A DNA stretch of 64,000 nt from Algoriphagus lutimaris (lineage in GTDB: Bacteria; Bacteroidota; Bacteroidia; Cytophagales; Cyclobacteriaceae): contig NZ_JAFIDJ010000001.1 of NCBI RefSeq assembly GCF_017051705.1, positions 186,001 to 250,000 on the forward strand, written 5' to 3'. Positions within the stretch are counted from its first letter, which is position 1. Every line of letters starts with the position of its first letter. This document shows positions 1-64,000 of the stretch, piece by piece. A program made the translations under genes and the position numbers. Below the pieces are notes generated by a model. The model did no database searches. It saw only the letters and a list, made by a program, of their open reading frames with translations, and was not told the DNA's origin.

Positions 1-242
1 TGAATTCCTTTAGTTGGTTCATTTATGAATAGGTAATCCTCATAGATATAAATTTTACCTGGATTATCTAAATCCTTGGCAGGTTCAATAGCAATCGTTC
101 TTGCCCTTACATCGCTCATTTCCAAGTATACAGGCATCATGGTGCGATAGGTGTAGGTGCTAGTTACTTCATCATGACAGGATGAAAAAATAAGAACTGC
201 TATAAAGAAAAGTAAGAGTTTAGGAGTATCGAGAGATTTCAT
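1..242 (-). CDS. LVIVD-type lipoprotein, N-terminal part
   Basis: An open frame enters from the left window edge and starts with ATG at 242 on the minus strand. The first residues form a lipoprotein signal (hydrophobic stretch followed by F-S-S-C, Cys22). The mature part reads ...MMPVYLEMSDVRART..., then NPGKIYIYEDYLFINEPTKGI, which resembles the start of Bacteroidota lipoproteins with LVIVD beta-propeller repeats. Those are surface or periplasmic proteins of unknown function. Only about 80 residues are visible, so the repeats themselves lie outside the window. The family call is by resemblance from memory; the lipoprotein call is direct. Confidence 0.6.
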   Translation of the reverse strand, partial: MKSLDTPKLLLFFIAVLIFSSCHDEVTSTYTYRTMMPVYLEMSDVRARTIAIEPAKDLDNPGKIYIYEDYLFINEPTKGI

Positions 243-480
243 ACTTCAGTTAGTTAAGAAAACAAAAAGATATAATCCTGTGACGTAGCCAAACTATAAT
301 CTGCAACAAGTCAAGATGCTAATATTTTATAGAGGCAATATTTTCTAAAATCTTGAGTTAATTAATTTTCTTAGAAAAAATTAAATTAACTATTAATTTA
401 GAATAAAAAGATAACAATCACATGAATAAGGCTTCGAACCTCTAGATGTTAAAGGATGAATTGAACTTTCAATGCAGGGA

Positions 481-933
481 TTAAATAATCTCTTTTGCTA
501 CTTTCATATGAAGTTCATTCATCATCATTAAAGCAGCCGAACCATACCATTCTTTCAGTTCCATTTTTAATACTCCTGCTTGAATGGAAGGGTCTGTCTC
601 GGTGAGGGATTTGGCATCTTCTAAATCCTGCACATCAAAAATATAAAGACCTCTTAGGTCCTCATTCCCAAAAAATGGGCCTGCCATCACTAATTTTCCT
701 TCTTCTGCCATTCTGGTGATATTAGCCATATGACCTTCTTGAAGCTTACTTCGCTCTTCTGTGGTGTACTCACTTACTCGGTCGCCTCTATAGAGGAAAG
801 CGATGACATATTTTTTCATTCCATATTGATCGGCCCCTACTTCTTCGGCTAATTTGGGATCATAACTGGACTGGGCGTTAGAAAAACTAATTGAGCAAGC
901 TAGTAAGGCGATAGAAAGGAGAAAGGTTTTCAT
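481..933 (-). CDS. Secreted YciI-like protein
   Basis: 150 residues. Residues 1-20 form a typical signal peptide ending in SNAQ, so the protein is probably periplasmic. The rest matches the YciI-like ferredoxin-fold family: a beta strand KYVIAFLYRGD, the conserved helix with His in EGHMANITRM, and GKLVMAGPF followed by LYIFDV. YciI domains are small dimeric alpha/beta proteins of unknown catalytic role. It starts 12 bp after the stop of the DUF389 gene on the same strand, so the two are probably co-transcribed. The family call is good, the function unknown. Confidence 0.75.
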   Translation of the reverse strand: MKTFLLSIALLACSISFSNAQSSYDPKLAEEVGADQYGMKKYVIAFLYRGDRVSEYTTEERSKLQEGHMANITRMAEEGKLVMAGPFFGNEDLRGLYIFDVQDLEDAKSLTETDPSIQAGVLKMELKEWYGSAALMMMNELHMKVAKEII

Positions 934-945
934 ATCAGTAGGGGA

Positions 946-2322
946 TTAGTTGAGGATAAGACCAACAGTGTCTGCTTTAGTTCTTAATTTAAGCCATTCA
1001 GTCAATTTTTCAGTTTCAGAAGCATTAGGTTTCGAGGAAAACTCTGCATAGGCAACCAAAAGTGTGTCTGTTTTTTCATTTTCCAAGTCAGTGACCAATG
1101 ACCTGTTTAAGGTGAATTTACGAAGCTTGGGATGATTGATCTTTGCTTCTTGTGCTATATCATTCCCAAGAAATCGTACTTCTCCATAATTCGCGACTTC
1201 ACTTTCAAGCAAGGCGATGCGTTGATCCTTATCTTGAATGATTTGTTCATTTCGTTCATACAGATCTTTTAGGATATCCGAACGCAATAAATTCATATCT
1301 GTAATTCCCGCATTATTTTGATTGATCTTGATATCCGTATCCGTTAGTCCAAAGGTGATAGCTTTTTCTTTGATAAGCTCGATGGTTTCCTGGTCTATTT
1401 GATCTCCAATCAAACTTACCTGGATTGTTTTATTTGAACTGGAATAGGTGAAATTGGAATTAAGTACTTGCGTTCTAGGAAAAACCATTTCCTGGCCTAC
1501 GAAAGTTTTTGCTTGTTCTTCCCAGATGGATCGGATGACAATCCCATATGCTAAATAGACACTTGGTACGATCGTAATAATGGTAAATATGGTAATGTAG
1601 GTTTGTACTCGTTTTTCTTTTTTATGATCTAAAAATTCCTTTTTAGGAAAATTCATAAACCGAACAATCAAATATGTGGAGAGACTTATAAAAACTGAAT
1701 TGATAAAAAATAAATAAAAGGCACCGATGAAATAATAAAGATTCATGGTTGCTAAACCATATCCAGCAGTACAAAGGGGAGGCATTAATGCAGTGGCAAT
1801 TGCCACCCCAGGTATTGCATTACTTTTCTCTTTTCGGGAACCTGCAATGATTCCAGCAAGCCCTCCAAACAGAGCAATTAGAACATCCCAAATGGTGGGT
1901 TCTGTTCGTGCCAAAAGTTCGGATTGGGCATCATCCAAAGGTGTGAAATTAAAGTAAATTGTGGAGGTTAAAATCGCGATAAAAACGGCAACTCCAAGAT
2001 TCCTCATCGAACGTTTCAAAAGCTCAAAATCATTGATCCCAGCAGCCAGTCCAATTCCCATAATCGGACCCATCAATGGGGAGATCAACATGGCTCCGAT
2101 GATCACTGCTGTGGAGTTTACATTGAGACCGATAGAGGCAACAAAAATCGCGAAAATCAGAATCCATAGATTGGCCCCTTTAAAATCCACGTTCTTTTTG
2201 ATATAGTCAATGGTGGCTAGCTCATCCTCTTTGCCTTCATGTAAATCAAACCTGTTTTTCAAATAGAGTAGGGTTCGGATCAATTGATTTCGATTGCTTC
2301 TAGGGGCTTTTTCTTCTTCCAT
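946..2322 (-). CDS. DUF389 family integral membrane protein
   Basis: 458 residues. Residues about 50-270 hold a run of hydrophobic helices with the DUF389 (TIGR00341-like) signature: the glycine-rich segment INSTAVIIGAMLISPLMGPIMGIG and a second one, GLAGIIAGSRKEK...AIPGVAIATALMPPLCTAGYGL. The C-terminal 190 residues are soluble and end in a short beta-rich domain plus a putative coiled coil (NEQIIQDKDQRIALLESEV). DUF389 proteins are inner membrane proteins with no established substrate. The gene leads a probable two-gene unit with the secreted YciI-like protein downstream. It is full length and unbroken. Confidence 0.85.
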   Translation of the reverse strand: MEEEKAPRSNRNQLIRTLLYLKNRFDLHEGKEDELATIDYIKKNVDFKGANLWILIFAIFVASIGLNVNSTAVIIGAMLISPLMGPIMGIGLAAGINDFELLKRSMRNLGVAVFIAILTSTIYFNFTPLDDAQSELLARTEPTIWDVLIALFGGLAGIIAGSRKEKSNAIPGVAIATALMPPLCTAGYGLATMNLYYFIGAFYLFFINSVFISLSTYLIVRFMNFPKKEFLDHKKEKRVQTYITIFTIITIVPSVYLAYGIVIRSIWEEQAKTFVGQEMVFPRTQVLNSNFTYSSSNKTIQVSLIGDQIDQETIELIKEKAITFGLTDTDIKINQNNAGITDMNLLRSDILKDLYERNEQIIQDKDQRIALLESEVANYGEVRFLGNDIAQEAKINHPKLRKFTLNRSLVTDLENEKTDTLLVAYAEFSSKPNASETEKLTEWLKLRTKADTVGLILN

Positions 2323-2704
2323 CTTAGGGGTAATTAATAGGCACCTAAATTAGTTAAAATAAGCCTTCGACAAGTTTTTGATGAGTAAAATAGTGTTGGT
2401 TTAGGGGAAGTGAGGAGGATATTTGTTGGTACACTTTATGCTTTATTAAATTGATTTTTTTAATCATTTGTATATTATAAATTGATTTAATTATAGGTAG
2501 TTAAAATATTGATTTATAATTAAATATGATTGAATTAGTCTAGGCATAATTTGGTTCAACTAAAAAAATTAGATTAGACTAAAAATTGATAACCCCTCAT
2601 TTTTTAAAAATTACTTCTTGATCGGAATGGCAGATTGGAAAGCTTTGGAGTGTATTTGAAGACCTATATGGGAAAATCAAAATATTGGATTTGCATCAGG
2701 AATA
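2323..2704. other. AT-rich intergenic region, divergent
   Basis: 382 bp between the DUF389 gene (minus) and a response regulator (plus). About 2440-2600 is very AT-rich with several copies of the word ATTGATTT or close variants (for example near 2450, 2480, 2509). No open frame worth naming, no RNA gene and no convincing TAnnTTTG promoter was found. It should contain promoters for both flanking genes. Confidence 0.5.
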
Positions 2705-2752
2705 ATGATATTTGCAGATTCGGTTTCGCCCTGTAGTATCAACTATCAAAAT

Positions 2753-3136
2753 ATGAATAATACCATTTCCAAAAGAATTGCATCTATAGATGATGATAAA
2801 ATTCAACATATTTTGGTCAAGAAAAGAATGCAGTTGATAGATCCCACTGTGGAGATATTTCCTTTTGATGATCCTGAAAATGCGTTGGAATGGCTTGAGA
2901 ATAACTCCGTAGATTTAATATTTATGGACCTTAATTTTCCTGGCCTTTCCGGTTGGGATTTGCTCCAAAAAATCAGAGAAGTTTCCCAAGCTCCCGTGAT
3001 CGTTTTGACAGGAAATATTGGGCCTTTTGAACGAGAGAAAATAGAGGCATTTCCCCAGGCAATCCGTCTGTTTGAAAAACCAATTTCCAGTGTTCAGGTG
3101 AATGATGTTTTCCAATATTTGAACTCCAAAAATTAG
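2753..3136 (+). CDS. Stand-alone response regulator receiver protein
   Basis: 127 residues from the ATG at 2753. An earlier in-frame ATG at 2705 would add 16 unrelated-looking residues, whereas the receiver fold starts immediately after 2753 (KRIASIDDDKI). The receiver motifs are present: acidic pocket DDD, phospho-acceptor Asp in LIFMDLNFPG, Thr in VIVLTGN, and Lys in LFEKPI. There is no output domain, so it acts like a CheY-type single-domain receiver. No kinase lies next to it, so its partner is unknown. Confidence 0.82.
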   Translation: MNNTISKRIASIDDDKIQHILVKKRMQLIDPTVEIFPFDDPENALEWLENNSVDLIFMDLNFPGLSGWDLLQKIREVSQAPVIVLTGNIGPFEREKIEAFPQAIRLFEKPISSVQVNDVFQYLNSKN

Positions 3137-3482
3137 AGAAAAATTAAGCCCATTTATTTCAAAGAAAGGGAAGAAATGACCTAGAATAAGGAGATGGGAA
3201 TCCTAAGTATATACACCGCTATTTTTTTGGCAGGAATTTTGAAATTACACGAGGTAATTGAAACTCTTACGTTGATAAAAGAGCAGAATTAATTTTAGTA
3301 AATCGAACTAATTAGCTCGCATTCTATTTAGATACTTTAAACCTTTTTAAAAAAACGAATTAGGTTTGTAGAATAATTAGATTGAATGATTTTACCATTT
3401 AAAAGTATTAATGTCCCTTTTGGTATCTTAAGCCAAAACCCTTTGGAGATTTTTACTTAATTTCAAGCGATTAAATTGACCT
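3137..3482. other. Intergenic region upstream of mlaE
   Basis: 346 bp. It contains a TAnnTTTG element at 3361 (listed separately). A 32-codon frame begins with ATG at 3194 just after AAGGAG and encodes one hydrophobic stretch (MGILSIYTAIFLAGILKL...). It could be a tiny membrane protein but nothing else supports it, so it is not listed as a gene. Nothing else was recognised. Confidence 0.35.
3361..3368 (+). promoter_or_regulatory. Candidate promoter -7 element (TAGGTTTG)
   Basis: TAGGTTTG fits the Bacteroidota -7 consensus TAnnTTTG. It lies about 115 bp upstream of mlaE, so it would give a leader of roughly 110 nt. No clear -33 TTTG element is visible. Confidence 0.35.
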
Positions 3483-4277
3483 ATGGCTGAAGAAGCAGAC
3501 AGAAAGCCTGTGCTTTCTAAGAAAATAGATAAATTTTTTACAGGCTTAGCAAGTGCCTGGAGCTTTGTAAGGAGATTCTTTAAAGAAGTGTTTTTACCTC
3601 CTTATGAACTAAAAGAAGTCTTCCACCAATGTTATCGAATTGGGGTGGAATCCTTGCCTCTTATTTCATTGACTGGATTCATCGTAGGGATTGTATTTAC
3701 CAATCAATCTAGACCCTCTCTTTCAGAATTTGGTGCAACCTCTTGGTTACCTTCTTTGATTTCCATAGCCGTAGTAAGAGCGATGGGACCTTTGGTGACG
3801 GCATTGATTGCAGCTGGAAAGATGGGATCCAGTATTGGTGCAGAGATAGGCTCCATGAAAGTGACAGAGCAAATTGATGCCATGGAAGTTTCAGCAACCA
3901 ATCCTTTCAAATTTTTGGTGGTAACCCGGGTTTTGGCAACAACTTTCATGATACCCGTCTTGGTGATGTATACTGATTTTGTCGCATTGATGGGATCTTT
4001 CTTAAGTGTAAACGCCAATGAAAATGTCAGTATGACCACCTTTTTTGTAGAGGTGTTTGAATCAATTAGTTTCTTGGATATCAACTCTTCAGTCTTGAAA
4101 TCCCTTCTATTTGGCTTTACTATTGGCATAGTGGGTTGCTATAAAGGATATAACTCTTCCAAAGGAACCGAGGGAGTAGGTCGTGCAGCGAATTCAGCTG
4201 TTGTGATGGCCATGTTCCTGATATTTATTGAAGAATTACTGGTTCTTCAGATTGTGAACGCAATTAGAATGATGTAA
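3483..4277 (+). CDS. mlaE: MlaE-type ABC transporter permease
   Basis: 264 residues, the usual size for the MlaE/YrbE permease family. It spans the inner membrane with about five or six helices. Family motifs seen include ESLPLISLTGFIVGIVF, the glycine-rich coupling region MGPLVTALIAAGKMGSSIGAEIGSMKVTEQIDAMEV, and the C-terminal GVGRAANSAVV. A soluble N-terminal extension of about 40 residues precedes the core. With the ATPase 3 bp downstream and the MCE protein after it, this forms the core of a phospholipid transport system that maintains outer membrane asymmetry. MlaB and MlaC are not encoded here. Confidence 0.93.
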   Translation: MAEEADRKPVLSKKIDKFFTGLASAWSFVRRFFKEVFLPPYELKEVFHQCYRIGVESLPLISLTGFIVGIVFTNQSRPSLSEFGATSWLPSLISIAVVRAMGPLVTALIAAGKMGSSIGAEIGSMKVTEQIDAMEVSATNPFKFLVVTRVLATTFMIPVLVMYTDFVALMGSFLSVNANENVSMTTFFVEVFESISFLDINSSVLKSLLFGFTIGIVGCYKGYNSSKGTEGVGRAANSAVVMAMFLIFIEELLVLQIVNAIRMM

Positions 4278-4280
4278 ACC

Positions 4281-5033
4281 ATGGAAGAGAAAGTTGTAGA
4301 AATAGCTGGTTTAAAGAAATCATTTGGGGATTTGGATGTTCTCAAAGGGGTTGATTTGGATTTATATAAGGGTGAGAACTTAGTGGTACTCGGTAAATCT
4401 GGTTCTGGTAAATCTGTGTTGATTAAAATCATGGTGGGTTTGCTGAAGCAGGATGAAGGATCGATGAAGGTGTTAGGGCAGGAAGTTTCCAAATTAGGAA
4501 CCAAAGCACTCAATGAGCTTCGATTAAAAATAGGTTTCTCTTTTCAGAATTCAGCCTTATATGATAGTATGACTGTTCGGGAGAATATGGAGTTTCCATT
4601 GGTAAGAAATGTGAAGAACCTAACCCGAGGAGAAATTACAAGAAAAATAGAAGAGTTATTGGATAGTGTGGGCTTACCCCAATCCATCAATCAGATGCCG
4701 TCTGAACTTTCAGGAGGTCAGAAAAAAAGGATAGGGGTGGCCAGGACTTTGATATTAAATCCTGAGATCATGCTTTATGATGAACCAACTGCTGGTCTAG
4801 ATCCGATTACTTGTATGGATATTAATAATTTGATCAACCAAGTAAGAGAGCAGTATAATACTTCATCAATAGTCATTACCCATGACCTTACTTGTGCCAA
4901 AGTAACAGGGGATCGTCAAGCAGTGTTGCTAGACGGTCAATTCAAGGCGATCGGTAGTTTTGAAGATGTTTTTGCTCATGCACAAGATGGGCGAGTCAAA
5001 TCATTTTACGATTATAACTTCATTGATTCATGA
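4281..5033 (+). CDS. mlaF: MlaF-type ABC transporter ATPase
   Basis: 250 residues. Walker A GKSGSGKS is at residues 38-45, the ABC signature LSGGQ near 143, and Walker B IMLYDEPTAGLD near 163-173; a switch His follows in SIVITHD. This is the energising subunit for the adjacent permease. The gene starts 3 bp after mlaE and its last codons overlap the ATG of the MCE gene by 4 bp (ATGA), which indicates translational coupling. Confidence 0.94.
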   Translation: MEEKVVEIAGLKKSFGDLDVLKGVDLDLYKGENLVVLGKSGSGKSVLIKIMVGLLKQDEGSMKVLGQEVSKLGTKALNELRLKIGFSFQNSALYDSMTVRENMEFPLVRNVKNLTRGEITRKIEELLDSVGLPQSINQMPSELSGGQKKRIGVARTLILNPEIMLYDEPTAGLDPITCMDINNLINQVREQYNTSSIVITHDLTCAKVTGDRQAVLLDGQFKAIGSFEDVFAHAQDGRVKSFYDYNFIDS

Positions 5034-6013
5034 GAGGTGAAAATAAACGCAACGTTTTAGTAGGCATATTTGTATTTATAGGAATTGCCATCCTGGTAGC
5101 CGGTATTTTGACCTTAGGCGGCCAGCAAAAGAAATTTGTCAAAGCAATCCAATTGAAAACGGTGTTCGATGATATTGGAGGTTTACAGACTGGAAACAAT
5201 GTTTGGTTTTCAGGGGTGAAAATCGGTACGGTACGAAAAATCAATTTCTATGGTGATTCGCAAGTTGAAATAGAAATGAACGTAGAGGAGGAAGTGGTAG
5301 AATTTATTCGAAAGGATTCAAAGGCCACATTAAGCTCTGACGGACTGATCGGTAATAGAATCATCGTGATTTACGGTGGTACTACCATGGCACCTCCAGT
5401 GGAGGATGGTGATCGATTGGAATCGGTTATGCCTTTGGATACCGATCAAATGATGGAAACCTTGCAAGTAAATAATGAAAATCTAGTTGAGATCACCAAT
5501 GACCTAAAGGTTTTGACCAGTAAATTAGCTGCAGGGGAAGGCATCGTAGGAGCTGTGTTGACTGACTCCACCTTGGCAGAAAGTTTCAAAACCATCATTG
5601 CGAACCTGAATAATGCCTCTGTTCAAAGTAACAGAATGCTTACCGACCTCAACTCCTTTACCCAGAAATTAAATCAGGAGGGAAATCTTTTCAATGATCT
5701 GGTAACGGATACCACTTTGGTCACCGAATTTAAATCCACTATGGGAAGTCTGAAAGCCACCGCTGAAAACTCTGAACAAATGACGGAAGAGTTGAAAGCT
5801 ATTACAGAAAAATTCAACTCCTCAGACAATTCCATCGGCGTATTGTTAAATGATGAGGAATTTGCTAAAAATTTAAAGCAAACCATGGTAAATACAGATT
5901 CTGCTACTTACAACCTTAATAGAGGATTAGAGGCACTGGAATACACCTGGCCCTTCAGAAAAGGATTTAAAAGAAAAGCAAAGGCTGAAGAAAAAGCCAA
6001 TGAAAATAATTAA
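5030..6013 (+). CDS. mlaD: MlaD-type MCE domain protein
   Basis: 327 residues. A single N-terminal transmembrane helix (residues about 8-28) anchors the protein in the inner membrane. The MCE domain follows (about 38-115: VFDDIGGLQTGNNVWFSGVKIGTV... and SDGLIGNRIIVI). The remaining 200 residues are mostly helical with recurring blocks of the type LNNASVQSNRMLTDLN and LLNDEEFAKNLKQT, as expected for a lipid-conducting hexamer with a helical needle. It ends at a strong terminator and overlaps mlaF by 4 bp. Confidence 0.92.
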   Translation: MRGENKRNVLVGIFVFIGIAILVAGILTLGGQQKKFVKAIQLKTVFDDIGGLQTGNNVWFSGVKIGTVRKINFYGDSQVEIEMNVEEEVVEFIRKDSKATLSSDGLIGNRIIVIYGGTTMAPPVEDGDRLESVMPLDTDQMMETLQVNNENLVEITNDLKVLTSKLAAGEGIVGAVLTDSTLAESFKTIIANLNNASVQSNRMLTDLNSFTQKLNQEGNLFNDLVTDTTLVTEFKSTMGSLKATAENSEQMTEELKAITEKFNSSDNSIGVLLNDEEFAKNLKQTMVNTDSATYNLNRGLEALEYTWPFRKGFKRKAKAEEKANENN

Positions 6014-6018
6014 AATGA

Positions 6019-6046
6019 AGCCCTAAATTGATTTAGGGCTTTTTTT
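6019..6046 (+). terminator. Intrinsic terminator of mlaEFD
   Basis: Perfect 10-bp stem AGCCCTAAAT / ATTTAGGGCT with a 2-base loop, followed by TTTTTT. It sits 5 bp after the mlaD stop. The minus-strand frame ending at 6045 reaches into the T-tract. Confidence 0.92.
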
Positions 6047-6081
6047 ATGAACGATCCGAAATTCCGTTTTCGATCTTCTCT

Positions 6082-6435
6082 TTAGCCTCCTGATGGTCTT
6101 CCCCATTGGCTTCCAATTGATCTGCGGTATTCTTTTCTGTGATCACTGCTTTCATACGAGTCAATCATTTTATTGCCCAAGGGACTGAAGATTTTCACTT
6201 TTCTAAAAAGGTGAATACCTGCCATCAATAATAGAACCATCCAAATGAAACTTTCAGGGGGAGCTTCCTCAAAGGCAAGGTACGTCCAAGGCAACACGCA
6301 AAGGATAATGATCACCAGCTTTAGCAGTTGAGGGTAGTCAAAAACTCTGATCCACCAATAGTCCCATTTGATAAAAGGGATCCAGGTAGCAAGGATAAAA
6401 AATGCACTGATTATCCTCAAAACGTAAATCGGCAT
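6082..6435 (-). CDS. Small membrane protein, probably frameshifted near its C-terminus
   Basis: The uninterrupted frame gives 117 residues: three hydrophobic helices with the pattern KWDYWWIRVFDYPQ between helices 1 and 2. This resembles the N-terminal membrane part that precedes the nuclease domain in Bacteroidota endonuclease/exonuclease/phosphatase family proteins, but no nuclease domain follows. The last 28 residues in this frame are an R/S/G-rich string typical of out-of-frame reading. The +1 frame from the ATG at 6155 to the TAA at 6045 instead reads as a charged, natural-looking tail (MKAVITEKNTADQLEANGED, then a Lys/Glu-rich end). A one-base shift near 6160 would join the two. The functional assignment is open. 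Confidence 0.5.
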   Translation of the reverse strand: MPIYVLRIISAFFILATWIPFIKWDYWWIRVFDYPQLLKLVIIILCVLPWTYLAFEEAPPESFIWMVLLLMAGIHLFRKVKIFSPLGNKMIDSYESSDHRKEYRRSIGSQWGRPSGG

Positions 6436-6587
6436 AGGCTTTGGAATTTATTAACTAATATAAACAAGTAAGAAGTAAAATTGACCAAGCCCAATATTGA
6501 AGGGAATAGCGAGTGTGGAATGAATTCTATCTTTCGTAATTTGGTTACTAATAAAACGCTTCTTCATAGACCTAAACAATTTTTATC

Positions 6588-9362
6588 ATGAACCAAGATC
6601 CATTTCAAATTAAATCAAGTTTAACAACTGATTCCGGTACTTTTGATTATTGGAGTTTGGATAAGCTCCATCAAGCTGGACATGAGATTAAAAAGTTACC
6701 ATTCTCTATTCGGATTTTATTGGAAAATGCGCTTCGAAACTATGATGCCTTTTCCATTACCAAAGAGCATTTAGACACTATTTTAAACTGGAAACCTGAA
6801 GCATCGGATGCAGACATTCCTTATAAACCGGCTAGAGTTTTGATGCAGGATTTTACGGGAGTTCCCGCAGTTGTAGATATAGCATCTCTGCGATCGGAGG
6901 CCCAGCGTAAAGGAAAAGATCCAGAAAGAATCAATCCTTTGATCCCTGTAGATTTGGTAATTGATCATTCGGTTCAAGTGGATTATTTTGGAACCAATTA
7001 CAGCTACCAGCGGAATGTGGAAGTAGAATATGAGCGGAATGCAGAACGGTATCAGTTTTTGAAATGGGCACAAAAATCCTTTGATAATTTTTCTGTAGTA
7101 CCTCCAGGAATGGGGATTTGTCATCAGGTAAACCTTGAATACTTGGCTCAGGGAGTGATTATGCGTGATGGGAAGGTTTTTCCAGACACCTTGGTAGGTA
7201 CCGATTCACATACCCCAATGGTCAACGGAATTGGGGTCGTAGGATGGGGAGTTGGCGGAATTGAGGCGGAAGCAGCCCTATTAGGACAACCCATTTTCTT
7301 TATCATGCCAGAGGTAGTTGGTTTGAAATTGACCGGTAAACTACCAGCAGGAACTACTGCGACAGACATGGTTTTGACCATTACCGAATTGCTCAGAAAA
7401 CATGGAGTGGTGGGTAAGTTTGTAGAGGTATTTGGACCAGGGTTGGATCATTTGACTGTACCGGATCGAGCGACCATTTCCAACATGTCTCCGGAATTTG
7501 GATGTACAGTTTCCTATTTCCCAATAGATGACAGAACTCTTGATTACATGGCGAAGACCAATCGGAGCAAAAGCCAGATTAAATTGGTAGAGGACTATTG
7601 CAAAGCGAATTTATTATGGAGGAAAGAGGAGGATTTGATACAGTATTCCTCTGTTGTAGAATTGGATTTAGGGACGGTAGAGGCAACGGTATCTGGCCCC
7701 AAAAGGCCTCAGGATAAAATTTTGGTTCGAAACTTTAAACCAAAATTCGAAGAGTTATTACATTCCATGCATGGCAGACAATACATTCCAATAGATAAAA
7801 GAGAGGAAGGAAGAATGCTTGCTGAAGGTGGTGGACAATCCTCAAAAGAGGCAAAAAATTCCCCTCAAGATGTAGCGTTTAAAACAGAAGTAAAAAACGG
7901 GTTGAAATCGGTTACCATCGATTTAAACTATGAAAAATTTACGCTTTATGATGGATCTATTGTCATCGCTGCCATTACTTCCTGTACCAATACCTCCAAT
8001 CCAGCAGTAATGCTGGGTGCAGGCTTAGTAGCCAAAAAGGCATTGGAAAGAGGTTTGGATGTGAAGCCTTGGGTAAAAACCTCCTTGGCTCCAGGTTCGA
8101 AAGTCGTGACAGATTACTTAAGCAAAGCAGGCTTATTGGAAGAATTAGAAGCTCTCAAATTCCATACTGTTGGGTATGGTTGTACTTCCTGTATCGGAAA
8201 TTCAGGACCTTTACCAAACCATATTGCTAAGGCAGTGGAGGATAATGATTTAGTAGTAGCCTCGGTGCTTTCGGGAAATCGAAATTTTGAAGCCAGAGTA
8301 CACCCTCAGGTGAAAATGAATTACCTCATGTCACCTATGCTGGTGGTTGTGTACGCGTTGACGGGGAGAGTAGATGTGGATTTATACAATGAACCAATAG
8401 GATATGACCCCAACCAAGAACCGGTTTATCTCAAAGATATTTGGCCTACCACAGCGGAAATAGATGAGATTTCCAGAAAAGTGTTGACACCCGATGATTA
8501 CGAGAAAAATTATGGGGAGATATTCGAAGGAAATGATATCTGGAAAAAATTGAATTCGGGAGAAGGGTCTATTTATCCATGGGATGATTCCAGTACCTAT
8601 ATCAAAGAAGCTCCCTTTTTCAAAGGAATCTCAATGGATTTGGAAAGTCCAAAGAATATCGAAGATGCAAGAGTTTTATTAAAGTTAGGAGACTATATTA
8701 CTACAGACCACATTTCTCCAGCAGGTTCATTCAAGCCAGATACTCCAGCTGGGAAGTATTTGAATGGAAGAGGGGTGCAGCGGCCTGATTTCAATTCTTA
8801 TGGTTCAAGAAGAGGAAATGATGAAGTGATGGTTCGAGGTACATTTGCCAATGTACGGATCAAGAATCAACTCTCTACCCAAGAAGGAGGCTTTACCAAG
8901 TACATTCCTGATGATGAGGAAATGACAGTTTTTGATGCCTCTCGAAAATACCAAGCCGATGGAACACCCTTGATTGTCTTGGCCGGAAAAGAATATGGTT
9001 CAGGATCTTCCAGAGATTGGGCTGCTAAAGGCACCAATTTATTGGGGATTAAAGCTGTGATTGCAGAAAGCTATGAGCGGATTCACCGAAGCAATCTAGT
9101 AGGAATGGGAGTCTTACCTCTTCAGTTTAATTCAGGAGAAAGCGCCGAAAGTTTGGGCTTAACAGGTTTTGAATCCTTTAGTATCGAAGGTATTTCGGAT
9201 GGATTGAAACCTGGCCAACGCTTTAGGGTGGAAGCAGTGGATCAAGATGGAAATAAAAAGGAGTTTCATGTAAAATCCCGATTGGATTCTGAAGTAGAGA
9301 TTGCTTATTACCAACACGGAGGAATCCTGAATTATGTATTAAGAGATTTCTTAAAGGACTAA
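6588..9362 (+). CDS. acnA: Aconitate hydratase (AcnA type)
   Basis: 924 residues, the expected length for monomeric AcnA/IRP-type aconitases. It interconverts citrate and isocitrate in the TCA cycle through a [4Fe-4S] cluster. The cluster cysteines are visible in AAITSCTNTSNP and in VGYGCTSCIGNSGPL. Other family blocks are TLVGTDSHTPMVNGIGVVGWGVGGIEAE, the swivel-domain segment GDYITTDHISPAGS and the substrate-binding GKEYGSGSSRDWAAKG. It is transcribed alone and ends at a terminator. There is no nearby operon partner. Confidence 0.96.
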   Translation: MNQDPFQIKSSLTTDSGTFDYWSLDKLHQAGHEIKKLPFSIRILLENALRNYDAFSITKEHLDTILNWKPEASDADIPYKPARVLMQDFTGVPAVVDIASLRSEAQRKGKDPERINPLIPVDLVIDHSVQVDYFGTNYSYQRNVEVEYERNAERYQFLKWAQKSFDNFSVVPPGMGICHQVNLEYLAQGVIMRDGKVFPDTLVGTDSHTPMVNGIGVVGWGVGGIEAEAALLGQPIFFIMPEVVGLKLTGKLPAGTTATDMVLTITELLRKHGVVGKFVEVFGPGLDHLTVPDRATISNMSPEFGCTVSYFPIDDRTLDYMAKTNRSKSQIKLVEDYCKANLLWRKEEDLIQYSSVVELDLGTVEATVSGPKRPQDKILVRNFKPKFEELLHSMHGRQYIPIDKREEGRMLAEGGGQSSKEAKNSPQDVAFKTEVKNGLKSVTIDLNYEKFTLYDGSIVIAAITSCTNTSNPAVMLGAGLVAKKALERGLDVKPWVKTSLAPGSKVVTDYLSKAGLLEELEALKFHTVGYGCTSCIGNSGPLPNHIAKAVEDNDLVVASVLSGNRNFEARVHPQVKMNYLMSPMLVVVYALTGRVDVDLYNEPIGYDPNQEPVYLKDIWPTTAEIDEISRKVLTPDDYEKNYGEIFEGNDIWKKLNSGEGSIYPWDDSSTYIKEAPFFKGISMDLESPKNIEDARVLLKLGDYITTDHISPAGSFKPDTPAGKYLNGRGVQRPDFNSYGSRRGNDEVMVRGTFANVRIKNQLSTQEGGFTKYIPDDEEMTVFDASRKYQADGTPLIVLAGKEYGSGSSRDWAAKGTNLLGIKAVIAESYERIHRSNLVGMGVLPLQFNSGESAESLGLTGFESFSIEGISDGLKPGQRFRVEAVDQDGNKKEFHVKSRLDSEVEIAYYQHGGILNYVLRDFLKD

Positions 9363-9391
9363 GTTCCCATTTAGTTGTTTTATAATGCTTC

Positions 9392-9417
9392 AAAACCCGT
9401 CAATAATGACGGGTTTT
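9392..9417 (+). terminator. Intrinsic terminator after acnA
   Basis: Stem AAAACCCGTCA / TGACGGGTTTT with an ATAA loop, ending in a T-run. The A-run on the other side means it may also stop transcription of the convergent minus-strand remnant. Confidence 0.9.
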
Positions 9418-9422
9418 TACTT

Positions 9423-9957
9423 TTAACTCAAAGAAAAGCGGATGGGAATAGTAAAGTAGGCTTTGGTTGGATTTCCTTGAAAATCAATGGCTGACTCGAA
9501 ATCGAGATTGATTTTTTCTAAGACCCTGATTGCCTCTTTGATTAATGAACGATGTATTTCTCCCGGATTGGCCCAATATAGTTGAATCAAATTGCCGCTC
9601 TCATCCACTTCTATTCCCACTAGAGCAGTACCAGTTTCTCTAAGGTTTCGTGCTTCTTGAGGATAATGAAGCTCCTTTGCCAAAGCATTTTGAATTTTTT
9701 TTTTTAATTTTTGGTTTGGGAAACATAGGGTTAAATTTCCCTGCGATCCAAGCCGAATCCATATCTCCTCTGTAGAAATAATAGATTTTATCTTCTAAAT
9801 AGGTCAGTTTTGAGACCACCTGTTCTCCTTCCAAAAATACTTTTACAAAGCTGCTGTTATCTAGATTTTTAATTTCTGAAGAAACCCGGTTTTGAAGAAT
9901 ATCATAGGTAGAAGTGATTGCTTCATTGTAGCCTAATCCCTCATTGAATTTTTCTAC
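9423..9957 (-). pseudogene. Decayed tandem copy of a TonB-C-terminal-domain gene
   Basis: Two minus-strand frames together encode one TonB_C-like domain. The first runs from 9957 to the poly-A tract near 9695 (VEKFNEGLGYNEAITSTYDI... to PKPKIKKK). The second continues to the stop at 9423 (IQNALAKELHYPQEARNL... to TIPIRFSLS). They are joined if the 11-A run (coding strand) is read as 10. The upstream part has no ATG: the frame opens directly after a stop at 9958-9960 and lacks a signal peptide. The C-terminal layout parallels the intact upstream neighbour (AIDFQGN versus AIDYKGE, both followed by IPIRF or LPIGF). It is best explained as a 5'-truncated, frameshifted duplicate. Confidence 0.75.
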
Positions 9958-10739
9958 TTATAATAATAAAACCCAATAGGTAAATAGAGCCAAGCTTCAA
10001 CAGTTTCCCCTTTATAGTCGATGGCAGGATTGTAATTTCCTACAAACAATTCTCCTATTCGCAGTGCTTCAGTTGATAAGATGGGGGGTAGGTCATGTAG
10101 ATTGGCAACCTCAGTCTTTAGTCGTTGACCATTCTTGTCAATTAAAAATGCTAGGATAACTGTACCCTCAAAACCTTGAGATTGGGCTTCTTGTAAGAAC
10201 CTTTTTTCTTTCAGAACAAATTTTTTCCAGTCCTTATCATTAGGGAATAGGGATGGTTCAAAATCATTCTTGTTGGAAGAATACCTATTAGCGCCAGATT
10301 TTCTCCAAATTTCAAACTCATTGTTGCCATAATGGGCCACATGGGCCACCTGAACCCCGTCTTGATAATAGAAGTAGAACTTTTCACGATTCTGTTTATT
10401 TTCCTCACTTCTAAGAATTAACTGGCCCTGTTGATCAAATACTTTTACTACTTCTTCAATGGCCCCGGTTTTAGAGTTGAGGTCGGTCTCAATGGTTTTG
10501 ATCACTCTGTTTTGGGCATCACTTATTTGGGTGAACGTGGATCCATCTTCATTGATATTTTGTAATTGAGAATACACAGTGGTAGGATCATCGATAGAGG
10601 AAGTTTTAAAAAAATGTTGATTTAGAGGAGTGATTTCAAAGTCTTGGCTTTGTACATCAAATGCCTTTCCTAGTCCTACCAAGCATAGACAGCATGCAAA
10701 TAGATTGGTTTTGTAAGAGGTTATTGATTTGAGCTTCAT
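9954..10739 (-). CDS. Secreted protein with TonB C-terminal-like domain
   Basis: 261 residues. The N-terminus has a signal peptide (about residues 1-30, ending near DVQSQ). The middle is a beta-rich segment of about 130 residues. The last 90 residues resemble the TonB C-terminal energy-transducer fold as found in many Bacteroidota proteins (GFEGTVILAFLIDKNGQ, then STEALRIGELF, then WLYLPIGF). There is no proline-rich linker or TM anchor as in true TonB, so a role in TonB-receptor energising is uncertain. Immediately downstream lies a broken copy of the same gene. Confidence 0.7.
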   Translation of the reverse strand: MKLKSITSYKTNLFACCLCLVGLGKAFDVQSQDFEITPLNQHFFKTSSIDDPTTVYSQLQNINEDGSTFTQISDAQNRVIKTIETDLNSKTGAIEEVVKVFDQQGQLILRSEENKQNREKFYFYYQDGVQVAHVAHYGNNEFEIWRKSGANRYSSNKNDFEPSLFPNDKDWKKFVLKEKRFLQEAQSQGFEGTVILAFLIDKNGQRLKTEVANLHDLPPILSTEALRIGELFVGNYNPAIDYKGETVEAWLYLPIGFYYYK

Positions 10740-10858
10740 TCCGTCTCAATCTATTTATTTTTCATTGGAGTAACAAAAGGCAAATTCTTCCTTTTCGGAA
10801 AGGAGAATACAAACTTGTTTTCAAGAAAGAAAAGACTTTTATCCCACAAGATAAGTCT

Positions 10859-10866
10859 TAATTTTG
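10859..10866 (+). promoter_or_regulatory. Candidate promoter -7 element (TAATTTTG) of pgi
   Basis: TAATTTTG matches TAnnTTTG. It lies 28 bp before the ATG at 10894. A transcript starting a few bases downstream would exclude the TTG at 10864 as a start codon and supports the ATG at 10894. Confidence 0.5.
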
Positions 10867-10893
10867 TTGCCCATACCTATAATTAACCTAGCC

Positions 10894-12537
10894 ATGAAAT
10901 CTATCAATCCTACCACAACAGCTGCTTGGAAAAGATTATTAGACCTTGCCGAAGAGCATAAAGACCTAAAAATAACCTCCCTATTAGAAGAGCACGAAAG
11001 ATTCGAACGATACAGTCTTCGACTGGACGATATTCTAGTTGATTATTCTAAAAATAAGGTGAACGATGTCATTCTGAAGGCACTTTGTGATTTAGCCCGC
11101 GAGACGGAGATTCATATTGCCATCGAGGATATGTTTACCGGCAAAGCCATCAATGAAACTGAAGGAAGAGCAGTATTGCATACAGCTTTGAGGAACCCGT
11201 CAGATCGAGCTGTTTATTTAGATGGGGAAGATGTGATGATCGAGGTCCAAAAGGTTTTGGATCAGATGAAAGTCTTTGCGGACAAAATTCAAAATAAACA
11301 ATGGTTAGGCTATACTGGAAAGCCGATCAAATCCTTGGTAAATATTGGGATAGGAGGTTCGGATCTGGGCCCTGTCATGGTAACGGAGGCTTTGAAACCC
11401 TATCAGAATCCTGACATTGACTGCTATTTTGTTTCCAATGTAGATGGGACACATATTGCAGAAACCCTGAAAAAAGTAGATCCGGAAACCACGCTTTTCT
11501 TTATAGCTTCCAAGACTTTTACGACACAGGAAACCATGACTAATGCACATTCTGCCAGGGATTGGTTTGTAGGATATGCAAAAGATGAAGCGGCTGTATC
11601 CAAGCATTTCGTAGCCTTGTCAACCAATGCCAAAGCAGTAGAAGCATTTGGAATTGATCCTGCCAATATGTTCTCATTTTGGGATTGGGTAGGAGGCAGG
11701 TATTCTTTATGGTCTGCCATTGGATTGCCGATTGCTTGTACGATAGGATTTGAAAATTTTGAACAATTGCTTCAAGGCGCCCATGTCATGGATGAACATT
11801 TCCGCCACTCCATGTTTGATAGAAATATTCCTATTGTGTTGGCATTGATCGGTATTTGGAATACCAATTTCTTGGGAGCTACTTCGGAGGCCATTCTTCC
11901 TTATGATCAGTATATGCATCGTTTCGCTGCCTATTTCCAACAAGGAAATATGGAAAGTAACGGAAAATACGTCAACAGAAATGGAAACAAGGTAGCTTAC
12001 ACTACCGGACCAATTATCTGGGGAGAGCCGGGCACCAATGGTCAACACGCATTTTATCAATTGATCCACCAAGGAACCCATTTGATTCCTTGTGACTTTA
12101 TTGCACCTGCCATTTCCCATAATCCTATTGGGGATCATCACCAAAAATTGCTTTCCAATTTCTTTGCTCAGACCGAGGCTCTGGCAAAAGGGAAGTCCCT
12201 GGAGGAAGTGAAAAAAGAAATGAAAGCAGCAGGAAAGTCTGATGAGCAAATTGAAAAGATCGCTCCTCATCGAGTTTTTGAAGGAAACCGACCTACCAAT
12301 TCTATTTTGGTTAAAAAGATTACTCCTTACACTTTAGGATCGCTGATTGCCATGTACGAACATAAGATTTTTGTTCAAGGTGTGATTTGGGACATCTTTA
12401 GTTTTGACCAGTGGGGTGTGGAACTAGGGAAAGTATTGGCCAATGGGATCCTTCCTGAGTTGAAAGGTGATGAAAAGGTAACTTCCCATGATGGTTCCAC
12501 CAATGGATTAATCAACGCCTATAAAAAGATGCGATAA
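10894..12537 (+). CDS. pgi: Glucose-6-phosphate isomerase
   Basis: 547 residues from the ATG at 10894. The frame is open to a TTG at 10864, but homologues begin MK-INPT-TAAW, exactly as here. It interconverts glucose 6-phosphate and fructose 6-phosphate in glycolysis and gluconeogenesis. Family blocks seen: [26 protein letters not shown] (phosphate binding), [41 protein letters not shown] and the C-terminal [10 protein letters not shown] with the catalytic-region Lys. The sequence is close to the long enterobacterial-type Pgi. It is monocistronic, with its own promoter and a terminator. Confidence 0.97.
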
Positions 12538-12562
12538 ATAAGATTACTATCAGTATCCAATG

Positions 12563-12595
12563 AAAAAGCCTATTCAGAAACTGAATAGGCTTTTT
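12563..12595. terminator. Bidirectional terminator between pgi and gldH
   Basis: A perfect 15-bp stem AAAAAGCCTATTCAG / CTGAATAGGCTTTTT with an AAA loop. The A-run and T-run on the two sides make it work for both convergent genes. Confidence 0.93.
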
Positions 12596-12604
12596 CTTGT
12601 TATG

Positions 12605-13060
12605 TTACTTTAGGATTTTTAATCCAACAGCTTCAATGCCCGGAAGCTGATTTTGCCTCATATATTGAAGGAGGGTGACTTTCTTGGTGTTGTTCGGTAA
12701 TTGAAAAGGAAGAGAGTCATAAAAGGTATAAGTACTTCCAAATCCATCACCCAGAGGTTCTCCTGTTTTCGAATCAAACAATGGGACATTGATTAATTTA
12801 TTTTCAATAATGGTTCCAGTGGAGTCTTGACTGAGTACTCTCACATAACAATTGGAAAAAGAGTATTCCTCATTAAAACGAAATGCGATAAGGCTTTGAT
12901 TGTCCTGCAGCTGAACAGTACTCAAATCAAAATGAAGACTATCCTCTATTGCCCAGTTTTGCGTGGGTAATGCTTTGAATTCCTCAAAAACCCGATCATC
13001 GGAACAGGATGATATACCTAATCCCATTAACGCAATAAGGAAAACAAAAACTCTATTCAT
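12605..13060 (-). CDS. gldH: Gliding motility lipoprotein GldH
   Basis: 151 residues starting at the ATG at 13060. The frame is open much further upstream (to 13552), but that part only mirrors the low-complexity tail of ricT. The N-terminus is a lipoprotein signal with G-I-S-S-C (Cys19). Sequence features of GldH follow: a beta-rich domain with LHFDL..., FRFNEEYSFSNCYVRVL, DGFGSTYTFYDSLPF and the C-terminal QYMRQNQLPGIEAVGLKI. GldH belongs to the Bacteroidota gliding/type IX secretion lipoproteins. It overlaps ricT by 8 bp, an arrangement common in this phylum. Confidence 0.88.
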   Translation of the reverse strand: MNRVFVFLIALMGLGISSCSDDRVFEEFKALPTQNWAIEDSLHFDLSTVQLQDNQSLIAFRFNEEYSFSNCYVRVLSQDSTGTIIENKLINVPLFDSKTGEPLGDGFGSTYTFYDSLPFQLPNNTKKVTLLQYMRQNQLPGIEAVGLKILK

Positions 13061-14600
13061 TTCCAGATGAATTTGAATTAGGTCCTTGATTTTTTCTAGG
13101 AGGGAATTTCTTGATACCACCTGATTTACCTTCTGATTTAGGATTTGGTTTACCTTCTCCTTTTGGCGCAGACTTAGGTCCCTGTTTAGGATTTGGATGC
13201 TGTTTCTTTCCTTCCTGGTTACGGGGCTTATTTTGTCTTTTTTCGCCAGCTTGATTAGGATTAGGTTTATTTCCACCTTGTCTTTTTGGAGGGTTATTTC
13301 CTTGAGCTGGTGGAGTGGCCTGTTGATTTTTATTTCGGTTCCTATTGTTTCTGTTCTTTTTTCTTCTCGGTTCTCCCGGTTGATTTGGCTCAGCCTGCTG
13401 GGGAATAGACTCCTGCTTAGTAGGTGCTGGGTTTGCTTTTTGATTCCTATTGGAATCAGCGGTTTGTTGGGAAGGGTTGGAGTTATTTCGAGATTTATTT
13501 CTGGACTTCCTCTTCTTCTTGCCTGTTGAAAATTTCTTATCAAGAAGTTCAAGTTCCCTTGTAGATTTAGCAGCTAGATCTTCTATATCTGATGCTTCAT
13601 TTACCTGAAGGTTAAAAACTTTGATCCCTTTTGCATTAATTTCCAAAATCTCTGTCACACGCTCACAGCTGATGCTATGCCAATCATTTTCATTGTTATA
13701 GCTAAACCACATCATTTTTCTAAAGATGTCGGTTTTTTGAAGTTTGGCAGGTCCAGATTCGGTTTGAAGTGGACGCTCAATTTGAGGGATGTCTTTGATT
13801 GCATCCATATAGGTGTCCAATTCATAATTTAGGCAGCATTTTAATCTCCCGCACTGCCCGCTGAGCTTGCCCGGATTAAGAGATAAATTTTGGTAGCGAG
13901 CTGCAGAAGTGCTGACATTTTTGAAATCTACCAACCAGGTAGAGCAGCATAATTCTCTCCCACAAACTCCTAAACCACCGATTCTACCAGCTTCTTGACG
14001 AAGACTGATCTGGCGCATCTCCACCCGAATTCGGAATTCACCAGCTAGGACTTTTATCAACTCCCTAAAGTCAACCCGTTCGTCTGCTGAATAGTAAAAT
14101 GTAGCTTTTGAATTATCCGCCTGGTATTCGATATCAGACATTTTCATTTTCAAACCGAGTTCTTCCACGATTTGCTTGCATCGATACAAGGTGGGGATTT
14201 CTCGGTTTTTTGCTTCCGCCCACTTTTCTAAGTCTTTTTCGGTGGCTTTTCTGTAGATTCTGAGTATCTCATCATCATTTTTGATTTTCCGTTTTTGCAT
14301 TTGTAGGCGAACCAATTCACCTTGAAGAGAAACGTAACCAATATGATGTCCATTTGGTACATCCACTACTACAGGATCACCTGTAGTCAAAGGAAGGTAA
14401 TCGACGTTTCTGTAATAATCTTTTCGCCCCCCTTTAAACTTTACTTCTACTATATCAAAGGTGTCCACCTCTGGAATTCCCATATGACCTAACCAGTCAA
14501 ATGAGTTCATTTTATTGCAATCACTCGTTCCGCAACTCCCATTATTTTGGCAGCCACCGGTACCTCCAGAGGAGGTCGAGCAAGTAGTACATCCACTCAT
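13053..14600 (-). CDS. ricT: RicT/PSP1-domain iron-sulfur regulatory protein
   Basis: 515 residues. After a short Cys/Ser/Gly-rich N-terminus (residues 1-30, several Cys) comes the PSP1 core (about 45-340). It contains the conserved cysteines that bind Fe-S clusters in RicT proteins: GGLGVCGRELCCSTW and SGQCGRLKCCLNYE. In Bacillus RicT works with RicA and RicF on RNase Y-dependent RNA maturation; those partners are not seen here. The C-terminal ~150 residues are a low-complexity, basic tail rich in Asn, Pro, Lys, Gln and Gly, likely disordered and possibly RNA-binding (inference). It is part of the unit recQ-purD-ricT-gldH. Confidence 0.88.
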   Translation of the reverse strand: MSGCTTCSTSSGGTGGCQNNGSCGTSDCNKMNSFDWLGHMGIPEVDTFDIVEVKFKGGRKDYYRNVDYLPLTTGDPVVVDVPNGHHIGYVSLQGELVRLQMQKRKIKNDDEILRIYRKATEKDLEKWAEAKNREIPTLYRCKQIVEELGLKMKMSDIEYQADNSKATFYYSADERVDFRELIKVLAGEFRIRVEMRQISLRQEAGRIGGLGVCGRELCCSTWLVDFKNVSTSAARYQNLSLNPGKLSGQCGRLKCCLNYELDTYMDAIKDIPQIERPLQTESGPAKLQKTDIFRKMMWFSYNNENDWHSISCERVTEILEINAKGIKVFNLQVNEASDIEDLAAKSTRELELLDKKFSTGKKKRKSRNKSRNNSNPSQQTADSNRNQKANPAPTKQESIPQQAEPNQPGEPRRKKNRNNRNRNKNQQATPPAQGNNPPKRQGGNKPNPNQAGEKRQNKPRNQEGKKQHPNPKQGPKSAPKGEGKPNPKSEGKSGGIKKFPPRKNQGPNSNSSGNE

Positions 14601-14642
14601 AAGTATATATTTACAGGACCTTGATCCTGGGTAAGATTGGGT

Positions 14643-15932
14643 TTACTTCATCAGTTTCAAGATATCTTGACCGATATCTTTTCTGTAATAGGATTTTTCC
14701 CAAGTAATATTTTCAACTGTGGAAAAAGCATGATTTAAAGCCGATTCAAGGGTTTTGCCCATTCCAGTAACTGCCAACACTCTACCGCCTTGGTTTACTA
14801 ACTGGTTCCTATCGTTTGTAGAGGTTCCAGCATGGAAAATAATCGTGTGCTCAGCCTCTTGTGGTAAGCTAATCGGAAATCCTTTTTGATAAGATTCAGG
14901 ATAACCTCCGCTCACCATTACTACAGTAGTGGCATAATCAGGAGAAATTTCCAATTGGTACTGGTCTAGAGTTCCTGTTCCAATTCCTACCAGTAAATCC
15001 ACGAAATCACTGGTGATTCGTGGTAACACAGCCTCTGTTTCCGGGTCTCCCATTCTCACATTGTACTCTATTACATAAGGTTGGCCATTGTTATTCATCA
15101 ACCCTATAAAAAGAAATCCTTTGTATGGAATATTTTCTTTAGCTAGACCTTCTACAGTAGGTTTGACTACCAATTCCTCCACCTTTTTCATGTAGGCTTC
15201 ATCGGCGAAAATCACAGGGCTGACAGCACCCATCCCACCAGTATTCAAACCAGTATCTCCTTCACCGATTCTCTTGTAATCTTTCGCTTCAGGTAAAATC
15301 TTGTAACTCTTTCCATCTGTAGCCACAAATACAGAAAGCTCGATTCCTTTTAGAAATTCTTCTACGACCACTTTTGCCGAAGCTGCGCCAAACTTATGAT
15401 CGATAAGCATTTCTTTGAAGGATTCTTTGGCTTCCTCCAAAGTTTGGCAGATCAATACTCCTTTTCCCGCGGCAAGCCCATCTGCTTTTAAAACGATAGG
15501 CAAGTTTTGGGTTTCCAGATAAGCAAGTCCTGCTTCAATATCCTCAGCGGTGAAAGTCTCATAGGCCGCGGTTGGAACATGGTTACGTTGCATAAATCTT
15601 TTGGAGAAGTCCTTGCTTCCCTCTAGAGTAGCTCCAAGTTGAGAGGGGCCTACTACCGGGATAGATGCGGTTTCGGACTGATTTTGCAGGTAATCCACCA
15701 CACCTTTTACCAGAGGCTCTTCCGGGCCTACAACGACCAATTCGATGGAATGCTCAAGAATAATTTTTTTTATTCCTTCAAAGTCAGTAATTGAAAGTTG
15801 AATGTTTTTTGCAATGCTTGAAGTGCCAGCATTTCCCGGAGCCACATATAGCTGAGTGCATTTTGGGCTTTGTACAATTTTCCAGGCGAAAGCATGTTCT
15901 CTGCCTCCGCTTCCTAATAAGAGTATATTCAT
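14643..15932 (-). CDS. purD: Phosphoribosylamine-glycine ligase
   Basis: 429 residues, normal PurD length. It catalyses ATP-dependent joining of 5-phosphoribosylamine and glycine in purine synthesis. Seen: the N-terminal MNILLLGSGGREHAFAWK, the ATP-grasp region with LPIVLKADGLAAGKGV and VVEEFLKGIELSVF, the motif LNTGGMGAVSP, and the metal-binding YNVRMGDPETEAVLPR. It starts 14 bp after recQ and is followed by ricT after 42 bp on the same strand, so it is probably co-transcribed with them. Confidence 0.97.
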   Translation of the reverse strand: MNILLLGSGGREHAFAWKIVQSPKCTQLYVAPGNAGTSSIAKNIQLSITDFEGIKKIILEHSIELVVVGPEEPLVKGVVDYLQNQSETASIPVVGPSQLGATLEGSKDFSKRFMQRNHVPTAAYETFTAEDIEAGLAYLETQNLPIVLKADGLAAGKGVLICQTLEEAKESFKEMLIDHKFGAASAKVVVEEFLKGIELSVFVATDGKSYKILPEAKDYKRIGEGDTGLNTGGMGAVSPVIFADEAYMKKVEELVVKPTVEGLAKENIPYKGFLFIGLMNNNGQPYVIEYNVRMGDPETEAVLPRITSDFVDLLVGIGTGTLDQYQLEISPDYATTVVMVSGGYPESYQKGFPISLPQEAEHTIIFHAGTSTNDRNQLVNQGGRVLAVTGMGKTLESALNHAFSTVENITWEKSYYRKDIGQDILKLMK

Positions 15933-15946
15933 TGACTCAATTCACG

Positions 15947-18124
15947 TTAATTAGCATGCTCGGAAATAAACTTGATTCGATAGACTCGCAATTCATCTTC
16001 TGCGAAATCTTCGTCTTCCAGTTCTTCCATTGCATCTTTAATTCGATCGCTTTCTGCATTCATGAAATAATCATGGAGTAAATCCTCACGTTCCTCATCC
16101 ATGATATGTTCAATGTAGTAATCGATATTTAATTTTGTTCCACTGTAGATAATTTGCTCAATTTCTTGAAGGAGTTCAGACATGCTGATGTTCAAGTTGT
16201 CCGCAATTTCATCTAAGTCTATTTTACGATCAATTTGTTGGATGATCGTAATTTTGATTTTTGACCTTGATCCCGCTGACTTCACTACCACCTCTGAAGC
16301 AGTCTCAATTTCATTTTCTTCTACATAGGTAGAAATAATCCTCAAGAATGACGCACCAAATTTAGCGACTTTTCCCATACCAACACCGTTGATTTGGGCA
16401 AGTTCCTCTCGAGTGGTTGGGTAAACGGTTGCCATTTCTTCCAAAGAAGGGTCTTGGAAGATGACATAAGGTGGTAAGCCTTTTGACTTTGCTACTTTTT
16501 TTCGTTCTGCTTTGAGGAGTTCAAATAGTTTTTCATCATAAGCAATGCCTGCAGTAATTTCTACATCAGGAGTGCCAGATGAATCCTCATTAGCATAATC
16601 GTGGTCCTTATACAGGTTAACAGAATATGGTGCTTCTATAAATTCTTTGCCTTTTTTGGTGAGCTTCAACACTCCAAATGATTCAATATCCTTTTCCAAC
16701 AGGTCAAAAATCATGGCTTGCCGGATGATTGAAGTCCAATATTTTTCAGGTACTTCTTTTCCTTTACCAAATACTGGTAGTTTATCGTGTTTGTAACTGG
16801 TGACGTATTCGGTAGGCTCTCCAATGATTACTTTTACAAGATGCTCAAGACCAAACCGTTCATTGGTTTGAAGGGCTGCTTCCAATGCGGTTTGTATGTA
16901 AGTCATCCCCTCAAAAATTTCACGATCTCTCTTACAGTTGTCGCAGTATCCACAGTCTTTTTCGAATGTCTCCCCGAAATAATTCAGGATAAACTTCCTT
17001 CTACATACTCCAGTTTCAGCATAGGCCGCCATTTCCTGAAGTAAAACCCGTGCATTCTCTCGTTCTGTAACAGGCTTGTCTTTATTGAATTTATCCAATT
17101 TGACAATATCCTCGTATTTGTAAAACATGAGGCAATGTCCTTCCAGTCCGTCCCGTCCTGCTCTACCAGTTTCTTGGTAATATCCTTCTAATGATTTGGG
17201 TACATCGTAATGGATGACATAGCGTACATCCGGTTTATCTATCCCCATTCCGAAGGCAATGGTTGCTACAATCACGTCTAATTCTTCATTTAAAAAATCA
17301 TCTTGATTTTTTATCCGAACGGCTGATTCCAAGCCTGCATGATAGGGAGCTGCATTGATTTGATTTACCTGAAGAAGTTGGGCAATTTCTTCTACCTTTT
17401 TTCTGCTGAGGCAATAGATAATTCCTGATTTCCCTTTATGGGACTTGATGAACTTGATTAGCTGCTTTTTAGACTCATTTTTTAATTTAGGTCTAACCTC
17501 ATAGTACAAATTTGTCCTATTAAAGGAAGATTTGAATAAATCCGCTTCCTCCATTTGAAGATTTCGCTGAATGTCCTGCTGCACTTTTGGCGTGGCAGTA
17601 GCCGTCAAGGCGATAATTGGAAGATTAGGAGCTATTTGTGCAACAATGGATTTGATCTTTCGGTATTCTGGTCTGAAGTCATGGCCCCATTCTGAGATAC
17701 AGTGGGCCTCATCAATCGCCACAAAACTCAAATGTGCTGACTTGAGGAAAGCAACATTTTCTTCCTTAGTTAAAGATTCCGGAGCCACATAGAGCAACTT
17801 GGTTTTTTTGCTTAAAACCTCATTTTTTACTTTTGTCGCCTCCGATTTATTCAGCGTTGAATTTAGAAAATGAGCATTAATACCTACGGCATTCAGTTGA
17901 TCTACCTGATTTTTCATCAATGCAATCAAGGGCGATATGACAATCGCTGTACCATCAGACACGACTGCTGGCAATTGATAACACAATGACTTCCCCGCCC
18001 CAGTCGGCATGATGACGAAGGTGTTTTTTTGGCTCAGTAAATTATCAACGATAGGTTCTTGATTCCCACGGAACTGGCTAAAGCCAAATATTTTTTTGAG
18101 TTCTGATTTTACTTTTTCTTCCAC
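15947..18124 (-). CDS. recQ: ATP-dependent DNA helicase RecQ
   Basis: 725 residues. The SF2 helicase core carries Walker A MPTGAGKS (residues 39-46), the DEAH box (138-141) with the RecQ aromatic-rich loop AHCISEWGHDFRPEYR, and motif VI YYQETGRAGRDG. The RecQ C-terminal zinc site follows (CRRKFILNYFGE...CGYCDNC), then winged-helix and HRDC regions (about 530-610, with EELAQINGVGMGK) and a further ~100-residue helical C-terminal extension ending in acidic residues. It unwinds DNA during recombination and fork repair. It heads the minus-strand operon. Confidence 0.96.
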   Translation of the reverse strand: MEEKVKSELKKIFGFSQFRGNQEPIVDNLLSQKNTFVIMPTGAGKSLCYQLPAVVSDGTAIVISPLIALMKNQVDQLNAVGINAHFLNSTLNKSEATKVKNEVLSKKTKLLYVAPESLTKEENVAFLKSAHLSFVAIDEAHCISEWGHDFRPEYRKIKSIVAQIAPNLPIIALTATATPKVQQDIQRNLQMEEADLFKSSFNRTNLYYEVRPKLKNESKKQLIKFIKSHKGKSGIIYCLSRKKVEEIAQLLQVNQINAAPYHAGLESAVRIKNQDDFLNEELDVIVATIAFGMGIDKPDVRYVIHYDVPKSLEGYYQETGRAGRDGLEGHCLMFYKYEDIVKLDKFNKDKPVTERENARVLLQEMAAYAETGVCRRKFILNYFGETFEKDCGYCDNCKRDREIFEGMTYIQTALEAALQTNERFGLEHLVKVIIGEPTEYVTSYKHDKLPVFGKGKEVPEKYWTSIIRQAMIFDLLEKDIESFGVLKLTKKGKEFIEAPYSVNLYKDHDYANEDSSGTPDVEITAGIAYDEKLFELLKAERKKVAKSKGLPPYVIFQDPSLEEMATVYPTTREELAQINGVGMGKVAKFGASFLRIISTYVEENEIETASEVVVKSAGSRSKIKITIIQQIDRKIDLDEIADNLNISMSELLQEIEQIIYSGTKLNIDYYIEHIMDEEREDLLHDYFMNAESDRIKDAMEELEDEDFAEDELRVYRIKFISEHAN

Positions 18125-18185
18125 TTGAAACAGGTGCTTTAAAGGGTGCTCTTAGCCTGTAAACAGGAATGATTAATTACTTTTA

Positions 18186-18193
18186 TACCTTTG
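18186..18193 (+). promoter_or_regulatory. Candidate promoter -7 element (TACCTTTG) of kdsD
   Basis: TACCTTTG fits TAnnTTTG and lies 30 bp before the TTG start codon of the sugar-phosphate isomerase gene, in the divergent region from recQ. Confidence 0.55.
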
Positions 18194-18222
18194 TACGAAA
18201 ATACTCATAAACGCAGGTAAAA

Positions 18223-19191
18223 TTGAATTTAACTAAAAATATTAGAAATACAGCCACTCGGGTATTGCAAAATGAGGCGAATGCTGTTTTAAATTTAGTA
18301 GAGTATATAGATGGTGATTTTGAGGCATGTGTGGAAAGGATTTTAAACTCAACGGGAAGAGTAGTAATCACAGGTGTTGGGAAAAGTGCCATTGTTGCCA
18401 ATAAAATTGTAGCAACCTTAAATTCAACCGGAACTCCAGCTCTTTTTATGCATGCGGCAGATGCTATTCATGGTGACTTAGGGATGATCCAGGAGGATGA
18501 TGTCGTGATTTGCATTTCTAAAAGTGGAAATACTCCTGAGATTAAAGTATTGGTTCCTCTTCTAAAAAAATCAGGATCTGTATTAGTGGCACTTGTTAGT
18601 AATGTCAAAAGTTATTTGGCAGAACATGCTGATTATGTGCTGAATGCAACTATAGGTGAAGAAGCTTGCCCGCATAATTTAGCTCCCACTACCAGCACCA
18701 CAACTCATATGGCCATGGGAGATGCTTTGGCGGTTTGTTTATTGGAGGCAAGAGGCTTTACCTCGGAGGATTTTGCCAAATACCACCCGGGAGGATCTCT
18801 TGGAAAACAGTTGTATCTTAAAGTCAGGGATTTATTGAATAAAGAGCAATTGCCTATGGTGAATGAAGCAGCGGGTTTGGCAGAAGTAATTGTAGAAATC
18901 TCAGGAAAAAGATTGGGAGCCACAGCGGTCATTGATTCGAAGGGGAACTTAAAAGGTATCATTACCGATGGGGATTTGAGAAGAATGTTGGAGAAAAGCC
19001 TGGATATCCAAAAACTAACCGCAGGAGATATTATGACGGTAAACCCAAAGACTATTTCTCAAGATGAATTTGCCATTCGTGCATTAAATCAGATGAAAAG
19101 TTATAATATCACACAACTTGTAGCCATGGATGGGGACAAAATCGCCGGATTTGTCCATATTCATGATTTGATGAAAGAAGGAATTGTTTAG
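18223..19191 (+). CDS. kdsD: Arabinose-5-phosphate isomerase (KdsD/KpsF/GutQ family)
   Basis: 322 residues. An N-terminal SIS domain (residues about 35-180) contains GVGKSAIVANKIVATLNSTG, AADAIHGDLGMI and CISKSGNTPEI. Two CBS domains fill the C-terminal half (MVNEAAGLAEVIVEI... and DIMTVNPKTISQDEFA...). The enzyme converts ribulose 5-phosphate to arabinose 5-phosphate, the entry to Kdo for lipopolysaccharide. The only plausible start is a TTG at 18223, because no ATG lies between the -7 element and the conserved region. The gene is followed 7 bp later by manC, so an outer-surface-sugar operon is likely. Confidence 0.9.
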   Translation: MNLTKNIRNTATRVLQNEANAVLNLVEYIDGDFEACVERILNSTGRVVITGVGKSAIVANKIVATLNSTGTPALFMHAADAIHGDLGMIQEDDVVICISKSGNTPEIKVLVPLLKKSGSVLVALVSNVKSYLAEHADYVLNATIGEEACPHNLAPTTSTTTHMAMGDALAVCLLEARGFTSEDFAKYHPGGSLGKQLYLKVRDLLNKEQLPMVNEAAGLAEVIVEISGKRLGATAVIDSKGNLKGIITDGDLRRMLEKSLDIQKLTAGDIMTVNPKTISQDEFAIRALNQMKSYNITQLVAMDGDKIAGFVHIHDLMKEGIV

Positions 19192-19198
19192 ACCCAAA

Positions 19199-20272
19199 AT
19201 GCAGGTAAAACCATATATTGTCATTATGGCAGGGGGCATTGGCTCCAGATTTTGGCCATATAGTCGGAATGACCGACCGAAGCAATTTTTAGATATTCTA
19301 GGTACTGGTAGGACATTGCTCCAAATGACCTATGATCGGTTTCAGGAAATTTCCAGTCCAGATAAGTTTTATGTGGTGACCAATCAACATTACTTTGATT
19401 TGGTAAAAGAGCAGTTACCTGAAATAAACGATAACCAGATATTGACGGAGCCGCTCAGAAGAAATACAGCTACGTGTATTGCCTATGCTGCCTATAAAAT
19501 TAATGCCATCGACCCCAAGGCGACTTTAGTTGTCGCTCCAGCAGATCATTTAATTACCCAGGAAAATAAGTTTCATGCTGCTATTGATCAAGCATGCCAA
19601 GAGGCTCAGAAAGAGGGTAGGTTAATCACCATGGGGATTCAGCCTAATCGACCAGAAACGGGATATGGATACATTCAATACCTGGAACAGGAAGGGCAGG
19701 AGATCTTCAAGGTAAAAACGTTTACCGAAAAACCTAATTTGAAACTTGCAAAAACCTTTTTGGAGAGTGGCGATTTTGTATGGAATTCAGGAATGTTTAT
19801 ATGGAAAGTTTCCAGCATTATCTCTGCCTACGAAAAATATATGCCTGACGTAGCTGAGGTATTTAATGAAGGTGCTGAGTTTCTTGGAAAAGAAAATGAA
19901 AATGAATTCATCGCTAGAGCCTATTCTTTATTAAAAAACATATCTATTGATAATGGGATTATGGAGCATTCAGATCAGGTGTTTGTGATCCCAGCTACTT
20001 TTGGTTGGTCTGATTTAGGTTCTTGGAATAGTCTCCATGAATTAAAGAAAAAGGATAAGAAAAATAATGTAGTAGAGGGAAATGCCATCCTTTACGATAC
20101 AGAAAATTCTTACGTTAAAGTCAGCAGTGATAAACTGGTAGTAGTACAGGGATTGGATAATTACCTGGTGAATGAATCAGATAATGTTATTCTGATTTGT
20201 AAGCTGGATGCAGAAAAAAAATTCAGAGAGTTTGTGGCCAATGCAAAAAAGAAAGGGAAGGACTTTGTTTGA
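19199..20272 (+). CDS. manC: Mannose-1-phosphate guanylyltransferase
   Basis: 357 residues from the ATG at 19199; the open frame reaches back to a TTG at 19184 inside kdsD, which is unlikely to be used. It makes GDP-mannose from mannose 1-phosphate and GTP. Motifs: the nucleotidyltransferase loop MAGGIGSRFWPYSRNDRPKQF, PLRRNTATCIAYAA, VAPADHLI, the substrate segment ETGYGYIQ, FTEKPN, and FVWNSGMFIWK. There is no C-terminal mannose-6-phosphate isomerase domain, so it is the short monofunctional form. It follows kdsD by 7 bp. Confidence 0.93.
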   Translation: MQVKPYIVIMAGGIGSRFWPYSRNDRPKQFLDILGTGRTLLQMTYDRFQEISSPDKFYVVTNQHYFDLVKEQLPEINDNQILTEPLRRNTATCIAYAAYKINAIDPKATLVVAPADHLITQENKFHAAIDQACQEAQKEGRLITMGIQPNRPETGYGYIQYLEQEGQEIFKVKTFTEKPNLKLAKTFLESGDFVWNSGMFIWKVSSIISAYEKYMPDVAEVFNEGAEFLGKENENEFIARAYSLLKNISIDNGIMEHSDQVFVIPATFGWSDLGSWNSLHELKKKDKKNNVVEGNAILYDTENSYVKVSSDKLVVVQGLDNYLVNESDNVILICKLDAEKKFREFVANAKKKGKDFV

Positions 20273-20279
20273 CCTTCCC
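20255..20279. terminator. Weak hairpin between manC and rlmB
   Basis: GGGAAGG / CCTTCCC with an 11-base loop covers the last codons of manC and the short gap to the convergent rlmB. There is no clear T-run, so terminator function is uncertain. Confidence 0.35.
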
Positions 20280-20287
20280 CAAGAATC

Positions 20288-21067
20288 TTATTGGTTTGTT
20301 CGTTGCCTCATAGCCTCATAAATAGCTACTCCGGCAGAAACAGAGACATTCAAACTTTCAATTTTACCAAGCATTGGGATATTGACTTTTTCATCTACAA
20401 TTCCCATTAGCTCATTTGAAATTCCGTCCTCTTCCGAACCCATGATCATGGCTACAGGAGCTGAAAAATCAGCTTCATACATGCTTTTATCCGTTTTTTC
20501 AGTGATAGCAATTAAAGTGAGTCCGCTTTTTTGTAAGTCTCTACAGGTATAGAAGAGATTTTTTACTCGGGCTACAGGTAAGAAATTCAAAGCTCCAGCA
20601 GAAGTTTTTACAGCATCAGAATTAATCTGTGCACTTCCTTTAGAGGGAATGACAATGGCATCCACGCCGGCGCACTCAGCAGACCTTGCAATGGCTCCAA
20701 AATTTCTTACATCAGTGATTCTATCCAAAATCAATATCAAAGGAGATTTTCCAGCAGAAAAGCAATTTTCAATGACATGATCCAATGAGGCATATTCAAT
20801 TGAAGAAATGTAGGCCACCACTCCTTGGTGATTTTTACGGGTAATCCGATTGAGTTTTGCATCTGGAACTCGAACTACAGGGACACCATCTGCTTTGCAA
20901 AGCTTCAGTAATTCCTTGATTAAGTCATTGTTCAACTCTTTTTGAATCAGAACTTTATCTATTTCTTTTCCTGCATGGATTGCCTCCATTACAGCTCTTG
21001 TCCCAAAAAGAAAATCTTTTTCGGTTGCTCCTTTATCAATCAGAAAGCCATCTTTCCGTTTCTCCAT
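20288..21067 (-). CDS. rlmB: 23S rRNA 2'-O-ribose methyltransferase (RlmB/TrmH family)
   Basis: 259 residues. An N-terminal substrate-binding domain (FLFGTRAVMEAIHAGKEIDKV...) is followed by a SPOUT methyltransferase domain with the three family motifs: ILDRITDVRNFGAIARSAECAGVDA, the glycine loop VAMIMGSEEDGIS, and IPMLGKIESLNVSVSAGVAIYEA, which forms the knot. RlmB methylates G2251 of 23S rRNA in E. coli; the exact target here is inferred. The start codon lies 28 bp inside the end of the upstream GWxTD gene, so translation may be coupled. Confidence 0.92.
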   Translation of the reverse strand: MEKRKDGFLIDKGATEKDFLFGTRAVMEAIHAGKEIDKVLIQKELNNDLIKELLKLCKADGVPVVRVPDAKLNRITRKNHQGVVAYISSIEYASLDHVIENCFSAGKSPLILILDRITDVRNFGAIARSAECAGVDAIVIPSKGSAQINSDAVKTSAGALNFLPVARVKNLFYTCRDLQKSGLTLIAITEKTDKSMYEADFSAPVAMIMGSEEDGISNELMGIVDEKVNIPMLGKIESLNVSVSAGVAIYEAMRQRTNQ

Positions 21068-22275
21068 ATGGATATGTTTTTAAACCAAACAGGCTGATAT
21101 GCTCTGGAGCGGTTCAGCGAGTAATAGTGTGAGTTAAGAATATTCTTTACTCGGACAAAAGTAAAGCGAATTTTTGAACTCTCATTCATGCCCAAGTAAG
21201 TCCATACTTCTCTATCCTGATAAAAGTTGACTTCGTTTGGTGGTCCCATGACCACATAGATCATACCTCGATCTGTTTTCCAACCTTCTTTAAAGTCTGT
21301 AAATAAGATATTTGCGAATTCGATCTGACGGAAATACTCCCGGATTAAGTCTTTTGCAATGTCTGGGTTTCGGGTCAGATTATACCAATATTCATCAAGT
21401 GCTTTCTTTTTGTCTTCCGCTGCAAGCAAGGTTTCGTGTTCTTTTCTGGTAGATATATAGGTGACCATTTGAATCATTTCCTCCCAGTCTTTCACTTTAG
21501 GGAATGCTTCGTGGGTGGTTTTCAATAACAATCCAGTACTAGAGCTGGTGTCACCTTGAATGAAGTAATACCCTTCATTATCCAAGCTTTCAGGTACATT
21601 GGTGAGAAAATCTCCTTCATCTATTACTTCTAGTTCTTTGGGTACAGTAGCTGGTTTCGTCTCCATTGGGGGATAAGGGACATCGAAAGTAGCCGGATAA
21701 TAAAATTCATGAAGATTAGGACCTTCCTCTGATTTGAAGAGGAGGGACTGACCTTTAGTTAAGAAATTTTGATCAAAAGGAACGTTATTGGCATAATAGG
21801 CACCAAAAGAGGGTTGCTCAAAGACAAAGGGGCTTTTCAAATCAATGTGGTAATAATATTCATCCGCCTGCCGAGTATCCAGCACAGAAAGTAAAGCTAC
21901 CGCGACTTCTTGATCTTCCGGAATACTGACTGTCTTCTCAAAATACCAATGTCTTTCTGTATCTAGCTTTATGTCATTTTCAGTAAGAATAGTAACTTCA
22001 TCATCCATGATTTCCTGATCATAGCTGTTGAGTACCATGTAAGAGAAACTAAACGTGTTGAAGTTGATGTCTTCTTCTATTTTCTCCACAACCATTTGTA
22101 ATTTGTAATCGGTCTCATTCTCTTTGATAGGAATGATTTTTAATCCTAACCTAGAGTACCTCGAATAACGAAGAGCTTGATTTAGGCTGTTTAGCTTTTT
22201 TTGTGAAAAAGCTGGATGGATGGCTATAAATGCCAGTAGAAAAAATGAGAAAAGGATGTTTGTTTTAAGCTTCAT
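21040..22275 (-). CDS. GWxTD domain-containing secreted protein
   Basis: 411 residues. A signal peptide occupies about residues 1-24 (ends AFSQ). The C-terminal half holds the signature of the GWxTD domain (FKEGWKTDRGMIYVVMGPPNEVNFYQDREVW). This domain is found mostly in Bacteroidota and Acidobacteriota secreted proteins and has no established function. The N-terminal half is beta-rich. It is transcribed with rlmB, which overlaps its 3' end, and is divergent from a methyltransferase gene. Confidence 0.88.
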   Translation of the reverse strand: MKLKTNILFSFFLLAFIAIHPAFSQKKLNSLNQALRYSRYSRLGLKIIPIKENETDYKLQMVVEKIEEDINFNTFSFSYMVLNSYDQEIMDDEVTILTENDIKLDTERHWYFEKTVSIPEDQEVAVALLSVLDTRQADEYYYHIDLKSPFVFEQPSFGAYYANNVPFDQNFLTKGQSLLFKSEEGPNLHEFYYPATFDVPYPPMETKPATVPKELEVIDEGDFLTNVPESLDNEGYYFIQGDTSSSTGLLLKTTHEAFPKVKDWEEMIQMVTYISTRKEHETLLAAEDKKKALDEYWYNLTRNPDIAKDLIREYFRQIEFANILFTDFKEGWKTDRGMIYVVMGPPNEVNFYQDREVWTYLGMNESSKIRFTFVRVKNILNSHYYSLNRSRAYQPVWFKNISIWRNGKMAF

Positions 22276-22308
22276 TAGGTGATTCTATCGGGTTTTAAAA
22301 ATTAACCT

Positions 22309-22316
22309 TACTTTTG
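22309..22316 (+). promoter_or_regulatory. Candidate promoter -7 element (TACTTTTG)
   Basis: TACTTTTG fits TAnnTTTG and sits 20 bp before the methyltransferase start codon at 22337. Confidence 0.55.
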
Positions 22317-22336
22317 CCAAAATAGTAAAATTTTGT

Positions 22337-23113
22337 ATGGCTACCTATACAACGGAAATTGCTTCTGACAAGTTAATCAGTGACGGTCCTATTCACCAAC
22401 GTTTGCTGAAAGCATACATTGCTGCCCAGCCTTGGATTTCTGGCAAATTGCTGGAAGTAGGATGTGGAGAAGGTAGGGGAGTGGAAATATTATTGCCTCA
22501 TGCCAGCGGCTACTTAGGGATTGATAAGATCCAGGAAGTTATCGATATGCTCAAGCAAAAATTCCCTGGTGTTTCTTTCAAACAAGCAGTCATCCCTCCA
22601 TTTGAGGGGATAGAGGATAACTCATTTGATACTGTGGTAAGTTTTCAGGTGATCGAACATATTGAAAATGACCGGCTGTTTTTGGAAGAAATTTATCGTG
22701 TTCTAAAACCTGGAGGTAAGGCAATTATTTCCACGCCAAATATTAACCATACGCTTTCAAGAAATCCTTGGCACGTCAGGGAATATACTCCTCAACAATT
22801 AATCGATCTTTCGAAATCAATTTTTGATCAGGTGGAGGCAAAAGGAGTGGGTGGAACTGATAAGGTCTGGACCTATCATCAGGCAAACCGTGAATCTGTC
22901 AATAAAATCATGCGATTTGATATTTTTGATTTGCAGCACAAGCTTCCTGCATCGATCCTTCGCATGCCGTACGAAATATTGAATAGAATCAATAGAAATA
23001 AGCTTCACAAACAAAAGTCCAGCAAAGCAATGGATATTACTCATGAGGATTATCCCATTGTAGAAGATCCTGCTCAGGGATTGGATTTGTTTTACATCCT
23101 ACATAAAAGATAA
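22337..23113 (+). CDS. Class I SAM-dependent methyltransferase
   Basis: 258 residues. SAM-binding motif I is LLEVGCGEGRGVEIL, motif II/III region includes YLGIDKIQEVIDMLKQKF, and the Methyltransf_11-like core continues with FDTVVSFQVIEHIENDRLFLEEIYRVLKPGGKAIISTPN. The substrate is not evident. The C-terminal ~80 residues (from about 175) lie outside the core fold and might bind it. It is a single gene with its own promoter and terminator. Confidence 0.85.
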   Translation: MATYTTEIASDKLISDGPIHQRLLKAYIAAQPWISGKLLEVGCGEGRGVEILLPHASGYLGIDKIQEVIDMLKQKFPGVSFKQAVIPPFEGIEDNSFDTVVSFQVIEHIENDRLFLEEIYRVLKPGGKAIISTPNINHTLSRNPWHVREYTPQQLIDLSKSIFDQVEAKGVGGTDKVWTYHQANRESVNKIMRFDIFDLQHKLPASILRMPYEILNRINRNKLHKQKSSKAMDITHEDYPIVEDPAQGLDLFYILHKR

Positions 23114-23138
23114 AAAGAGGCCCTTGAGCCTCTTTTTT
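23112..23138. terminator. Bidirectional terminator
   Basis: Stem AAAAAGAGGC / GCCTCTTTTT with a CCTTGA loop between the convergent methyltransferase and DUF2723 genes; T-runs on both sides. Confidence 0.9.
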
Positions 23139-26122
23139 TATCTTCTGTCAATCTCTGTTGGAAGCGCTTCTGCTCCCATATAAGCTGTGAGCCTGGCTTT
23201 TAATTCATCCGCTTTTTCTTGGTATCCTCGCTCTTCCAAAAGAGGAATGAAATACCTGATCATTTCTACAGAAATCATCATTTCCCGATCATAATCCCTG
23301 TTTTCTGCGGTATAGAATTCAATCATATCCAAAGATTTTTTGGACACTTTATCTATAATATCCAAGGCCTTTTCTTCTTCGCCTACTTCAAAGAACAATG
23401 GTACTGACTGTCCACTTGAAAGATCGTAAGGAATTGCCGCATGAGGCATTACCTCAAGTCCATAATTTAGAAGTTTCGCTGCTTTATCCATTTCATTTTG
23501 ATCCAATAAAGCGATGGCAATAGAGTTTAAAGCACTTCTGTGATTAGAGGCGAACCTTCTATATTCCTCATCCAAGTAAGCATCTGGATCGTCCATTCCT
23601 CTGAATGCAAACTTCTCCATGAAGTTTTTATAGGCTAAGTCTGCATTGACTAACTCTTCTCTGATAAAGTCGGGCTTCTGAATAGGAAGCAGTCTATAAG
23701 TCAATCCTTCATTGACCACATGGCTTTCCAGGTCTATTCCTATGGTAGACAGAGAAGTGTTGTTGAAATAGATTGGTCTCTCCCAATTATTGGTTGTGAT
23801 CAAATCAATTAACATCAAGGTGCCCTTTGTGAGGTATTGACCTTTCACTCTTAGATTGATTTGAGGAGTGAATAATGGAGTAAACTCTTCTGGAATGATG
23901 TCTTTATTGGCTACAGAAGCAGAGTCCACATCCAGAATCAAGTTTCTGGAAGGGACCATGTTGACCACACTTTTTCCTCCAGTGTTGATATTCAATCTCG
24001 GGTCTCCGGTATTCAGCAAAGAAAGGTAAGCTTTAACCGATATGGCAGAGTTTGGATTTTCGTCACCTGTCACGTATAGCACGTCGTTGGTTCCCTTTTG
24101 GTACCTGTTTTTATCCAAGCTAAATGGCAATGCATCTGATTCATTGACCGGTCGAGTCATTTGTTCCACGTACCAATCCGTATCGAAATAACTGAGTACA
24201 ATTACTCTCACATCCGTACGGAATCCTTCTACCTCCTGTACATACCAAAGAGGGAAGGTGTCATTATCGCCACCGGTGAATAGAATTGCATTCGGAGCGC
24301 AAGAGGCCAAGAAATTTCTTGCTGAATCCACTGAGAAATATCTTCCATGTCTATTATGATCATCCCAGGTTTGGCTTGCTACCAATCCTACTATAGGTAG
24401 CGTCAGTAAAGTGGCAACCAGACCTGCGGTAGCCAAATTCTTATTCATTTTGCCTATGGCATGGGCAATACCTATCACGCCCATTCCCAGCCAGATGGCA
24501 AAAGCATAGAAACTACCAACATAAATGTAATCTCGTTCTCTCGGCTCCACCGGAGGGGAATTCAGGTAGAGCACCAGTACCACTCCCATCATCAGGAAGA
24601 GCATTAAGTTGACATAGAAAGATTTTGGATCGTATTTGGCTTGGAAGAACAATCCGATGATCCCTAATAAGAGTGGGAGCATCAAATAGTTATTATGTCC
24701 CTTGTTTTCCTTGATATAATCAGGATATTTATCAGAAAGGGCATCTGTAATTCCAATCCAAGGAGCATCCGAAAAATCACTTTCCCGCCCGGAGAAATTC
24801 CACATGAAATACCTCCAGTACATCTGCCCTAATTGATGGCTGAACATAAAGTATAAGTTATCACCGAATGTAGGGTCCTGTCCTTCTCTTAAACCAAGTT
24901 TTTGCCTGTAGATCCGCTTATGATTTTCCTGGGTAGAATACACTCGTGGAAGGATGGTAGTTTTATTTTTTTCGTAGATGTTTTTCAGTCCATAATCTAC
25001 AATTTCATACTTGTCTTTCCCCTTCATATACACTGGATCTCCCTCTTCTTGATCCACCAGTTTTGCAGTGAAGTATTGGCCATGTAGTAAAGGGCGATAT
25101 CCATATTGTTCCCTTTTCAGGTAAGATACATAGCTGATGATATCCTTAGGGGCATTTTCATTGATGATTGGGTCTTGATTGGCACGGATGACTATCAAAG
25201 CATAGCTGCTGTATCCAATTAAGATAAATACCAATGAAAGGAGTGCTGTATTTAGGGTTGCATTTTCTTTGCTTCTGGAGTATTTGTAAGCAAAAAACAA
25301 AGCGGTAAAGAATACGATCGCAAAGAAGATAATCCCTGATCCAAATGGAAGTCCCAAAGAATTGACAAAGAATATCTCCATGGAGCCTGCGAGGCTAGGT
25401 AGGCCAGGAATAATAAAGTTATTGATGATGACCAAGGCGACACCCCCGGCCAAAAAGGCAAGGATGGCACCTTTTACATTCGGTTTTTCATACTTTTTAA
25501 AGTAATAAATCAGCGCCAATGCAGGTAGGGTAACTAAGTTTAGCAAGTGAACGCCAATGGAAAGTCCAACCAAATAGGCGATAAAGATCATCCACTTATT
25601 TTCATCTCTTGGATCTTTAATAACATCCCACTTCAAAAATGCCCAGATGACAATGGCAGTAAAAAAAGATGACATGGCGTATACTTCTGCCTCTACCGCA
25701 GAAAACCAAAAGCTATCACTGAAAGTATAAAATAAAGATCCTACAATTCCAGCTCCCATCAAGGTAATTACTTGGCCTTTACTTTCTTTCCCTTCTTCCA
25801 TTTTGTAGAGTCTTCTTCCAAAGAGTGTGATGGACCAGAACAGGAATAAGATAGTAAATGCAGAGAAAAGAGCACTTCCTACATTCATCCAGTAAGCCAC
25901 TTCTAAGGTGTCACCGAGAGCTAGGAAGCTAAACATTCTGTAAACTAGTAGGAAGAACGGTGCTCCGGGAGGGTGGGGCACTTGCAGTTTATAAGAAACA
26001 GCGATGAATTCTCCTGGATCCCAGAAGCTTGCCGTCTCTTCAGCTGTCAAAATATATACGATCGCGGCTACGGTAAAAACCACCCAGCCGGTTAAATTAT
26101 TGATTTGCTTATACTTGAGCAT
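23138..26122 (-). CDS. DUF2723 family membrane protein (glycosyltransferase-like)
   Basis: 994 residues. About 12 transmembrane helices fill roughly residues 10-590. The N-terminal luminal motif ETASFWDPGEFIAVSYKLQVPHPPGAPFFLLVYRMFS carries the acidic residues typical of DUF2723, a family related to protein O-mannosyltransferases of the GT-C fold. A ~400-residue extracytoplasmic C-terminal part follows (LFTGGDNDTFPLWYVQEVEG...) and ends in helical TPR-like pairs. GT-C proteins transfer sugars from lipid carriers to periplasmic acceptors, so a role in protein O-glycosylation is a reasonable inference, not shown. The gene is large, intact and divergent from trxA. Confidence 0.88.
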   Translation of the reverse strand: MLKYKQINNLTGWVVFTVAAIVYILTAEETASFWDPGEFIAVSYKLQVPHPPGAPFFLLVYRMFSFLALGDTLEVAYWMNVGSALFSAFTILFLFWSITLFGRRLYKMEEGKESKGQVITLMGAGIVGSLFYTFSDSFWFSAVEAEVYAMSSFFTAIVIWAFLKWDVIKDPRDENKWMIFIAYLVGLSIGVHLLNLVTLPALALIYYFKKYEKPNVKGAILAFLAGGVALVIINNFIIPGLPSLAGSMEIFFVNSLGLPFGSGIIFFAIVFFTALFFAYKYSRSKENATLNTALLSLVFILIGYSSYALIVIRANQDPIINENAPKDIISYVSYLKREQYGYRPLLHGQYFTAKLVDQEEGDPVYMKGKDKYEIVDYGLKNIYEKNKTTILPRVYSTQENHKRIYRQKLGLREGQDPTFGDNLYFMFSHQLGQMYWRYFMWNFSGRESDFSDAPWIGITDALSDKYPDYIKENKGHNNYLMLPLLLGIIGLFFQAKYDPKSFYVNLMLFLMMGVVLVLYLNSPPVEPRERDYIYVGSFYAFAIWLGMGVIGIAHAIGKMNKNLATAGLVATLLTLPIVGLVASQTWDDHNRHGRYFSVDSARNFLASCAPNAILFTGGDNDTFPLWYVQEVEGFRTDVRVIVLSYFDTDWYVEQMTRPVNESDALPFSLDKNRYQKGTNDVLYVTGDENPNSAISVKAYLSLLNTGDPRLNINTGGKSVVNMVPSRNLILDVDSASVANKDIIPEEFTPLFTPQINLRVKGQYLTKGTLMLIDLITTNNWERPIYFNNTSLSTIGIDLESHVVNEGLTYRLLPIQKPDFIREELVNADLAYKNFMEKFAFRGMDDPDAYLDEEYRRFASNHRSALNSIAIALLDQNEMDKAAKLLNYGLEVMPHAAIPYDLSSGQSVPLFFEVGEEEKALDIIDKVSKKSLDMIEFYTAENRDYDREMMISVEMIRYFIPLLEERGYQEKADELKARLTAYMGAEALPTEIDRR

Positions 26123-26223
26123 TAATTCGGAATATTAGACTGGCGAAAATAAAAAAATAATTCCCAACTGAGGATTTTTTAGCACTTTTTAAAAGTTAAA
26201 GGTAAAATCCAAATTCTTCCCTT

Positions 26224-26239
26224 TGTGATAAAAATTACT
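26224..26239 (+). promoter_or_regulatory. Degenerate Crp/Fnr-type site upstream of trxA
   Basis: A perfect left half TGTGA followed after 6 bases by TTACT (expected TCACA; 3 of 5 match). On its own it is weak. It is kept because it lies 37 bp upstream of the -7 element of trxA, the same offset as the two better sites at 26617 and 32887. Confidence 0.3.
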
Positions 26240-26260
26240 GTATAGAACCTATTGACTCTG

Positions 26261-26268
26261 TACTTTTG
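26261..26268 (+). promoter_or_regulatory. Candidate promoter -7 element (TACTTTTG) of trxA
   Basis: TACTTTTG fits TAnnTTTG, 19 bp before the first ATG of trxA. Confidence 0.55.
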
Positions 26269-26286
26269 TTACGTTAAATAAATCAA

Positions 26287-26613
26287 ATGACCATGAGCGC
26301 ACAACCTAAAACCTTTCAGGAATTAATTGATGGTGATCAGCCCGTGTTGGTAGACTTTACTGCAACGTGGTGCGGCCCTTGTAAAATGATGCATCCTATT
26401 TTGGAAGATACTTCCAGGCAAATGGGAGATAAGGTCAAGATATTGAAAGTTGATGTGGATAAAAATCCATTAGCAGCGAGCAAATTTCAAGTACGAGGTG
26501 TTCCTACATTGATTTTGTTCCAAAAAGGAAAAATCCTTTGGAGACAATCCGGAGTGGTACCAGCTCATCAATTGATTCAAACTATTGAATCCAATATTTT
26601 GAAAGATGCATAA
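26287..26613 (+). CDS. trxA: Thioredoxin
   Basis: 108 residues (ATG at 26287, or 106 from the ATG at 26293). The active site is W28-C-G-P-C32 in VDFTATWCGPCKMMHP, and the cis-Pro is in RGVPTLILF. There is no signal peptide, so it is cytoplasmic. It is a general disulfide reductase, but its place directly before a persulfide dioxygenase-rhodanese gene suggests it also serves sulfur transfer here (inference): thioredoxin is a known acceptor of sulfane sulfur from rhodaneses. Confidence 0.95.
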   Translation: MTMSAQPKTFQELIDGDQPVLVDFTATWCGPCKMMHPILEDTSRQMGDKVKILKVDVDKNPLAASKFQVRGVPTLILFQKGKILWRQSGVVPAHQLIQTIESNILKDA

Positions 26614-26616
26614 TAG

Positions 26617-26632
26617 TGTGACAAAAGTCATC
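26617..26632 (+). promoter_or_regulatory. Crp/Fnr-type palindrome upstream of persulfide dioxygenase
   Basis: TGTGAC-AAAA-GTCATC: left half perfect, right half TCATC instead of TCACA, with the inner C/G pair also symmetric. Its centre is about 42 bp upstream of the transcription start predicted from the TATATTTG element at 26654, the class II activator position. Confidence 0.6.
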
Positions 26633-26653
26633 TTTACAGTTCTCTTGGACTGG

Positions 26654-26661
26654 TATATTTG
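26654..26661 (+). promoter_or_regulatory. Candidate promoter -7 element (TATATTTG)
   Basis: TATATTTG fits TAnnTTTG; 36 bp before the ATG of the persulfide dioxygenase gene and 37 bp downstream of the start of the Crp/Fnr-type site. Confidence 0.6.
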
Positions 26662-26696
26662 AACTACCTAATTGAAAATAAAAAAAAACACATCAT

Positions 26697-28118
26697 ATGA
26701 AAATCGAACAAATTTATACCGGCTGTTTAGCTCAAGGAGCTTACTACATTGAATCAGATGGCGAGGCAGCGGTGATCGATCCTTTAAGAGAAGTTCAGCC
26801 TTACATTGAAAAAGCTGAAAGAAGAAATGCCAAGATCAAGTACGTGTTTGAAACCCACTTTCATGCTGATTTCGTATCTGGTCACCAAGATCTTTCTGCG
26901 AAGACAGGGGCGCCTATCGTTTATGGTCCTACTACCATGAAAATGGGATTTGATGCGATCGTAGCAGAAGATGGTCAAGAATTTCAGATTGGTAAGGTGA
27001 AAGTGAAAGTGATTCATACTCCTGGACACACGATGGAGAGTTCTTGCTTCTTACTTTACAATGAGGAAGGAAAGCCAGAAGCCATCTTTACAGGAGATAC
27101 TTTATTTATAGGAGATGTAGGTAGACCTGATTTGGCTCAAAAAGTGGTAAAGGATTTGACCCAAGAAAAACTGGCAGGTCATTTATATGATTCGCTTAGA
27201 AATAAAATCATGCCTCTACCAGATGATTTGATCGTTTATCCGGCACATGGTGCAGGTTCAGCATGTGGAAAAAACATGAGCAAGGAGACTTCAGATACTC
27301 TTGGAAATCAAAAGAAGACCAACTATGCGCTTCAGGAGATGACAAAAGAGGAGTTTATCGAAGAAGTTCTTACAGGTTTAACCCCTCCTCCTGCATATTT
27401 TCCTCAAAATGTGATGATGAATATCGAAGGATATGACAGCATTGATGAAGTATTGAAAAGAGGAGTGAAACCATTGACTCCAACGCAATTTGAAGCTGCT
27501 GCGAATGAAACAGGAGCATTGATCTTGGATACAAGAGCGCCTCAGACTTTCGCTAAAGGATTTGTTCCAAACTCTGTCAACATCGGAATTGACGGAAGCT
27601 TTGCGGTTTGGGTAGGAGCAATGATTCCAGACTTGAAGCAGGAAATTTTGGTGGTAGCAGATGAAGGCAGAGAAGAAGAAGTAATCACCAGATTAGCGAG
27701 AGTGGGATATGACTATGCTTTAGGCTATTTGGAGGGAGGAATCGATGCCTGGAAAGAGGCTGGTCATGAATTGGATTCAATAGAATCTATTTCTGCAGAA
27801 GAGCTTGCTAAAAGAAAGGATCAAGATCCTGAATTGAATATTCTGGATGTTAGAAAAAACAGTGAATACTTATCAGAACATGTAGTAGATGCTGAAAATG
27901 CACCACTGGACTACATCAATGAGAGTATGTTGAAAGTAGACAAGGATAAAACCTACTACGTTCATTGTGCTGGAGGATATCGATCAATGGTATTTAATTC
28001 TATCTTGAGAGCTAGAGGATATGATAATTTGATCGATGTGGATGGAGGATTTAAGGCCATCAAAGAATCTGAGAAGTTTAAGGTGACAGATTACGTTTGC
28101 CCAACCACGCTTCTCTAA
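26697..28118 (+). CDS. Persulfide dioxygenase-type MBL hydrolase fused to two rhodanese domains
   Basis: 473 residues, no signal peptide. Residues 1-235 are a metallo-beta-lactamase fold of the ETHE1/persulfide dioxygenase type: H54-F-H56-A-D58-F-V-S-G-H63, IHTPGHTMESSCF, IFTGDTLFIGDVGRPDL and YPAHGAGS. Residues about 265-365 are a first rhodanese-like domain without an active-site Cys; about 370-465 are a second with Cys424 in VHCAGGYRS. Such enzymes oxidise glutathione or protein persulfide to sulfite, and rhodanese domains pass sulfane sulfur. It sits between trxA and a porin/YeeE-YedE unit and has its own predicted Crp/Fnr-regulated promoter. Confidence 0.9.
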   Translation: MKIEQIYTGCLAQGAYYIESDGEAAVIDPLREVQPYIEKAERRNAKIKYVFETHFHADFVSGHQDLSAKTGAPIVYGPTTMKMGFDAIVAEDGQEFQIGKVKVKVIHTPGHTMESSCFLLYNEEGKPEAIFTGDTLFIGDVGRPDLAQKVVKDLTQEKLAGHLYDSLRNKIMPLPDDLIVYPAHGAGSACGKNMSKETSDTLGNQKKTNYALQEMTKEEFIEEVLTGLTPPPAYFPQNVMMNIEGYDSIDEVLKRGVKPLTPTQFEAAANETGALILDTRAPQTFAKGFVPNSVNIGIDGSFAVWVGAMIPDLKQEILVVADEGREEEVITRLARVGYDYALGYLEGGIDAWKEAGHELDSIESISAEELAKRKDQDPELNILDVRKNSEYLSEHVVDAENAPLDYINESMLKVDKDKTYYVHCAGGYRSMVFNSILRARGYDNLIDVDGGFKAIKESEKFKVTDYVCPTTLL

Positions 28119-28146
28119 TTGCTAGGAGAAAAGTTGCTTAATTCCC

Positions 28147-28176
28147 AAAATGGCGAGTCTTATGACTTGCCATTTT
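28147..28176 (+). terminator. Terminator after the persulfide dioxygenase gene
   Basis: Stem AAAATGGC-AGTC / GACT-GCCATTTT with one mismatch and a TTAT loop, running into T5. Confidence 0.8.
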
Positions 28177-28194
28177 TAGTATCAACTTATTCCA

Positions 28195-28210
28195 TGTGAT
28201 TAAAGTCACA
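28195..28210 (+). promoter_or_regulatory. Perfect Crp/Fnr-type palindrome before the porin gene
   Basis: TGTGATTAAAGTCACA: both pentamers are perfect (TGTGA-N6-TCACA). It ends only 5 bp before the first ATG of the porin gene (14 bp before the second), so it must overlap the promoter or leader. At the spacing seen for the other sites, the matching -7-like element would be CAAATTTG at 28233, inside the signal-peptide codons; this conflicts with the coding start and is unexplained. Confidence 0.6.
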
Positions 28211-28215
28211 ACTTT

Positions 28216-29622
28216 ATGCAGAAAATGATCGCCAAATTTGCATTACTATTTCTTCTCATGGTGATGGCTGAATCAGTTTATTCCCAGCATCCGTATGAAG
28301 AGGTAGAAATGGAAGAAGAACCAGACAAAAAGTTGTTTGGCAAACTATTGAAAACTGGCTCGTTTGAGTTTCATCTTAGGTCTTATATGATGGGAACTGT
28401 CAATCAAGGTGCTTTGACTGATTATAGTACTTGGGGTACAGGTGCTGGAGTTGGTTATTTCTCACCAAGATGGAAAGGACTAGGAGTGGGGTTTAGTGGT
28501 TTTTTTGTCTTTAGACATTTTGAAAACCATATCACGGAACTAGATCCATTGACGGGAATGCCAAACAGGTATGAGTTACCTTTGTATGATGTTCATCATC
28601 CCGAAAATCACAAGGATATGGATAGGTTAGAGGAGTTTTATATTTCCTATGAATCTTCTTCCATTTCAGCTTGGTTCGGAAGACATCATTTCGAAAGTCC
28701 TTTACTTAATGCCTCTGATAATAGGATGCGCCCTAATTTGTTTAGTGGTCTATCCCTAAGTTGGAATAAAAGTGATTTCTCTGTGCAAGGCGCTTGGTTT
28801 ACCCATGTGATTTCAAGAGGATCTCTAGAATGGCTGCCCATTGATGAATCTTTTGGATTTTATCCTACTGGAAGAAATCCAATGAGGGAGGAAGAAACGT
28901 ATAAGCATCACATTCATACCAAAGGAATTGGTGTGTTAGGACTTGGATGGAACAAGGAACAGGTGACAGCAGAATCTTGGAGTTATCTTTCCGAGGGAGT
29001 GTTTGCAGCCAATCTAACCCAAATAAAGGGCAGGAAGCCCATGCTAAAAGGACCCAATTTGGTCTGGGGCGTCCAAACCATGTTCCAAACTGCGATAGGA
29101 GATGGAGGAAATCCGGATCCTACCAAGGCTTATATCCTGCCAGGAGAGAGTTCTTCCGCATTAGGACTTAGAGCTGGATTTGCTTGGTCTCATAGTAAAT
29201 GGACCATTAACTACCTTGGGTTTTCAAAACAAGGAAGGTTTCTATTCCCAAGAGAATGGGGGAGGGAACAGTTCTTTGCGAGTCTTCCTAGGGAACGATT
29301 CGAAGGATTAGGTGCTACTCATGCTATCATGACCCAGTTCGAACAAAAACTGGTAGATGAAAGAATGAAGGTGGTGTTGGGAGCTTCACATGTAAAAACT
29401 CCAGACATCCATCATGTAGAACTCAATAAATATGGAATTCCAAGCTACTTGCATTTCTCAGGTTTGGCAGATTATAGGTTTAATGGGTTTTTCCATGGAC
29501 TTGATTTACAATTGTTGGTGGTAGCTAAAAAGGAAATATTTCAAAGAGAGATTCCTTTGGAATATGTGATAAACCGAGTTGAAATGATGAATTTCAATTT
29601 GATACTAGATTATAGATTTTAA
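28216..29622 (+). CDS. Outer membrane porin, OprD-like
   Basis: 468 residues; ATG at 28216 or, more naturally for the signal peptide, 28225. The signal peptide ends near VYSQ. The rest is a beta-barrel pattern with alternating aromatic strands, long loops rich in Gly and Trp, and a C-terminal NLILDYRF ending in Phe, typical of outer membrane proteins. It resembles OprD-family porins. A paralogue of the same layout lies at 34002 beside the TsdA-like cytochrome. Since the next two genes encode a YeeE/YedE transporter, uptake of thiosulfate or another small anion is a plausible role. Confidence 0.75.
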   Translation: MQKMIAKFALLFLLMVMAESVYSQHPYEEVEMEEEPDKKLFGKLLKTGSFEFHLRSYMMGTVNQGALTDYSTWGTGAGVGYFSPRWKGLGVGFSGFFVFRHFENHITELDPLTGMPNRYELPLYDVHHPENHKDMDRLEEFYISYESSSISAWFGRHHFESPLLNASDNRMRPNLFSGLSLSWNKSDFSVQGAWFTHVISRGSLEWLPIDESFGFYPTGRNPMREEETYKHHIHTKGIGVLGLGWNKEQVTAESWSYLSEGVFAANLTQIKGRKPMLKGPNLVWGVQTMFQTAIGDGGNPDPTKAYILPGESSSALGLRAGFAWSHSKWTINYLGFSKQGRFLFPREWGREQFFASLPRERFEGLGATHAIMTQFEQKLVDERMKVVLGASHVKTPDIHHVELNKYGIPSYLHFSGLADYRFNGFFHGLDLQLLVVAKKEIFQREIPLEYVINRVEMMNFNLILDYRF

Positions 29623-29638
29623 ATAAACGAGAATAAAA

Positions 29639-30220
29639 ATGAATCAATTTATCGACTGGATTACCCAGCCTTGGCCTTGGTACGTAGCGGGCCCAATGAT
29701 TGGCCTTACAGTGCCAACTTTGCTGTTGATAGGAAATAAGACCTTTGGGATTTCCTCCTCATTACGACATGTCTGCGCCATTTGCGTGCCGGCAGGTATC
29801 CCTTTCTTTACCTACAACTGGAAAAAAGAAATGTGGAATATGTTGTTCGTGGTTGGAGTTTTAATTGGTGGTTTTATAGCGACTAATTACTTGGCAAATC
29901 CAAATGATTTTATCCTAGCAGATCAGACAAAAGCAGATTTAACCGCTTTGGGTATCACGGATTTCTCTGGCCTAATGCCATCTGATATCTTCGATTGGAG
30001 TGTTTTATTTACTGCGAAAGGCCTTTTGTTCTTCGTGGTCGGAGGATTCCTTGTGGGCTTTGGAACCCGATATGCGGGCGGATGCACTTCCGGACATGCA
30101 ATCATGGGTATTAGTTCACTTCAGTGGCCATCCTTGGTAGCTACCATTTTCTTTATGCTTGGCGGCTTTGTGATGACTCATTTGTTGCTAGGACCTTTGA
30201 TGTCTTTGGTGGGATTTTAA
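29639..30220 (+). CDS. YeeE/YedE family transporter, first half
   Basis: 193 residues with about four to five transmembrane helices. It contains the family signature [21 protein letters not shown] (Cys in GGCTSGH), the sulfur-relay cysteine motif of TsuA/YeeE thiosulfate transporters, and a second Cys pair region RHVCAICVP. In this split version two short proteins replace the single long YeeE. It starts 16 bp after the porin and 12 bp before its partner, so the three genes form one unit. It likely imports thiosulfate or sulfane sulfur across the inner membrane. Confidence 0.87.
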
Positions 30221-30232
30221 TTTGATGACAAA

Positions 30233-30721
30233 ATGAAAGTAGCAGAAAAAAATATACAAGGGGCTGCAGTTTGTGATGCTCCAAACTCTCAGGAGAATAT
30301 TGAAAAAGGCTTAGCCTTAGTAAAATACATGATTGTCGGGATTTTGTTCGGAATCGTGTTTGTCAAAGCTGAAATCATTTCTTGGTTTAGAATCCAGGAA
30401 ATGTTCCGTCTTCAGTCTTTCCATATGTATGGAGTAATTGGTTCGGCGATCATTACGGGAATCATTTCCATTCAGATCATCAAACGATTCAACATCAAGA
30501 CGATCAAAGGAGAAACGGTTAATATTCCTAAAAAGGAATTCAGAAAAGGACAGATCATCGGAGGATTTATCTTTGGTTTAGGATGGGCGATTACCGGAGC
30601 GTGCCCAGGACCTTTGTTTGCTCAAATAGGAAGTGGATTTACCATTGTATTTGTAACCTTGATTTCAGCTATTGTAGGAACCTGGGTGTATGGAAAATTT
30701 GCAAACAAGCTTCCAAATTAA
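30233..30721 (+). CDS. YeeE/YedE (DUF6691-like) transporter, second half
   Basis: 162 residues with four predicted transmembrane helices. The conserved C-terminal motif is FIFGLGWAITGACPGPLFAQIGSG, with the Cys in GACPGP, which is the second cysteine signature of the YeeE/YedE family. It follows the first half by 12 bp and ends at a strong terminator. Together they should build the complete transporter. A short cytosolic N-terminus contains another Cys (AAVCDAP). Confidence 0.87.
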   Translation: MKVAEKNIQGAAVCDAPNSQENIEKGLALVKYMIVGILFGIVFVKAEIISWFRIQEMFRLQSFHMYGVIGSAIITGIISIQIIKRFNIKTIKGETVNIPKKEFRKGQIIGGFIFGLGWAITGACPGPLFAQIGSGFTIVFVTLISAIVGTWVYGKFANKLPN

Positions 30722-30746
30722 TGAATAGGTTTAGATGAACTCTAAG

Positions 30747-30778
30747 AAGCCAGTTTCCGACAGGAAACTGGCTTTTTT
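30747..30778 (+). terminator. Terminator of the porin-YeeE/YedE unit
   Basis: Perfect 12-bp stem AAGCCAGTTTCC / GGAAACTGGCTT with a GACA loop and a following T-run. Confidence 0.93.
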
Positions 30779-30857
30779 AATCAAATACTTTTTTGATAAT
30801 GAATCTGATGATCAAGATGGCTGTGGTGATAATTGCACCTACGATGATGAATTCCAT
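30777..30857 (-). CDS. Possible single-span mini membrane protein
   Basis: A 26-codon minus-strand frame starts with ATG at 30857 and stops at 30777 in the T-tract of the terminator. It encodes an almost entirely hydrophobic helix with a positive end (MEFIIVGAIITTAILIIRFI, then IKKVFD). The composition is what a real single-pass peptide would show. There is no homology I can name and no clear ribosome binding site, so the call is tentative. Confidence 0.35.
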   Translation of the reverse strand: MEFIIVGAIITTAILIIRFIIKKVFD

Positions 30858-30979
30858 GTGCTTAAATTTACCTCAATAACATGCCCTTTCCCAAATAGTT
30901 TAAGCTTGGCGAGAGGTAATTTGTCGCTTATTGGAGTAATCTTTCTAAATTTCGGAGCCTATTAATCTATACCCAACCT

Positions 30980-32152
30980 ATGATTTCTCATTCCAAACGC
31001 CGAGTAGCCCTCGGAGCATTTTTCTTTTTTGTGGGCTTATGTTTTGCCTCATGGGCTGCTAGGATCCCCGATATTCAAGGCAAGTTTGATCTTTCAGAAG
31101 GTCAACTAGGAACTTTATTGCTGTTTCTTCCTTTGGGCTCAGTCATAGGGCTGCCTATTGCCGGTTGGGCAGTCCATCAATTTGGAAGTAGAAGTGTCAT
31201 CATGATTGGAGCAGTAGCCTATGCGCTCACATTGCCTTTGATTGGATTGGCTCCTACGATATGGCTCCTTGTTCCCGTTTTGATTCTGTATGGTATGCTA
31301 GGGAATACCATGAATATTTCATTGAATACTCAAGCATTAAACTTGGAAGACCAAATGGGGAAAAATATACTAGCTTCCTTTCATGGACTTTGGAGTATGG
31401 CTGGATTTACAGGAGCTGGAATCGGTGCTTTGATGATCTACCTGGGGCTTAGTCCTGCTCAGCATTATGGGGTGGTTATGTTGATTTCACTGACGATTAT
31501 CTTTGTTGCTCAAAAATTTATAATTAAAGAGAAGGCTGCATCCGCAGATGGAGGCTTGGTGTTGAAAAAGCCGGATGCTTTGCTTTTAAGAATTAGTTTG
31601 ATTGCCTTTTTGGGCATGATGTGTGAAGGGTGTATGTTTGACTGGAGTGGGGTATATTTCAAAAAAGTAGTCAATGCGGACCCTTCATTAATTGCATTAG
31701 GATATGTTGCTTTTATGGGCACCATGGCTACAGGAAGATTTATTACCGATAAAATTGCAGCGAGATTTACCAAAGTAGCTGTAATTCAAGTAAGTGGTGT
31801 TTTGATATTTGTAGGCTTGGCTCTGGCGGTGATTTTTCCAACAGTTACAGTTGCTACCATAGGGTTTTTGTTGGTTGGATTAGGTGTGGCCTCTATTATT
31901 CCACTTTCCTATAGTATTGCAGGAAGATCTAAATTGTATGCACCAAGCGTGGCTTTGGCTTTGGTGTCCACTATTTCATTTTTCGGGTTTTTGTTAGGTC
32001 CCCCTTTGATTGGATTCATAGCTGATCTCTTTAATTTGAAAACCTCATTCGCCATGATAGCTGTGGCTGCATTGGGGATTACCCTGCTTTCAAGTTTCCG
32101 TAAAGCCGTATTTCTTATTCCAAAAAAAATTAAACCCTCTTCTGTTTCATGA
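30980..32152 (+). CDS. MFS transporter
   Basis: 390 residues with 12 predicted transmembrane helices. The N-terminal FASWAARIPDIQGKFDLSEGQLGTLLLFLPLGSVIGLPIAGW and the A-like loop VHQFGSRSVIM resemble the YbjJ-type subgroup of the major facilitator superfamily. The substrate is unknown. It overlaps the thioesterase gene downstream by 4 bp (ATGA), so the two are co-translated. It has no evident link with the sulfur genes on either side. Confidence 0.85.
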   Translation: MISHSKRRVALGAFFFFVGLCFASWAARIPDIQGKFDLSEGQLGTLLLFLPLGSVIGLPIAGWAVHQFGSRSVIMIGAVAYALTLPLIGLAPTIWLLVPVLILYGMLGNTMNISLNTQALNLEDQMGKNILASFHGLWSMAGFTGAGIGALMIYLGLSPAQHYGVVMLISLTIIFVAQKFIIKEKAASADGGLVLKKPDALLLRISLIAFLGMMCEGCMFDWSGVYFKKVVNADPSLIALGYVAFMGTMATGRFITDKIAARFTKVAVIQVSGVLIFVGLALAVIFPTVTVATIGFLLVGLGVASIIPLSYSIAGRSKLYAPSVALALVSTISFFGFLLGPPLIGFIADLFNLKTSFAMIAVAALGITLLSSFRKAVFLIPKKIKPSSVS

Positions 32153-32865
32153 GTCATGCCGCTACCTTTCAGTTCGAAAAAGACTTTGAAATAGGCTCGT
32201 TTCAAGTTCATCCTTCAGGTAAAATCAGATTGAGTTGTGTAGCAGACTTATTCCAAGAAAGTTCATGGGGACATGCTGATTCTGCAGATTTTGGGAGGAA
32301 TTTGATGGAAAATGGTCAAATGTGGGTATTGTCAAGAATGGATTTCCATTGTTTTGATTTACCTTCTTGGGGAGATCATGTGAAGGTTTATACCGCCGGA
32401 AGAGGCGTTGAGAAATTGTTCGCTTTTCGGGAGTTTATGATGACTGATGGGGAAGATAATATCCTCGCACTTTGCATGACCTCTTACCTATTGTTGAACA
32501 TTGAGTCCAAAAGACCCATGAGACCTGAGCAGGTATTGCCATCACAGCTGTTTGATCCCTTGGAAAAACCTGATTGGCAAGCAGCTAAGGTAAAAGTGGA
32601 AGGAGAATTGATTGCAAGTGAAAAGTTGACGGTACGATATTCTGATTTAGACTTATACGATCATGTGAATAATACCAGCTACATCCTTTGGGTAGAAAAT
32701 ATCCTGAAAGAAAGGAACATTGAAAAAGATAAATTTTTAATCAATTTTCAGGCTGAATGCCTTTTAGGAGAGGTGGTGGAAATTAATCTATACCATAAAG
32801 AAGATCGTTTTATTTTTCAAGGATTAGTGGGAGATAAACTCGTGTTTTTAGCTGAAGCCTATTAA
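32149..32865 (+). CDS. Acyl-ACP thioesterase
   Basis: 238 residues forming a tandem hot-dog fold. The N-terminal repeat has RLSCVADLFQESSWGHA and the C-terminal repeat YSDLDLYDHVNNTSYILWVEN, where the Asp/Asn/His residues correspond to the catalytic region of FatA/FatB-like acyl-ACP thioesterases. It releases fatty acids from acyl carrier protein in the cytoplasm. It is translationally coupled to the upstream MFS transporter (4-bp overlap). Confidence 0.85.
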   Translation: MSHAATFQFEKDFEIGSFQVHPSGKIRLSCVADLFQESSWGHADSADFGRNLMENGQMWVLSRMDFHCFDLPSWGDHVKVYTAGRGVEKLFAFREFMMTDGEDNILALCMTSYLLLNIESKRPMRPEQVLPSQLFDPLEKPDWQAAKVKVEGELIASEKLTVRYSDLDLYDHVNNTSYILWVENILKERNIEKDKFLINFQAECLLGEVVEINLYHKEDRFIFQGLVGDKLVFLAEAY

Positions 32866-32886
32866 ATTACAATATGTCAAGCTAGA

Positions 32887-32902
32887 TGTGATTCTTGTCA
32901 CA
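32887..32902 (+). promoter_or_regulatory. Perfect Crp/Fnr-type palindrome upstream of tsdA-like gene
   Basis: TGTGATTCTTGTCACA: perfect TGTGA-N6-TCACA with the inner T/G as in the site at 28195. It lies 38 bp before CATTTTTG at 32925, an imperfect -7 element, which places its centre near -42 relative to a start around 32937. Confidence 0.65.
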
Positions 32903-32924
32903 GCATTATAGCCATTCTTTGAGC

Positions 32925-32932
32925 CATTTTTG
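32925..32932 (+). promoter_or_regulatory. Imperfect promoter -7 element (CATTTTTG)
   Basis: One mismatch to TAnnTTTG, 18 bp before the cytochrome start codon. It is listed because of its fixed distance to the Crp/Fnr-type site; an activator-dependent promoter would be expected to have a weak -7. Confidence 0.4.
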
Positions 32933-32949
32933 TAGCTTGATATAGCACT

Positions 32950-34005
32950 ATGAAAGAGATCGGTAAACCATTTCTGCAATTGATTACGCTGGTACTAAGT
33001 TTATTGGTACTGGCCAGTTTATTAGTAGGCGTAATCGGATTTGTAATTTATTTGTCCTACTCGGGGGTTAATCTACCGGCTTTTAAAGAGGAACCTGTAG
33101 TAGCTCAAGTAGTGAATACGCCTGTTCCTAAGGCATTGATGGATCCTACGGGGATGTGGCAAGCGCCTGATTGGGCAAGTGTAGATACGGAACCCAATGC
33201 GGATGAAATCAAGTATGGTAGAGAATTGATTGCTAATACTTCCGAATATTTAGGACCAAACGGAAAAGTCAAAAAGATTTCAAACGGGCTAAATTGCCAA
33301 AACTGTCATCTTCAAGCGGGTACCGTTCCTTTGGGGAATAATTATTCTGCAGCTGCTAGTACTTATCCAAAGGTGAGAGGTAGATCAGGCACTTCCGAAG
33401 ATATTGAAATGCGAATCAATGGCTGTTTCCAAAGAAGCTTAAATGGTGACCCTTTGCCAAGAGATAGCAAAGAAATGAAAGCCATGGTCGCTTATATGAA
33501 TTGGCTTGGTCAGGAAGTTCCAAAAGGGGAAAAACCAGTAGGAGCAGGGATTTACGAAGTACCACTGCTGGATAGAGCAGCTGATCCTGTAAAGGGAAAG
33601 TTGGTGTATGATAGACAATGTGTTGCCTGTCATATGGCTGACGGACAAGGTTTGGCAAAAGCTGATGGAACAGGTTATACTTACCCTCCGTTATGGGGAG
33701 AGCATAGTTACAATCAGAAAGCAGGACTGTTTAGAATGTCAAGATTTGCCGGTTATGTCAAAGCCAATATGCCTTTTGGAGCTACTTATGAAAATCCAAT
33801 TCTATCTGATGAGGAAGCCTGGGATGTGGCAGCTTATGTAAACAGCCTCGACCGACCTACAAGAGATTTTCCCAACGATTGGCCTGATATCAGCAAAAAG
33901 CCAATGGATCATCCATTTGGTCCTTATGCAGATGAATTTTCAGAGGAGCAACATAAGTTTGGTCCTTTCAAACCTATTAAAGAGGCGATAGCAAAACTAA
34001 AATGA
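32950..34005 (+). CDS. tsdA: TsdA-like dihaem cytochrome c (thiosulfate dehydrogenase family)
   Basis: 351 residues. A single N-terminal transmembrane helix (about 12-35) anchors it facing the periplasm. Haem motif 1 is C116-Q-N-C119-H120 and motif 2 is C224-V-A-C227-H228. Between them, RINGCFQRSLNG (Cys159) matches the Cys that serves as the unusual distal ligand of haem 1 in TsdA enzymes; a Met in FRMSRF or KANMPFG is the likely second-haem ligand. TsdA oxidises two thiosulfates to tetrathionate or runs the reverse reaction. It is co-translated with the porin paralogue downstream (ATGA overlap) and has a strong Crp/Fnr-type site upstream. Confidence 0.87.
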   Translation: MKEIGKPFLQLITLVLSLLVLASLLVGVIGFVIYLSYSGVNLPAFKEEPVVAQVVNTPVPKALMDPTGMWQAPDWASVDTEPNADEIKYGRELIANTSEYLGPNGKVKKISNGLNCQNCHLQAGTVPLGNNYSAAASTYPKVRGRSGTSEDIEMRINGCFQRSLNGDPLPRDSKEMKAMVAYMNWLGQEVPKGEKPVGAGIYEVPLLDRAADPVKGKLVYDRQCVACHMADGQGLAKADGTGYTYPPLWGEHSYNQKAGLFRMSRFAGYVKANMPFGATYENPILSDEEAWDVAAYVNSLDRPTRDFPNDWPDISKKPMDHPFGPYADEFSEEQHKFGPFKPIKEAIAKLK

Positions 34006-35351
34006 AAAAGATACTACTAGGATTATTCCTGGTACTATCTTTCCAAGCTATTGCTCAACAATCAGAGCGTAAGCTAAAAGTAGTGCCGGATGTCCATTTC
34101 CGAATGTTTTGGATGAGTACCAGCTATCCAAAAGATTTTAAAAATGACTTTGCTCTAGGTTCAAGTTTGAACCTAGGAGCGAATCTGACATATGCAGAAC
34201 ATTTAAACTTCCATGTAGGATATCGATTTTATGGAAATCTATGGAGTTCCGATCTCACGAGCCCAGATCCTCTTTCCGGACTTGGAAATCGTTATGAAGT
34301 GGGATTATTTGATTTGCTCCACCCAGAAGATAAGTTTTTCGGAAAATTGGAGACTCTTTCTTTATCCTACTCTCAAGATAAGTGGGGCGCAAAAGTGGGT
34401 AGAATGGGGATCAATACCGATTGGGTCAATGCCCAGGATGGAAGACTTGCTCCTACAGCCATAGAGGGACTCCATGCTTGGTATGCAGCAAGTCCCAAAT
34501 GGGAATTCGGTTTATGGGCAATCAGTAAAATGGGAGTGAGGGGAACTTCTGAGTGGCTTGGGGTTGGGGAGTCTATTGGAATATTTCCTGTAGGTAGAGA
34601 TATCAATGGAGAAGCTTCTCAGTATGCAGGGAATACCAATAGTGATTGGATAGGGATCTTGGAGTTTTCCCATCAAACCGAAAAGTTTGGAAAAATCAGT
34701 ATTTCAGAAACGTTGGTACAAAATATATCCAATACCCTTTGGGCGTCATTGGAGAAAAATTGGCCTAATCAAACCAATGGAAAGTGGTTTTCTGGAATTC
34801 AGTTTGGATTTCAAAATGGGATAGGGGATGGAGGGAATACCAATCCCATATTCCAATACAAAGACCCTGAAGATACAAATTGGGTAGTGTCCGCGAAGGC
34901 TGGATATACCGTAAAAAACTGGTCCTCCAGTTTGAGTTATTCTCACTTGGATGGAAAAGGGAGATGGCTAAGCCCTAGAGAGTGGGGTAAAGATGCTTGG
35001 TATACCTTTATTCCTAGAGAGCGGAATGAAGGATTTGGAGGAATGGATGCTTTAGTAGCTTATGTGGATTATAAAATCGGGGATACAGGCCTCAGGCCCT
35101 ATCTTCATGTTGGATTCCATTGGTTGCCTGATTATACAAATCCTCAAGCAAACAAATACGGGTTTCCTTCCTACAGACAAATAAATTTAGGCCTTAAATA
35201 TGTGCCCCAATCCTATAAAGCCATTGATTTTCATTTGATCATCATGAATAAGGAAGCAATTGGAAATAGGGAACTTGGTCCGAAATTAAGGTATAATAAA
35301 GTGGAAATGATCCATGTCAACGGCATGTTGAATTGGAGGCCTTTTAAGTGA
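34002..35351 (+). CDS. Outer membrane porin, OprD-like (paralogue)
   Basis: 449 residues; signal peptide about 1-18 (ends AIAQ). The barrel is built like the porin at 28216: both share DPL(S/T)G-(L/M)-(G/P)NRYE-LF/LYD, DG.L.P.A/R.N, EWL-(G/P)-I-ESFGF/IGIFP-GR, GDGGN-(T/P)P, and LFPREWG/LSPREWGKDAW with PRER-EGFG. The C-terminus ends LNWRPFK. It overlaps the tsdA-like gene by 4 bp, so cytochrome and porin are made together, which supports a role in entry of the cytochrome's substrate. Confidence 0.75.
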   Translation: MKKILLGLFLVLSFQAIAQQSERKLKVVPDVHFRMFWMSTSYPKDFKNDFALGSSLNLGANLTYAEHLNFHVGYRFYGNLWSSDLTSPDPLSGLGNRYEVGLFDLLHPEDKFFGKLETLSLSYSQDKWGAKVGRMGINTDWVNAQDGRLAPTAIEGLHAWYAASPKWEFGLWAISKMGVRGTSEWLGVGESIGIFPVGRDINGEASQYAGNTNSDWIGILEFSHQTEKFGKISISETLVQNISNTLWASLEKNWPNQTNGKWFSGIQFGFQNGIGDGGNTNPIFQYKDPEDTNWVVSAKAGYTVKNWSSSLSYSHLDGKGRWLSPREWGKDAWYTFIPRERNEGFGGMDALVAYVDYKIGDTGLRPYLHVGFHWLPDYTNPQANKYGFPSYRQINLGLKYVPQSYKAIDFHLIIMNKEAIGNRELGPKLRYNKVEMIHVNGMLNWRPFK

Positions 35352-35698
35352 TTTGAATCATTTTCGAGAAAAACCAGTTAAGAGGAAAGGGTTTAAAATT
35401 CTCCTATTTTGATACAAATTAGGAATTATCAATTAATAGACAGACCTTTGTCCCAGTCAGGAATTCACTTAACAACTATTATCCTGATCCTTGAAGTAAA
35501 GTTAGCGTTGATTATCAACCTGCTTAAGTAGCAAATTCAAGAGTTTTCCCTTACGATTACCTAGGTTTTAATTCTCTCCCTTTTCTACTTTTTTAATTCA
35601 ACAATGGCCTAGCGCTATTTTTCGGATTAAAACCTGCAGTAAAAATCCTCCCCAACAGTACCAGAATTACCCTTTAATTTAAACCAAAACAATACTCT
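35352..35698. other. Intergenic leader region before the desaturase operon
   Basis: 347 bp with no open frame of interest and no clear TAnnTTTG element. It lies between a finished operon and the start of the cold-adaptation genes, so it must contain their promoter and may hold a long 5' leader. No strong stem-loop terminator for the porin gene was seen. Confidence 0.4.
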
Positions 35699-36808
35699 AT
35701 TAAAACTGTAAGATTCTCAGAATCAAATCTATCAGATTTCTCTGTCACCCTCAAGTCAAGGGTTTATGGACATTTCAAGTCCAATAACAAATCCAAGTAT
35801 GCAAATAAGGAAATGGTCATTAAGACAGTTTTACTTATTTCACTATTCTTAATCCCTCAAGTGCTCATTATTTCAGGATTAGTTGCCGAAACATGGCAAT
35901 TATTTACCTGCTACATATTATCAGCATTTGGAATGGCCGGCATAGGCATGGGTGTCATGCATGATGCATGTCACGGCTCTTATTCCAAAAACCCTTTAGT
36001 CAATAAATTTGTGAGCTACACCCTTAATATGGTGGGAGCAAGTTCAGAAGTATGGAGAATACAACATAATGTATTGCATCATAGCTTTACGAATATCCAT
36101 GAACATGATGATGATATCAATGCTCCATTCTTTTTGAGATTTTCTCCTGAAGCCGAGCAAAATAAACTTCATAGATTTCAACACCTGTACGCTTGGTTCT
36201 TTTACTCATTATCTACGCTTTCTTGGGTAACAGCCAAGGATTTCATTAGACTTAAAAGATACCATGACAAGGGATTGGTGAAAGGGGAAAATGGATATCA
36301 AAAGACCTTGTGGAAGATCATCGCTTGGAAAGTGGGATATTTTGCTGTCATCTTGGGATTGCCATTAATTTTCTCCCCATTTCCATTTTGGATGATATTA
36401 TTGGGATATATATCCATGCACTTCGTGACAGGGTTTGTAATTACCATGGTATTTCAAATCGCTCATATAGTAGAGGATGTCAATTTCCCAGTAGTAGATG
36501 AGCATGGAAATGTGGAAGGTGAGCGAATGCTGCATCAGTTGGCAACAACTTGTAACTTCTCTCCGAATTCACGCATCATCACCTGGTTTGCCGGGGGATT
36601 GAATTACCAAGTGGAACATCACCTATTTCCGGATATTTGTCATGTACACTACAAAAAAATCGCACCTATTGTAAAAGCTACAGCAGCGGAGTTTAATGTG
36701 CCTTATTACTCCAAGCCTAACTTTTTGATGGCTGTTTTAGACCATTTTAAAATGCTTTATATCCTCGGAAACACTCCGAAGATGGAGCCTCAAAAAGTTT
36801 TTAAATAA
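35699..36808 (+). CDS. Membrane fatty acid desaturase, probable ATT start
   Basis: About 369 residues if translation begins at the ATT at 35699; the first ATG is at 35813. The frame is open from an in-frame TAA about 21 bp upstream of 35699. Codons 35699-35812 read like the usual N-terminus of this family (IKTVRFSESNLSDFSVTLKS, then RVYGHFKSNNKSKYANKE), so the ATG start would drop real sequence. The di-iron His boxes of acyl desaturases follow: HDACHGS, HNVLHHSFTN, and near the C-terminus NYQVEHHLFPD, with about four membrane helices. It introduces double bonds into membrane acyl chains and heads an operon with a DEAD-box helicase. Confidence 0.85.
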   Translation: MKTVRFSESNLSDFSVTLKSRVYGHFKSNNKSKYANKEMVIKTVLLISLFLIPQVLIISGLVAETWQLFTCYILSAFGMAGIGMGVMHDACHGSYSKNPLVNKFVSYTLNMVGASSEVWRIQHNVLHHSFTNIHEHDDDINAPFFLRFSPEAEQNKLHRFQHLYAWFFYSLSTLSWVTAKDFIRLKRYHDKGLVKGENGYQKTLWKIIAWKVGYFAVILGLPLIFSPFPFWMILLGYISMHFVTGFVITMVFQIAHIVEDVNFPVVDEHGNVEGERMLHQLATTCNFSPNSRIITWFAGGLNYQVEHHLFPDICHVHYKKIAPIVKATAAEFNVPYYSKPNFLMAVLDHFKMLYILGNTPKMEPQKVFK

Positions 36809-38001
36809 TGAATAGCGCAACGAATAGAAATGCGAAGCCTTCTTCTACTAGAAGACCCAATCGCGGGCCTAGACAGGTTCAGAAAAAAAAGGTTTCTACG
36901 CTTGATCCAAATTTATTGATCAAGAAAGCCAAGCCAACTGGGCAAAAGGGTTTTCAATCGAAGACTTCTTTCACCAGCCTATCACTTTCAAAAGGATTGA
37001 TGAATAACCTGGCAACAAAAGGCTATGTGAATATGACCAATATTCAGGAGCAATCAGTAGCCCCTTTGCTGGAAGGAAGAGACATGCTTGGGATTTCAAA
37101 CACTGGTTCTGGTAAAACAGGAGCATTTTTGATTCCTATTATCGAACATGCATTACAAGATAAAAACCAGTTTACCGCATTGATTGTAACCCCTACCCGG
37201 GAGCTTGCCCTTCAAATTGAAGAGGAATTTAAAAGCTTGAGCAAAGGGATGAACCTTTACTCTGCTACGTTTATTGGAGGTACTAATATCAATACGGACA
37301 TGAAGGTGCTTTCGAGAAAACTTCATGTAATTGTAGGTACTCCTGGAAGATTATTGGATTTGGCTAGCAGAAGACTTCTAAAGCTGAATCAAGTGAAAAC
37401 CTTGGTATTGGATGAATTTGACAGAATGCTCGATATGGGTTTTGTCAATGATGTCAAAAAGCTTGTTGGGGCAATGACCCAAAGAAAACAGACTATGTTA
37501 TTTTCTGCCACCTTGGAGGCCAACCAAAAAGCATTGATCAATAGCTTGTTGAATAATCCTGTAGAGGTGAAAATCAATTCGGGGGTTACGACAAACGAAA
37601 ACATTGAACAAGGGATCATCCGCGTGCCGGAAGGCAAAGATAAGTTTGTATTGCTTGCCGACCTTTTTCAGGATCGAGGCATGGATAAGGTGATCATTTT
37701 TACAGAAACCAAACGGTTAGCAGATAAGCTTAGTAAAAAATTGAACCAATCTGGGATTAAATCAGGATTGATCCATGGAAATAAGTCTCAAAATTTTAGA
37801 AATAAAACGATAGAGCAATTCAAATCTGGAGAAACCAGAGTATTGGTAGCAACTGATGTAGCTGCCAGAGGTATAGACGTGGCTGATGTTTCCCATGTGA
37901 TAAACTATCAGCTACCCATGACAATGGATAGCTATATACACAGAATCGGAAGAACAGGTAGGGCTGGTAAGACTGGTCATGCCCTTACATTTGTCAACTA
38001 A
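36808..38001 (+). CDS. DEAD-box family RNA helicase (DEFD variant)
   Basis: 397 residues. A basic, low-complexity N-terminus (1-45) precedes the core. Motifs: Q-motif region MTNIQEQSVAPLLEGRD, Walker A NTGSGKT (near 98-105), PTRELALQ, GTPGRLLDL, motif II DEFD at 202-205 instead of DEAD, SAT in MLFSATLE, and HRIGRTGRAG. These ATP-dependent helicases remodel RNA; relatives (CsdA, RhlE) matter at low temperature. The ATG overlaps the desaturase stop by 1 bp (TAATG), and a small basic protein and a cold-shock protein follow. Confidence 0.92.
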   Translation: MNSATNRNAKPSSTRRPNRGPRQVQKKKVSTLDPNLLIKKAKPTGQKGFQSKTSFTSLSLSKGLMNNLATKGYVNMTNIQEQSVAPLLEGRDMLGISNTGSGKTGAFLIPIIEHALQDKNQFTALIVTPTRELALQIEEEFKSLSKGMNLYSATFIGGTNINTDMKVLSRKLHVIVGTPGRLLDLASRRLLKLNQVKTLVLDEFDRMLDMGFVNDVKKLVGAMTQRKQTMLFSATLEANQKALINSLLNNPVEVKINSGVTTNENIEQGIIRVPEGKDKFVLLADLFQDRGMDKVIIFTETKRLADKLSKKLNQSGIKSGLIHGNKSQNFRNKTIEQFKSGETRVLVATDVAARGIDVADVSHVINYQLPMTMDSYIHRIGRTGRAGKTGHALTFVN

Positions 38002-38010
38002 AATAACTGT

Positions 38011-38274
38011 ATGTCAAAAAATCAAAATAGCTTTATTAAGAAGCAAAAAGCTGAATTAAAGAGAAGAAAACAGAAAGAAAAATTTGAGAAAAAGTTAGAA
38101 AGAAAAGCACAGCCCAAAAGCGGGGACTTGGATGACATGATTGTCTACGTTGATCGCTTCGGTAATTTCACCGATACTCCTCCAGAAGAGGAGCCAGTAA
38201 AGAATACAAAAAATCAAAATCAAAGTAATAAAAACACAAGAACAACAAATTTTAAATCAAGAAATCATGAATGA
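38011..38274 (+). CDS. Small lysine-rich protein of the cold-shock operon
   Basis: 87 residues. The first half is a highly charged helix ([20 protein letters not shown], then [14 protein letters not shown]). A short acidic/hydrophobic patch [22 protein letters not shown] follows, then an Asn/Lys/Thr-rich tail. I do not recognise a named domain. The gene lies 9 bp after the helicase and its last 8 bp overlap the start of the cold-shock gene, so it is translated with them. An RNA- or ribosome-associated role is only an inference from composition and context. Confidence 0.72.
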
Positions 38275-38461
38275 AGGAACAGTAAAATTCTTTAACACTA
38301 CAAAAGGCTTTGGATTCATCACACCATCTGACTCTGACGAGGACGTTTTCGTACACCAGTCTGGTTTGGTTCACGATATCCGTGAAAATGACAAAGTATC
38401 CTATGAACTAGTTCAAGGTAAAAAAGGCGTTAACGCTGTGAATGTTAAAGTGATCAAATAA
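38267..38461 (+). CDS. Cold-shock protein (CspA family)
   Basis: 64 residues, the standard size of a single cold-shock domain. RNP1 is KGFGFIT and RNP2 is DVFVHQSGL, on a five-strand OB fold starting [10 protein letters not shown]. It binds single-stranded RNA/DNA and acts as an RNA chaperone. It overlaps the small basic protein gene by 8 bp and closes an operon that starts with a fatty acid desaturase. Confidence 0.95.
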
Positions 38462-38505
38462 GGAAAAATAGGATGGGGTAACCCAATCTATTTACTTTTT
38501 GATAC

Positions 38506-38540
38506 AAAAACACCTGGCTTCTCTTGAGGTCAGGTGTTTT
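38506..38540 (+). terminator. Terminator of the desaturase-csp operon
   Basis: Stem AAAACACCTG / CAGGTGTTTT with an internal loop region (GCTTCTCTTGAGGT), followed by T-rich sequence. It may also serve the convergent dehydrogenase gene. Confidence 0.8.
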
Positions 38541-38559
38541 CATTTTAATTATGCCCTAG

Positions 38560-39558
38560 TTATTCGGAATAGGTGACTTCGTTGGTCAGTTGACTTCCTA
38601 GTTCCAACTCATCCAGATTGAGTAGGGTGGTTTTTGCAATCTGGGACAATGCCTCCTGGGTTAAAAATGCCTGGTGACCCGTAATCAACACATTAGGGAA
38701 GGTCATCAGTCGGGCAATTTGTTCGTCCATCAAAATCTCTTCGGACAAATTTCTGAAAAACAAGTCTTCTTCCTGTTCATAAACGTCGATTCCTAGGTAT
38801 CCTACCTTTTTGGATTTCAGGGCTCTGATGACGGATTTGGTCTCAATCAAAGCCCCACGGCTGGTATTAATGATCATCACGCCGTTTGGCATCTGGTCTA
38901 TGGTCTTTTTATTGATCAGGTGCTTGGTGCCTGGGGTCAAAGGGCAATGAAGGGAAATGATCTCGCTTTTCGATAATAACTCATCCAAGTTCAGGTATTT
39001 TACTCCTATTGCTTTTAATTCTTTGTTTTCGATCAGGTCATAAGCCAATACTTCACAGCCAAAGCCTAGAGCTATTTTACAGAAAGCGGTGCCGATCGCA
39101 CCGGTTCCGATGACGCTGACCACTTTCCCATTTAAATTGAAACCGACAAGACCTTCTAAGGAATAGTTGTTCTCTCTGATCCGATTATAAGCTTTATGGG
39201 TTTTTCTACTCAGTGTCAATATCATGGCAAATGCATGTTCTGCTACTGCCTCAGGACTATAAGCCGGTACACGGCAGATTTTTAAGTTCAGCTCCTTGGC
39301 AGTTTTCAGGTCTACTTGGTTGTACCCTGCACAGCGGAGTACAATAGCCTGGATTCCGAATTGATGGAGCATTTTCAAAACAGGAGCATCAAGATGGTCA
39401 TTGACAAATGCACAAACTGCATCATACCCCTTTGCTAAGTTTACCGTGTGCTTATCTAGCTTTGCCTCAAAATAGGTGAATTGATGTCCATGTTTAGTTA
39501 ACCTTAAATCGAAACTCTTTTGATCATAAGATTTGGTACTAAAACATGCGACTTTCAT
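38560..39558 (-). CDS. D-lactate dehydrogenase-like 2-hydroxyacid dehydrogenase
   Basis: 332 residues, LdhA type. The NAD-binding loop is VIGTGAIGTAF; the catalytic residues are visible as Arg in NTSRGALIE, Glu in DVYEQEEDLFF and His in LITGHQAFLT. The N-terminal MKVACFSTKSYDQKSF is typical of fermentative D-lactate dehydrogenases, which reduce pyruvate with NADH. It starts 2 bp after the stop of the upstream lipoprotein gene on the same strand, but a functional link is not obvious. Confidence 0.9.
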   Translation of the reverse strand: MKVACFSTKSYDQKSFDLRLTKHGHQFTYFEAKLDKHTVNLAKGYDAVCAFVNDHLDAPVLKMLHQFGIQAIVLRCAGYNQVDLKTAKELNLKICRVPAYSPEAVAEHAFAMILTLSRKTHKAYNRIRENNYSLEGLVGFNLNGKVVSVIGTGAIGTAFCKIALGFGCEVLAYDLIENKELKAIGVKYLNLDELLSKSEIISLHCPLTPGTKHLINKKTIDQMPNGVMIINTSRGALIETKSVIRALKSKKVGYLGIDVYEQEEDLFFRNLSEEILMDEQIARLMTFPNVLITGHQAFLTQEALSQIAKTTLLNLDELELGSQLTNEVTYSE

Positions 39559-39560
39559 AG

Positions 39561-40727
39561 CTAATTGGTTTGTAATTGGTAGATGGTGAATTTGGTGAAC
39601 TCTTCTTCTATTTCGGTATTTGCAGGTTCTTGGACTAATAGTTTATTATCATTTAGAGCAGTGACCAAAGCCCCAGCAATTCCCGGTAATTCTACTGCTA
39701 GTTGTTTTCCATCTTTAAAAATAAGAATTCTTTGCTCAGATGCATCTTGTACCGCGGAATAAGGATTTTCTTCTGAGTTTCGGTTTTCGAATTCTGATTC
39801 AGTTACTCCAGTAAAATATTGAAGCAATATGAAGCCGTTCCCTAGGTTAATTAGTTTCCTGTTTCTCCCTGAAAGTCTTGCAAGATTAATTGCCTGTGGA
39901 TCGTCAAAAGGTGCACCTATGGGAACGGGGCTATAGGTTAAAAATTCAGAATAGTTGATAGGAATGGTGTTTTTCAAAGTAAATTCTGGTAATTGATACA
40001 CCAGGATTTCTGGATCTAGTTCTTGAGCTACTACTAATTCATTGGCTTCTTGGTCAATGAAAAATGTCTTTCCCATGACTCCGTTATACACGTTTTCTGT
40101 CTGCTCGTAAACAGAAGTTGGCTCGTAAGGGACCACAGTTTTGGTCTCACCGGTAAATAAGTTTAACTGATAAAAGTTTTTGAGTGTGTCTTTTCCTTCT
40201 TGATTCCGAATCAAATGAGAGGCAGTAAGGTAATTGCTGGGTCCAACCAACAAATGGGTGGTATCATTAGAAACAAAATAAGGAGTTTTTCCCAAAGGTG
40301 TATTGGTTCTGATCGGTAATGGAGATAACACCCGATGGGAATGGGTAATTTCATAATTGGGGTCGTAGGAAATTACTTGAAAAGGAAGTTCCACGATTCG
40401 CTCTCCATTAGGGCCAAAGGCTAAACCTATGGGGTTCCAATTTCCATATTTTCCAGGTCCATCCCCTTTTTTATTGACTCTTTTGATAATTTCTCCGCTT
40501 TCTGAAATTTCAAGGAGATCATCTTCCACTTCAGAGTAGCCTAAATAGATATTTTCTTTTTGGCTATAATCCCGGATGCTTACTCTAGTGAAGTTATTTA
40601 CTTGAAAGGAATCAACTTTCACTAATGAGTAATTCAAATCGACTGTGGATTTATTCTTTGATGTACAGCTGAAAAGCGATAGCAGGATCAAAAGACTAAA
40701 CAGGAGTGGGCGAGTAAGATAGTTCAT
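39561..40727 (-). CDS. DUF4221-like lipoprotein, probable beta-propeller
   Basis: 388 residues from the ATG at 40727. The open frame extends to 40808, but the lipoprotein signal starts at 40727 (LLSLFSC, Cys21), and the upstream part looks non-coding. The mature protein consists of repeated beta blades with propeller-like phrases (GPGKYGNWNPIGLAFGPNGERIVE, HLLVGPSNYLT, NELVVAQELDPEILVYQLPEF). It resembles the DUF4221/6-bladed propeller lipoproteins that are numerous in Cyclobacteriaceae. No enzymatic role is known. Confidence 0.6.
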   Translation of the reverse strand: MNYLTRPLLFSLLILLSLFSCTSKNKSTVDLNYSLVKVDSFQVNNFTRVSIRDYSQKENIYLGYSEVEDDLLEISESGEIIKRVNKKGDGPGKYGNWNPIGLAFGPNGERIVELPFQVISYDPNYEITHSHRVLSPLPIRTNTPLGKTPYFVSNDTTHLLVGPSNYLTASHLIRNQEGKDTLKNFYQLNLFTGETKTVVPYEPTSVYEQTENVYNGVMGKTFFIDQEANELVVAQELDPEILVYQLPEFTLKNTIPINYSEFLTYSPVPIGAPFDDPQAINLARLSGRNRKLINLGNGFILLQYFTGVTESEFENRNSEENPYSAVQDASEQRILIFKDGKQLAVELPGIAGALVTALNDNKLLVQEPANTEIEEEFTKFTIYQLQTN

Positions 40728-40893
40728 GTTTAAATATTTAATTTTCGTAAGTCTACGAAATTTTCGTTTAATATAAAATATTTTCGTCAAATAGCTTATT
40801 TCCTTCAAATTACTTGATTTTGACTTCCTGATTTAATGAAGAGTTGGAGAAATTTATAGTTTCTGCCTAGATTGGGTCAAAAACCATCAGATT

Positions 40894-41328
40894 ATGAAAA
40901 AACTATATCAAAGTGTCCTTTTAGTTATTGCAATGGCCTTGGTAGGGGCTTGTTCGCAGGAAACAGAAGAGAAAAAAATTGTTGAAGAAATAAAAGAAGT
41001 AGAAATGGTAAGTACTGCTCCGGATTCAGTATTAAGGCATGTGGTGATGTTCGGTTTTAAAGAGGAAACAACTCCTGAAAAAATTCAGGAAATAGTGGAT
41101 GCTTTTGCTGCATTACCAAGTAAAATTGAACAAATAAAGGGTTTCGAATGGGGAATTAACAACAGCCCTGAAGGATTAAATGATGGATTGACCCATGCAT
41201 TTACCCTGACTTTTCACTCTGAAGAGGATCGTGCTATCTATTTACCTCATCCAGATCATAAAGCTTTTGGAGAAGTGTTAGGCAATAGCCTTTTCAAGGT
41301 GGTAGTAGTCGACTATTGGACTCATTAA
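40894..41328 (+). CDS. Dabb (stress-responsive A/B barrel) lipoprotein
   Basis: 144 residues. The N-terminus is a lipoprotein signal with L-V-G-A-C (Cys20), followed by a Glu/Lys-rich linker. Residues about 45-144 form a Dabb domain: LRHVVMFGFKEETTPEKIQEIVDAFAALPSKI, IKGFEWGINNSPEG, THAFTLTFHSEEDRAIYLPHPDHKAFGE. Dabb domains are small dimeric ferredoxin-like barrels; a secreted lipidated form is common in Bacteroidota. The function is unknown. It is convergent with the next gene, which begins directly at its stop. Confidence 0.82.
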   Translation: MKKLYQSVLLVIAMALVGACSQETEEKKIVEEIKEVEMVSTAPDSVLRHVVMFGFKEETTPEKIQEIVDAFAALPSKIEQIKGFEWGINNSPEGLNDGLTHAFTLTFHSEEDRAIYLPHPDHKAFGEVLGNSLFKVVVVDYWTH

Positions 41329-41736
41329 TTATTGATCAAATGGCAAAGCGGATCCGTCCGTTTTGCCTGATTCTTTTACCGTCAGAACTTCAGTTACCAC
41401 AAAATTACTAGTGCCTCTCCAGGGAAGCATTCCATTATATTCTTTGTATCGGAGTTCCACAAATTTTCCGGAGGCTCTTTCTAATTCACTGGCAACATCC
41501 TCGCTTACGACGCTGAATCTAAATTCATTACTTTGCAATCCTCCAGCAGTGGGACTTTGAAATCCTTCTTGAACTACTCTTCCTTCAAAGGTTTTAAAGA
41601 TGACACCTTTTTTTACGAAGTAATTCAAACTACCTGCTTTGACTCCTTCACCGAAAACAAAGTAGAATTTCCACCAAAAAAACAGTAAGAATATAACCAA
41701 GGCACTGATTCCGGCAATCCAAGCGAACTTCTTCAT
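41329..41736 (-). CDS. Membrane-anchored protein of unknown function
   Basis: 135 residues. One N-terminal transmembrane helix (about 4-24) is followed by a small beta-rich extracytoplasmic domain (GVKAGSLNYFVKKGVIFKTFEGRVVQEGF, NEFRFSVV, VELRYKEYNGMLPWRGTSNFVVTEV). Similar short proteins are conserved across Bacteroidota without a known role. I see no catalytic motif. Its stop codon is adjacent to the stop of the convergent Dabb gene. Confidence 0.7.
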   Translation of the reverse strand: MKKFAWIAGISALVIFLLFFWWKFYFVFGEGVKAGSLNYFVKKGVIFKTFEGRVVQEGFQSPTAGGLQSNEFRFSVVSEDVASELERASGKFVELRYKEYNGMLPWRGTSNFVVTEVLTVKESGKTDGSALPFDQ

Positions 41737-41897
41737 AATGAAATTTTAAAAGTTTTATTAAATATAGAAAGTGGAATAGATATTTTGATTCAAAAATCAA
41801 ATATTTGATCTTTCACTCCTTCATCTTTTTACTCGATTTCTGTTCGATTGCAACATTTTAATCATAATGAGGTAGCTCTTTCTGCTCTAAAATTTAT

Positions 41898-42287
41898 CTA
41901 GAATAAATAGCAGTCTTTCAGCATAGTTAAATAATTTGCTAATAAGGGTTTTTCTATGTACTCGATTACGGAGTGATATTTTATGGCTTTTTTCTTATCC
42001 TCACTATTGACTGAGGAAGAAATTAGAATCACTTTGAATCTTTTGGGGAGATTTAAGGATTCCAAATAGTCCAATACTTCCCATCCATCAATTCCTTCCA
42101 TGTAGATATCCAAAAAGATCAACAGGTTGTTTTTGGGTTCTGTGCTTTTCAGCTTAATATATTCAATGGCATCTAATCCGTCTGATACACAATCAGGTTT
42201 TAAATGAAATTCAGTTATTTCAGCTAATTTTCTATGTAATAATTGAAATTGGGGATCGTCATCAACGATTAATAGGTCAAAATTCAT
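41898..42287 (-). CDS. Stand-alone response regulator receiver protein
   Basis: 129 residues forming one receiver domain and nothing else. Acidic pocket LIVDDDPQF, phospho-acceptor Asp in LIFLDIYMEGIDGWE, Ser in VILISSSVN and Lys in EYIEKPLL are all present. It resembles the CheY-like proteins used in Bacteroidota phosphorelays. No histidine kinase is adjacent. Confidence 0.85.
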   Translation of the reverse strand: MNFDLLIVDDDPQFQLLHRKLAEITEFHLKPDCVSDGLDAIEYIKLKSTEPKNNLLIFLDIYMEGIDGWEVLDYLESLNLPKRFKVILISSSVNSEDKKKAIKYHSVIEYIEKPLLANYLTMLKDCYLF

Positions 42288-42605
42288 TAGGCTGGTTCTC
42301 TTGATTTTAATTAAAGTTTCTTTCGTTTTTGATGAAATAGGAATAACGATTCTATGGATGAATCAGTAATATTTTATAATTGTTCGAAACTTCCTTATCT
42401 AACTCTTCAATTTGTTCTAAAATATTTAATTATTCCCATCATTTTAACCACAAGAATACTTTCAAAAGCATAAAATTAATTTCAAAAATAAATTAAAGTC
42501 AGATTTTCCAATTTATCGACGAATCACTGATAGTATTTAAAAAAACATACTTACAATTTTGAAATGAAAATAGCGTAAATAAAATTGATCCTCCTAAAAA
42601 ATTAA
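42288..42605. other. AT-rich intergenic region
   Basis: About 320 bp between the receiver gene and the terminator of msrAB, both on the minus strand. Very AT-rich; no frame, RNA gene or TAnnTTTG element was recognised. Confidence 0.4.
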
Positions 42606-42627
42606 AAGCCCAGATTAATCTGGGCTT
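42606..42627 (-). terminator. Terminator after msrAB
   Basis: A 22-bp perfect palindrome with arms AAGCCCAGATT / AATCTGGGCTT; on the minus strand it is followed by a T-rich run. Confidence 0.88.
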
Positions 42628-42650
42628 CATAACTTAAAAGAGGTTGTTTA

Positions 42651-43757
42651 TCAATCCACTAACCATAAATAATCTCCATATCCGGCAGCTTCCATCTCAC
42701 TTTTTGGGATGAATTTCATCGCTGCTGAATTCATACAATAACGTAGGTTGGTAGGGTTTGGTCCGTCGTAAAACACGTGGCCTATATGGCTATCACCTAA
42801 TTTGCTTCGGACTTCTACTCTGGTCATCCCGGCAGATCTGTCTAAGGGTTTATCAATGATTCTTGCATCAATAGGCTTCGTAAAGCTTGGCCATCCGGAT
42901 CCAGATTCATATTTGTCTTTTGAGCTGAATAGAGGAGCTCCTGTTACAATATCCACATAAATACCTGGCTCTTTATTGCCATTATACTCATTTTGGAAAG
43001 CATATTCAGTAGCATCTTCCATGGTAACCTCATACTGTAAATCCGTAAGTTTGGCTTTTAATTCAGCTTTGGAGGGAGCTGGGTATTTTTTTTCTGACAA
43101 TTCTGGCCAGTGAGCCTTGATAAATGCATCTCTTCCGCTCCCGTTTCTATAAGCATAATATTCTTTTGGATTCTTTTTGTAATAATCCTGATGGTATTCC
43201 TCTGCTGGATAGAAATTCGTGTATTTGATGATTGGAGTGGCAACAGGTTTGTCAAATTTACCAGAGGCATCCAAAAGCTTTTTGGATTCTTCAGCAACTT
43301 TCTTTTGTTCGGTATCATGGTAGAAAATTGCCGATTCATACTGTGAACCTCGATCATAGAAGGACCCTCCAACATCAGTAGGATCAAATGTTTGCCAAAA
43401 TATATCCACCAGTTCTGAATAACTGATGACTTCTGGGTCAAAGGTGATTTGTACAGATTCTCGATGCGAGGTAGCTCCGCTACTTACTTCTCCATAAGTG
43501 GGATTCTTTTCTTTACCACCTGCATATCCAGAGGTCACTGCTATGACCCCGTCTAATCCCTCAAAAGGTGCTTCTACACACCAAAAACAGCCTCCTGCAA
43601 AGGTCGCCAATTCGGTATCTCCTTTATAAGCAGCTACTTTTTCCATGTCAGCACTACCATTTTCATTCTTTTCAGCTGGAGAATTTCCGCAGGCTGCCAC
43701 CATGAGCGCGAATCCTGCAATCAATAGTTTTGAAGACATATTTTTAAAATAATTCAT
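42651..43757 (-). CDS. msrAB: Peptide methionine sulfoxide reductase MsrA-MsrB fusion, lipoprotein
   Basis: 368 residues (or 362 from the ATG at 43739). The N-terminus is a lipoprotein signal, V-A-A-C with Cys23. MsrA covers about 48-205 with the active site G-G-C57-F-W-C60. MsrB covers about 222-366: [57 protein letters not shown] and catalytic Cys341 in [13 protein letters not shown]; the CxxC zinc pairs of some MsrB proteins are absent. The enzyme reduces both stereoisomers of methionine sulfoxide in envelope proteins. It has its own terminator and is divergent from a PQQ-type dehydrogenase gene. Confidence 0.94.
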
Positions 43758-44046
43758 GGGTTGTTAAATCGTTTAATGAGTGGCCAATGAATCAGCCAAT
43801 TAAGGTTAAAACCTTCAATCCACTCTTAGTGTTTTGGTATTCTTGATTTAAAGATAAAGTTTTTTATGGCTAGCTTAAAATACGGATAATTAGGGGGTGT
43901 GGATGTGTCTTCTAATAGACAAATTAAGTTGATGTTAAACTTTTTATAGGAGTTCAATGAATAAAGTCCTTAAATCCACCATCGGTAATTTTATACAAAA
44001 CTAAATTTTATATCTTGGGCATTGCCAAAAAATAAGTATAGAATTT

Positions 44047-46698
44047 ATGAAGAAATGGTTGTTGGTCATGGCTTTTTTAGGTGGTTGCCTTAGTAGTTGT
44101 ACCGAACAAGATTCAGACCCATTTGCTACAGTCAAACCTGACGAAAGTAGATTTACAAAAGTCACCCTAGTTGAGAAATTGAATGAACCCATGGAAATTG
44201 AGGTTCTGGATAATCTAGATGTTTTGATCATTGAACGAGCTGGGAAAATCAGACTTTATCAACACGAAACCGGAGAATTAGTAGAGGCTGGGTTTTTACC
44301 TGTTTATCCAGAGCGGGAAGACGGGCTGATGGGATTGGCCAAGGATCCTGATTTTGAAAATAACCATTGGATTTACCTATACTATGCCCCACCTAATACC
44401 ACCATTAATAGACTTTCCAGATTTGATTTTAAAGATAATCTGGTAGATCTGGCTTCCGAAAAGGTATTGTTAGATATCCCGATTTACAGAGATTGTTGCC
44501 ATTCTGGTGGTTCCCTGGAGTTTGATCGACATGGTAATTTGTTTTTATCCCTAGGGGATGATTCCACACCCTTTGAGTCCAGTAACTATAATCCGATCGA
44601 TGAGCGTGAGTTTAGAGATGAAAATGTGGATGCCCAAAGATCTTCGGGCAATGCCAATGATTTGCGAGGGGCTATTTTGAGAATTCATCCAGAACCCGAT
44701 GGTACTTATTCTATTCCTGAGGGAAATTTATTCCCGGTAGGTACGGAAGGGACTCGGCCGGAAATTTATGTGATGGGAAACAGGAATCCTTTTCGAATTG
44801 CCATCGATCCGCATAATGACAATCTCTTTTGGGGAGAAGTGGGGCCAGATGCTGCGGTAAGTGATTCTCTCCGAGGTCCCAAAGGCCATGATGAATATAA
44901 CTTGGCTACCAAACCTGGTTTTTATGGTTGGCCATATTTTGTGGGGGACAATAAAGCCTATTGGAAATTTGATTTCGCTACAGGTGAATCCTTATTCCAA
45001 TTTGATCCCAATGCCCCAATCAATACTTCTCCAAGAAATACTGGAATTCAGCAGTTGCCCCCAGCTCAAAAACCTTTGATCTGGTACCCTTATGATGAGT
45101 CAGAGGAATTTCCGATGCTAGGAACAGGAGGTAGAAATGCAATGGCTGGACCGGTTTATTACCGGGAGGATTATGGAGATTCTGAAGTGAGATTTCCAGG
45201 TTATTTCAACGGAAAGTCCATTTTCTATGATTGGATGAGAAACTGGATTTTTATGGTCAGTCTTACGGAAGATAATGAATTGGATACGTTAGAGCGGTTC
45301 ATGCCATCTACCAATTTTGACAAGCCCATGGATATGCAATATGGGCCTGATGGAGCATTGTATATTTTGGAATATGGTACTTTCTGGCGTTCCCAAAACG
45401 ATAATTCTGGAGTCTATAGAATTGAATTTTCTGCAGGAAACCGGAAACCATCGGTTCAGCTGAATGCTAATCAAAGAGTTGGAGCAGCACCTTTACAGGT
45501 ACAGTTTTCTTCTGAAGGGACTCAGGATTTTGATGAGGGTGATAAGCTTAGTTACCAGTGGAAATTCGGAGATATAGGAAGTTCACAAGACAAAAACCCA
45601 AGCTTTACCTTTGAAAAACCAGGAGTTTACCCGGTTACCTTGACCGTAACTGACCCTTCCGGAGCCAGTGCTGAAAAATCCATGGAGATACTTGTAGGGA
45701 ATGAAGCTCCAGTGGTAGACATAGATTGGAATGGGAACCAAAGCTTTTATTTCGCTGGCGATCAGGTCTCTTATGAGGTATTGGTTTCAGATCAAGAAGA
45801 TGCCGAAATCAATGATTCAAAAATTGAATTTAGCATTGATTACATGGAAGGAGGCTTTGATCTCATTCAAACAGGTCATCAAGAAGAAGTGCTAAGCTTA
45901 GGGGAGACTTTAATCAATCAATCTGGATGTAAAGGCTGTCATGGGATTGCTGATAAGTCAGTAGGTCCTAGCTATACACAAGTTTCCCAGAAGTATTTAA
46001 ATGAGCCAGAAGCAAAAGCCTATTTGGTGAATAAAGTAATCAAGGGAGGTGCAGGAGTTTGGGGTGATACAGAGATGCCTGGCCACGTCCATCTAGATGA
46101 AAATGAGATAGAGGAAATGGTGGATTTTATTTTAGCCATTGCCGATCCTACCCTCAAAGAAAGAACCCTTCCTTTGGCAGGAATCTATCAGATAGATCCT
46201 TCAAGCACTGGTGAATCATATTATTTAATTCAGGCATCCTATGAAGATCAAGGAGCCAATGGTATCAAACCTTTGAAGTCATCTAAACAGCTGGTATTAA
46301 GAAACCCAACACTATCACCTACCAGTGCGGATGAATTTATACATGTGGCCAAATCCAATGAGAATAACTCTCACTTCGTGAAGTTTACCGAAAAGGGAGC
46401 TTACATTAAATTTGATCAATTGGATCTTAGTGGTATTTCCTTGTTGGAAATGGAAGTAGAGCCAGGAAGAATTTCAGGAAAGTTGGAAGTAAGAGCAGGG
46501 AGTGTAGAAGGAGAGCTTATTGGGGAGTCCAGATTGGTGGACAATTCTCAGAAACCAAAAGATGAGCAGTTCTTAACGGTAGAAATTCCAATTTCAAAAA
46601 TGACGGCACCGACAGATATTTATCTAATTCTACGTACGGATTCTGGAATATCGATTTGGTCCACTTTTAATATATATTCCATTCAATTTAAAAGATAA
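44047..46698 (+). CDS. PQQ-type sugar dehydrogenase-like lipoprotein with PKD, cytochrome c and C-terminal carbohydrate-binding-like domains
   Basis: 883 residues. A lipoprotein signal (L-S-S-C, Cys18) is followed by a glucose/sorbosone dehydrogenase-type beta-propeller (about 35-460: PEREDGLMGLAKDPDFENN, CCHSGGSLEFDRHGNLFLSLGD, GNRNPFRIAIDP, PMDMQYGPDGALYILEYG). A PKD domain (about 464-560, YQWKFGD) and a monohaem cytochrome c domain follow (C628-K-G-C631-H632). The final ~170 residues are beta-rich and resemble a CBM6-like domain. Such proteins oxidise sugars or alcohols at the cell surface and pass electrons through the haem. Substrate unknown. Confidence 0.87.
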   Translation: MKKWLLVMAFLGGCLSSCTEQDSDPFATVKPDESRFTKVTLVEKLNEPMEIEVLDNLDVLIIERAGKIRLYQHETGELVEAGFLPVYPEREDGLMGLAKDPDFENNHWIYLYYAPPNTTINRLSRFDFKDNLVDLASEKVLLDIPIYRDCCHSGGSLEFDRHGNLFLSLGDDSTPFESSNYNPIDEREFRDENVDAQRSSGNANDLRGAILRIHPEPDGTYSIPEGNLFPVGTEGTRPEIYVMGNRNPFRIAIDPHNDNLFWGEVGPDAAVSDSLRGPKGHDEYNLATKPGFYGWPYFVGDNKAYWKFDFATGESLFQFDPNAPINTSPRNTGIQQLPPAQKPLIWYPYDESEEFPMLGTGGRNAMAGPVYYREDYGDSEVRFPGYFNGKSIFYDWMRNWIFMVSLTEDNELDTLERFMPSTNFDKPMDMQYGPDGALYILEYGTFWRSQNDNSGVYRIEFSAGNRKPSVQLNANQRVGAAPLQVQFSSEGTQDFDEGDKLSYQWKFGDIGSSQDKNPSFTFEKPGVYPVTLTVTDPSGASAEKSMEILVGNEAPVVDIDWNGNQSFYFAGDQVSYEVLVSDQEDAEINDSKIEFSIDYMEGGFDLIQTGHQEEVLSLGETLINQSGCKGCHGIADKSVGPSYTQVSQKYLNEPEAKAYLVNKVIKGGAGVWGDTEMPGHVHLDENEIEEMVDFILAIADPTLKERTLPLAGIYQIDPSSTGESYYLIQASYEDQGANGIKPLKSSKQLVLRNPTLSPTSADEFIHVAKSNENNSHFVKFTEKGAYIKFDQLDLSGISLLEMEVEPGRISGKLEVRAGSVEGELIGESRLVDNSQKPKDEQFLTVEIPISKMTAPTDIYLILRTDSGISIWSTFNIYSIQFKR

Positions 46699-46705
46699 CC
46701 AAAAT

Positions 46706-46750
46706 GATTATCCCATTGAAGGCCATGGCATGGCTTTCAATGGGATAATC
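46706..46750 (+). terminator. Hairpin after the dehydrogenase gene
   Basis: Perfect 15-bp arms GATTATCCCATTGAA / TTCAATGGGATAATC with a 15-base loop. The T-run is weak but the position 7 bp after the stop, between convergent genes, fits a terminator. Confidence 0.75.
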
Positions 46751-46775
46751 TTGAGATTTTAGAATTAGGATTTAA

Positions 46776-47297
46776 TTAATCAATTTTCAGAAACTCCAAG
46801 AAATACTTGGTAAGGTATTTGTACTCCTCCTGTTCTATTTTGCCAGCATCTATGGCTTTTTTTACCACAGCGGTAATTTCATTAAAAGGGTAAATATCCT
46901 TCAAGTGATCGTGATCAGTTAACCATTTTTGTAGCAGATTTAACTCAAATTGGTTGATGTCTCCATCTGCCATGATTCCATAACAAACTCCTTGTAAGAA
47001 ATGCAGGTCTGCTTTGATTTGATCCTTTTCTTCAAAAGAGGGAGAATATTTCGCAATTATTTCTTTCAGTTCGATTATTTCTTCTGAGCCCAGGACACCA
47101 CTTTTGATTTTTTCTTTTACCTCTTCATGAAAATCCTTGAATGGATCAATTGAGCACAAACCGTCATGGGTTTGACACCAGGATTTGAGTGCATCGAATT
47201 CACTTTTTGTTATATGCCCATCCATGGCAATACCATTGATGAGTCCATTCAAATTGTGAAAAGCTATTTGGGTTTGGGTGATGATATTTTCTTCCAT
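46776..47297 (-). CDS. TerB-like duplicated helical protein
   Basis: 173 residues from the ATG at 47297; the frame is open to 47384 but that extension looks non-coding. The protein is an internal duplication: residues about 8-75 (FHNLNGLINGIAMDGHITKSEFDALKSWCQTHDGL...) and about 95-170 (LHFLQGVCYGIMADGDINQFELNLLQKWLTDHDHL...). Each repeat has the (A/M)DG-I-EF-L-W pattern seen in TerB-like or BRCT-associated helical modules. The function is unknown. It is convergent with the dehydrogenase gene. Confidence 0.68.
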   Translation of the reverse strand: MEENIITQTQIAFHNLNGLINGIAMDGHITKSEFDALKSWCQTHDGLCSIDPFKDFHEEVKEKIKSGVLGSEEIIELKEIIAKYSPSFEEKDQIKADLHFLQGVCYGIMADGDINQFELNLLQKWLTDHDHLKDIYPFNEITAVVKKAIDAGKIEQEEYKYLTKYFLEFLKID

Positions 47298-47486
47298 ATC
47301 CTCTTTTTTTTGTATATAAGTTACAAATACTTGATCTACTATAAAATACCCAGTACAGGGTAATTTTGAAAAGTTTGTTGTCACCTAAAAGAGTTTGTGA
47401 AAGAAAAGTAGATTGCTTACTCTTGAATAAGAACTTAGAAGGAGGTAAAAGCGTAACAATCACTTGTTCACCAGATTTTCCTAGCG

Positions 47487-48026
47487 ATGAAAAAGTCAAT
47501 ATTTATAATTGCCTTATTGATAGGTAATTTTATTTCTTCTAATGCACAACAATCCAATTGGGAACTGCCAAAAATCAATATTCCTTTGGTCACAGAGGGG
47601 GAAGAAATAGCAAATCTGGGAGTTGAAAAAAGTCTGGAGTATGCAGATCTAAATGTAGGGTCGAAATCTTACCGGATATTGCTGAATAATAGCAGCAAAA
47701 AATGTAAAATTATCGATTTGGAGTCTGATCAAGTGTTAGCAGAAGGCAAAAGTCTGAATAGCTTCCAGTTGGCAAACTTGACTTTTACAGATGGTGAAGT
47801 TTTCAATTTTGAAAAGAAGAAGAAAAAGGAAGGCTATGATATAATCGGCCCTTCTGGGCTTTTATTCAGTGTAGAAAATAGGGGATTGGCTTCAATAGAG
47901 GTAAATAATGAAAAGGAATTGATCGCTCAGTCTATTTTTGTTTTTAAAAGATTAAGGGATCTGTATCGGCAAACGCCCGTCGTGTATAATTACTATACCG
48001 ATTATTATTCCTCATTATACAACTGA
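47487..48026 (+). CDS. Secreted protein of unknown function
   Basis: 179 residues with a signal peptide (about 1-20, ending SNAQ). The mature protein is beta-rich with a lysine patch (FEKKKKKEG) in the middle and a Tyr-rich end (VYNYYTDYYSSLYN). No domain was recognised. It is convergent with the histidine kinase gene, whose stop lies 3 bp away. Confidence 0.7.
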   Translation: MKKSIFIIALLIGNFISSNAQQSNWELPKINIPLVTEGEEIANLGVEKSLEYADLNVGSKSYRILLNNSSKKCKIIDLESDQVLAEGKSLNSFQLANLTFTDGEVFNFEKKKKKEGYDIIGPSGLLFSVENRGLASIEVNNEKELIAQSIFVFKRLRDLYRQTPVVYNYYTDYYSSLYN

Positions 48027-48029
48027 TAG

Positions 48030-49382
48030 TTATCTGAAATTTAGGGTAAAGACTGTCTTTTCATTTGGGGTGGAAGTCACTTGTAAACTTCCCCTATGAA
48101 GGTTCATGATTTGCCTTGAAATCGCCAAACCAATTCCTGACCCTGTTTTTTTAGTGGTATAGAAAGGAACAAATATTCGTTCGAGTGCCTCTGGAATAAT
48201 TCCCGGGCCGTGATCTTCCACCCGTATCATTATTCCCATATCACCCTGTGATAAGGCAGACAGCCAAATGGTTCTTTCTTCTTGATTTTGTAATGACTCA
48301 TTGGCATTTTTTACGAGGTTGATCAAAATCATCGCGATTTGATCTGGATCACAATTGATTTCAAGGTCCTCAGGCATGATTTCTGTCACAATTTTAACAT
48401 CCGACACTTTCAGGTCCTCCTTCATTAAAATGAGGACATTTTCAAACAATGATTTAACAGAAATCAGCTCCTTTTTAGGAGTTGGTATATTGGTGTAATC
48501 CCTGTAGGCATTGACAAATGCCACCAAGCCTTTGCTTCTGTTGGCGATGGTTTCCAATCCTTCCTGTATGTCTTGATAGCCGTCTTTCTTGATCAAAAAC
48601 CCTTCTTTTTGCACGTAGGAGTCTTCTTCTAAAATAGTGCTCAATGAATCTACCAAACTTGAAATAGGGGTGATGGAATTCATGATTTCATGTCTCAACA
48701 CTTTGGTAAGGTTTTGCCATGCTTCCAATTCGTTGGATTGAAGTTCCGCATTGATGTTTTGTAATGACAGCAACGTCCAACTTTGGCCTCCCATTTTTAA
48801 AGAGGTGGACTGAATGATCAAGTGTAGGTTTGGATTAACCCGATAAGAGATTCGCTGACCAGGTTTCATTTCCATGACCTGCTCTAATAAAGAAGTAGAA
48901 AGTTTGCCTAAATCAGAAATATCCCGAAACTGAGGGATTTGTAATAAATGCTTTGCGGCATTGTTGATCACTCCGATTTTGCCTTCGGAATTGAAAGAGA
49001 TAATCCCCGAGTTGATATGCTGGATAATCACTTGAAGAAACAGCATTTGTTCCTCCTTTTCAGCCCTGGTTTGTTTAAAAACGTTCATGACTTCATTAAA
49101 TGCCATGTTAACTTCTCTAAAGGAACCTCCCATTTGGCTATCCGAAGTAAAGGAGCTGGAGAAATCAGTAAAACGAATGGAGTCTAGAAATCGGGCAAGC
49201 TTATGATTGATGGAGTTGACATAGTAAATCAGCTCGCCTATTTGGATCAAGGCTATCAGCCCCAAAATCCCTGGGGCTAGCCATAAATCTTGCCTATAGT
49301 AAAGCCATAAACCTAGGTATAGGCATAGAATAATCAGGAAAATCCTAAATCCTACGCCTATCGAAAACCGCTTATAAACCAT
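48030..49382 (-). CDS. Sensor histidine kinase (NtrB-like partner of the adjacent regulator)
   Basis: 450 residues. Two N-terminal transmembrane helices (about 8-50) have only a very short loop, so there is no large periplasmic sensor. A HAMP-like/linker region and a PAS-like domain (about 115-200, HINSGIISFNSEGKIGVINNAAKHLL) follow. The H-box is H231 in KVLRHEIMNSITPISSL; the ATPase domain has N-box LVKNANESL, G1 VEDHGPGI and G2 GSGIGLAISRQI. The gene overlaps its sigma-54 response regulator by 11 bp. It probably senses a membrane-derived signal. Confidence 0.9.
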   Translation of the reverse strand: MVYKRFSIGVGFRIFLIILCLYLGLWLYYRQDLWLAPGILGLIALIQIGELIYYVNSINHKLARFLDSIRFTDFSSSFTSDSQMGGSFREVNMAFNEVMNVFKQTRAEKEEQMLFLQVIIQHINSGIISFNSEGKIGVINNAAKHLLQIPQFRDISDLGKLSTSLLEQVMEMKPGQRISYRVNPNLHLIIQSTSLKMGGQSWTLLSLQNINAELQSNELEAWQNLTKVLRHEIMNSITPISSLVDSLSTILEEDSYVQKEGFLIKKDGYQDIQEGLETIANRSKGLVAFVNAYRDYTNIPTPKKELISVKSLFENVLILMKEDLKVSDVKIVTEIMPEDLEINCDPDQIAMILINLVKNANESLQNQEERTIWLSALSQGDMGIMIRVEDHGPGIIPEALERIFVPFYTTKKTGSGIGLAISRQIMNLHRGSLQVTSTPNEKTVFTLNFR

Positions 49383-50760
49383 ATTTTTCCAGTCTACGAT
49401 AAAGTGAGGAGCGAGTCAATCCTAATTCCTCAGCGGCTCTAGTGATATGTCCATTATGTTTCTGAAGGGCTTTACGAATCAAAATTCGTTCTACATCTTC
49501 AATATTTAAGTGCTCTAAACTCACTGACTCATCCTTGTTTTCCGGCTGCTGCATTTTTTGCAGGAATAGGTCTTCAGGCTGAAGCACATTATGATTACTC
49601 ATAATGACTGCCCTTTCAATGCTATGTTGAAGTTCCCGGATGTTTCCAGGCCAATGGTACTTCATCATCCGTTTGATCAAAGGTTCTGAAGCTTTTCTGA
49701 CATCCTTATTGTATTTCTTGGCATAAAAGGCAATAAAGTGATTGGCCAGCAACATGATGTCGTCATCTCGCTCCCTTAAAGGAGGAAGCTGGATTTCAAT
49801 TGTATTGATCCTGTATAATAAATCTTGACGGAAACTATTGTCATATACCATGTTGTGTATTGGCATATTAGTAGCCGAAATTAAACGAATGTTGACATCA
49901 ATGGCTCGATTCGCTCCCACACGGGTGACCTGTCTATTTTGTAATACCGCGAGTAATTTGGCTTGTAAAGGAAGGGGTAAATTTCCGATTTCATCCAAAA
50001 AGAGGGTGCCTTTATGTGCTTGTTCAAATCTTCCTGCTCTGTCTTCTTTGGCATCTGTAAAGGAGCCTTTTTTATGACCGAATAATTCCGATTCAAAGAG
50101 GGATTGAGTGATGGAGCCAAGATCTACTCCTACAAAAGCCTCTTTATTTCTCCTACTATGTCTATGAATAGCTCTGGCAATCAATTCTTTTCCGGTACCG
50201 TTTTCGCCTAAGATCAAAACATTTGCATCGGTAGAAGCTACTCGTTCAATGGTTTCATAGACTTTTTGCATGACCGCACTTTGACCGATAATTTCGCTGA
50301 ACTTGCGGTCCATGTCCGCCTGAAGTGTTTGCTTCTGGTCTTTCAGTAAATCTACTTCCAGTTTTTTCTGGCGTAATTTGAGCGCAGAATTAAGGGTGGC
50401 CAACAAGCGTTCATTTTCCCATGGCTTCAAGACAAAATCGGTGGCTCCCTCCTTGATTGCTCTTACAGCAAGGTTGACATCGCCATAGGCAGTTATCAAT
50501 ACCACCACAGCGGAAGGGTCTAATTCTAGAATTCGGTCAAGCCAATAAAAACCTTCCTGCCCGGAACTCACATCCTTGGTGAAGTTCATATCCAGCATGA
50601 TCACGTCATATTGCTCATTGTGAGTCAAAATAGGAAGTAGGTCTGGGTTAGTTTCAGTATCTACTTGCGCAAAATGTCTTTTTAGAAAAATCTTGGCAGC
50701 TTTTAGTAGGTCTTCATTGTCATCAATAATGAGAATTTTACCAATTTTTTGCTCACTCAT
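49372..50760 (-). CDS. Sigma-54-dependent response regulator (NtrC family)
   Basis: 462 residues. An N-terminal receiver has phospho-acceptor D57 (YDVIMLDMNF). The AAA+ domain carries Walker A GENGTGKE, the sigma-54 contact loop as GSFTDA (variant of GAFTGA) in ELFGHKKGSFTDAKEDRAG, and Walker B GTLFLDEIGNLPL. A Fis-type helix-turn-helix ends the protein (HNGHITRAAEELGLTRSSLYRRL). It activates sigma-54 promoters when phosphorylated. It is divergent from the export operon, and a palindrome plus a -24/-12 element lie between them. Confidence 0.95.
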   Translation of the reverse strand: MSEQKIGKILIIDDNEDLLKAAKIFLKRHFAQVDTETNPDLLPILTHNEQYDVIMLDMNFTKDVSSGQEGFYWLDRILELDPSAVVVLITAYGDVNLAVRAIKEGATDFVLKPWENERLLATLNSALKLRQKKLEVDLLKDQKQTLQADMDRKFSEIIGQSAVMQKVYETIERVASTDANVLILGENGTGKELIARAIHRHSRRNKEAFVGVDLGSITQSLFESELFGHKKGSFTDAKEDRAGRFEQAHKGTLFLDEIGNLPLPLQAKLLAVLQNRQVTRVGANRAIDVNIRLISATNMPIHNMVYDNSFRQDLLYRINTIEIQLPPLRERDDDIMLLANHFIAFYAKKYNKDVRKASEPLIKRMMKYHWPGNIRELQHSIERAVIMSNHNVLQPEDLFLQKMQQPENKDESVSLEHLNIEDVERILIRKALQKHNGHITRAAEELGLTRSSLYRRLEKYGL

Positions 50761-50958
50761 TTATTTGTTGGGTTTAAAAGAATAATATGTAGGCTTTCGC
50801 CTTATTCAAATAACTGCACTGTAGTGTTCCAAAAGCATACCGAATTCTACATTTACAATAATTTAAAATCAAATCCAGCCCTATGACGATAATTAGGCCA
50901 TATTAATTCTTTTCGGGGCAGTTATCCACTCTTGATAAAAATAAGAAAGTTGAATGAG

Positions 50959-50988
50959 TTTTGTTCGCCTGCGAACAAAAATGTTCGG
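50959..50988. promoter_or_regulatory. Palindromic upstream activating site for the NtrC-type regulator (candidate)
   Basis: Arms TTTTGTTCGC / GCGAACAAAA separated by CT, a perfect 10+2+10 palindrome at 50959-50980, followed by a further half-site-like TGTTCGG at 50982-50988. It lies between the NtrC-type gene and the export operon, its centre about 80 bp upstream of the -24 element. A copy with 18 of 22 identical bases lies at 61998. Confidence 0.7.
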
Positions 50989-51049
50989 GAGATCCAAATT
51001 CAAAAAAGGTGAAACCTCCAATATAAGCCTGAGAACGCTATTTTTTTGA

Positions 51050-51067
51050 TGGCATACCATTTGGCAT
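51050..51067 (+). promoter_or_regulatory. Sigma-54-type -24/-12 element of the export operon (candidate)
   Basis: TGGCATACCATTTGGCAT resembles TGGCAC-N5-TTGCA. The GG and GC elements are one base further apart than ideal. It lies 33 bp before the start codon of the membrane fusion protein. Confidence 0.5.
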
Positions 51068-51100
51068 AAAGGGTATAGCCGAAAATGGCAGATACACACA

Positions 51101-52348
51101 ATGGACAGAAAAATACAAAAGAAGACCTGGACGCCCAGGAGGATTGCATGGATTGTTGGAGGAGCAGCATTGCTCTTCGGAATTATTTATCAAATAGGCT
51201 TTGCGGATCACCGTTCTACCATGAATGTAGAGCGAGATCGGTTAAGTATTGCTACGGTAAGTAAAGGAGAGTTTACAGATTATATTTTGGTCTCTGGCCA
51301 AATAGAACCTGCACAGACTTTTTTCCTAGATGCTGTAGAAGGTGGGATGGTTGCCGAAATTGTTAGGGAGTCCGGAGCCTTGGTAGATGTGGGTGATACA
51401 ATTTTGATTATGGCTAACTCCAATCTACAATTGGATGTTATGCAGCGTGAAACGATGTTGTATGAGCAAATCAATAACCTGCGACAAACTCGTCTCTTTT
51501 TAGATCAAAATGATTTGAGTCAACAAGGGCAATTGGCTGAAATTGATTACCAGATCAGTTTATTGGAGCCTCAATATAAACGATTCAAGGAGCTTCATGA
51601 GAAAAACCTGGTTTCAGACCGTGAGTTCGAGGAAGTCGCTGAGCAGTATGAATATAATTTGAAGCGTAAGGAGCTTACTTATGCATCTTATAAAAGTGAT
51701 TCTATCGCAAGAGCATATCAGCTAGCTCAACTTAGGCAGTCAGAAAGTAGAATGAATGCTTCTCTTAATGGAGTAGGTCGGATTTTGGATAATCTGGTAA
51801 TCAAGGCTCCAATTGCTGGACAGTTGGCCATGGAGCAGATTGAAGTAGGGCAAGCAATCAACTCGGGAGAGCGTTATGGGCAAATCGATGTCTTGGACGA
51901 GTTTAAAGTGAGAGTTCCGATCGATGAATTATACCTGCCAAGAATTGGGCAAGGGCTAAGAGGTAAATTTACGTTGAGTGGTGTAGACCATGAATTGGAG
52001 ATTATGAAAATCTATCCAACCATTACCAATGGCCGATTCGAAGTGGATATGAATTTTACAGGAGAAAGTCCACAAGGGATCAGACGTGGTCAAAGTGTAA
52101 GAATCAGGCTGGAGTTAGGTGACAGCGAACAAAGCTTATTGCTACCTACTGGAGGCTTCTTTAAAGATACCGGAGGAAACTGGGTATTTGTTTTGAACTC
52201 TGCTGGAAATGCTGAGAAAAGAAATATCCGTTTGGGAAGAAAGAATCCTGAGTATTATGAAGTTTTGGAAGGTTTAGTAGAGGGAGAAAGGGTGATTGTA
52301 TCTGGATATGAGAATTTCGGTGATAACGAAGTGCTGGAGCTGAAATAG
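51101..52348 (+). CDS. Membrane fusion protein (HlyD/MacA family) of an ABC exporter
   Basis: 415 residues. One N-terminal transmembrane helix (about 13-33), a biotinyl-lipoyl-like half (DYILVSGQIEPAQTFFLDAVEGGMVAEIV), a long alpha-hairpin (about 110-220, with RFKELHEKNLVSDREFEEVAEQYEYNLKRKELTY) and beta-barrel parts (NLVIKAPIAGQLAMEQIEVGQAINSGE). It bridges the inner membrane ABC transporter to an outer membrane channel; no TolC-like gene is present in the window. It is the first gene after the regulatory region divergent from the NtrC-type regulator. Confidence 0.92.
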   Translation: MDRKIQKKTWTPRRIAWIVGGAALLFGIIYQIGFADHRSTMNVERDRLSIATVSKGEFTDYILVSGQIEPAQTFFLDAVEGGMVAEIVRESGALVDVGDTILIMANSNLQLDVMQRETMLYEQINNLRQTRLFLDQNDLSQQGQLAEIDYQISLLEPQYKRFKELHEKNLVSDREFEEVAEQYEYNLKRKELTYASYKSDSIARAYQLAQLRQSESRMNASLNGVGRILDNLVIKAPIAGQLAMEQIEVGQAINSGERYGQIDVLDEFKVRVPIDELYLPRIGQGLRGKFTLSGVDHELEIMKIYPTITNGRFEVDMNFTGESPQGIRRGQSVRIRLELGDSEQSLLLPTGGFFKDTGGNWVFVLNSAGNAEKRNIRLGRKNPEYYEVLEGLVEGERVIVSGYENFGDNEVLELK

Positions 52349-52551
52349 AAATGTGAAGTTTGAAAAAAGAGATGAGAAGTGAGGAATAAGATGTCATGGA
52401 TATAATGTGACCCCATGCAACCAAAACCAGATTCTTGTCATCTAATAATTAGGATAGAAATAGTTAAATCAAAAAATAAAATAAATACTAAAATCACTGA
52501 TTGAGCCGAGTCAGATCAGCGACTTCGGACATCGGGCAATAACAACACCAT

Positions 52552-53250
52552 ATGGAAAACGTCATCAAAACCGTCAATCTTAGGAAAATGTATGCTACCG
52601 AAGAGGTAGAAACTACTGCTTTGGATAGTATCCAGATCGAAATTAAAAAAGGAGAATTTGTCGCTATCATGGGGCCATCCGGTTGTGGTAAATCCACCCT
52701 TTTAAATATTCTTGGTTTGTTGGATAATCCAGATGCCGGTGAATATTATTTCTTGGATCAGGAAGTTGCCAAGTTTTCTGAAAGACAACGCTCGTCCTTG
52801 AGAAAAGGGAATATCGGATTCGTGTTTCAGAGCTTTAATCTTATCGATGAACTGACAGTTTTTGAAAACGTAGAGCTACCTCTATTGTATTTGAAAATCC
52901 CTGCAGATGAGCGCAAAACAAGAGTGGAGGAAGTTTTGACAAGGATGAACATCATGCACCGTCGAAATCACTTCCCACAGCAGCTTTCCGGTGGTCAGCA
53001 GCAACGTGTTGCGATTGCCAGAGCCATTGTCGCAAAACCTTCTGTAATCCTTGCCGATGAGCCTACAGGTAATTTGGACTCAACCAATGGTGAAGAAGTA
53101 ATGCGCTTATTGGAAGAGTTAAATAATGAAGGAACTACCATTGTGATGGTAACTCACTCTCCTCATGATGCCAACTATGCCCACAGAACGATCAACTTAT
53201 TTGATGGTAAGGTGGTGACTGAAAATATTCGTGAGCAGTTTCACGTGTAA
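52552..53250 (+). CDS. MacB/LolD-type ABC transporter ATPase
   Basis: 232 residues. Walker A GPSGCGKST (41-49), signature LSGGQQQRVAIARA, Walker B VILADEPTGNLDS and the switch region VMVTHSPHDA are all present. The sequence GNIGFVFQSFNLIDELTVFENVELPL is typical of the MacB/LolD group. It powers FtsX-type permeases, of which three follow downstream. A 203-bp gap separates it from the membrane fusion protein gene; no promoter was recognised in it. Confidence 0.94.
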   Translation: MENVIKTVNLRKMYATEEVETTALDSIQIEIKKGEFVAIMGPSGCGKSTLLNILGLLDNPDAGEYYFLDQEVAKFSERQRSSLRKGNIGFVFQSFNLIDELTVFENVELPLLYLKIPADERKTRVEEVLTRMNIMHRRNHFPQQLSGGQQQRVAIARAIVAKPSVILADEPTGNLDSTNGEEVMRLLEELNNEGTTIVMVTHSPHDANYAHRTINLFDGKVVTENIREQFHV

Positions 53251-53268
53251 AAAGCTCGAAGCGCAATC

Positions 53269-53387
53269 CGTCACTGCGAGGAGGAATGACAAAGCAGTCT
53301 CGTTTTAAAGAAGTACTTATCCTGAAAAGGAGGGATTGATTTCTTATGGCGAGATTGCTTCTCCCGATTATCGGGATCGCAATGACG
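53269..53387. repeat. Long imperfect inverted repeat (REP/BIME-like)
   Basis: The arms begin CGTCACTGCGAGGAGGAATG and end, as reverse complement, CGTCATTGCGAT...AAGCAATCTCG. Outer and inner parts of the arms are conserved and the middle differs; the right arm also holds a small hairpin CCCGATTATCGGG at 53363-53375. The CGTCATTGCGA...AAGCAATCTCG motif is a widespread intergenic repeat in Bacteroidota. It lies between the ATPase gene and the first permease gene and may affect mRNA stability. Confidence 0.75.
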
Positions 53388-53418
53388 AAAAAGCACCTTA
53401 AACTAAACCAACTTCCCC

Positions 53419-55779
53419 ATGCTACGTCATCAAATATTATTGACCTTTAGAAGCTTCATGAAGTCCAAACATACCTTTGTGATCAATCTTCTTGGGTTGA
53501 CTGTAGGTTTGACTACTGTCATTTTGATTTTGCTTTGGGTGAAGGATGAGTTGAGTATCAATCGCTACCATTCCCGGCTAGATCAGATCGTGACGGTGAT
53601 GACTAATCATGATAATTCTACAGGGATTGTCACAATCAATTACACGCCTGCTGAAATGGCAGAAGCCATGAAGGCTGAACTTTCTCAGGTGGAAAAAGCT
53701 ACTGCCTTTTCTCCTTTTATTGAAGGGGTTTCCTTTGAACAAGGGGATACTAAAATGAAGGGGGATGGTTTTTTTGTGGACCAGGATTATTTCCAAATTT
53801 TTGATGTGGACTTCCTTGTCGGAAATCCAGATAAGGCTCTGGAAGATATTAATTCAGTAACCCTTTCAGAATCTCTGGCGACCAAGCTTTTTGGAAGCCC
53901 TCAACTGGCCTTAGGGAAATCATTGAAATGGCAGGTTTTTGATTTTACCAATGAGGTGGAGATTACTGGAGTCTATGAGGATTTTGGTAAGCTGGATGTG
54001 ACCAAGCCTGATTTTTTGTTGTCATTTCCCTACTTTAAGCAAATGCTAGGGGATGGAGCACATTGGGACAATTTCAATGCATCAACCAGTTTATTGTTAA
54101 AAGAGGGAACTGATATTGCCAGTTTTAATGGGCAAATCACCGATTTTATTAAAAATAAAGAAGCTGAATCCAATGTTTCGGTATTTGTTCAGCCATTTGG
54201 AGATGCTTATTTATATGGAAGATATGAAGATGGCAAAATTGCCGGAGGAAGGATTAGTTATGTGAAAATATTTTCTGCTATTGCCCTTTTTATCTTGCTT
54301 ATTGCCTGTATTAATTTCATGAATTTAAGTACCGCGAGATCCATGAGCAGGCTGAAGGAAATAGGAGTGAAAAAATCCATGGGAGCCAGTAGGGGAGGTT
54401 TGTTCTCTCAATTTATTACTGAATCTTTAATGCTTACGCTTTTTGCTTTAATTCTGGCAGTCTTGGTATCTTTTCTATTGCAGCCATTTTTTAATCAAGT
54501 TACCTCTAAGTTACTTGTACTAACATTTCAGCCAGATGTAGTACTGATTCTATTTAGTATTTGGTTGATTACAGGGTTATTAGCAGGGATTTATCCAGCT
54601 ATTTACCTTTCCAGGTTTAAGCCTATAGAAGTGATGAAGTCCAATCTAAAAGGAAGTTTTGGAGAACTTTTGGCAAGAAAAGGATTAGTGGTTTTTCAGT
54701 TTTCTATCTCCCTTTTACTCATTATTGGTATTTCGGTTTTGAGTAAGCAAATGAACTATATCCAAAATCAAAATCTGGGTTACAATCAAGCGCATTTATT
54801 GGAACTGAATGCTTCTGGAATTGCTCCAAATCAATTGGATACCTACCTCGAAGAAACTAGGAAAGTCCTAGGGGTAAGTAATGCTTCCAGTTTATCGCAC
54901 CCTTTGGTAGGGCTTGCTAGTTCCACGATCGGATTGACCTGGGATGGAAAAGATCCTGAGGAACAAGTGAAGTTTGAAAATATAACGGTAAACATGGGCT
55001 TGATCGAAACCATGGGATTTGAAATGGCGGAAGGCCGTGCTTTCTCTCCAGAATTTGGGGATGAGGATCAAAAAATCATTTTAAATGAAGCTGCCGTGAG
55101 AACCATCGGTTTTCAAGATCCTGTAGGTCAAATCGTTAATCTATGGGGTGAAGACAAAGAGGTAATTGGTGTGGTGAAAGATTTCCATTTTGAGTCTTTA
55201 AAAGAAACTGTTAAACCTGCATTTCTGAAATACGATCCAGCATTTGCTCAAAAGGTGATGGTGAGAATTGAGTCCAATGATCAACAAGCCAGTATAGCAG
55301 GGATATCCGAGGTCTATGAAAAATTCACGGGACAACCTTTGAACTACTCTTTTATGGATGAGGATTATCAGTCCTTGTATGCTTCAGAGCAAAGAGCTTC
55401 AAACTTAGCCAAATATTTCGGTACCACAGCCATTTTCCTTTCCTGCCTTGGCCTCTTTGGATTGGCTGCCTTCACTGCCGAAAAGCGTAAAAAGGAAATC
55501 GGAGTGCGGAAAGTTATGGGAGCTTCCTTGATGAGCGTGCTGACTTTGGTTTCCAAAGACTTTGTTGCTTTGATTATGGTTTCGATCATCATCGCAGTTC
55601 CGATTGCTTGGTATTTCGCTAATAATTGGCTGCAAAGCTATGCTTATCAGACGGATTTGAGTTGGTGGATTTTCGCAGGGTCTGGCGTACTATTGATTTT
55701 GATTTCTCTTATCACTGTAGGATACCAAGCCTTTAAAGCAGCTTCTGCCAATCCGGTCAATTCCCTTCGTAGTGAGTAA
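53419..55779 (+). CDS. FtsX/MacB-type ABC transporter permease (1)
   Basis: 786 residues, the long form typical of Bacteroidota. Two FtsX-type membrane modules are present: an N-terminal helix (about 20-42) with a MacB-PCD periplasmic domain and three helices (about 285-425, YVKIFSAIALFILLIACINFMNLSTARSMSRLKEIGVKKSMGAS), then a second unit with a helix near 430-450, another periplasmic domain, and three helices at the C-terminus (LSCLGLFGLAAFTAEKRKKEIGVRKVMGAS). It is an exporter or mechanotransmission protein; the substrate is unknown. It pairs with the ATPase upstream. Confidence 0.92.
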   Translation: MLRHQILLTFRSFMKSKHTFVINLLGLTVGLTTVILILLWVKDELSINRYHSRLDQIVTVMTNHDNSTGIVTINYTPAEMAEAMKAELSQVEKATAFSPFIEGVSFEQGDTKMKGDGFFVDQDYFQIFDVDFLVGNPDKALEDINSVTLSESLATKLFGSPQLALGKSLKWQVFDFTNEVEITGVYEDFGKLDVTKPDFLLSFPYFKQMLGDGAHWDNFNASTSLLLKEGTDIASFNGQITDFIKNKEAESNVSVFVQPFGDAYLYGRYEDGKIAGGRISYVKIFSAIALFILLIACINFMNLSTARSMSRLKEIGVKKSMGASRGGLFSQFITESLMLTLFALILAVLVSFLLQPFFNQVTSKLLVLTFQPDVVLILFSIWLITGLLAGIYPAIYLSRFKPIEVMKSNLKGSFGELLARKGLVVFQFSISLLLIIGISVLSKQMNYIQNQNLGYNQAHLLELNASGIAPNQLDTYLEETRKVLGVSNASSLSHPLVGLASSTIGLTWDGKDPEEQVKFENITVNMGLIETMGFEMAEGRAFSPEFGDEDQKIILNEAAVRTIGFQDPVGQIVNLWGEDKEVIGVVKDFHFESLKETVKPAFLKYDPAFAQKVMVRIESNDQQASIAGISEVYEKFTGQPLNYSFMDEDYQSLYASEQRASNLAKYFGTTAIFLSCLGLFGLAAFTAEKRKKEIGVRKVMGASLMSVLTLVSKDFVALIMVSIIIAVPIAWYFANNWLQSYAYQTDLSWWIFAGSGVLLILISLITVGYQAFKAASANPVNSLRSE

Positions 55780-55788
55780 GGGGATTTA

Positions 55789-55822
55789 TGATGTAGGATG
55801 TAAGATATAAGATGTAAGAGAT
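55789..55822. repeat. Degenerate tandem purine-rich repeat
   Basis: Four imperfect copies of a GATGTAAGA-like unit (TGATGTAGGATGTAAGATAT, then AAGATGTAAGAGAT), directly after the permease stop. The same wording, TGATGTAGGAT plus ATAAGAT, recurs at 58563 after the next permease. Confidence 0.6.
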
Positions 55823-56092
55823 ATGAATTAAGATTCTTCATTTTAGGATGAGGAAAATTGGACAGAGAAATCTTGATTCAAAACCTCGTGTTTGATGGAA
55901 GGATTCTTTTTTCTTTCTCAACCAAATGGATTTGTACATGAGAAAAAATATCAGGAATCTGAAATACACCTTTTAAAAATATAAAATCCTTAAAGAGCAG
56001 TACTTGATGCAACCTTCTGGATCAAGTATGCATCAAATGAAGATAAGGAACCTTTTCTTGAATTTTAGGAACCCACTTAAACCAGCACAGCT
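55823..56092. other. Intergenic region with nested inverted repeats
   Basis: It contains TACTTGAT / ATCAAGTA (56001-56008 and 56021-56028), overlapping with TTGATGC / GCATCAA (56004-56010 and 56030-56036), about 57 bp before the next permease gene. A TTTCTCA / TGAGAAA pair lies near 55913-55945. No copy of the palindrome found at 50959 and 61998 and no clear sigma-54 element was seen here. Confidence 0.45.
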
Positions 56093-58546
56093 ATGTTTGA
56101 AAACTACTTCAAAATCGCCATTAGGAACTTAAAAAAGCATAAGTTCTACACCTTTATCAATATCCTTGGTTTATCCGTAGGGGTGGCAGTCTGTATGATT
56201 ATCTCACTTTTTGTCATCAATGAACTCTCATACGACAAGCATTTCAAAGATGCGAACCAGATTTACAGAATTCATTCGGAAATTATTTTTGGTGGAAATC
56301 ATTGGAATATGACTCAAGCTCCGGCCCCTATGGCAGAGGCACTTCCTGCTGAGTTTCCCGAGGTTGAATATGCGGTTAATTTTAGACAGCGTGGTTCCTA
56401 TCTGGTCAAAAAAGTAGATCAAAACATCAAAGAAAATAATGTAATCTGGGCCAGCAAGGATTTTTTTAATGTCTTCGGGATGCCACTTTTGGAAGGAAAT
56501 CAGGAAGGTGTTCTAGCTGAGCCTAGCACCATGGCTATTAGCAAAAGTATTGCTGAGAAGTATTTTCCTGGAGAAAGCGCCTTAGGAAAATCTTTGATTT
56601 TGGATAATGAATACGATTTCCGGATCACTGGAGTCTATGAGGATATTCCCCAAAATAGCCACTTCCATTTCGATTTTTTACTTTCTATGGAAGGCTTGGA
56701 TGAAGCAAAAACCACCTCTTGGCTAAGCAATAATTTCCAGACCTATCTGAAACTAAGGGAAGGGTCTGATCCAGAGGATCTGAATTTGAAGATGAAATCA
56801 CTGATCAAAAAGAATGTCGAGCCTGAATTAGGTAAAATATTTGGAGAAGGGGCAACAATGGATGCCATGCTTGCTGATGGTGGTAAAATAGAATACGTGC
56901 TGCAACCGCTGCTTGATATCCACTTGAAAAGTGATTTGATGGGGGAATTTGAACCGAATTTCAACATTACTTATGTCTATCTTTTTGTAGCGATAGCGTT
57001 ATTCATCTTGGTCATTGCTTGTATCAATTTCATGAATTTGTCCACGGCACGATCTTCCAACCGTGCCAAAGAAGTAGGGATTCGAAAAGTAATGGGTTCT
57101 TACAGGTCTCATTTGATACGACAGTTCTTGATGGAGTCTATTTTGCTGAGTGTAATTTCTTTCTTAATTGCGATTCCAATTGTTGCCTTTCTCTTGCCAG
57201 TTTTCAATGATTTGGCAGGGAGAACCTTAGGTATTCCATTTTCACAATTGACGTTTTACATCATTTTGATGGTGGGCGCCATTGGTACAGGTCTTCTGGC
57301 TGGAACCTATCCATCATTTTTCCTGTCCGGATTTAAACCCGTGAGCATTTTAAAAGGAAAGGTGGCTTCCGGAATGAAAAGCGGGATGATACGAAGCTCA
57401 TTAGTGGTATTCCAATTTTCGATTTCCATCATTCTGATCATCGCAACCATCGCGGTATTCAACCAGCTGAATTACATCCAAAACAAGAAGATTGGCTTTA
57501 ACAAGGATCAAATCATCACAATCGATGACATTTATGCGCTAGGGGATCAGGCAGAAGCTTTCAAGCGGGAGATTTTAGCAAATAGCATGATGGAATCCGG
57601 AACGATCACTGGATTCTTGCCAGTAGCAGGCACTTGGAGATCTGATACACCTTGGTGGGCGGAAGGAAAAGATCCAAAGCAAACAGAAAATCTCGTCAGC
57701 CTTCAAAACTGGCGTGTGGACTACGATTACGTGAATACCATGGGGATGGAAATTGTAGAAGGAAGAGATTTTTCCGTGGATTTCCCATCTGACTCAAGTG
57801 CAGTCATCTTAAACGAATCGGCGGTGAGGCAATTCGACTTTACTGGTGATCCAATCGGACAGAAAATCTACACTTTGGCCGGGGACAATGAAACGATGAA
57901 TCTAGACGAATTAGAAAGCAAAACGGTAGTAGGGGTCGTGAAGAACTTTCACTTTGAATCGTTAAAGGAGAATATTGGATCTTTGATGATTTTCCTCAGC
58001 AAAAGACCTCAAGGGATTGCCTCTTTCCGTTTCAATGCCAATGATACTGATCAGGTGATTGAATTTGTGGAAGCAAAGTGGAATGAATTTGCTCCAGGGC
58101 AACCTTTTACTTATTCCTTTTTGGATGATCGCTTTGGGAAAATGTATGCAGCAGAAACCCGACTTGGAAAGGTCTTCGGCATCTTTGCAGGGTTTGCAAT
58201 TGTAATTGCTTGCTTGGGTTTATTTGCCTTGACGGCATTTACGGCCGAGCAGCGAACCAAAGAAATTGGTATCCGAAAAGTATTGGGTTCGAGCATTGGA
58301 AGCATCATCGTTTTATTATCAAAAGAGTTTGCCAAGCTGGTGTTGATCGCCTTCTTGATTGCTTCGCCTGTGGCATGGTATGCCATGAAAAAATGGCTGG
58401 AAGATTATCAATTCAAGCAGGATCTAGGCTGGCAGGTATTCTTGGGAGCAGGACTGTTTGCAATTGTGATTGCCTTGTTGACTACCAGTTACCAATCCAT
58501 CAAAGCTGCCACCGCAAATCCGGTAAATTCCTTGAAAAGCGAATAA
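56093..58546 (+). CDS. FtsX/MacB-type ABC transporter permease (2)
   Basis: 817 residues with the same two-module layout as permease 1: N-terminal helix (FYTFINILGLSVGVAVCMIISLF), MacB-PCD region, central helices starting YVYLFVAIALFILVIACINFMNLSTARSSNRAKEVGIRKVMGS, and C-terminal helices with CLGLFALTAFTAEQRTKEIGIRKVLGSS. It is a divergent paralogue, not an identical copy. It probably uses the ATPase at 52552. It ends before a small repeat region and a terminator. Confidence 0.92.
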   Translation: MFENYFKIAIRNLKKHKFYTFINILGLSVGVAVCMIISLFVINELSYDKHFKDANQIYRIHSEIIFGGNHWNMTQAPAPMAEALPAEFPEVEYAVNFRQRGSYLVKKVDQNIKENNVIWASKDFFNVFGMPLLEGNQEGVLAEPSTMAISKSIAEKYFPGESALGKSLILDNEYDFRITGVYEDIPQNSHFHFDFLLSMEGLDEAKTTSWLSNNFQTYLKLREGSDPEDLNLKMKSLIKKNVEPELGKIFGEGATMDAMLADGGKIEYVLQPLLDIHLKSDLMGEFEPNFNITYVYLFVAIALFILVIACINFMNLSTARSSNRAKEVGIRKVMGSYRSHLIRQFLMESILLSVISFLIAIPIVAFLLPVFNDLAGRTLGIPFSQLTFYIILMVGAIGTGLLAGTYPSFFLSGFKPVSILKGKVASGMKSGMIRSSLVVFQFSISIILIIATIAVFNQLNYIQNKKIGFNKDQIITIDDIYALGDQAEAFKREILANSMMESGTITGFLPVAGTWRSDTPWWAEGKDPKQTENLVSLQNWRVDYDYVNTMGMEIVEGRDFSVDFPSDSSAVILNESAVRQFDFTGDPIGQKIYTLAGDNETMNLDELESKTVVGVVKNFHFESLKENIGSLMIFLSKRPQGIASFRFNANDTDQVIEFVEAKWNEFAPGQPFTYSFLDDRFGKMYAAETRLGKVFGIFAGFAIVIACLGLFALTAFTAEQRTKEIGIRKVLGSSIGSIIVLLSKEFAKLVLIAFLIASPVAWYAMKKWLEDYQFKQDLGWQVFLGAGLFAIVIALLTTSYQSIKAATANPVNSLKSE

Positions 58547-58552
58547 ATTGAT

Positions 58553-58583
58553 TTAAGATTTTTGATGTAGGATATAAGATTTT
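58553..58583. repeat. Degenerate purine-rich repeat, second copy
   Basis: GATTTAAGATTTTTGATGTA followed by GGATATAAGAT, directly after permease 2, resembling the repeat at 55789 after permease 1. Confidence 0.5.
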
Positions 58584-58589
58584 GTTTGT

Positions 58590-58648
58590 CCCAGTTCGTG
58601 TCTTCTCGAAGTGGCAACCGATAGGCTCATGGAGACTCGAGCCGGGGC
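58590..58648. repeat. Imperfect inverted repeat (REP-like)
   Basis: Left arm CCCAGTTCGTGTCTTC, right arm GGAGACTCGAGCCGGGG; the reverse complement of the right arm matches the left with a few mismatches. It is more GC-rich than its surroundings and lies between permease 2 and its terminator. Confidence 0.55.
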
Positions 58649-58662
58649 AAGTAGAGTAAATC

Positions 58663-58699
58663 AACCTTTGAGGCTTTAAAAACCTCGAAGGTTTTTTTG
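58663..58699 (+). terminator. Terminator after permease 2
   Basis: Stem AACCTTTGAGG / CCTCGAAGGTT (one mismatch) with a 9-base loop and a T-run. Confidence 0.85.
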
Positions 58700-58752
58700 T
58701 TTTTTACTTTTTAGTATGTCTTCCCACAATTATCAAGAATAGCTATTCCTGA

Positions 58753-58800
58753 GAAAATGCTGAAAGATCAACTTTTGATTATTCATGGAAGCCAGTGTTG
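58753..58800. repeat. Diverged 48-bp repeat, copy 1
   Basis: 39 of 48 bases match 59753-59800, including an identical 21-base core (58770-58790). Both copies could be read as a peptide EKML..LLIIHG, but here a stop follows within a few codons. It may be the remnant of a decayed gene or mobile element. Confidence 0.55.
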
Positions 58801-58839
58801 AATGCCGTAATATTGTAATATGATTCATTATAATTTGAA

Positions 58840-59247
58840 TCACTTTTCCTTTAACGTTAATTGTTCAATTATTCCAGCTTCAAATAGAACTAATTCCTTA
58901 TCAGTTCCTGCACCAAGTAATGCCGAAGTTGAAAACACATTTTGATTGAAATTAAAAACTATTGTAACGAAAGCTTCACTTGGTTCGAATTTGAAATTTA
59001 CTATGTAAAGTTTATCTCCAATTTTCCTTGACCTATAGTCACACGTTCCTGAGGCTCCTTTACTAGGACCATCTATCCATTCAAATTTAAACTGACCATC
59101 TTCAAGTTCAGCATGAACGGCACTTCCATTTTGATAAAAATATTTCATAGAAGTTCCATCCAATAAATGCTCAACCTGACTTTCTTGTGAAATTGCTTGC
59201 AATGAAAATCCCAAAAGGATTAGTAAGAATGTTAAAGAGTGTTTCAT
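58840..59247 (-). CDS. Secreted MoaF-like beta-barrel protein
   Basis: 135 residues. Signal peptide about 1-20 (ends AISQ). The mature part is a small beta-barrel pattern: GTSMKYFYQNGSAVHAELEDGQFKFEWIDGPSKGASGTCDYRSRKIGDKLYIVNFKF..AFVTIVFNFNQNVFSTSALL. This resembles the MoaF/phenolic acid decarboxylase-like calycin fold. I cannot assign a ligand or reaction. It is isolated, on the strand opposite to the ABC genes. Confidence 0.55.
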   Translation of the reverse strand: MKHSLTFLLILLGFSLQAISQESQVEHLLDGTSMKYFYQNGSAVHAELEDGQFKFEWIDGPSKGASGTCDYRSRKIGDKLYIVNFKFEPSEAFVTIVFNFNQNVFSTSALLGAGTDKELVLFEAGIIEQLTLKEK

Positions 59248-59875
59248 AATATGCGTATTAAGTTTTATAAAATTATTGGTTTCTAATGTTCGTTAAAGTA
59301 GATGGTTTACAACTTCTTTATAGTACACATTTTATGCACTTATCTCCTTAAAATCGGGTGGATATTTTCACCTTTTCGACTTTTTATCCCTCAAAAAATT
59401 ATTGTCAATCTCCTCAAAAAAGCTACTAAAATTCCTAGATGGTTTTAGTTATGCAAATGGGTTAAGAAGCGGGGATAAGAAAAGTCAGAAGTCTAAAGCC
59501 TGTGCTAGGAATTACTCTGGATTGAAAGGTTTGATAGAGGTGGATTATTGGTAATGAATGAAATCTTTCTTAAAAAAATATTAGCCTTGGGCCGGAAGTA
59601 GGGCAGGCAATCTACACCTAGTCCCAGCCATGTTTTATCTTCACCCAGCTGGGGTGGACAAGCCACCCGCAAGGCAGCGCTTTGTCCATTCTTGACTTCT
59701 TACAATCAGTCCAAAAAGCAGGCAATCAATTCAAAAACAGCCTAAACGAAGAAAAAATGCTAGAAAATGAACTTTTGATTATTCATGGAATAAATTGTTG
59801 TGCTTTCGGCTTGTTTGTCACTTGTAGTATAAATATTCTTTCAGGTTTGGAAATGATTAGAAGTTTTAAGTTTTT
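59248..59875. other. 628-bp intergenic region with a repeat and patches of higher GC
   Basis: No believable gene. Around 59600-59690 the sequence is more GC-rich than elsewhere and can fold (GGGTGG / CCACCC near 59650). A plus-strand frame from a TTG at 59682 covers 100 codons, includes the second copy of the 48-bp repeat, and then runs antisense into the next gene; its first 30 codons look protein-like (SILDFLQSVQKAGNQFKNSL), so it may be the tail of a lost gene. Confidence 0.4.
59753..59800. repeat. Diverged 48-bp repeat, copy 2
   Basis: Partner of 58753-58800, 1000 bp further on in the same orientation. The identical core is at 59770-59790. Confidence 0.55.
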
Positions 59876-60601
59876 TCAAAAAAAACTGTCTCCAATAAAT
59901 CGAACTATTGATTGCCATTCGTCTGTATTACGACCATGCATACTAGTGATACTTATACCCAATCCGACTGCTATAATAATATAGGGTATAGGGTTTGCCT
60001 TCTTTCTTATATCATTTAATAAAAGGAGTAATACTATGCCGAGACCAAAATATTCAGAGATAAAAAAGGCATAAAAATTAATTGACTCTCCAAAAATAAT
60101 TATCAATAGTCTAGAAGAAATAGCTCCAAAAAAAGTGAATACTGTGCCAATCATATAACGCTTGTGTTTAAACACCTCTTTTTTATGGATAATAGCAAGC
60201 GAGTAGAAAAGCAAAAAATTGAATGGGGTAATAATGTTTAATGACTGCCAAGCAGCGACTTCTATAAACGGCATTTCTCCCAACATTTTGAGATAATTTA
60301 GCTTTGTTATTAACACCATATAAATAAACACTAATGGTGCTGTGAAATAGGATATTTTACCAATAAGTCTATGCTCCTTGTATTTTTTTTTGATGATAAG
60401 ATAAGGTTGAATAATCAGCATCACCACCCAAGACACCATTAATGCCCCATGTATGTGATGTGTCCAACTAAATTCATGAAATTGTGGAAAATATTGCAAA
60501 TAGAAAGGGTGAAAGGCTACTTGCATTAAAATAAATAATAGTACCATCCCTATAAAAAAAGTTTGGGTTGTAGCGTCTTTTGTTTTGTTTTCCAGTATCA
60601 T
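59876..60601 (-). CDS. Multi-pass membrane protein, DUF2306-like
   Basis: 241 residues with about seven transmembrane helices. The segment WTHHIHGALMVSWVVMLIIQPYLIIKKKYKEHRLIGKISY has the H..HG...Q...HR..G pattern found in DUF2306-like and other haem-binding-type membrane proteins. The function is unknown. It is the last gene of a three-gene minus-strand group with an NTF2-like secreted protein and a DUF2306 protein, of which it may be a distant paralogue. Confidence 0.65.
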   Translation of the reverse strand: MILENKTKDATTQTFFIGMVLLFILMQVAFHPFYLQYFPQFHEFSWTHHIHGALMVSWVVMLIIQPYLIIKKKYKEHRLIGKISYFTAPLVFIYMVLITKLNYLKMLGEMPFIEVAAWQSLNIITPFNFLLFYSLAIIHKKEVFKHKRYMIGTVFTFFGAISSRLLIIIFGESINFYAFFISEYFGLGIVLLLLLNDIRKKANPIPYIIIAVGLGISITSMHGRNTDEWQSIVRFIGDSFF

Positions 60602-60655
60602 TTATTTTTAATTTTTTTATGCTAGCCAAAACGACCCAGGCTATGAATCGTGGTT

Positions 60656-61135
60656 TTATTTGTTAAACCACTTACAGGTATAGCCAGTCCAAGCCCAAAG
60701 GATATTCACAATCTTCCATTCTCCATTCATTTTGGCCAGATGGATGTAGTCCTCAAATTCAAACTTATTGGTGGTCGCCTTTACCGTAGCAATGCCATTG
60801 GAGATATCATAAATATGCACTTCGGATTTTAAGAGTTCGTTGGGATCTACTCCTGCTGTGTAGAATTGGGTGTAGTCAAAATCTTTGGTATAGCCAATCA
60901 AACTGGCTGCTGTCATATTGGTTGGACTCTCGATCCCTTCCCCGTTTTTATTCACGGTTCTTTTTGCCAAATCGGGATGCATGGCTTTTTCCATCCTCAC
61001 AGGATCGTTGTTTTCCATGCCTTCCAAATAATTGAGTACAGTTTCTTGGATTTGTAGCCGATCATCTTGCGCTTGTGCAAATCCGATAGAACCACTCATA
61101 AGGATGATTGCGAAAAGTACGTTTAGTGTTTTCAT
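60656..61135 (-). CDS. Secreted NTF2-like (lumazine-binding-type) protein
   Basis: 159 residues from the ATG at 61135. The open frame reaches 61168, but the signal peptide starts at 61135 (MKTLNVLFAIILMSGSIGFA, cut near QAQ). The mature part has the cone-shaped NTF2/SnoaL-like pattern: IQETVLNYLEGMENNDPVRMEKAMHPDLAKRTVN, SEVHIYDISNGIATVKATTNKFEFEDYIHLAKMNGEWKIVNILWAW. The fold binds small molecules; the function is unknown. It lies 29 bp after the DUF2306 gene and 54 bp before the other membrane gene. Confidence 0.75.
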   Translation of the reverse strand: MKTLNVLFAIILMSGSIGFAQAQDDRLQIQETVLNYLEGMENNDPVRMEKAMHPDLAKRTVNKNGEGIESPTNMTAASLIGYTKDFDYTQFYTAGVDPNELLKSEVHIYDISNGIATVKATTNKFEFEDYIHLAKMNGEWKIVNILWAWTGYTCKWFNK

Positions 61136-61164
61136 TTTTTGTTTATCCAGGTTTAAAAATATGT

Positions 61165-61812
61165 TCAATTGGAGGAAAGAGTTTTTCGATTCAGTTTTTT
61201 ATAGTTCAGGATCATCTCAGTAAACAAGAGTGGAATAGCCCAGGAAATCCAGATCAACGTAGGCCCATCGATCTCAAGGTTTTCTATAAATTCCAATTCA
61301 TTCAAAAAGCGAAACGTGACAAATGCAAAAGTCACAACATAGCTTTTGATCATCCATTCCCGGTGGAGTTCTGTGTTTTTTCTCAGAATAGATACATAAG
61401 CAAAAGCCACAGTGACAAACCAGGCTAACGCTAGACCTTGCAAGGAAATGGCCCAGTTGATATTTATTTTTAAACCTGAAGTCCAAGCCAAATAAGTAGA
61501 GGCAATCGTAGCTAGGACAATAGCTGCAATGTAGATTTTACCTAGGGCTCTATGGATTTTATAGTTTGCTTTTCGGAATGATTCCCAGAATTGAAATGGC
61601 CCTATCAGTAATGCGATTATTCCACCAGATATATGGCTGACCAAAGAGAATTTAAAATCCTGCCATCTTCCTAATATTTCTGGATCAAAGCTGTAATAGG
61701 GCAGAGCAGTAAATAAAATGAATTTTCCGGCCAGCAACGTTAATACAGTTACAGCTAAAAACATAAAAATAAACCTGGGTTGTGTCCACTGGGATTGGTG
61801 TGTTGCTTTCAT
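61165..61812 (-). CDS. DUF2306 family membrane protein
   Basis: 215 residues from the ATG at 61812; an earlier start at 61899 would add 29 residues of unrelated look. About six or seven transmembrane helices. DUF2306 signature: FSLVSHISGGIIALLIGPFQFWESFR...YKIHRALGKIY (conserved His residues in the membrane) and ELHREWMIKSYVVTFAFVTFR. The function is unknown. It is the first gene of the minus-strand trio that separates permease 3 from the rest of the ABC cluster. Confidence 0.8.
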   Translation of the reverse strand: MKATHQSQWTQPRFIFMFLAVTVLTLLAGKFILFTALPYYSFDPEILGRWQDFKFSLVSHISGGIIALLIGPFQFWESFRKANYKIHRALGKIYIAAIVLATIASTYLAWTSGLKININWAISLQGLALAWFVTVAFAYVSILRKNTELHREWMIKSYVVTFAFVTFRFLNELEFIENLEIDGPTLIWISWAIPLLFTEMILNYKKLNRKTLSSN

Positions 61813-61997
61813 GACATTTTTGAATTTATCTAATAAAAATAAGATTTTTTTTAGAATAGTAATGGCCTTCTCGGAATTTAAAATCGTGTACCGATTCAAT
61901 GTTTTAAATTGATTATCAGTTAATTGCTTTTGCTGGTTATAAGAATTAAAATTTGATTTTATTAGCTATTCAAAGAGTAAAATCAATGCTTTGGAAT

Positions 61998-62039
61998 TTT
62001 TGTCCGATTGCGACCAAAAACACCTATTAGCGGACAAAT
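61998..62039. promoter_or_regulatory. Palindromic upstream activating site, second copy (candidate)
   Basis: TTTTGTCCGA-TT-GCGACCAAAA at 61998-62019 matches the perfect palindrome at 50959 in 18 of 22 positions; a further half-site CGGACAAAT lies at 62031-62039. Its centre is about 82 bp upstream of the -24 element at 62091, nearly the same distance as at the first site. Confidence 0.7.
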
Positions 62040-62090
62040 GAGTTTAGGGTAAATGGCTTTTTAACCAGTAATTAGGGCGTTTTATTCTAC

Positions 62091-62106
62091 TGGCACTTTC
62101 TATGCA
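62091..62106 (+). promoter_or_regulatory. Sigma-54 -24/-12 promoter of permease 3
   Basis: TGGCACTTTCTATGCA matches TGGCAC-N5-TTGCA with correct spacing and one mismatch (A for the first T of the -12 box). It lies 95 bp upstream of the permease 3 start codon. Confidence 0.72.
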
Positions 62107-62201
62107 ACTTTTTCAATCCTAAGTGCATCTCTTTTAGTAGAAAGCTAAACCAACTTTATAAGATACTTCAACAAGTTCTTTTCAACTTACGACGCCTTGC
62201 C

Positions 62202-64000
62202 ATGTTTAAAAACTACTTTAAAATTGCTTTAAGAGGTTTTGCCAAGCATAAGCTTACTTTTTTCATCAACCTCTTTGGTCTTTCTCTTGGCCTTTGGGCC
62301 GCTATCCTAATAGGGCTATGGGTTAACTCTGAGTTGACCATCAACAAAGAAATTCCCGAAGTGGGTCGAGTGTATCAGATGATGGAACATCAGTCTTATG
62401 GATCAGATGTTTTTACCACGAACTCAACCCCTGGAGTATTGGCAGAAAGTATGAAAGAAAGCTTGGCAGAAGTGGAACTCGCCTCTACTTATACCTGGAT
62501 GGAAAATTTACTCTTTGTACAAAAGGATCAGCGCATTAAACTTGAAGGGTTGTTTGCTATGCCGGATTTTTTAAAAATCTATGATTACGGGGTCATCGAA
62601 GGTGATCTGAACAGCATGTTGACGGAAAACAACCATGTGATCTTGTCTGAAAGTGGTGCGATCTCGCTTTTTGGCAGAACAGATGTAGTAGGAGAGGATG
62701 TGGAGATCAAAGGGGGAACTGAAACACAAAACTTTATTGTACAAGGAGTAGTGAAGGATTTTCCTGCCAGTTCCACTATTAAGTTTGATTTTTTGCTTCC
62801 CTATTCCTGGTTTTTTGCAGAAAACGACTGGTTAGAAGACTGGGGGAACAATGGTCCTCGTACAATCATCCGCCTTCGGGAAGGAGTGGATGGAGATGCC
62901 TTTTCTGCAAGTGTAGAGAATTTTATTAAAGATCGAAATAAAGAGTCCAACGTTCGCCTTTTTGCCTACCCATTAGGAGATTTATACCTGCATGGTCAGT
63001 GGAAAGATGGACAACCAGTAGAAGGCAGAATCAAAAATGTGAAGCTTTTTGCCATGATCGGTTTATTCGTTTTGATCATTGCCTGTATCAATTTTATGAA
63101 CCTGAGTACGGCCAAATCACAAAAAAGAGCCAAGGAAGTGGGAGTAAGGAAAGTAGCTGGCGCCAACAAACAGTCTTTGGTGTATCAGTTTCTGAGTGAA
63201 TCTTTGCTAATTACTTTCTTTTCCGGAATTATTGCCGTGGTTTTGGTACAGGCTTCCCTGCCGATTTTCAATGATCTGACAGGCAAAGTCATATCCGTAC
63301 CTTATGGATCCTTTTATTTCTGGTTGCAGCTATTGATGATCATACTTTTCACTGGGATCGTGGCAGGCAGCTATCCGGCATTTTACCTTTCTGCCACCAA
63401 AGTAGTTTCTGTCTTTCGTTCTTTCACCAAATCTGGAAAAGGAGTGGTTATGGCCCGAAAAGGTTTGGTTTTGTTTCAGTTTATTCTTGCTACGATTTTG
63501 ATTGTTTCCACCTTAGTGGTGTATCAGCAAATCAATTACGCGATGAACCAGGATTTGGGTTATTCCAAAGACCAGCTGATTCAGGTTCCATTAGAAGGTA
63601 AGCTCAAGGAAAGCTTCGATGTATTTAAAACCGAATTGGAGAAAAATGAAAATATTGAGTCTGTGACTCGTTCATCCTTTGGCTTCCTTGGCAGAAACAA
63701 CAATACAGGTGGTGTTTCCTGGGAAGGAAAAGATCCGGAAAATGCAGCGCTATTTGAAGTTATCCGAGTGGATTATGATTTCTTGAAAACAGCAGGATTG
63801 GAATTGGTGCAGGGAAGAGGATTTGACCGAATGAATGGGTCGGATTCCACTTCGGGAGCTATTTTGAATCAGACGGCTTACGAATTGATGCAAAAGGATC
63901 ATGAAGGTTCTGAGTTTTTTAGGTTATGGGATGAGGAGCGTGCAATTACTGGAATTGTGAAGGATTTTCACTTCGAAAGTTTCCGTCAAAATGTGGCTCC
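62202..64000 (+). CDS. FtsX/MacB-type ABC transporter permease (3), 3' end outside window
   Basis: The open frame runs from the ATG at 62202 to the window edge (599 codons). It starts MFKNYFKIALRGFAKHKLTF, like permease 2 (MFENYFKIAIRNLKKHKFYT), and has the family central block LFVLIIACINFMNLSTAKSQKRAKEVGVRKVAGA, GIVAGSYPAFYLSA and, near the edge, AITGIVKDFHFESFRQ. About 200 residues with the last helices are missing. It has its own sigma-54 promoter and activator site matching those of the export operon, so it should be co-regulated despite the intervening minus-strand genes. Confidence 0.92.
   Translation, partial: MFKNYFKIALRGFAKHKLTFFINLFGLSLGLWAAILIGLWVNSELTINKEIPEVGRVYQMMEHQSYGSDVFTTNSTPGVLAESMKESLAEVELASTYTWMENLLFVQKDQRIKLEGLFAMPDFLKIYDYGVIEGDLNSMLTENNHVILSESGAISLFGRTDVVGEDVEIKGGTETQNFIVQGVVKDFPASSTIKFDFLLPYSWFFAENDWLEDWGNNGPRTIIRLREGVDGDAFSASVENFIKDRNKESNVRLFAYPLGDLYLHGQWKDGQPVEGRIKNVKLFAMIGLFVLIIACINFMNLSTAKSQKRAKEVGVRKVAGANKQSLVYQFLSESLLITFFSGIIAVVLVQASLPIFNDLTGKVISVPYGSFYFWLQLLMIILFTGIVAGSYPAFYLSATKVVSVFRSFTKSGKGVVMARKGLVLFQFILATILIVSTLVVYQQINYAMNQDLGYSKDQLIQVPLEGKLKESFDVFKTELEKNENIESVTRSSFGFLGRNNNTGGVSWEGKDPENAALFEVIRVDYDFLKTAGLELVQGRGFDRMNGSDSTSGAILNQTAYELMQKDHEGSEFFRLWDEERAITGIVKDFHFESFRQNVA

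Follow-up and report, generated by a model that had tools for sequence, protein, structure and literature searches.

Genes of the Export Island

The window considered here is the whole 64,000-nt stretch that was analyzed, positions 186,001-250,000 of contig NZ_JAFIDJ010000001.1 (contig 1, C1) of Algoriphagus lutimaris. Open reading frames and profile matches bear out a preliminary description that placed a kinase/NtrC-type gene pair next to an ABC export cluster. The exporter genes lie on the opposite strand from the pair:

48030-49382, minus strand: sensor histidine kinase, 450 aa (HATPase_c 77.2 bits, kinase alignment, hydropathy)
49372-50760, minus strand: NtrC-type response regulator, 462 aa, with receiver, sigma-54 AAA+ and Fis-type HTH domains and the loop GSFTDA (profile matches)
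51101-52348, plus strand: periplasmic adaptor (membrane fusion protein), 415 aa (ORF list, profile matches, as for all entries below)
52552-53250, plus strand: ABC ATPase of the MacB/LolD/DarD kind, 232 aa
53419-55779, plus strand: permease 1, duplicated MacB_PCD/FtsX, 786 aa
56093-58546, plus strand: permease 2, duplicated MacB_PCD/FtsX, 817 aa
62202-64000, plus strand: permease 3, duplicated, 787 aa; the window ends inside this ORF, which runs to contig position 250565

An alignment of 19 kinases and the hydropathy of 40 give the kinase two membrane helices with only a few residues between them and no extracytoplasmic domain. The two segments merge in some of the 40 hydropathy rows, and those of loci L066 and L086 show one extra weak internal segment. 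The regulator has the NtrC-type domain order, with all domains above cut-off (Response_reg 63.1, Sigma54_activat 228.3 and HTH_8 60 bits), and its P-loop and receiver Asp57 are invariant among 21 aligned sequences. Its sigma-54 contact loop reads G[AS]FTDA rather than GAFTGA in all 40 regulator orthologues. Since NorR G266D, with D at the corresponding loop position, still permits open-complex formation according to passages of PMC2941729, this loop weakens formal NtrC-type membership but not the working model. There is one rpoN match in the whole genome. A paralogous NtrC-type regulator at C1:2235736-2237115 is 61% identical and has a very similar recognition helix and a GAFTDA loop; its own 18-kb neighborhood contains no permease and no comparable operator-promoter composite.

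The array extends past the window, with more copies of the site described below, to about position 298788 of contig 1 (~299 kb). The genome has 17 long MacB/FtsX-type permeases (785-871 aa); 14 of them lie in this island of ~60 kb, which also encodes two ATPases, one adaptor, three small exported proteins and, at C1:297421-298788, one outer-membrane efflux protein (OEP 149.5 bits in a profile search). The adaptor scores 132.2 bits for RND_mfp, for which the cut-off is 94.9. Adaptor, ATPase, MacB_PCD/FtsX permease and outer-membrane efflux protein are thus encoded together as a tripartite MacAB-TolC-like gene set, and by gene content the island belongs to exporters of this kind, with assembly and transport as predictions. 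Permeases, adaptor and ATPase score best, among named families, with the duplicated ADOP permeases (NCBIfam TIGR03434) and the darobactin exporter DarBCD (NF038008, NF038010, NF038007), all below the curated cut-offs: 317.9, 294.6 and 152.1 bits for ADOP against 622.3 (the last for the permease cut by the window end), and 284.7 of 375 bits for DarD, 197.7 of 450 for DarC and at best 172.4 of 700 for DarB.

Operators and Promoters

The preliminary description had drawn attention to a perfect palindrome between the regulator and adaptor genes, a copy 11 kb away and a sigma-54-type element downstream of each. All of these are present:

50959-50980, no strand: perfect palindrome, TTTTGTTCGC-CT-GCGAACAAAA; its core, GTTCG-N4-CGAAC at 50963-50976, forms dyad 1 of the operator at promoter A (sequence, scans)
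50983-50996, plus strand: second operator dyad of promoter A, spaced 20 bp downstream from the first; the left half GTTCG (50983-50987) alone is kept (by eye against dyad 2 of relatives)
51050-51066, plus strand: sigma-54-type promoter A, TGGCAT-N5-TTTGGCA-like, 73 bp beyond the end of dyad 1 (sequence, composite scan)
61998-62019, no strand: second palindrome copy, TTTTGTCCGATTGCGACCAAAA; its core, GTCCG-N4-CGACC at 62002-62015, is dyad 1 of promoter B (sequence, scan)
62022-62035, plus strand: operator dyad 2 of promoter B; the right half CGGAC (62031-62035) alone is kept (by eye)
62091-62105, plus strand: sigma-54-type promoter B, TGGCACTTTCTATGC, 75 bp beyond the end of dyad 1 (sequence, pattern scan)

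The two palindromes are identical at 18 of 22 bases, and their centers lie about 80-82 bp from TGGCA (TGGCAT at 51050, TGGCAC at 62091). A search of the window that tolerated up to three mismatches found only these two, and none appeared in 100 dinucleotide shuffles. The 22-bp palindrome had been taken for the site itself. Its core is indeed dyad 1, but the operator consists of two tandem dyads 20 bp apart, of which the second is often degenerate in A. lutimaris. Dyad 1 usually ends 71-75 bp upstream of TGGCA(C/T), and at operators D, E and F it is weak, with 2 mismatches.

Promoter B shows the usual GG-N10-GC, and the -12 part of promoter A is atypical (TGGCATACCATTTGGCA, read as GG-N10-GG or GG-N11-GC). 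By itself, the sigma-54 pattern is no commoner in the window than chance predicts (5 observed, 8.06 expected), so the promoter claim depends on position and conservation. The -24 box is conserved in family loci, where the -12 box is TTGGCA or TGGAA-like instead of TTGCA; canonical TTGCA-like -12 boxes, in promoters of the TTGGCA...TTGCA type, occupy the same place in several distant loci. At 5 of the 10 island promoters, stable hairpins (z below -1.5) that are separate from the dyads stand between operator and promoter; they are treated as local insulation of co-oriented units. They were rejected as a defining part of the composite, because among adaptor promoters of orthologous loci only 2 of 20 and 1 of 14 have one (z below -1.5).

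Across the 4.7-Mb genome, the exact dyad GTYCG-N4-CGRAC occurs at three places, all at island promoters, and is not enriched in number (9 places for the reversed control pattern). The palindrome with up to three mismatches has five places, four of them in the island, and the control pattern has 0. The fifth, at C1:1113749, was dismissed as chance, lying inside a 1372-aa synthetase-like ORF with no TGGCAY in 701 bases around it. Scatter over unrelated places, which the preliminary description had named as a sign against its proposal, was therefore not seen for these strict forms. A relaxed palindrome pattern has 8 places (10 in the reversed control), six of them in the island and one of these six inside a permease gene. 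Because this pattern does not exceed its control, strict forms and placement alone were used. It is only by placement, and not by number, that the site is special.

Operators were read at ten island promoters, seven by scan and three by eye. The island composites number 7 with up to three mismatches (1 in the reversed sequence) and again 7 with up to two (0 in the reversed sequence). Together the ten promoters precede all 14 island permeases, with genes inside each unit presumed to be co-transcribed. The shared geometry proposed as the mark of a regulon is upheld in its near-fixed distance to the -24 element; the control of "two ends" of the cluster was mistaken, as there are about ten promoters and 14 permeases. 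For the three long permeases outside the island, the fetched pieces contain no regulon-spaced dyad before TGGCAY, and the permease ORF on contig C30 is incomplete there. A permease at C1:1249500-1254500 was considered as a member and rejected; it has a 1-mismatch dyad and TGGCAT upstream, but they are 49 bp apart.

Conservation in Other Genomes

Adaptor and ATPase genes are divergent from the regulator gene in 36 of 40 family loci and in all 20 loci from elsewhere in the Bacteroidota phylum. Conservation upstream of orthologues, the test that the preliminary description had set for its palindrome, came out in its favor. In 36 of the 40 intergenic regions from the family, the operator lies 68-78 bp before TGGCAY (mean 0.1 and maximum 2 in 60 shuffles), as it does at 10 of the 20 other phylum loci (shuffles: mean 0.05, maximum 1). 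Among the 37 named loci with a divergent adaptor, 27 have the operator at one of two spacings, which is 66-80 bp in 15 loci (0 in shuffles) and 58-66 bp in 12 (0.07 in shuffles), and those bearing it include MAGs labelled Zixibacteria, Acidobacteria and Deltaproteobacteria. It was missed at L071, L079, L084 and L086 in the family, at 10 of the 20 other phylum loci and at 10 of the 37 named loci. Of 61 loci examined for spacing, 51 have a dyad (up to one mismatch) 20-200 bp upstream, and in 40 of these the distance is 71-75 bp. In 60 fetched loci, 56 of 58 composites precede module genes (0 in reversed and complement controls), a proportion to be read with the fact that these loci were fetched for holding the regulator, so that most genes near any site there are module genes anyway. 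As judged from these loci, the same regulator-operator wiring appears to recur in distant bacteria.

A Candidate Sigma-54 Regulon and Its Meaning

We consider it highly probable that a dedicated two-component/sigma-54 regulon drives the multi-permease ABC export island. The kinase would phosphorylate the NtrC-type regulator, which would bind two tandem dyads (tGTYCG-N4-CGRACa, six bases, then the second dyad) whose centers would lie some 105 and 85 bp before the start site. Once bound, the regulator would assemble and then open complexes of RNA polymerase with RpoN at promoters of the form TTGGCA(C/T)-N5-TTG(C/G/A)A. One such operator-promoter cassette at about ten unit starts would lead to co-induction of 14 permeases, the adaptor, two ATPases, the efflux protein and three small exported proteins. 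Enhancer-binding proteins of the NtrC family share this domain order and use tandem sites upstream of a -24/-12 promoter; the present system differs in its G[AS]FTDA loop and in an operator-promoter spacing that is nearly constant over many promoters and genomes.

Other assignments of the same sites have to be weighed. The sites and sigma-54 promoters may be real and yet be activated wholly or partly by the paralogous regulator, or the two regulators may share the operator. The HTH ends are near-identical, so the paralogue, with 61% identity and the GAFTDA loop in common, may recognize the same half-sites. We regard this as improbable given that its 18-kb surroundings have neither permease nor comparable composite and that, in 36 of 40 family loci, its position links the operator to the divergent regulator. 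It is more doubtful still that the palindromes serve a repressor or nucleoid-type protein while another sigma factor transcribes the island and the TGGCAY elements are coincidental. Atypical -12 boxes, a loop departing from GAFTGA and a sigma-54 pattern at chance in the window would all fit such coincidence, but the dyad-to-TGGCAY distance is nearly fixed across many genomes, TTGGCA...TTGCA-type promoters stand at the equivalent place in distant loci, and NorR G266D still forms open complexes (PMC2941729, in the passages seen). Chance repeats or parts of terminator hairpins lacking a regulatory role can be given almost no weight: the stable hairpins at 5 of 10 island promoters are distinct from the dyads, window shuffles yield 0 palindromes, shuffled intergenic regions have on average 0.1 operators against 36 of 40 observed, and the genome's three exact dyads are all at island promoters. 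Operator conservation upstream of orthologues already contradicts this last explanation.

Duplicated permeases that lack an ATPase of their own come in sets. That one operator ties 14 permeases to a single adaptor-ATPase operon is evidence, at the level of regulation, for such a set acting as one system. Sigma-54 control of COG0577/FtsX-like permeases has been predicted in silico for Bacteroidia, Opitutia and Gammaproteobacteria (PMC12316311, 2025). That prediction likewise places sigma-54 promoters before permeases of this family; it concerns COG enrichment of permease genes, and in the passages seen there is no mention of an activator, an operator, a kinase or an array-wide regulon. It is the only close report found in open-licence PMC, where no earlier account of this regulator, operator or array-wide regulon turned up.

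A different comparison is with BceAB-BceRS, where, according to passages of PMC10314905 and PMC8534201, a kinase that has two membrane helices but lacks an extracytoplasmic domain likewise adjoins an FtsX-family ABC transporter. In these antimicrobial peptide modules the BceR-type regulator is thought to induce the neighboring transporter. As far as those passages describe them, the island differs in having an NtrC-type regulator with sigma-54 promoters and many permeases under one regulator, and in having duplicated MacB-like permeases with an adaptor and outer-membrane protein in place of a BceB-type single permease. Duplicated permeases and an NtrC-type regulator mean that this is not a Bce module, and at most one working like it. 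The kinase without an extracytoplasmic domain suggests Bce-like sensing, at the membrane level or by transporter state, a reading that we hold tentatively. More speculative, and rather unlikely in our estimation, is an ancient regulon (Bacteroidota and MAG loci labelled Zixibacteria, Acidobacteria, Latescibacterota, Deltaproteobacteria and Rhodospirillaceae) that would be a Gram-negative Bce counterpart, its intramembrane kinase reading FtsX-permease state and inducing through sigma-54 an expandable set of "orphan" duplicated permeases that share one adaptor-ATPase pair.

For the dedicated regulon, an activator, a site, a promoter form and a kinase are now named for testing. The near-constant enhancer-promoter distance and natural GAFTDA loop offer a natural system for studying the tuning of sigma-54 activators, and an operator conserved in several phyla would allow regulon prediction in many genomes. 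If the Bce-counterpart reading is true, duplicated operator-promoter-permease cassettes would allow the cell to bring further pumps under one alarm, and this would account for the general lack of dedicated ATPases among such permeases.

The permease array and its surroundings

The kinase and regulator genes are oriented divergently to the adaptor, ATPase and permease genes, and the array that they adjoin extends past the window (bases 186001-250000 of contig 1, C1, in a genome of 4.7 Mb). By regulator sequence, the closest named relative is Algoriphagus formosus at 91%, among records that may omit the own genome or very near ones. The elements discussed here are as follows.

48030..49382, minus strand, kinase
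49372..50760, minus strand, NtrC-type regulator
50959-50980, 22-bp palindrome
51050, TGGCAT, promoter A
51101..52348, plus strand, adaptor
61998-62019, copy of the palindrome with 18 of 22 identical bases
62091, TGGCAC, promoter B
C1:239419 to C1:296746, 14 long MacB_PCD/FtsX permeases
C1:296778-298788, second ATPase and outer-membrane efflux protein

Across the genome, 17 ORFs of 785-871 aa carry a MacB_PCD/FtsX domain, and 14 of these lie in the array. It also contains genes for three small exported proteins, two of them carrying the head-GIN domain (DUF2807) and one lacking any Pfam match, as well as a TPR histidine kinase accompanied by a LuxR-type regulator, and Mla-type genes. The three small exported proteins open regulon units at C1:253243, 259611 and 271038 (island pieces L011 and L012). 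Beyond the window, at C1:282993-283330 (island piece L013), promoter I with its exact dyad and TGGCAT precedes a short ORF that, by eye, looks like the start of one permease fused to the end of another, as would be expected of a decayed array member that retained its promoter. A duplicated permease outside the island (C1:1249500-1254500, L088) adjoins another, unlike sensor-regulator pair; its dyad, with one mismatch, stands 49 bp before TGGCAT, a spacing that differs from the island's. Elsewhere in the window, at 44047-46698, an 883-aa exported protein appears by eye to combine a sugar-dehydrogenase-like part, a PKD-like domain and the haem motif CKGCH.

Operator and promoter layout

The preliminary description had reported the palindrome, its imperfect copy and a sigma-54-type element downstream of each, all of which are present at the stated places. 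The two palindromes are the sole matches in the window at ≤3 mismatches, and 100 shuffles of the window gave 0. At the same tolerance, a genome scan found five places, four of them in the island (control 0). On its own, the sigma-54 pattern turns up in the window no more often than chance would give (5 found versus 8.06 expected), which leaves position and conservation as the basis of the promoter evidence. Genome-wide, the exact dyad GTYCG-N4-CGRAC has three occurrences (promoters A, I and J), versus nine for its backwards-read control; it is the placement that is special, not the number.

Reading all unit starts of the island gave ten candidate promoters, A to J, each with upstream half-sites of one kind. 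A 100-kb scan recovers seven of them (A, D, E, F, H, I and J), with a reversed-sequence control of 0 at ≤2 dyad mismatches and 1 at ≤3. Inspection by eye added promoters B, C and G, whose -12 letters the scan pattern does not cover. The operator consists of two tandem dyads, six bases apart and 20 bp centre to centre. The first is weak (2 mismatches) at promoters D, E and F. The second often retains one half only in the own species and is fuller in more distant family members such as L069, L078 and L083. From the end of the first dyad to TGGCAY is 71-75 bp in 40 of 51 loci, these being the loci (of 61) with a dyad of ≤1 mismatch anywhere 20-200 bp upstream. At 5 of the 10 island promoters (B, C, F, I and J; L011-L014), operator and promoter are separated by stable hairpins that run into T stretches and resemble intrinsic terminators; they perhaps shield the promoters from read-through of the preceding unit.

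Scanning both strands of 60 fetched loci (1.17 Mb) for dyad plus promoter yielded 58 composites, with reversed and complement controls at 0. Immediately downstream comes the adaptor in 36 cases, a permease in 13, an ATPase in 4, a gene for a GIN protein in 2 and the regulator in 1, with 2 left unassigned. For two loci, L054 (tallied under ATPase) and L063 (tallied as unassigned), the adaptor was missed by the ORF filter, and tblastn places it ~50 bp downstream of the promoter. The tally shows that composites mark unit starts of the module; because the loci were chosen for holding the regulator, it says nothing on absence elsewhere. In L118, from a relative outside the family, an antisense composite is directed at the regulator's own gene, suggesting that the regulator controls its own expression.

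Conservation in the Cyclobacteriaceae and beyond

A regulator match at E 1e-120 or better was found in 185 of 196 family genomes. Adaptor and ATPase are divergent from the regulator in 36 of 40 fetched family loci, a count that includes L074 (adaptor 1.45 kb off) and L078 (kinase displaced); the exceptions are L071, L077 and L079, which begin with permeases, and L086, without an adaptor. The operator at 68-78 bp was not found in four of the 40 family intergenic regions, L071, L079, L084 and L086, of which L084 carries its dyads at 63 and 83 bp; it is present in the other 36 (60 shuffles: mean 0.1, maximum 2). The earlier proposal that the regulator of the kinase/NtrC-type pair acts on the palindromes is supported and was understated: the sites point to a conserved, multi-promoter regulon.

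In a phylum-wide draw, the regulator was matched at E 1e-140 or better in 49 of 247 genomes, and 42 of the 49 lie outside the family. Loci from 20 of the 42 were picked by choice and fetched; each has the divergent adaptor and ATPase, 18 have permeases in the fetched stretch (L109 and L114 have none), and 10 have the operator at the settings used (shuffles mean 0.05). Among 80 named loci, 37 have a divergent adaptor within 2.5 kb. The operator stands at 66-80 bp in 15 of these 37 (shuffles 0), at 58-66 bp in 12 (shuffles 0.07), and at neither spacing in 10. All 12 operators at 58-66 bp are in Bacteroidota-labelled records, and 11 have two mismatches. With labels and binning as deposited, the operator also occurs in MAGs labelled Zixibacteriota (L136), Deltaproteobacteria (L142), Acidobacteria (L148), Aminicenantes (L182), Neomarinimicrobiota (L191) and Rhodospirillaceae (L187), and, again with the label as deposited, in a Latescibacterota-labelled MAG (L173) whose contig ends before any adaptor. 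Several of these operator-bearing loci have TTGCA-like -12 boxes.

Activation, sensing and significance

The regulator combines a receiver, an AAA+ and a Fis-type HTH domain, and rpoN is present in the genome. Its sigma-54 contact loop reads GSFTDA, with G[AS]FTD in 40 of 40 orthologues. At the same loop position, three of the genome's other full-AAA+ activators have S, G and G, the paralogue at C1:2235736 has D, and one further activator was unmatched by the loop motif. The same change in NorR, G266D, kept open-complex formation and escaped sensory-domain repression (PMC2941729), so sigma-54 activation by a regulator with the G[AS]FTDA loop remains plausible by analogy. Within the family the -12 box resembles TTGGCA or TGGAA, and in some distant loci TTGCA; we read these as putative sigma-54 promoters whose -12 box is specific to the lineage.

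In 19 aligned sequences, the kinase shows two membrane helices connected by a linker of a few residues and lacks an extracytoplasmic domain. Hydropathy gave the same layout in 40 scanned sequences, with segments merging in some rows and the L078 kinase left out. BceB is an FtsX-family protein. Kinases of this form in Bce modules need an FtsX-family ABC transporter for activation, according to PMC10314905 and PMC8534201. By this analogy, a transporter-sensing loop is our preferred, though tentative, model of how the kinase might sense.

Sigma-54 promoters have been predicted before COG0577 permeases in Bacteroidia, Opitutia and Gammaproteobacteria by a study that, in the text examined, presents its prediction as the first evidence for this link and names no activator (PMC12316311). 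Sigma-54 has also been argued to govern the bacterial exterior in general, in the portions consulted of a paper whose main text has zero occurrences of permease, MacB, FtsX and Bacteroid (PMC3162934). In searches of open-licence literature, no description of the regulator, operator or array regulon was found. Judged from sequence, the reading of the 60-kb permease array as one unit under a conserved, multi-promoter sigma-54-type regulon holds. Such a regulon is a variation on known kinds, and it would represent a new principle only if the reading with transporter sensing and a shared ATPase proved correct.
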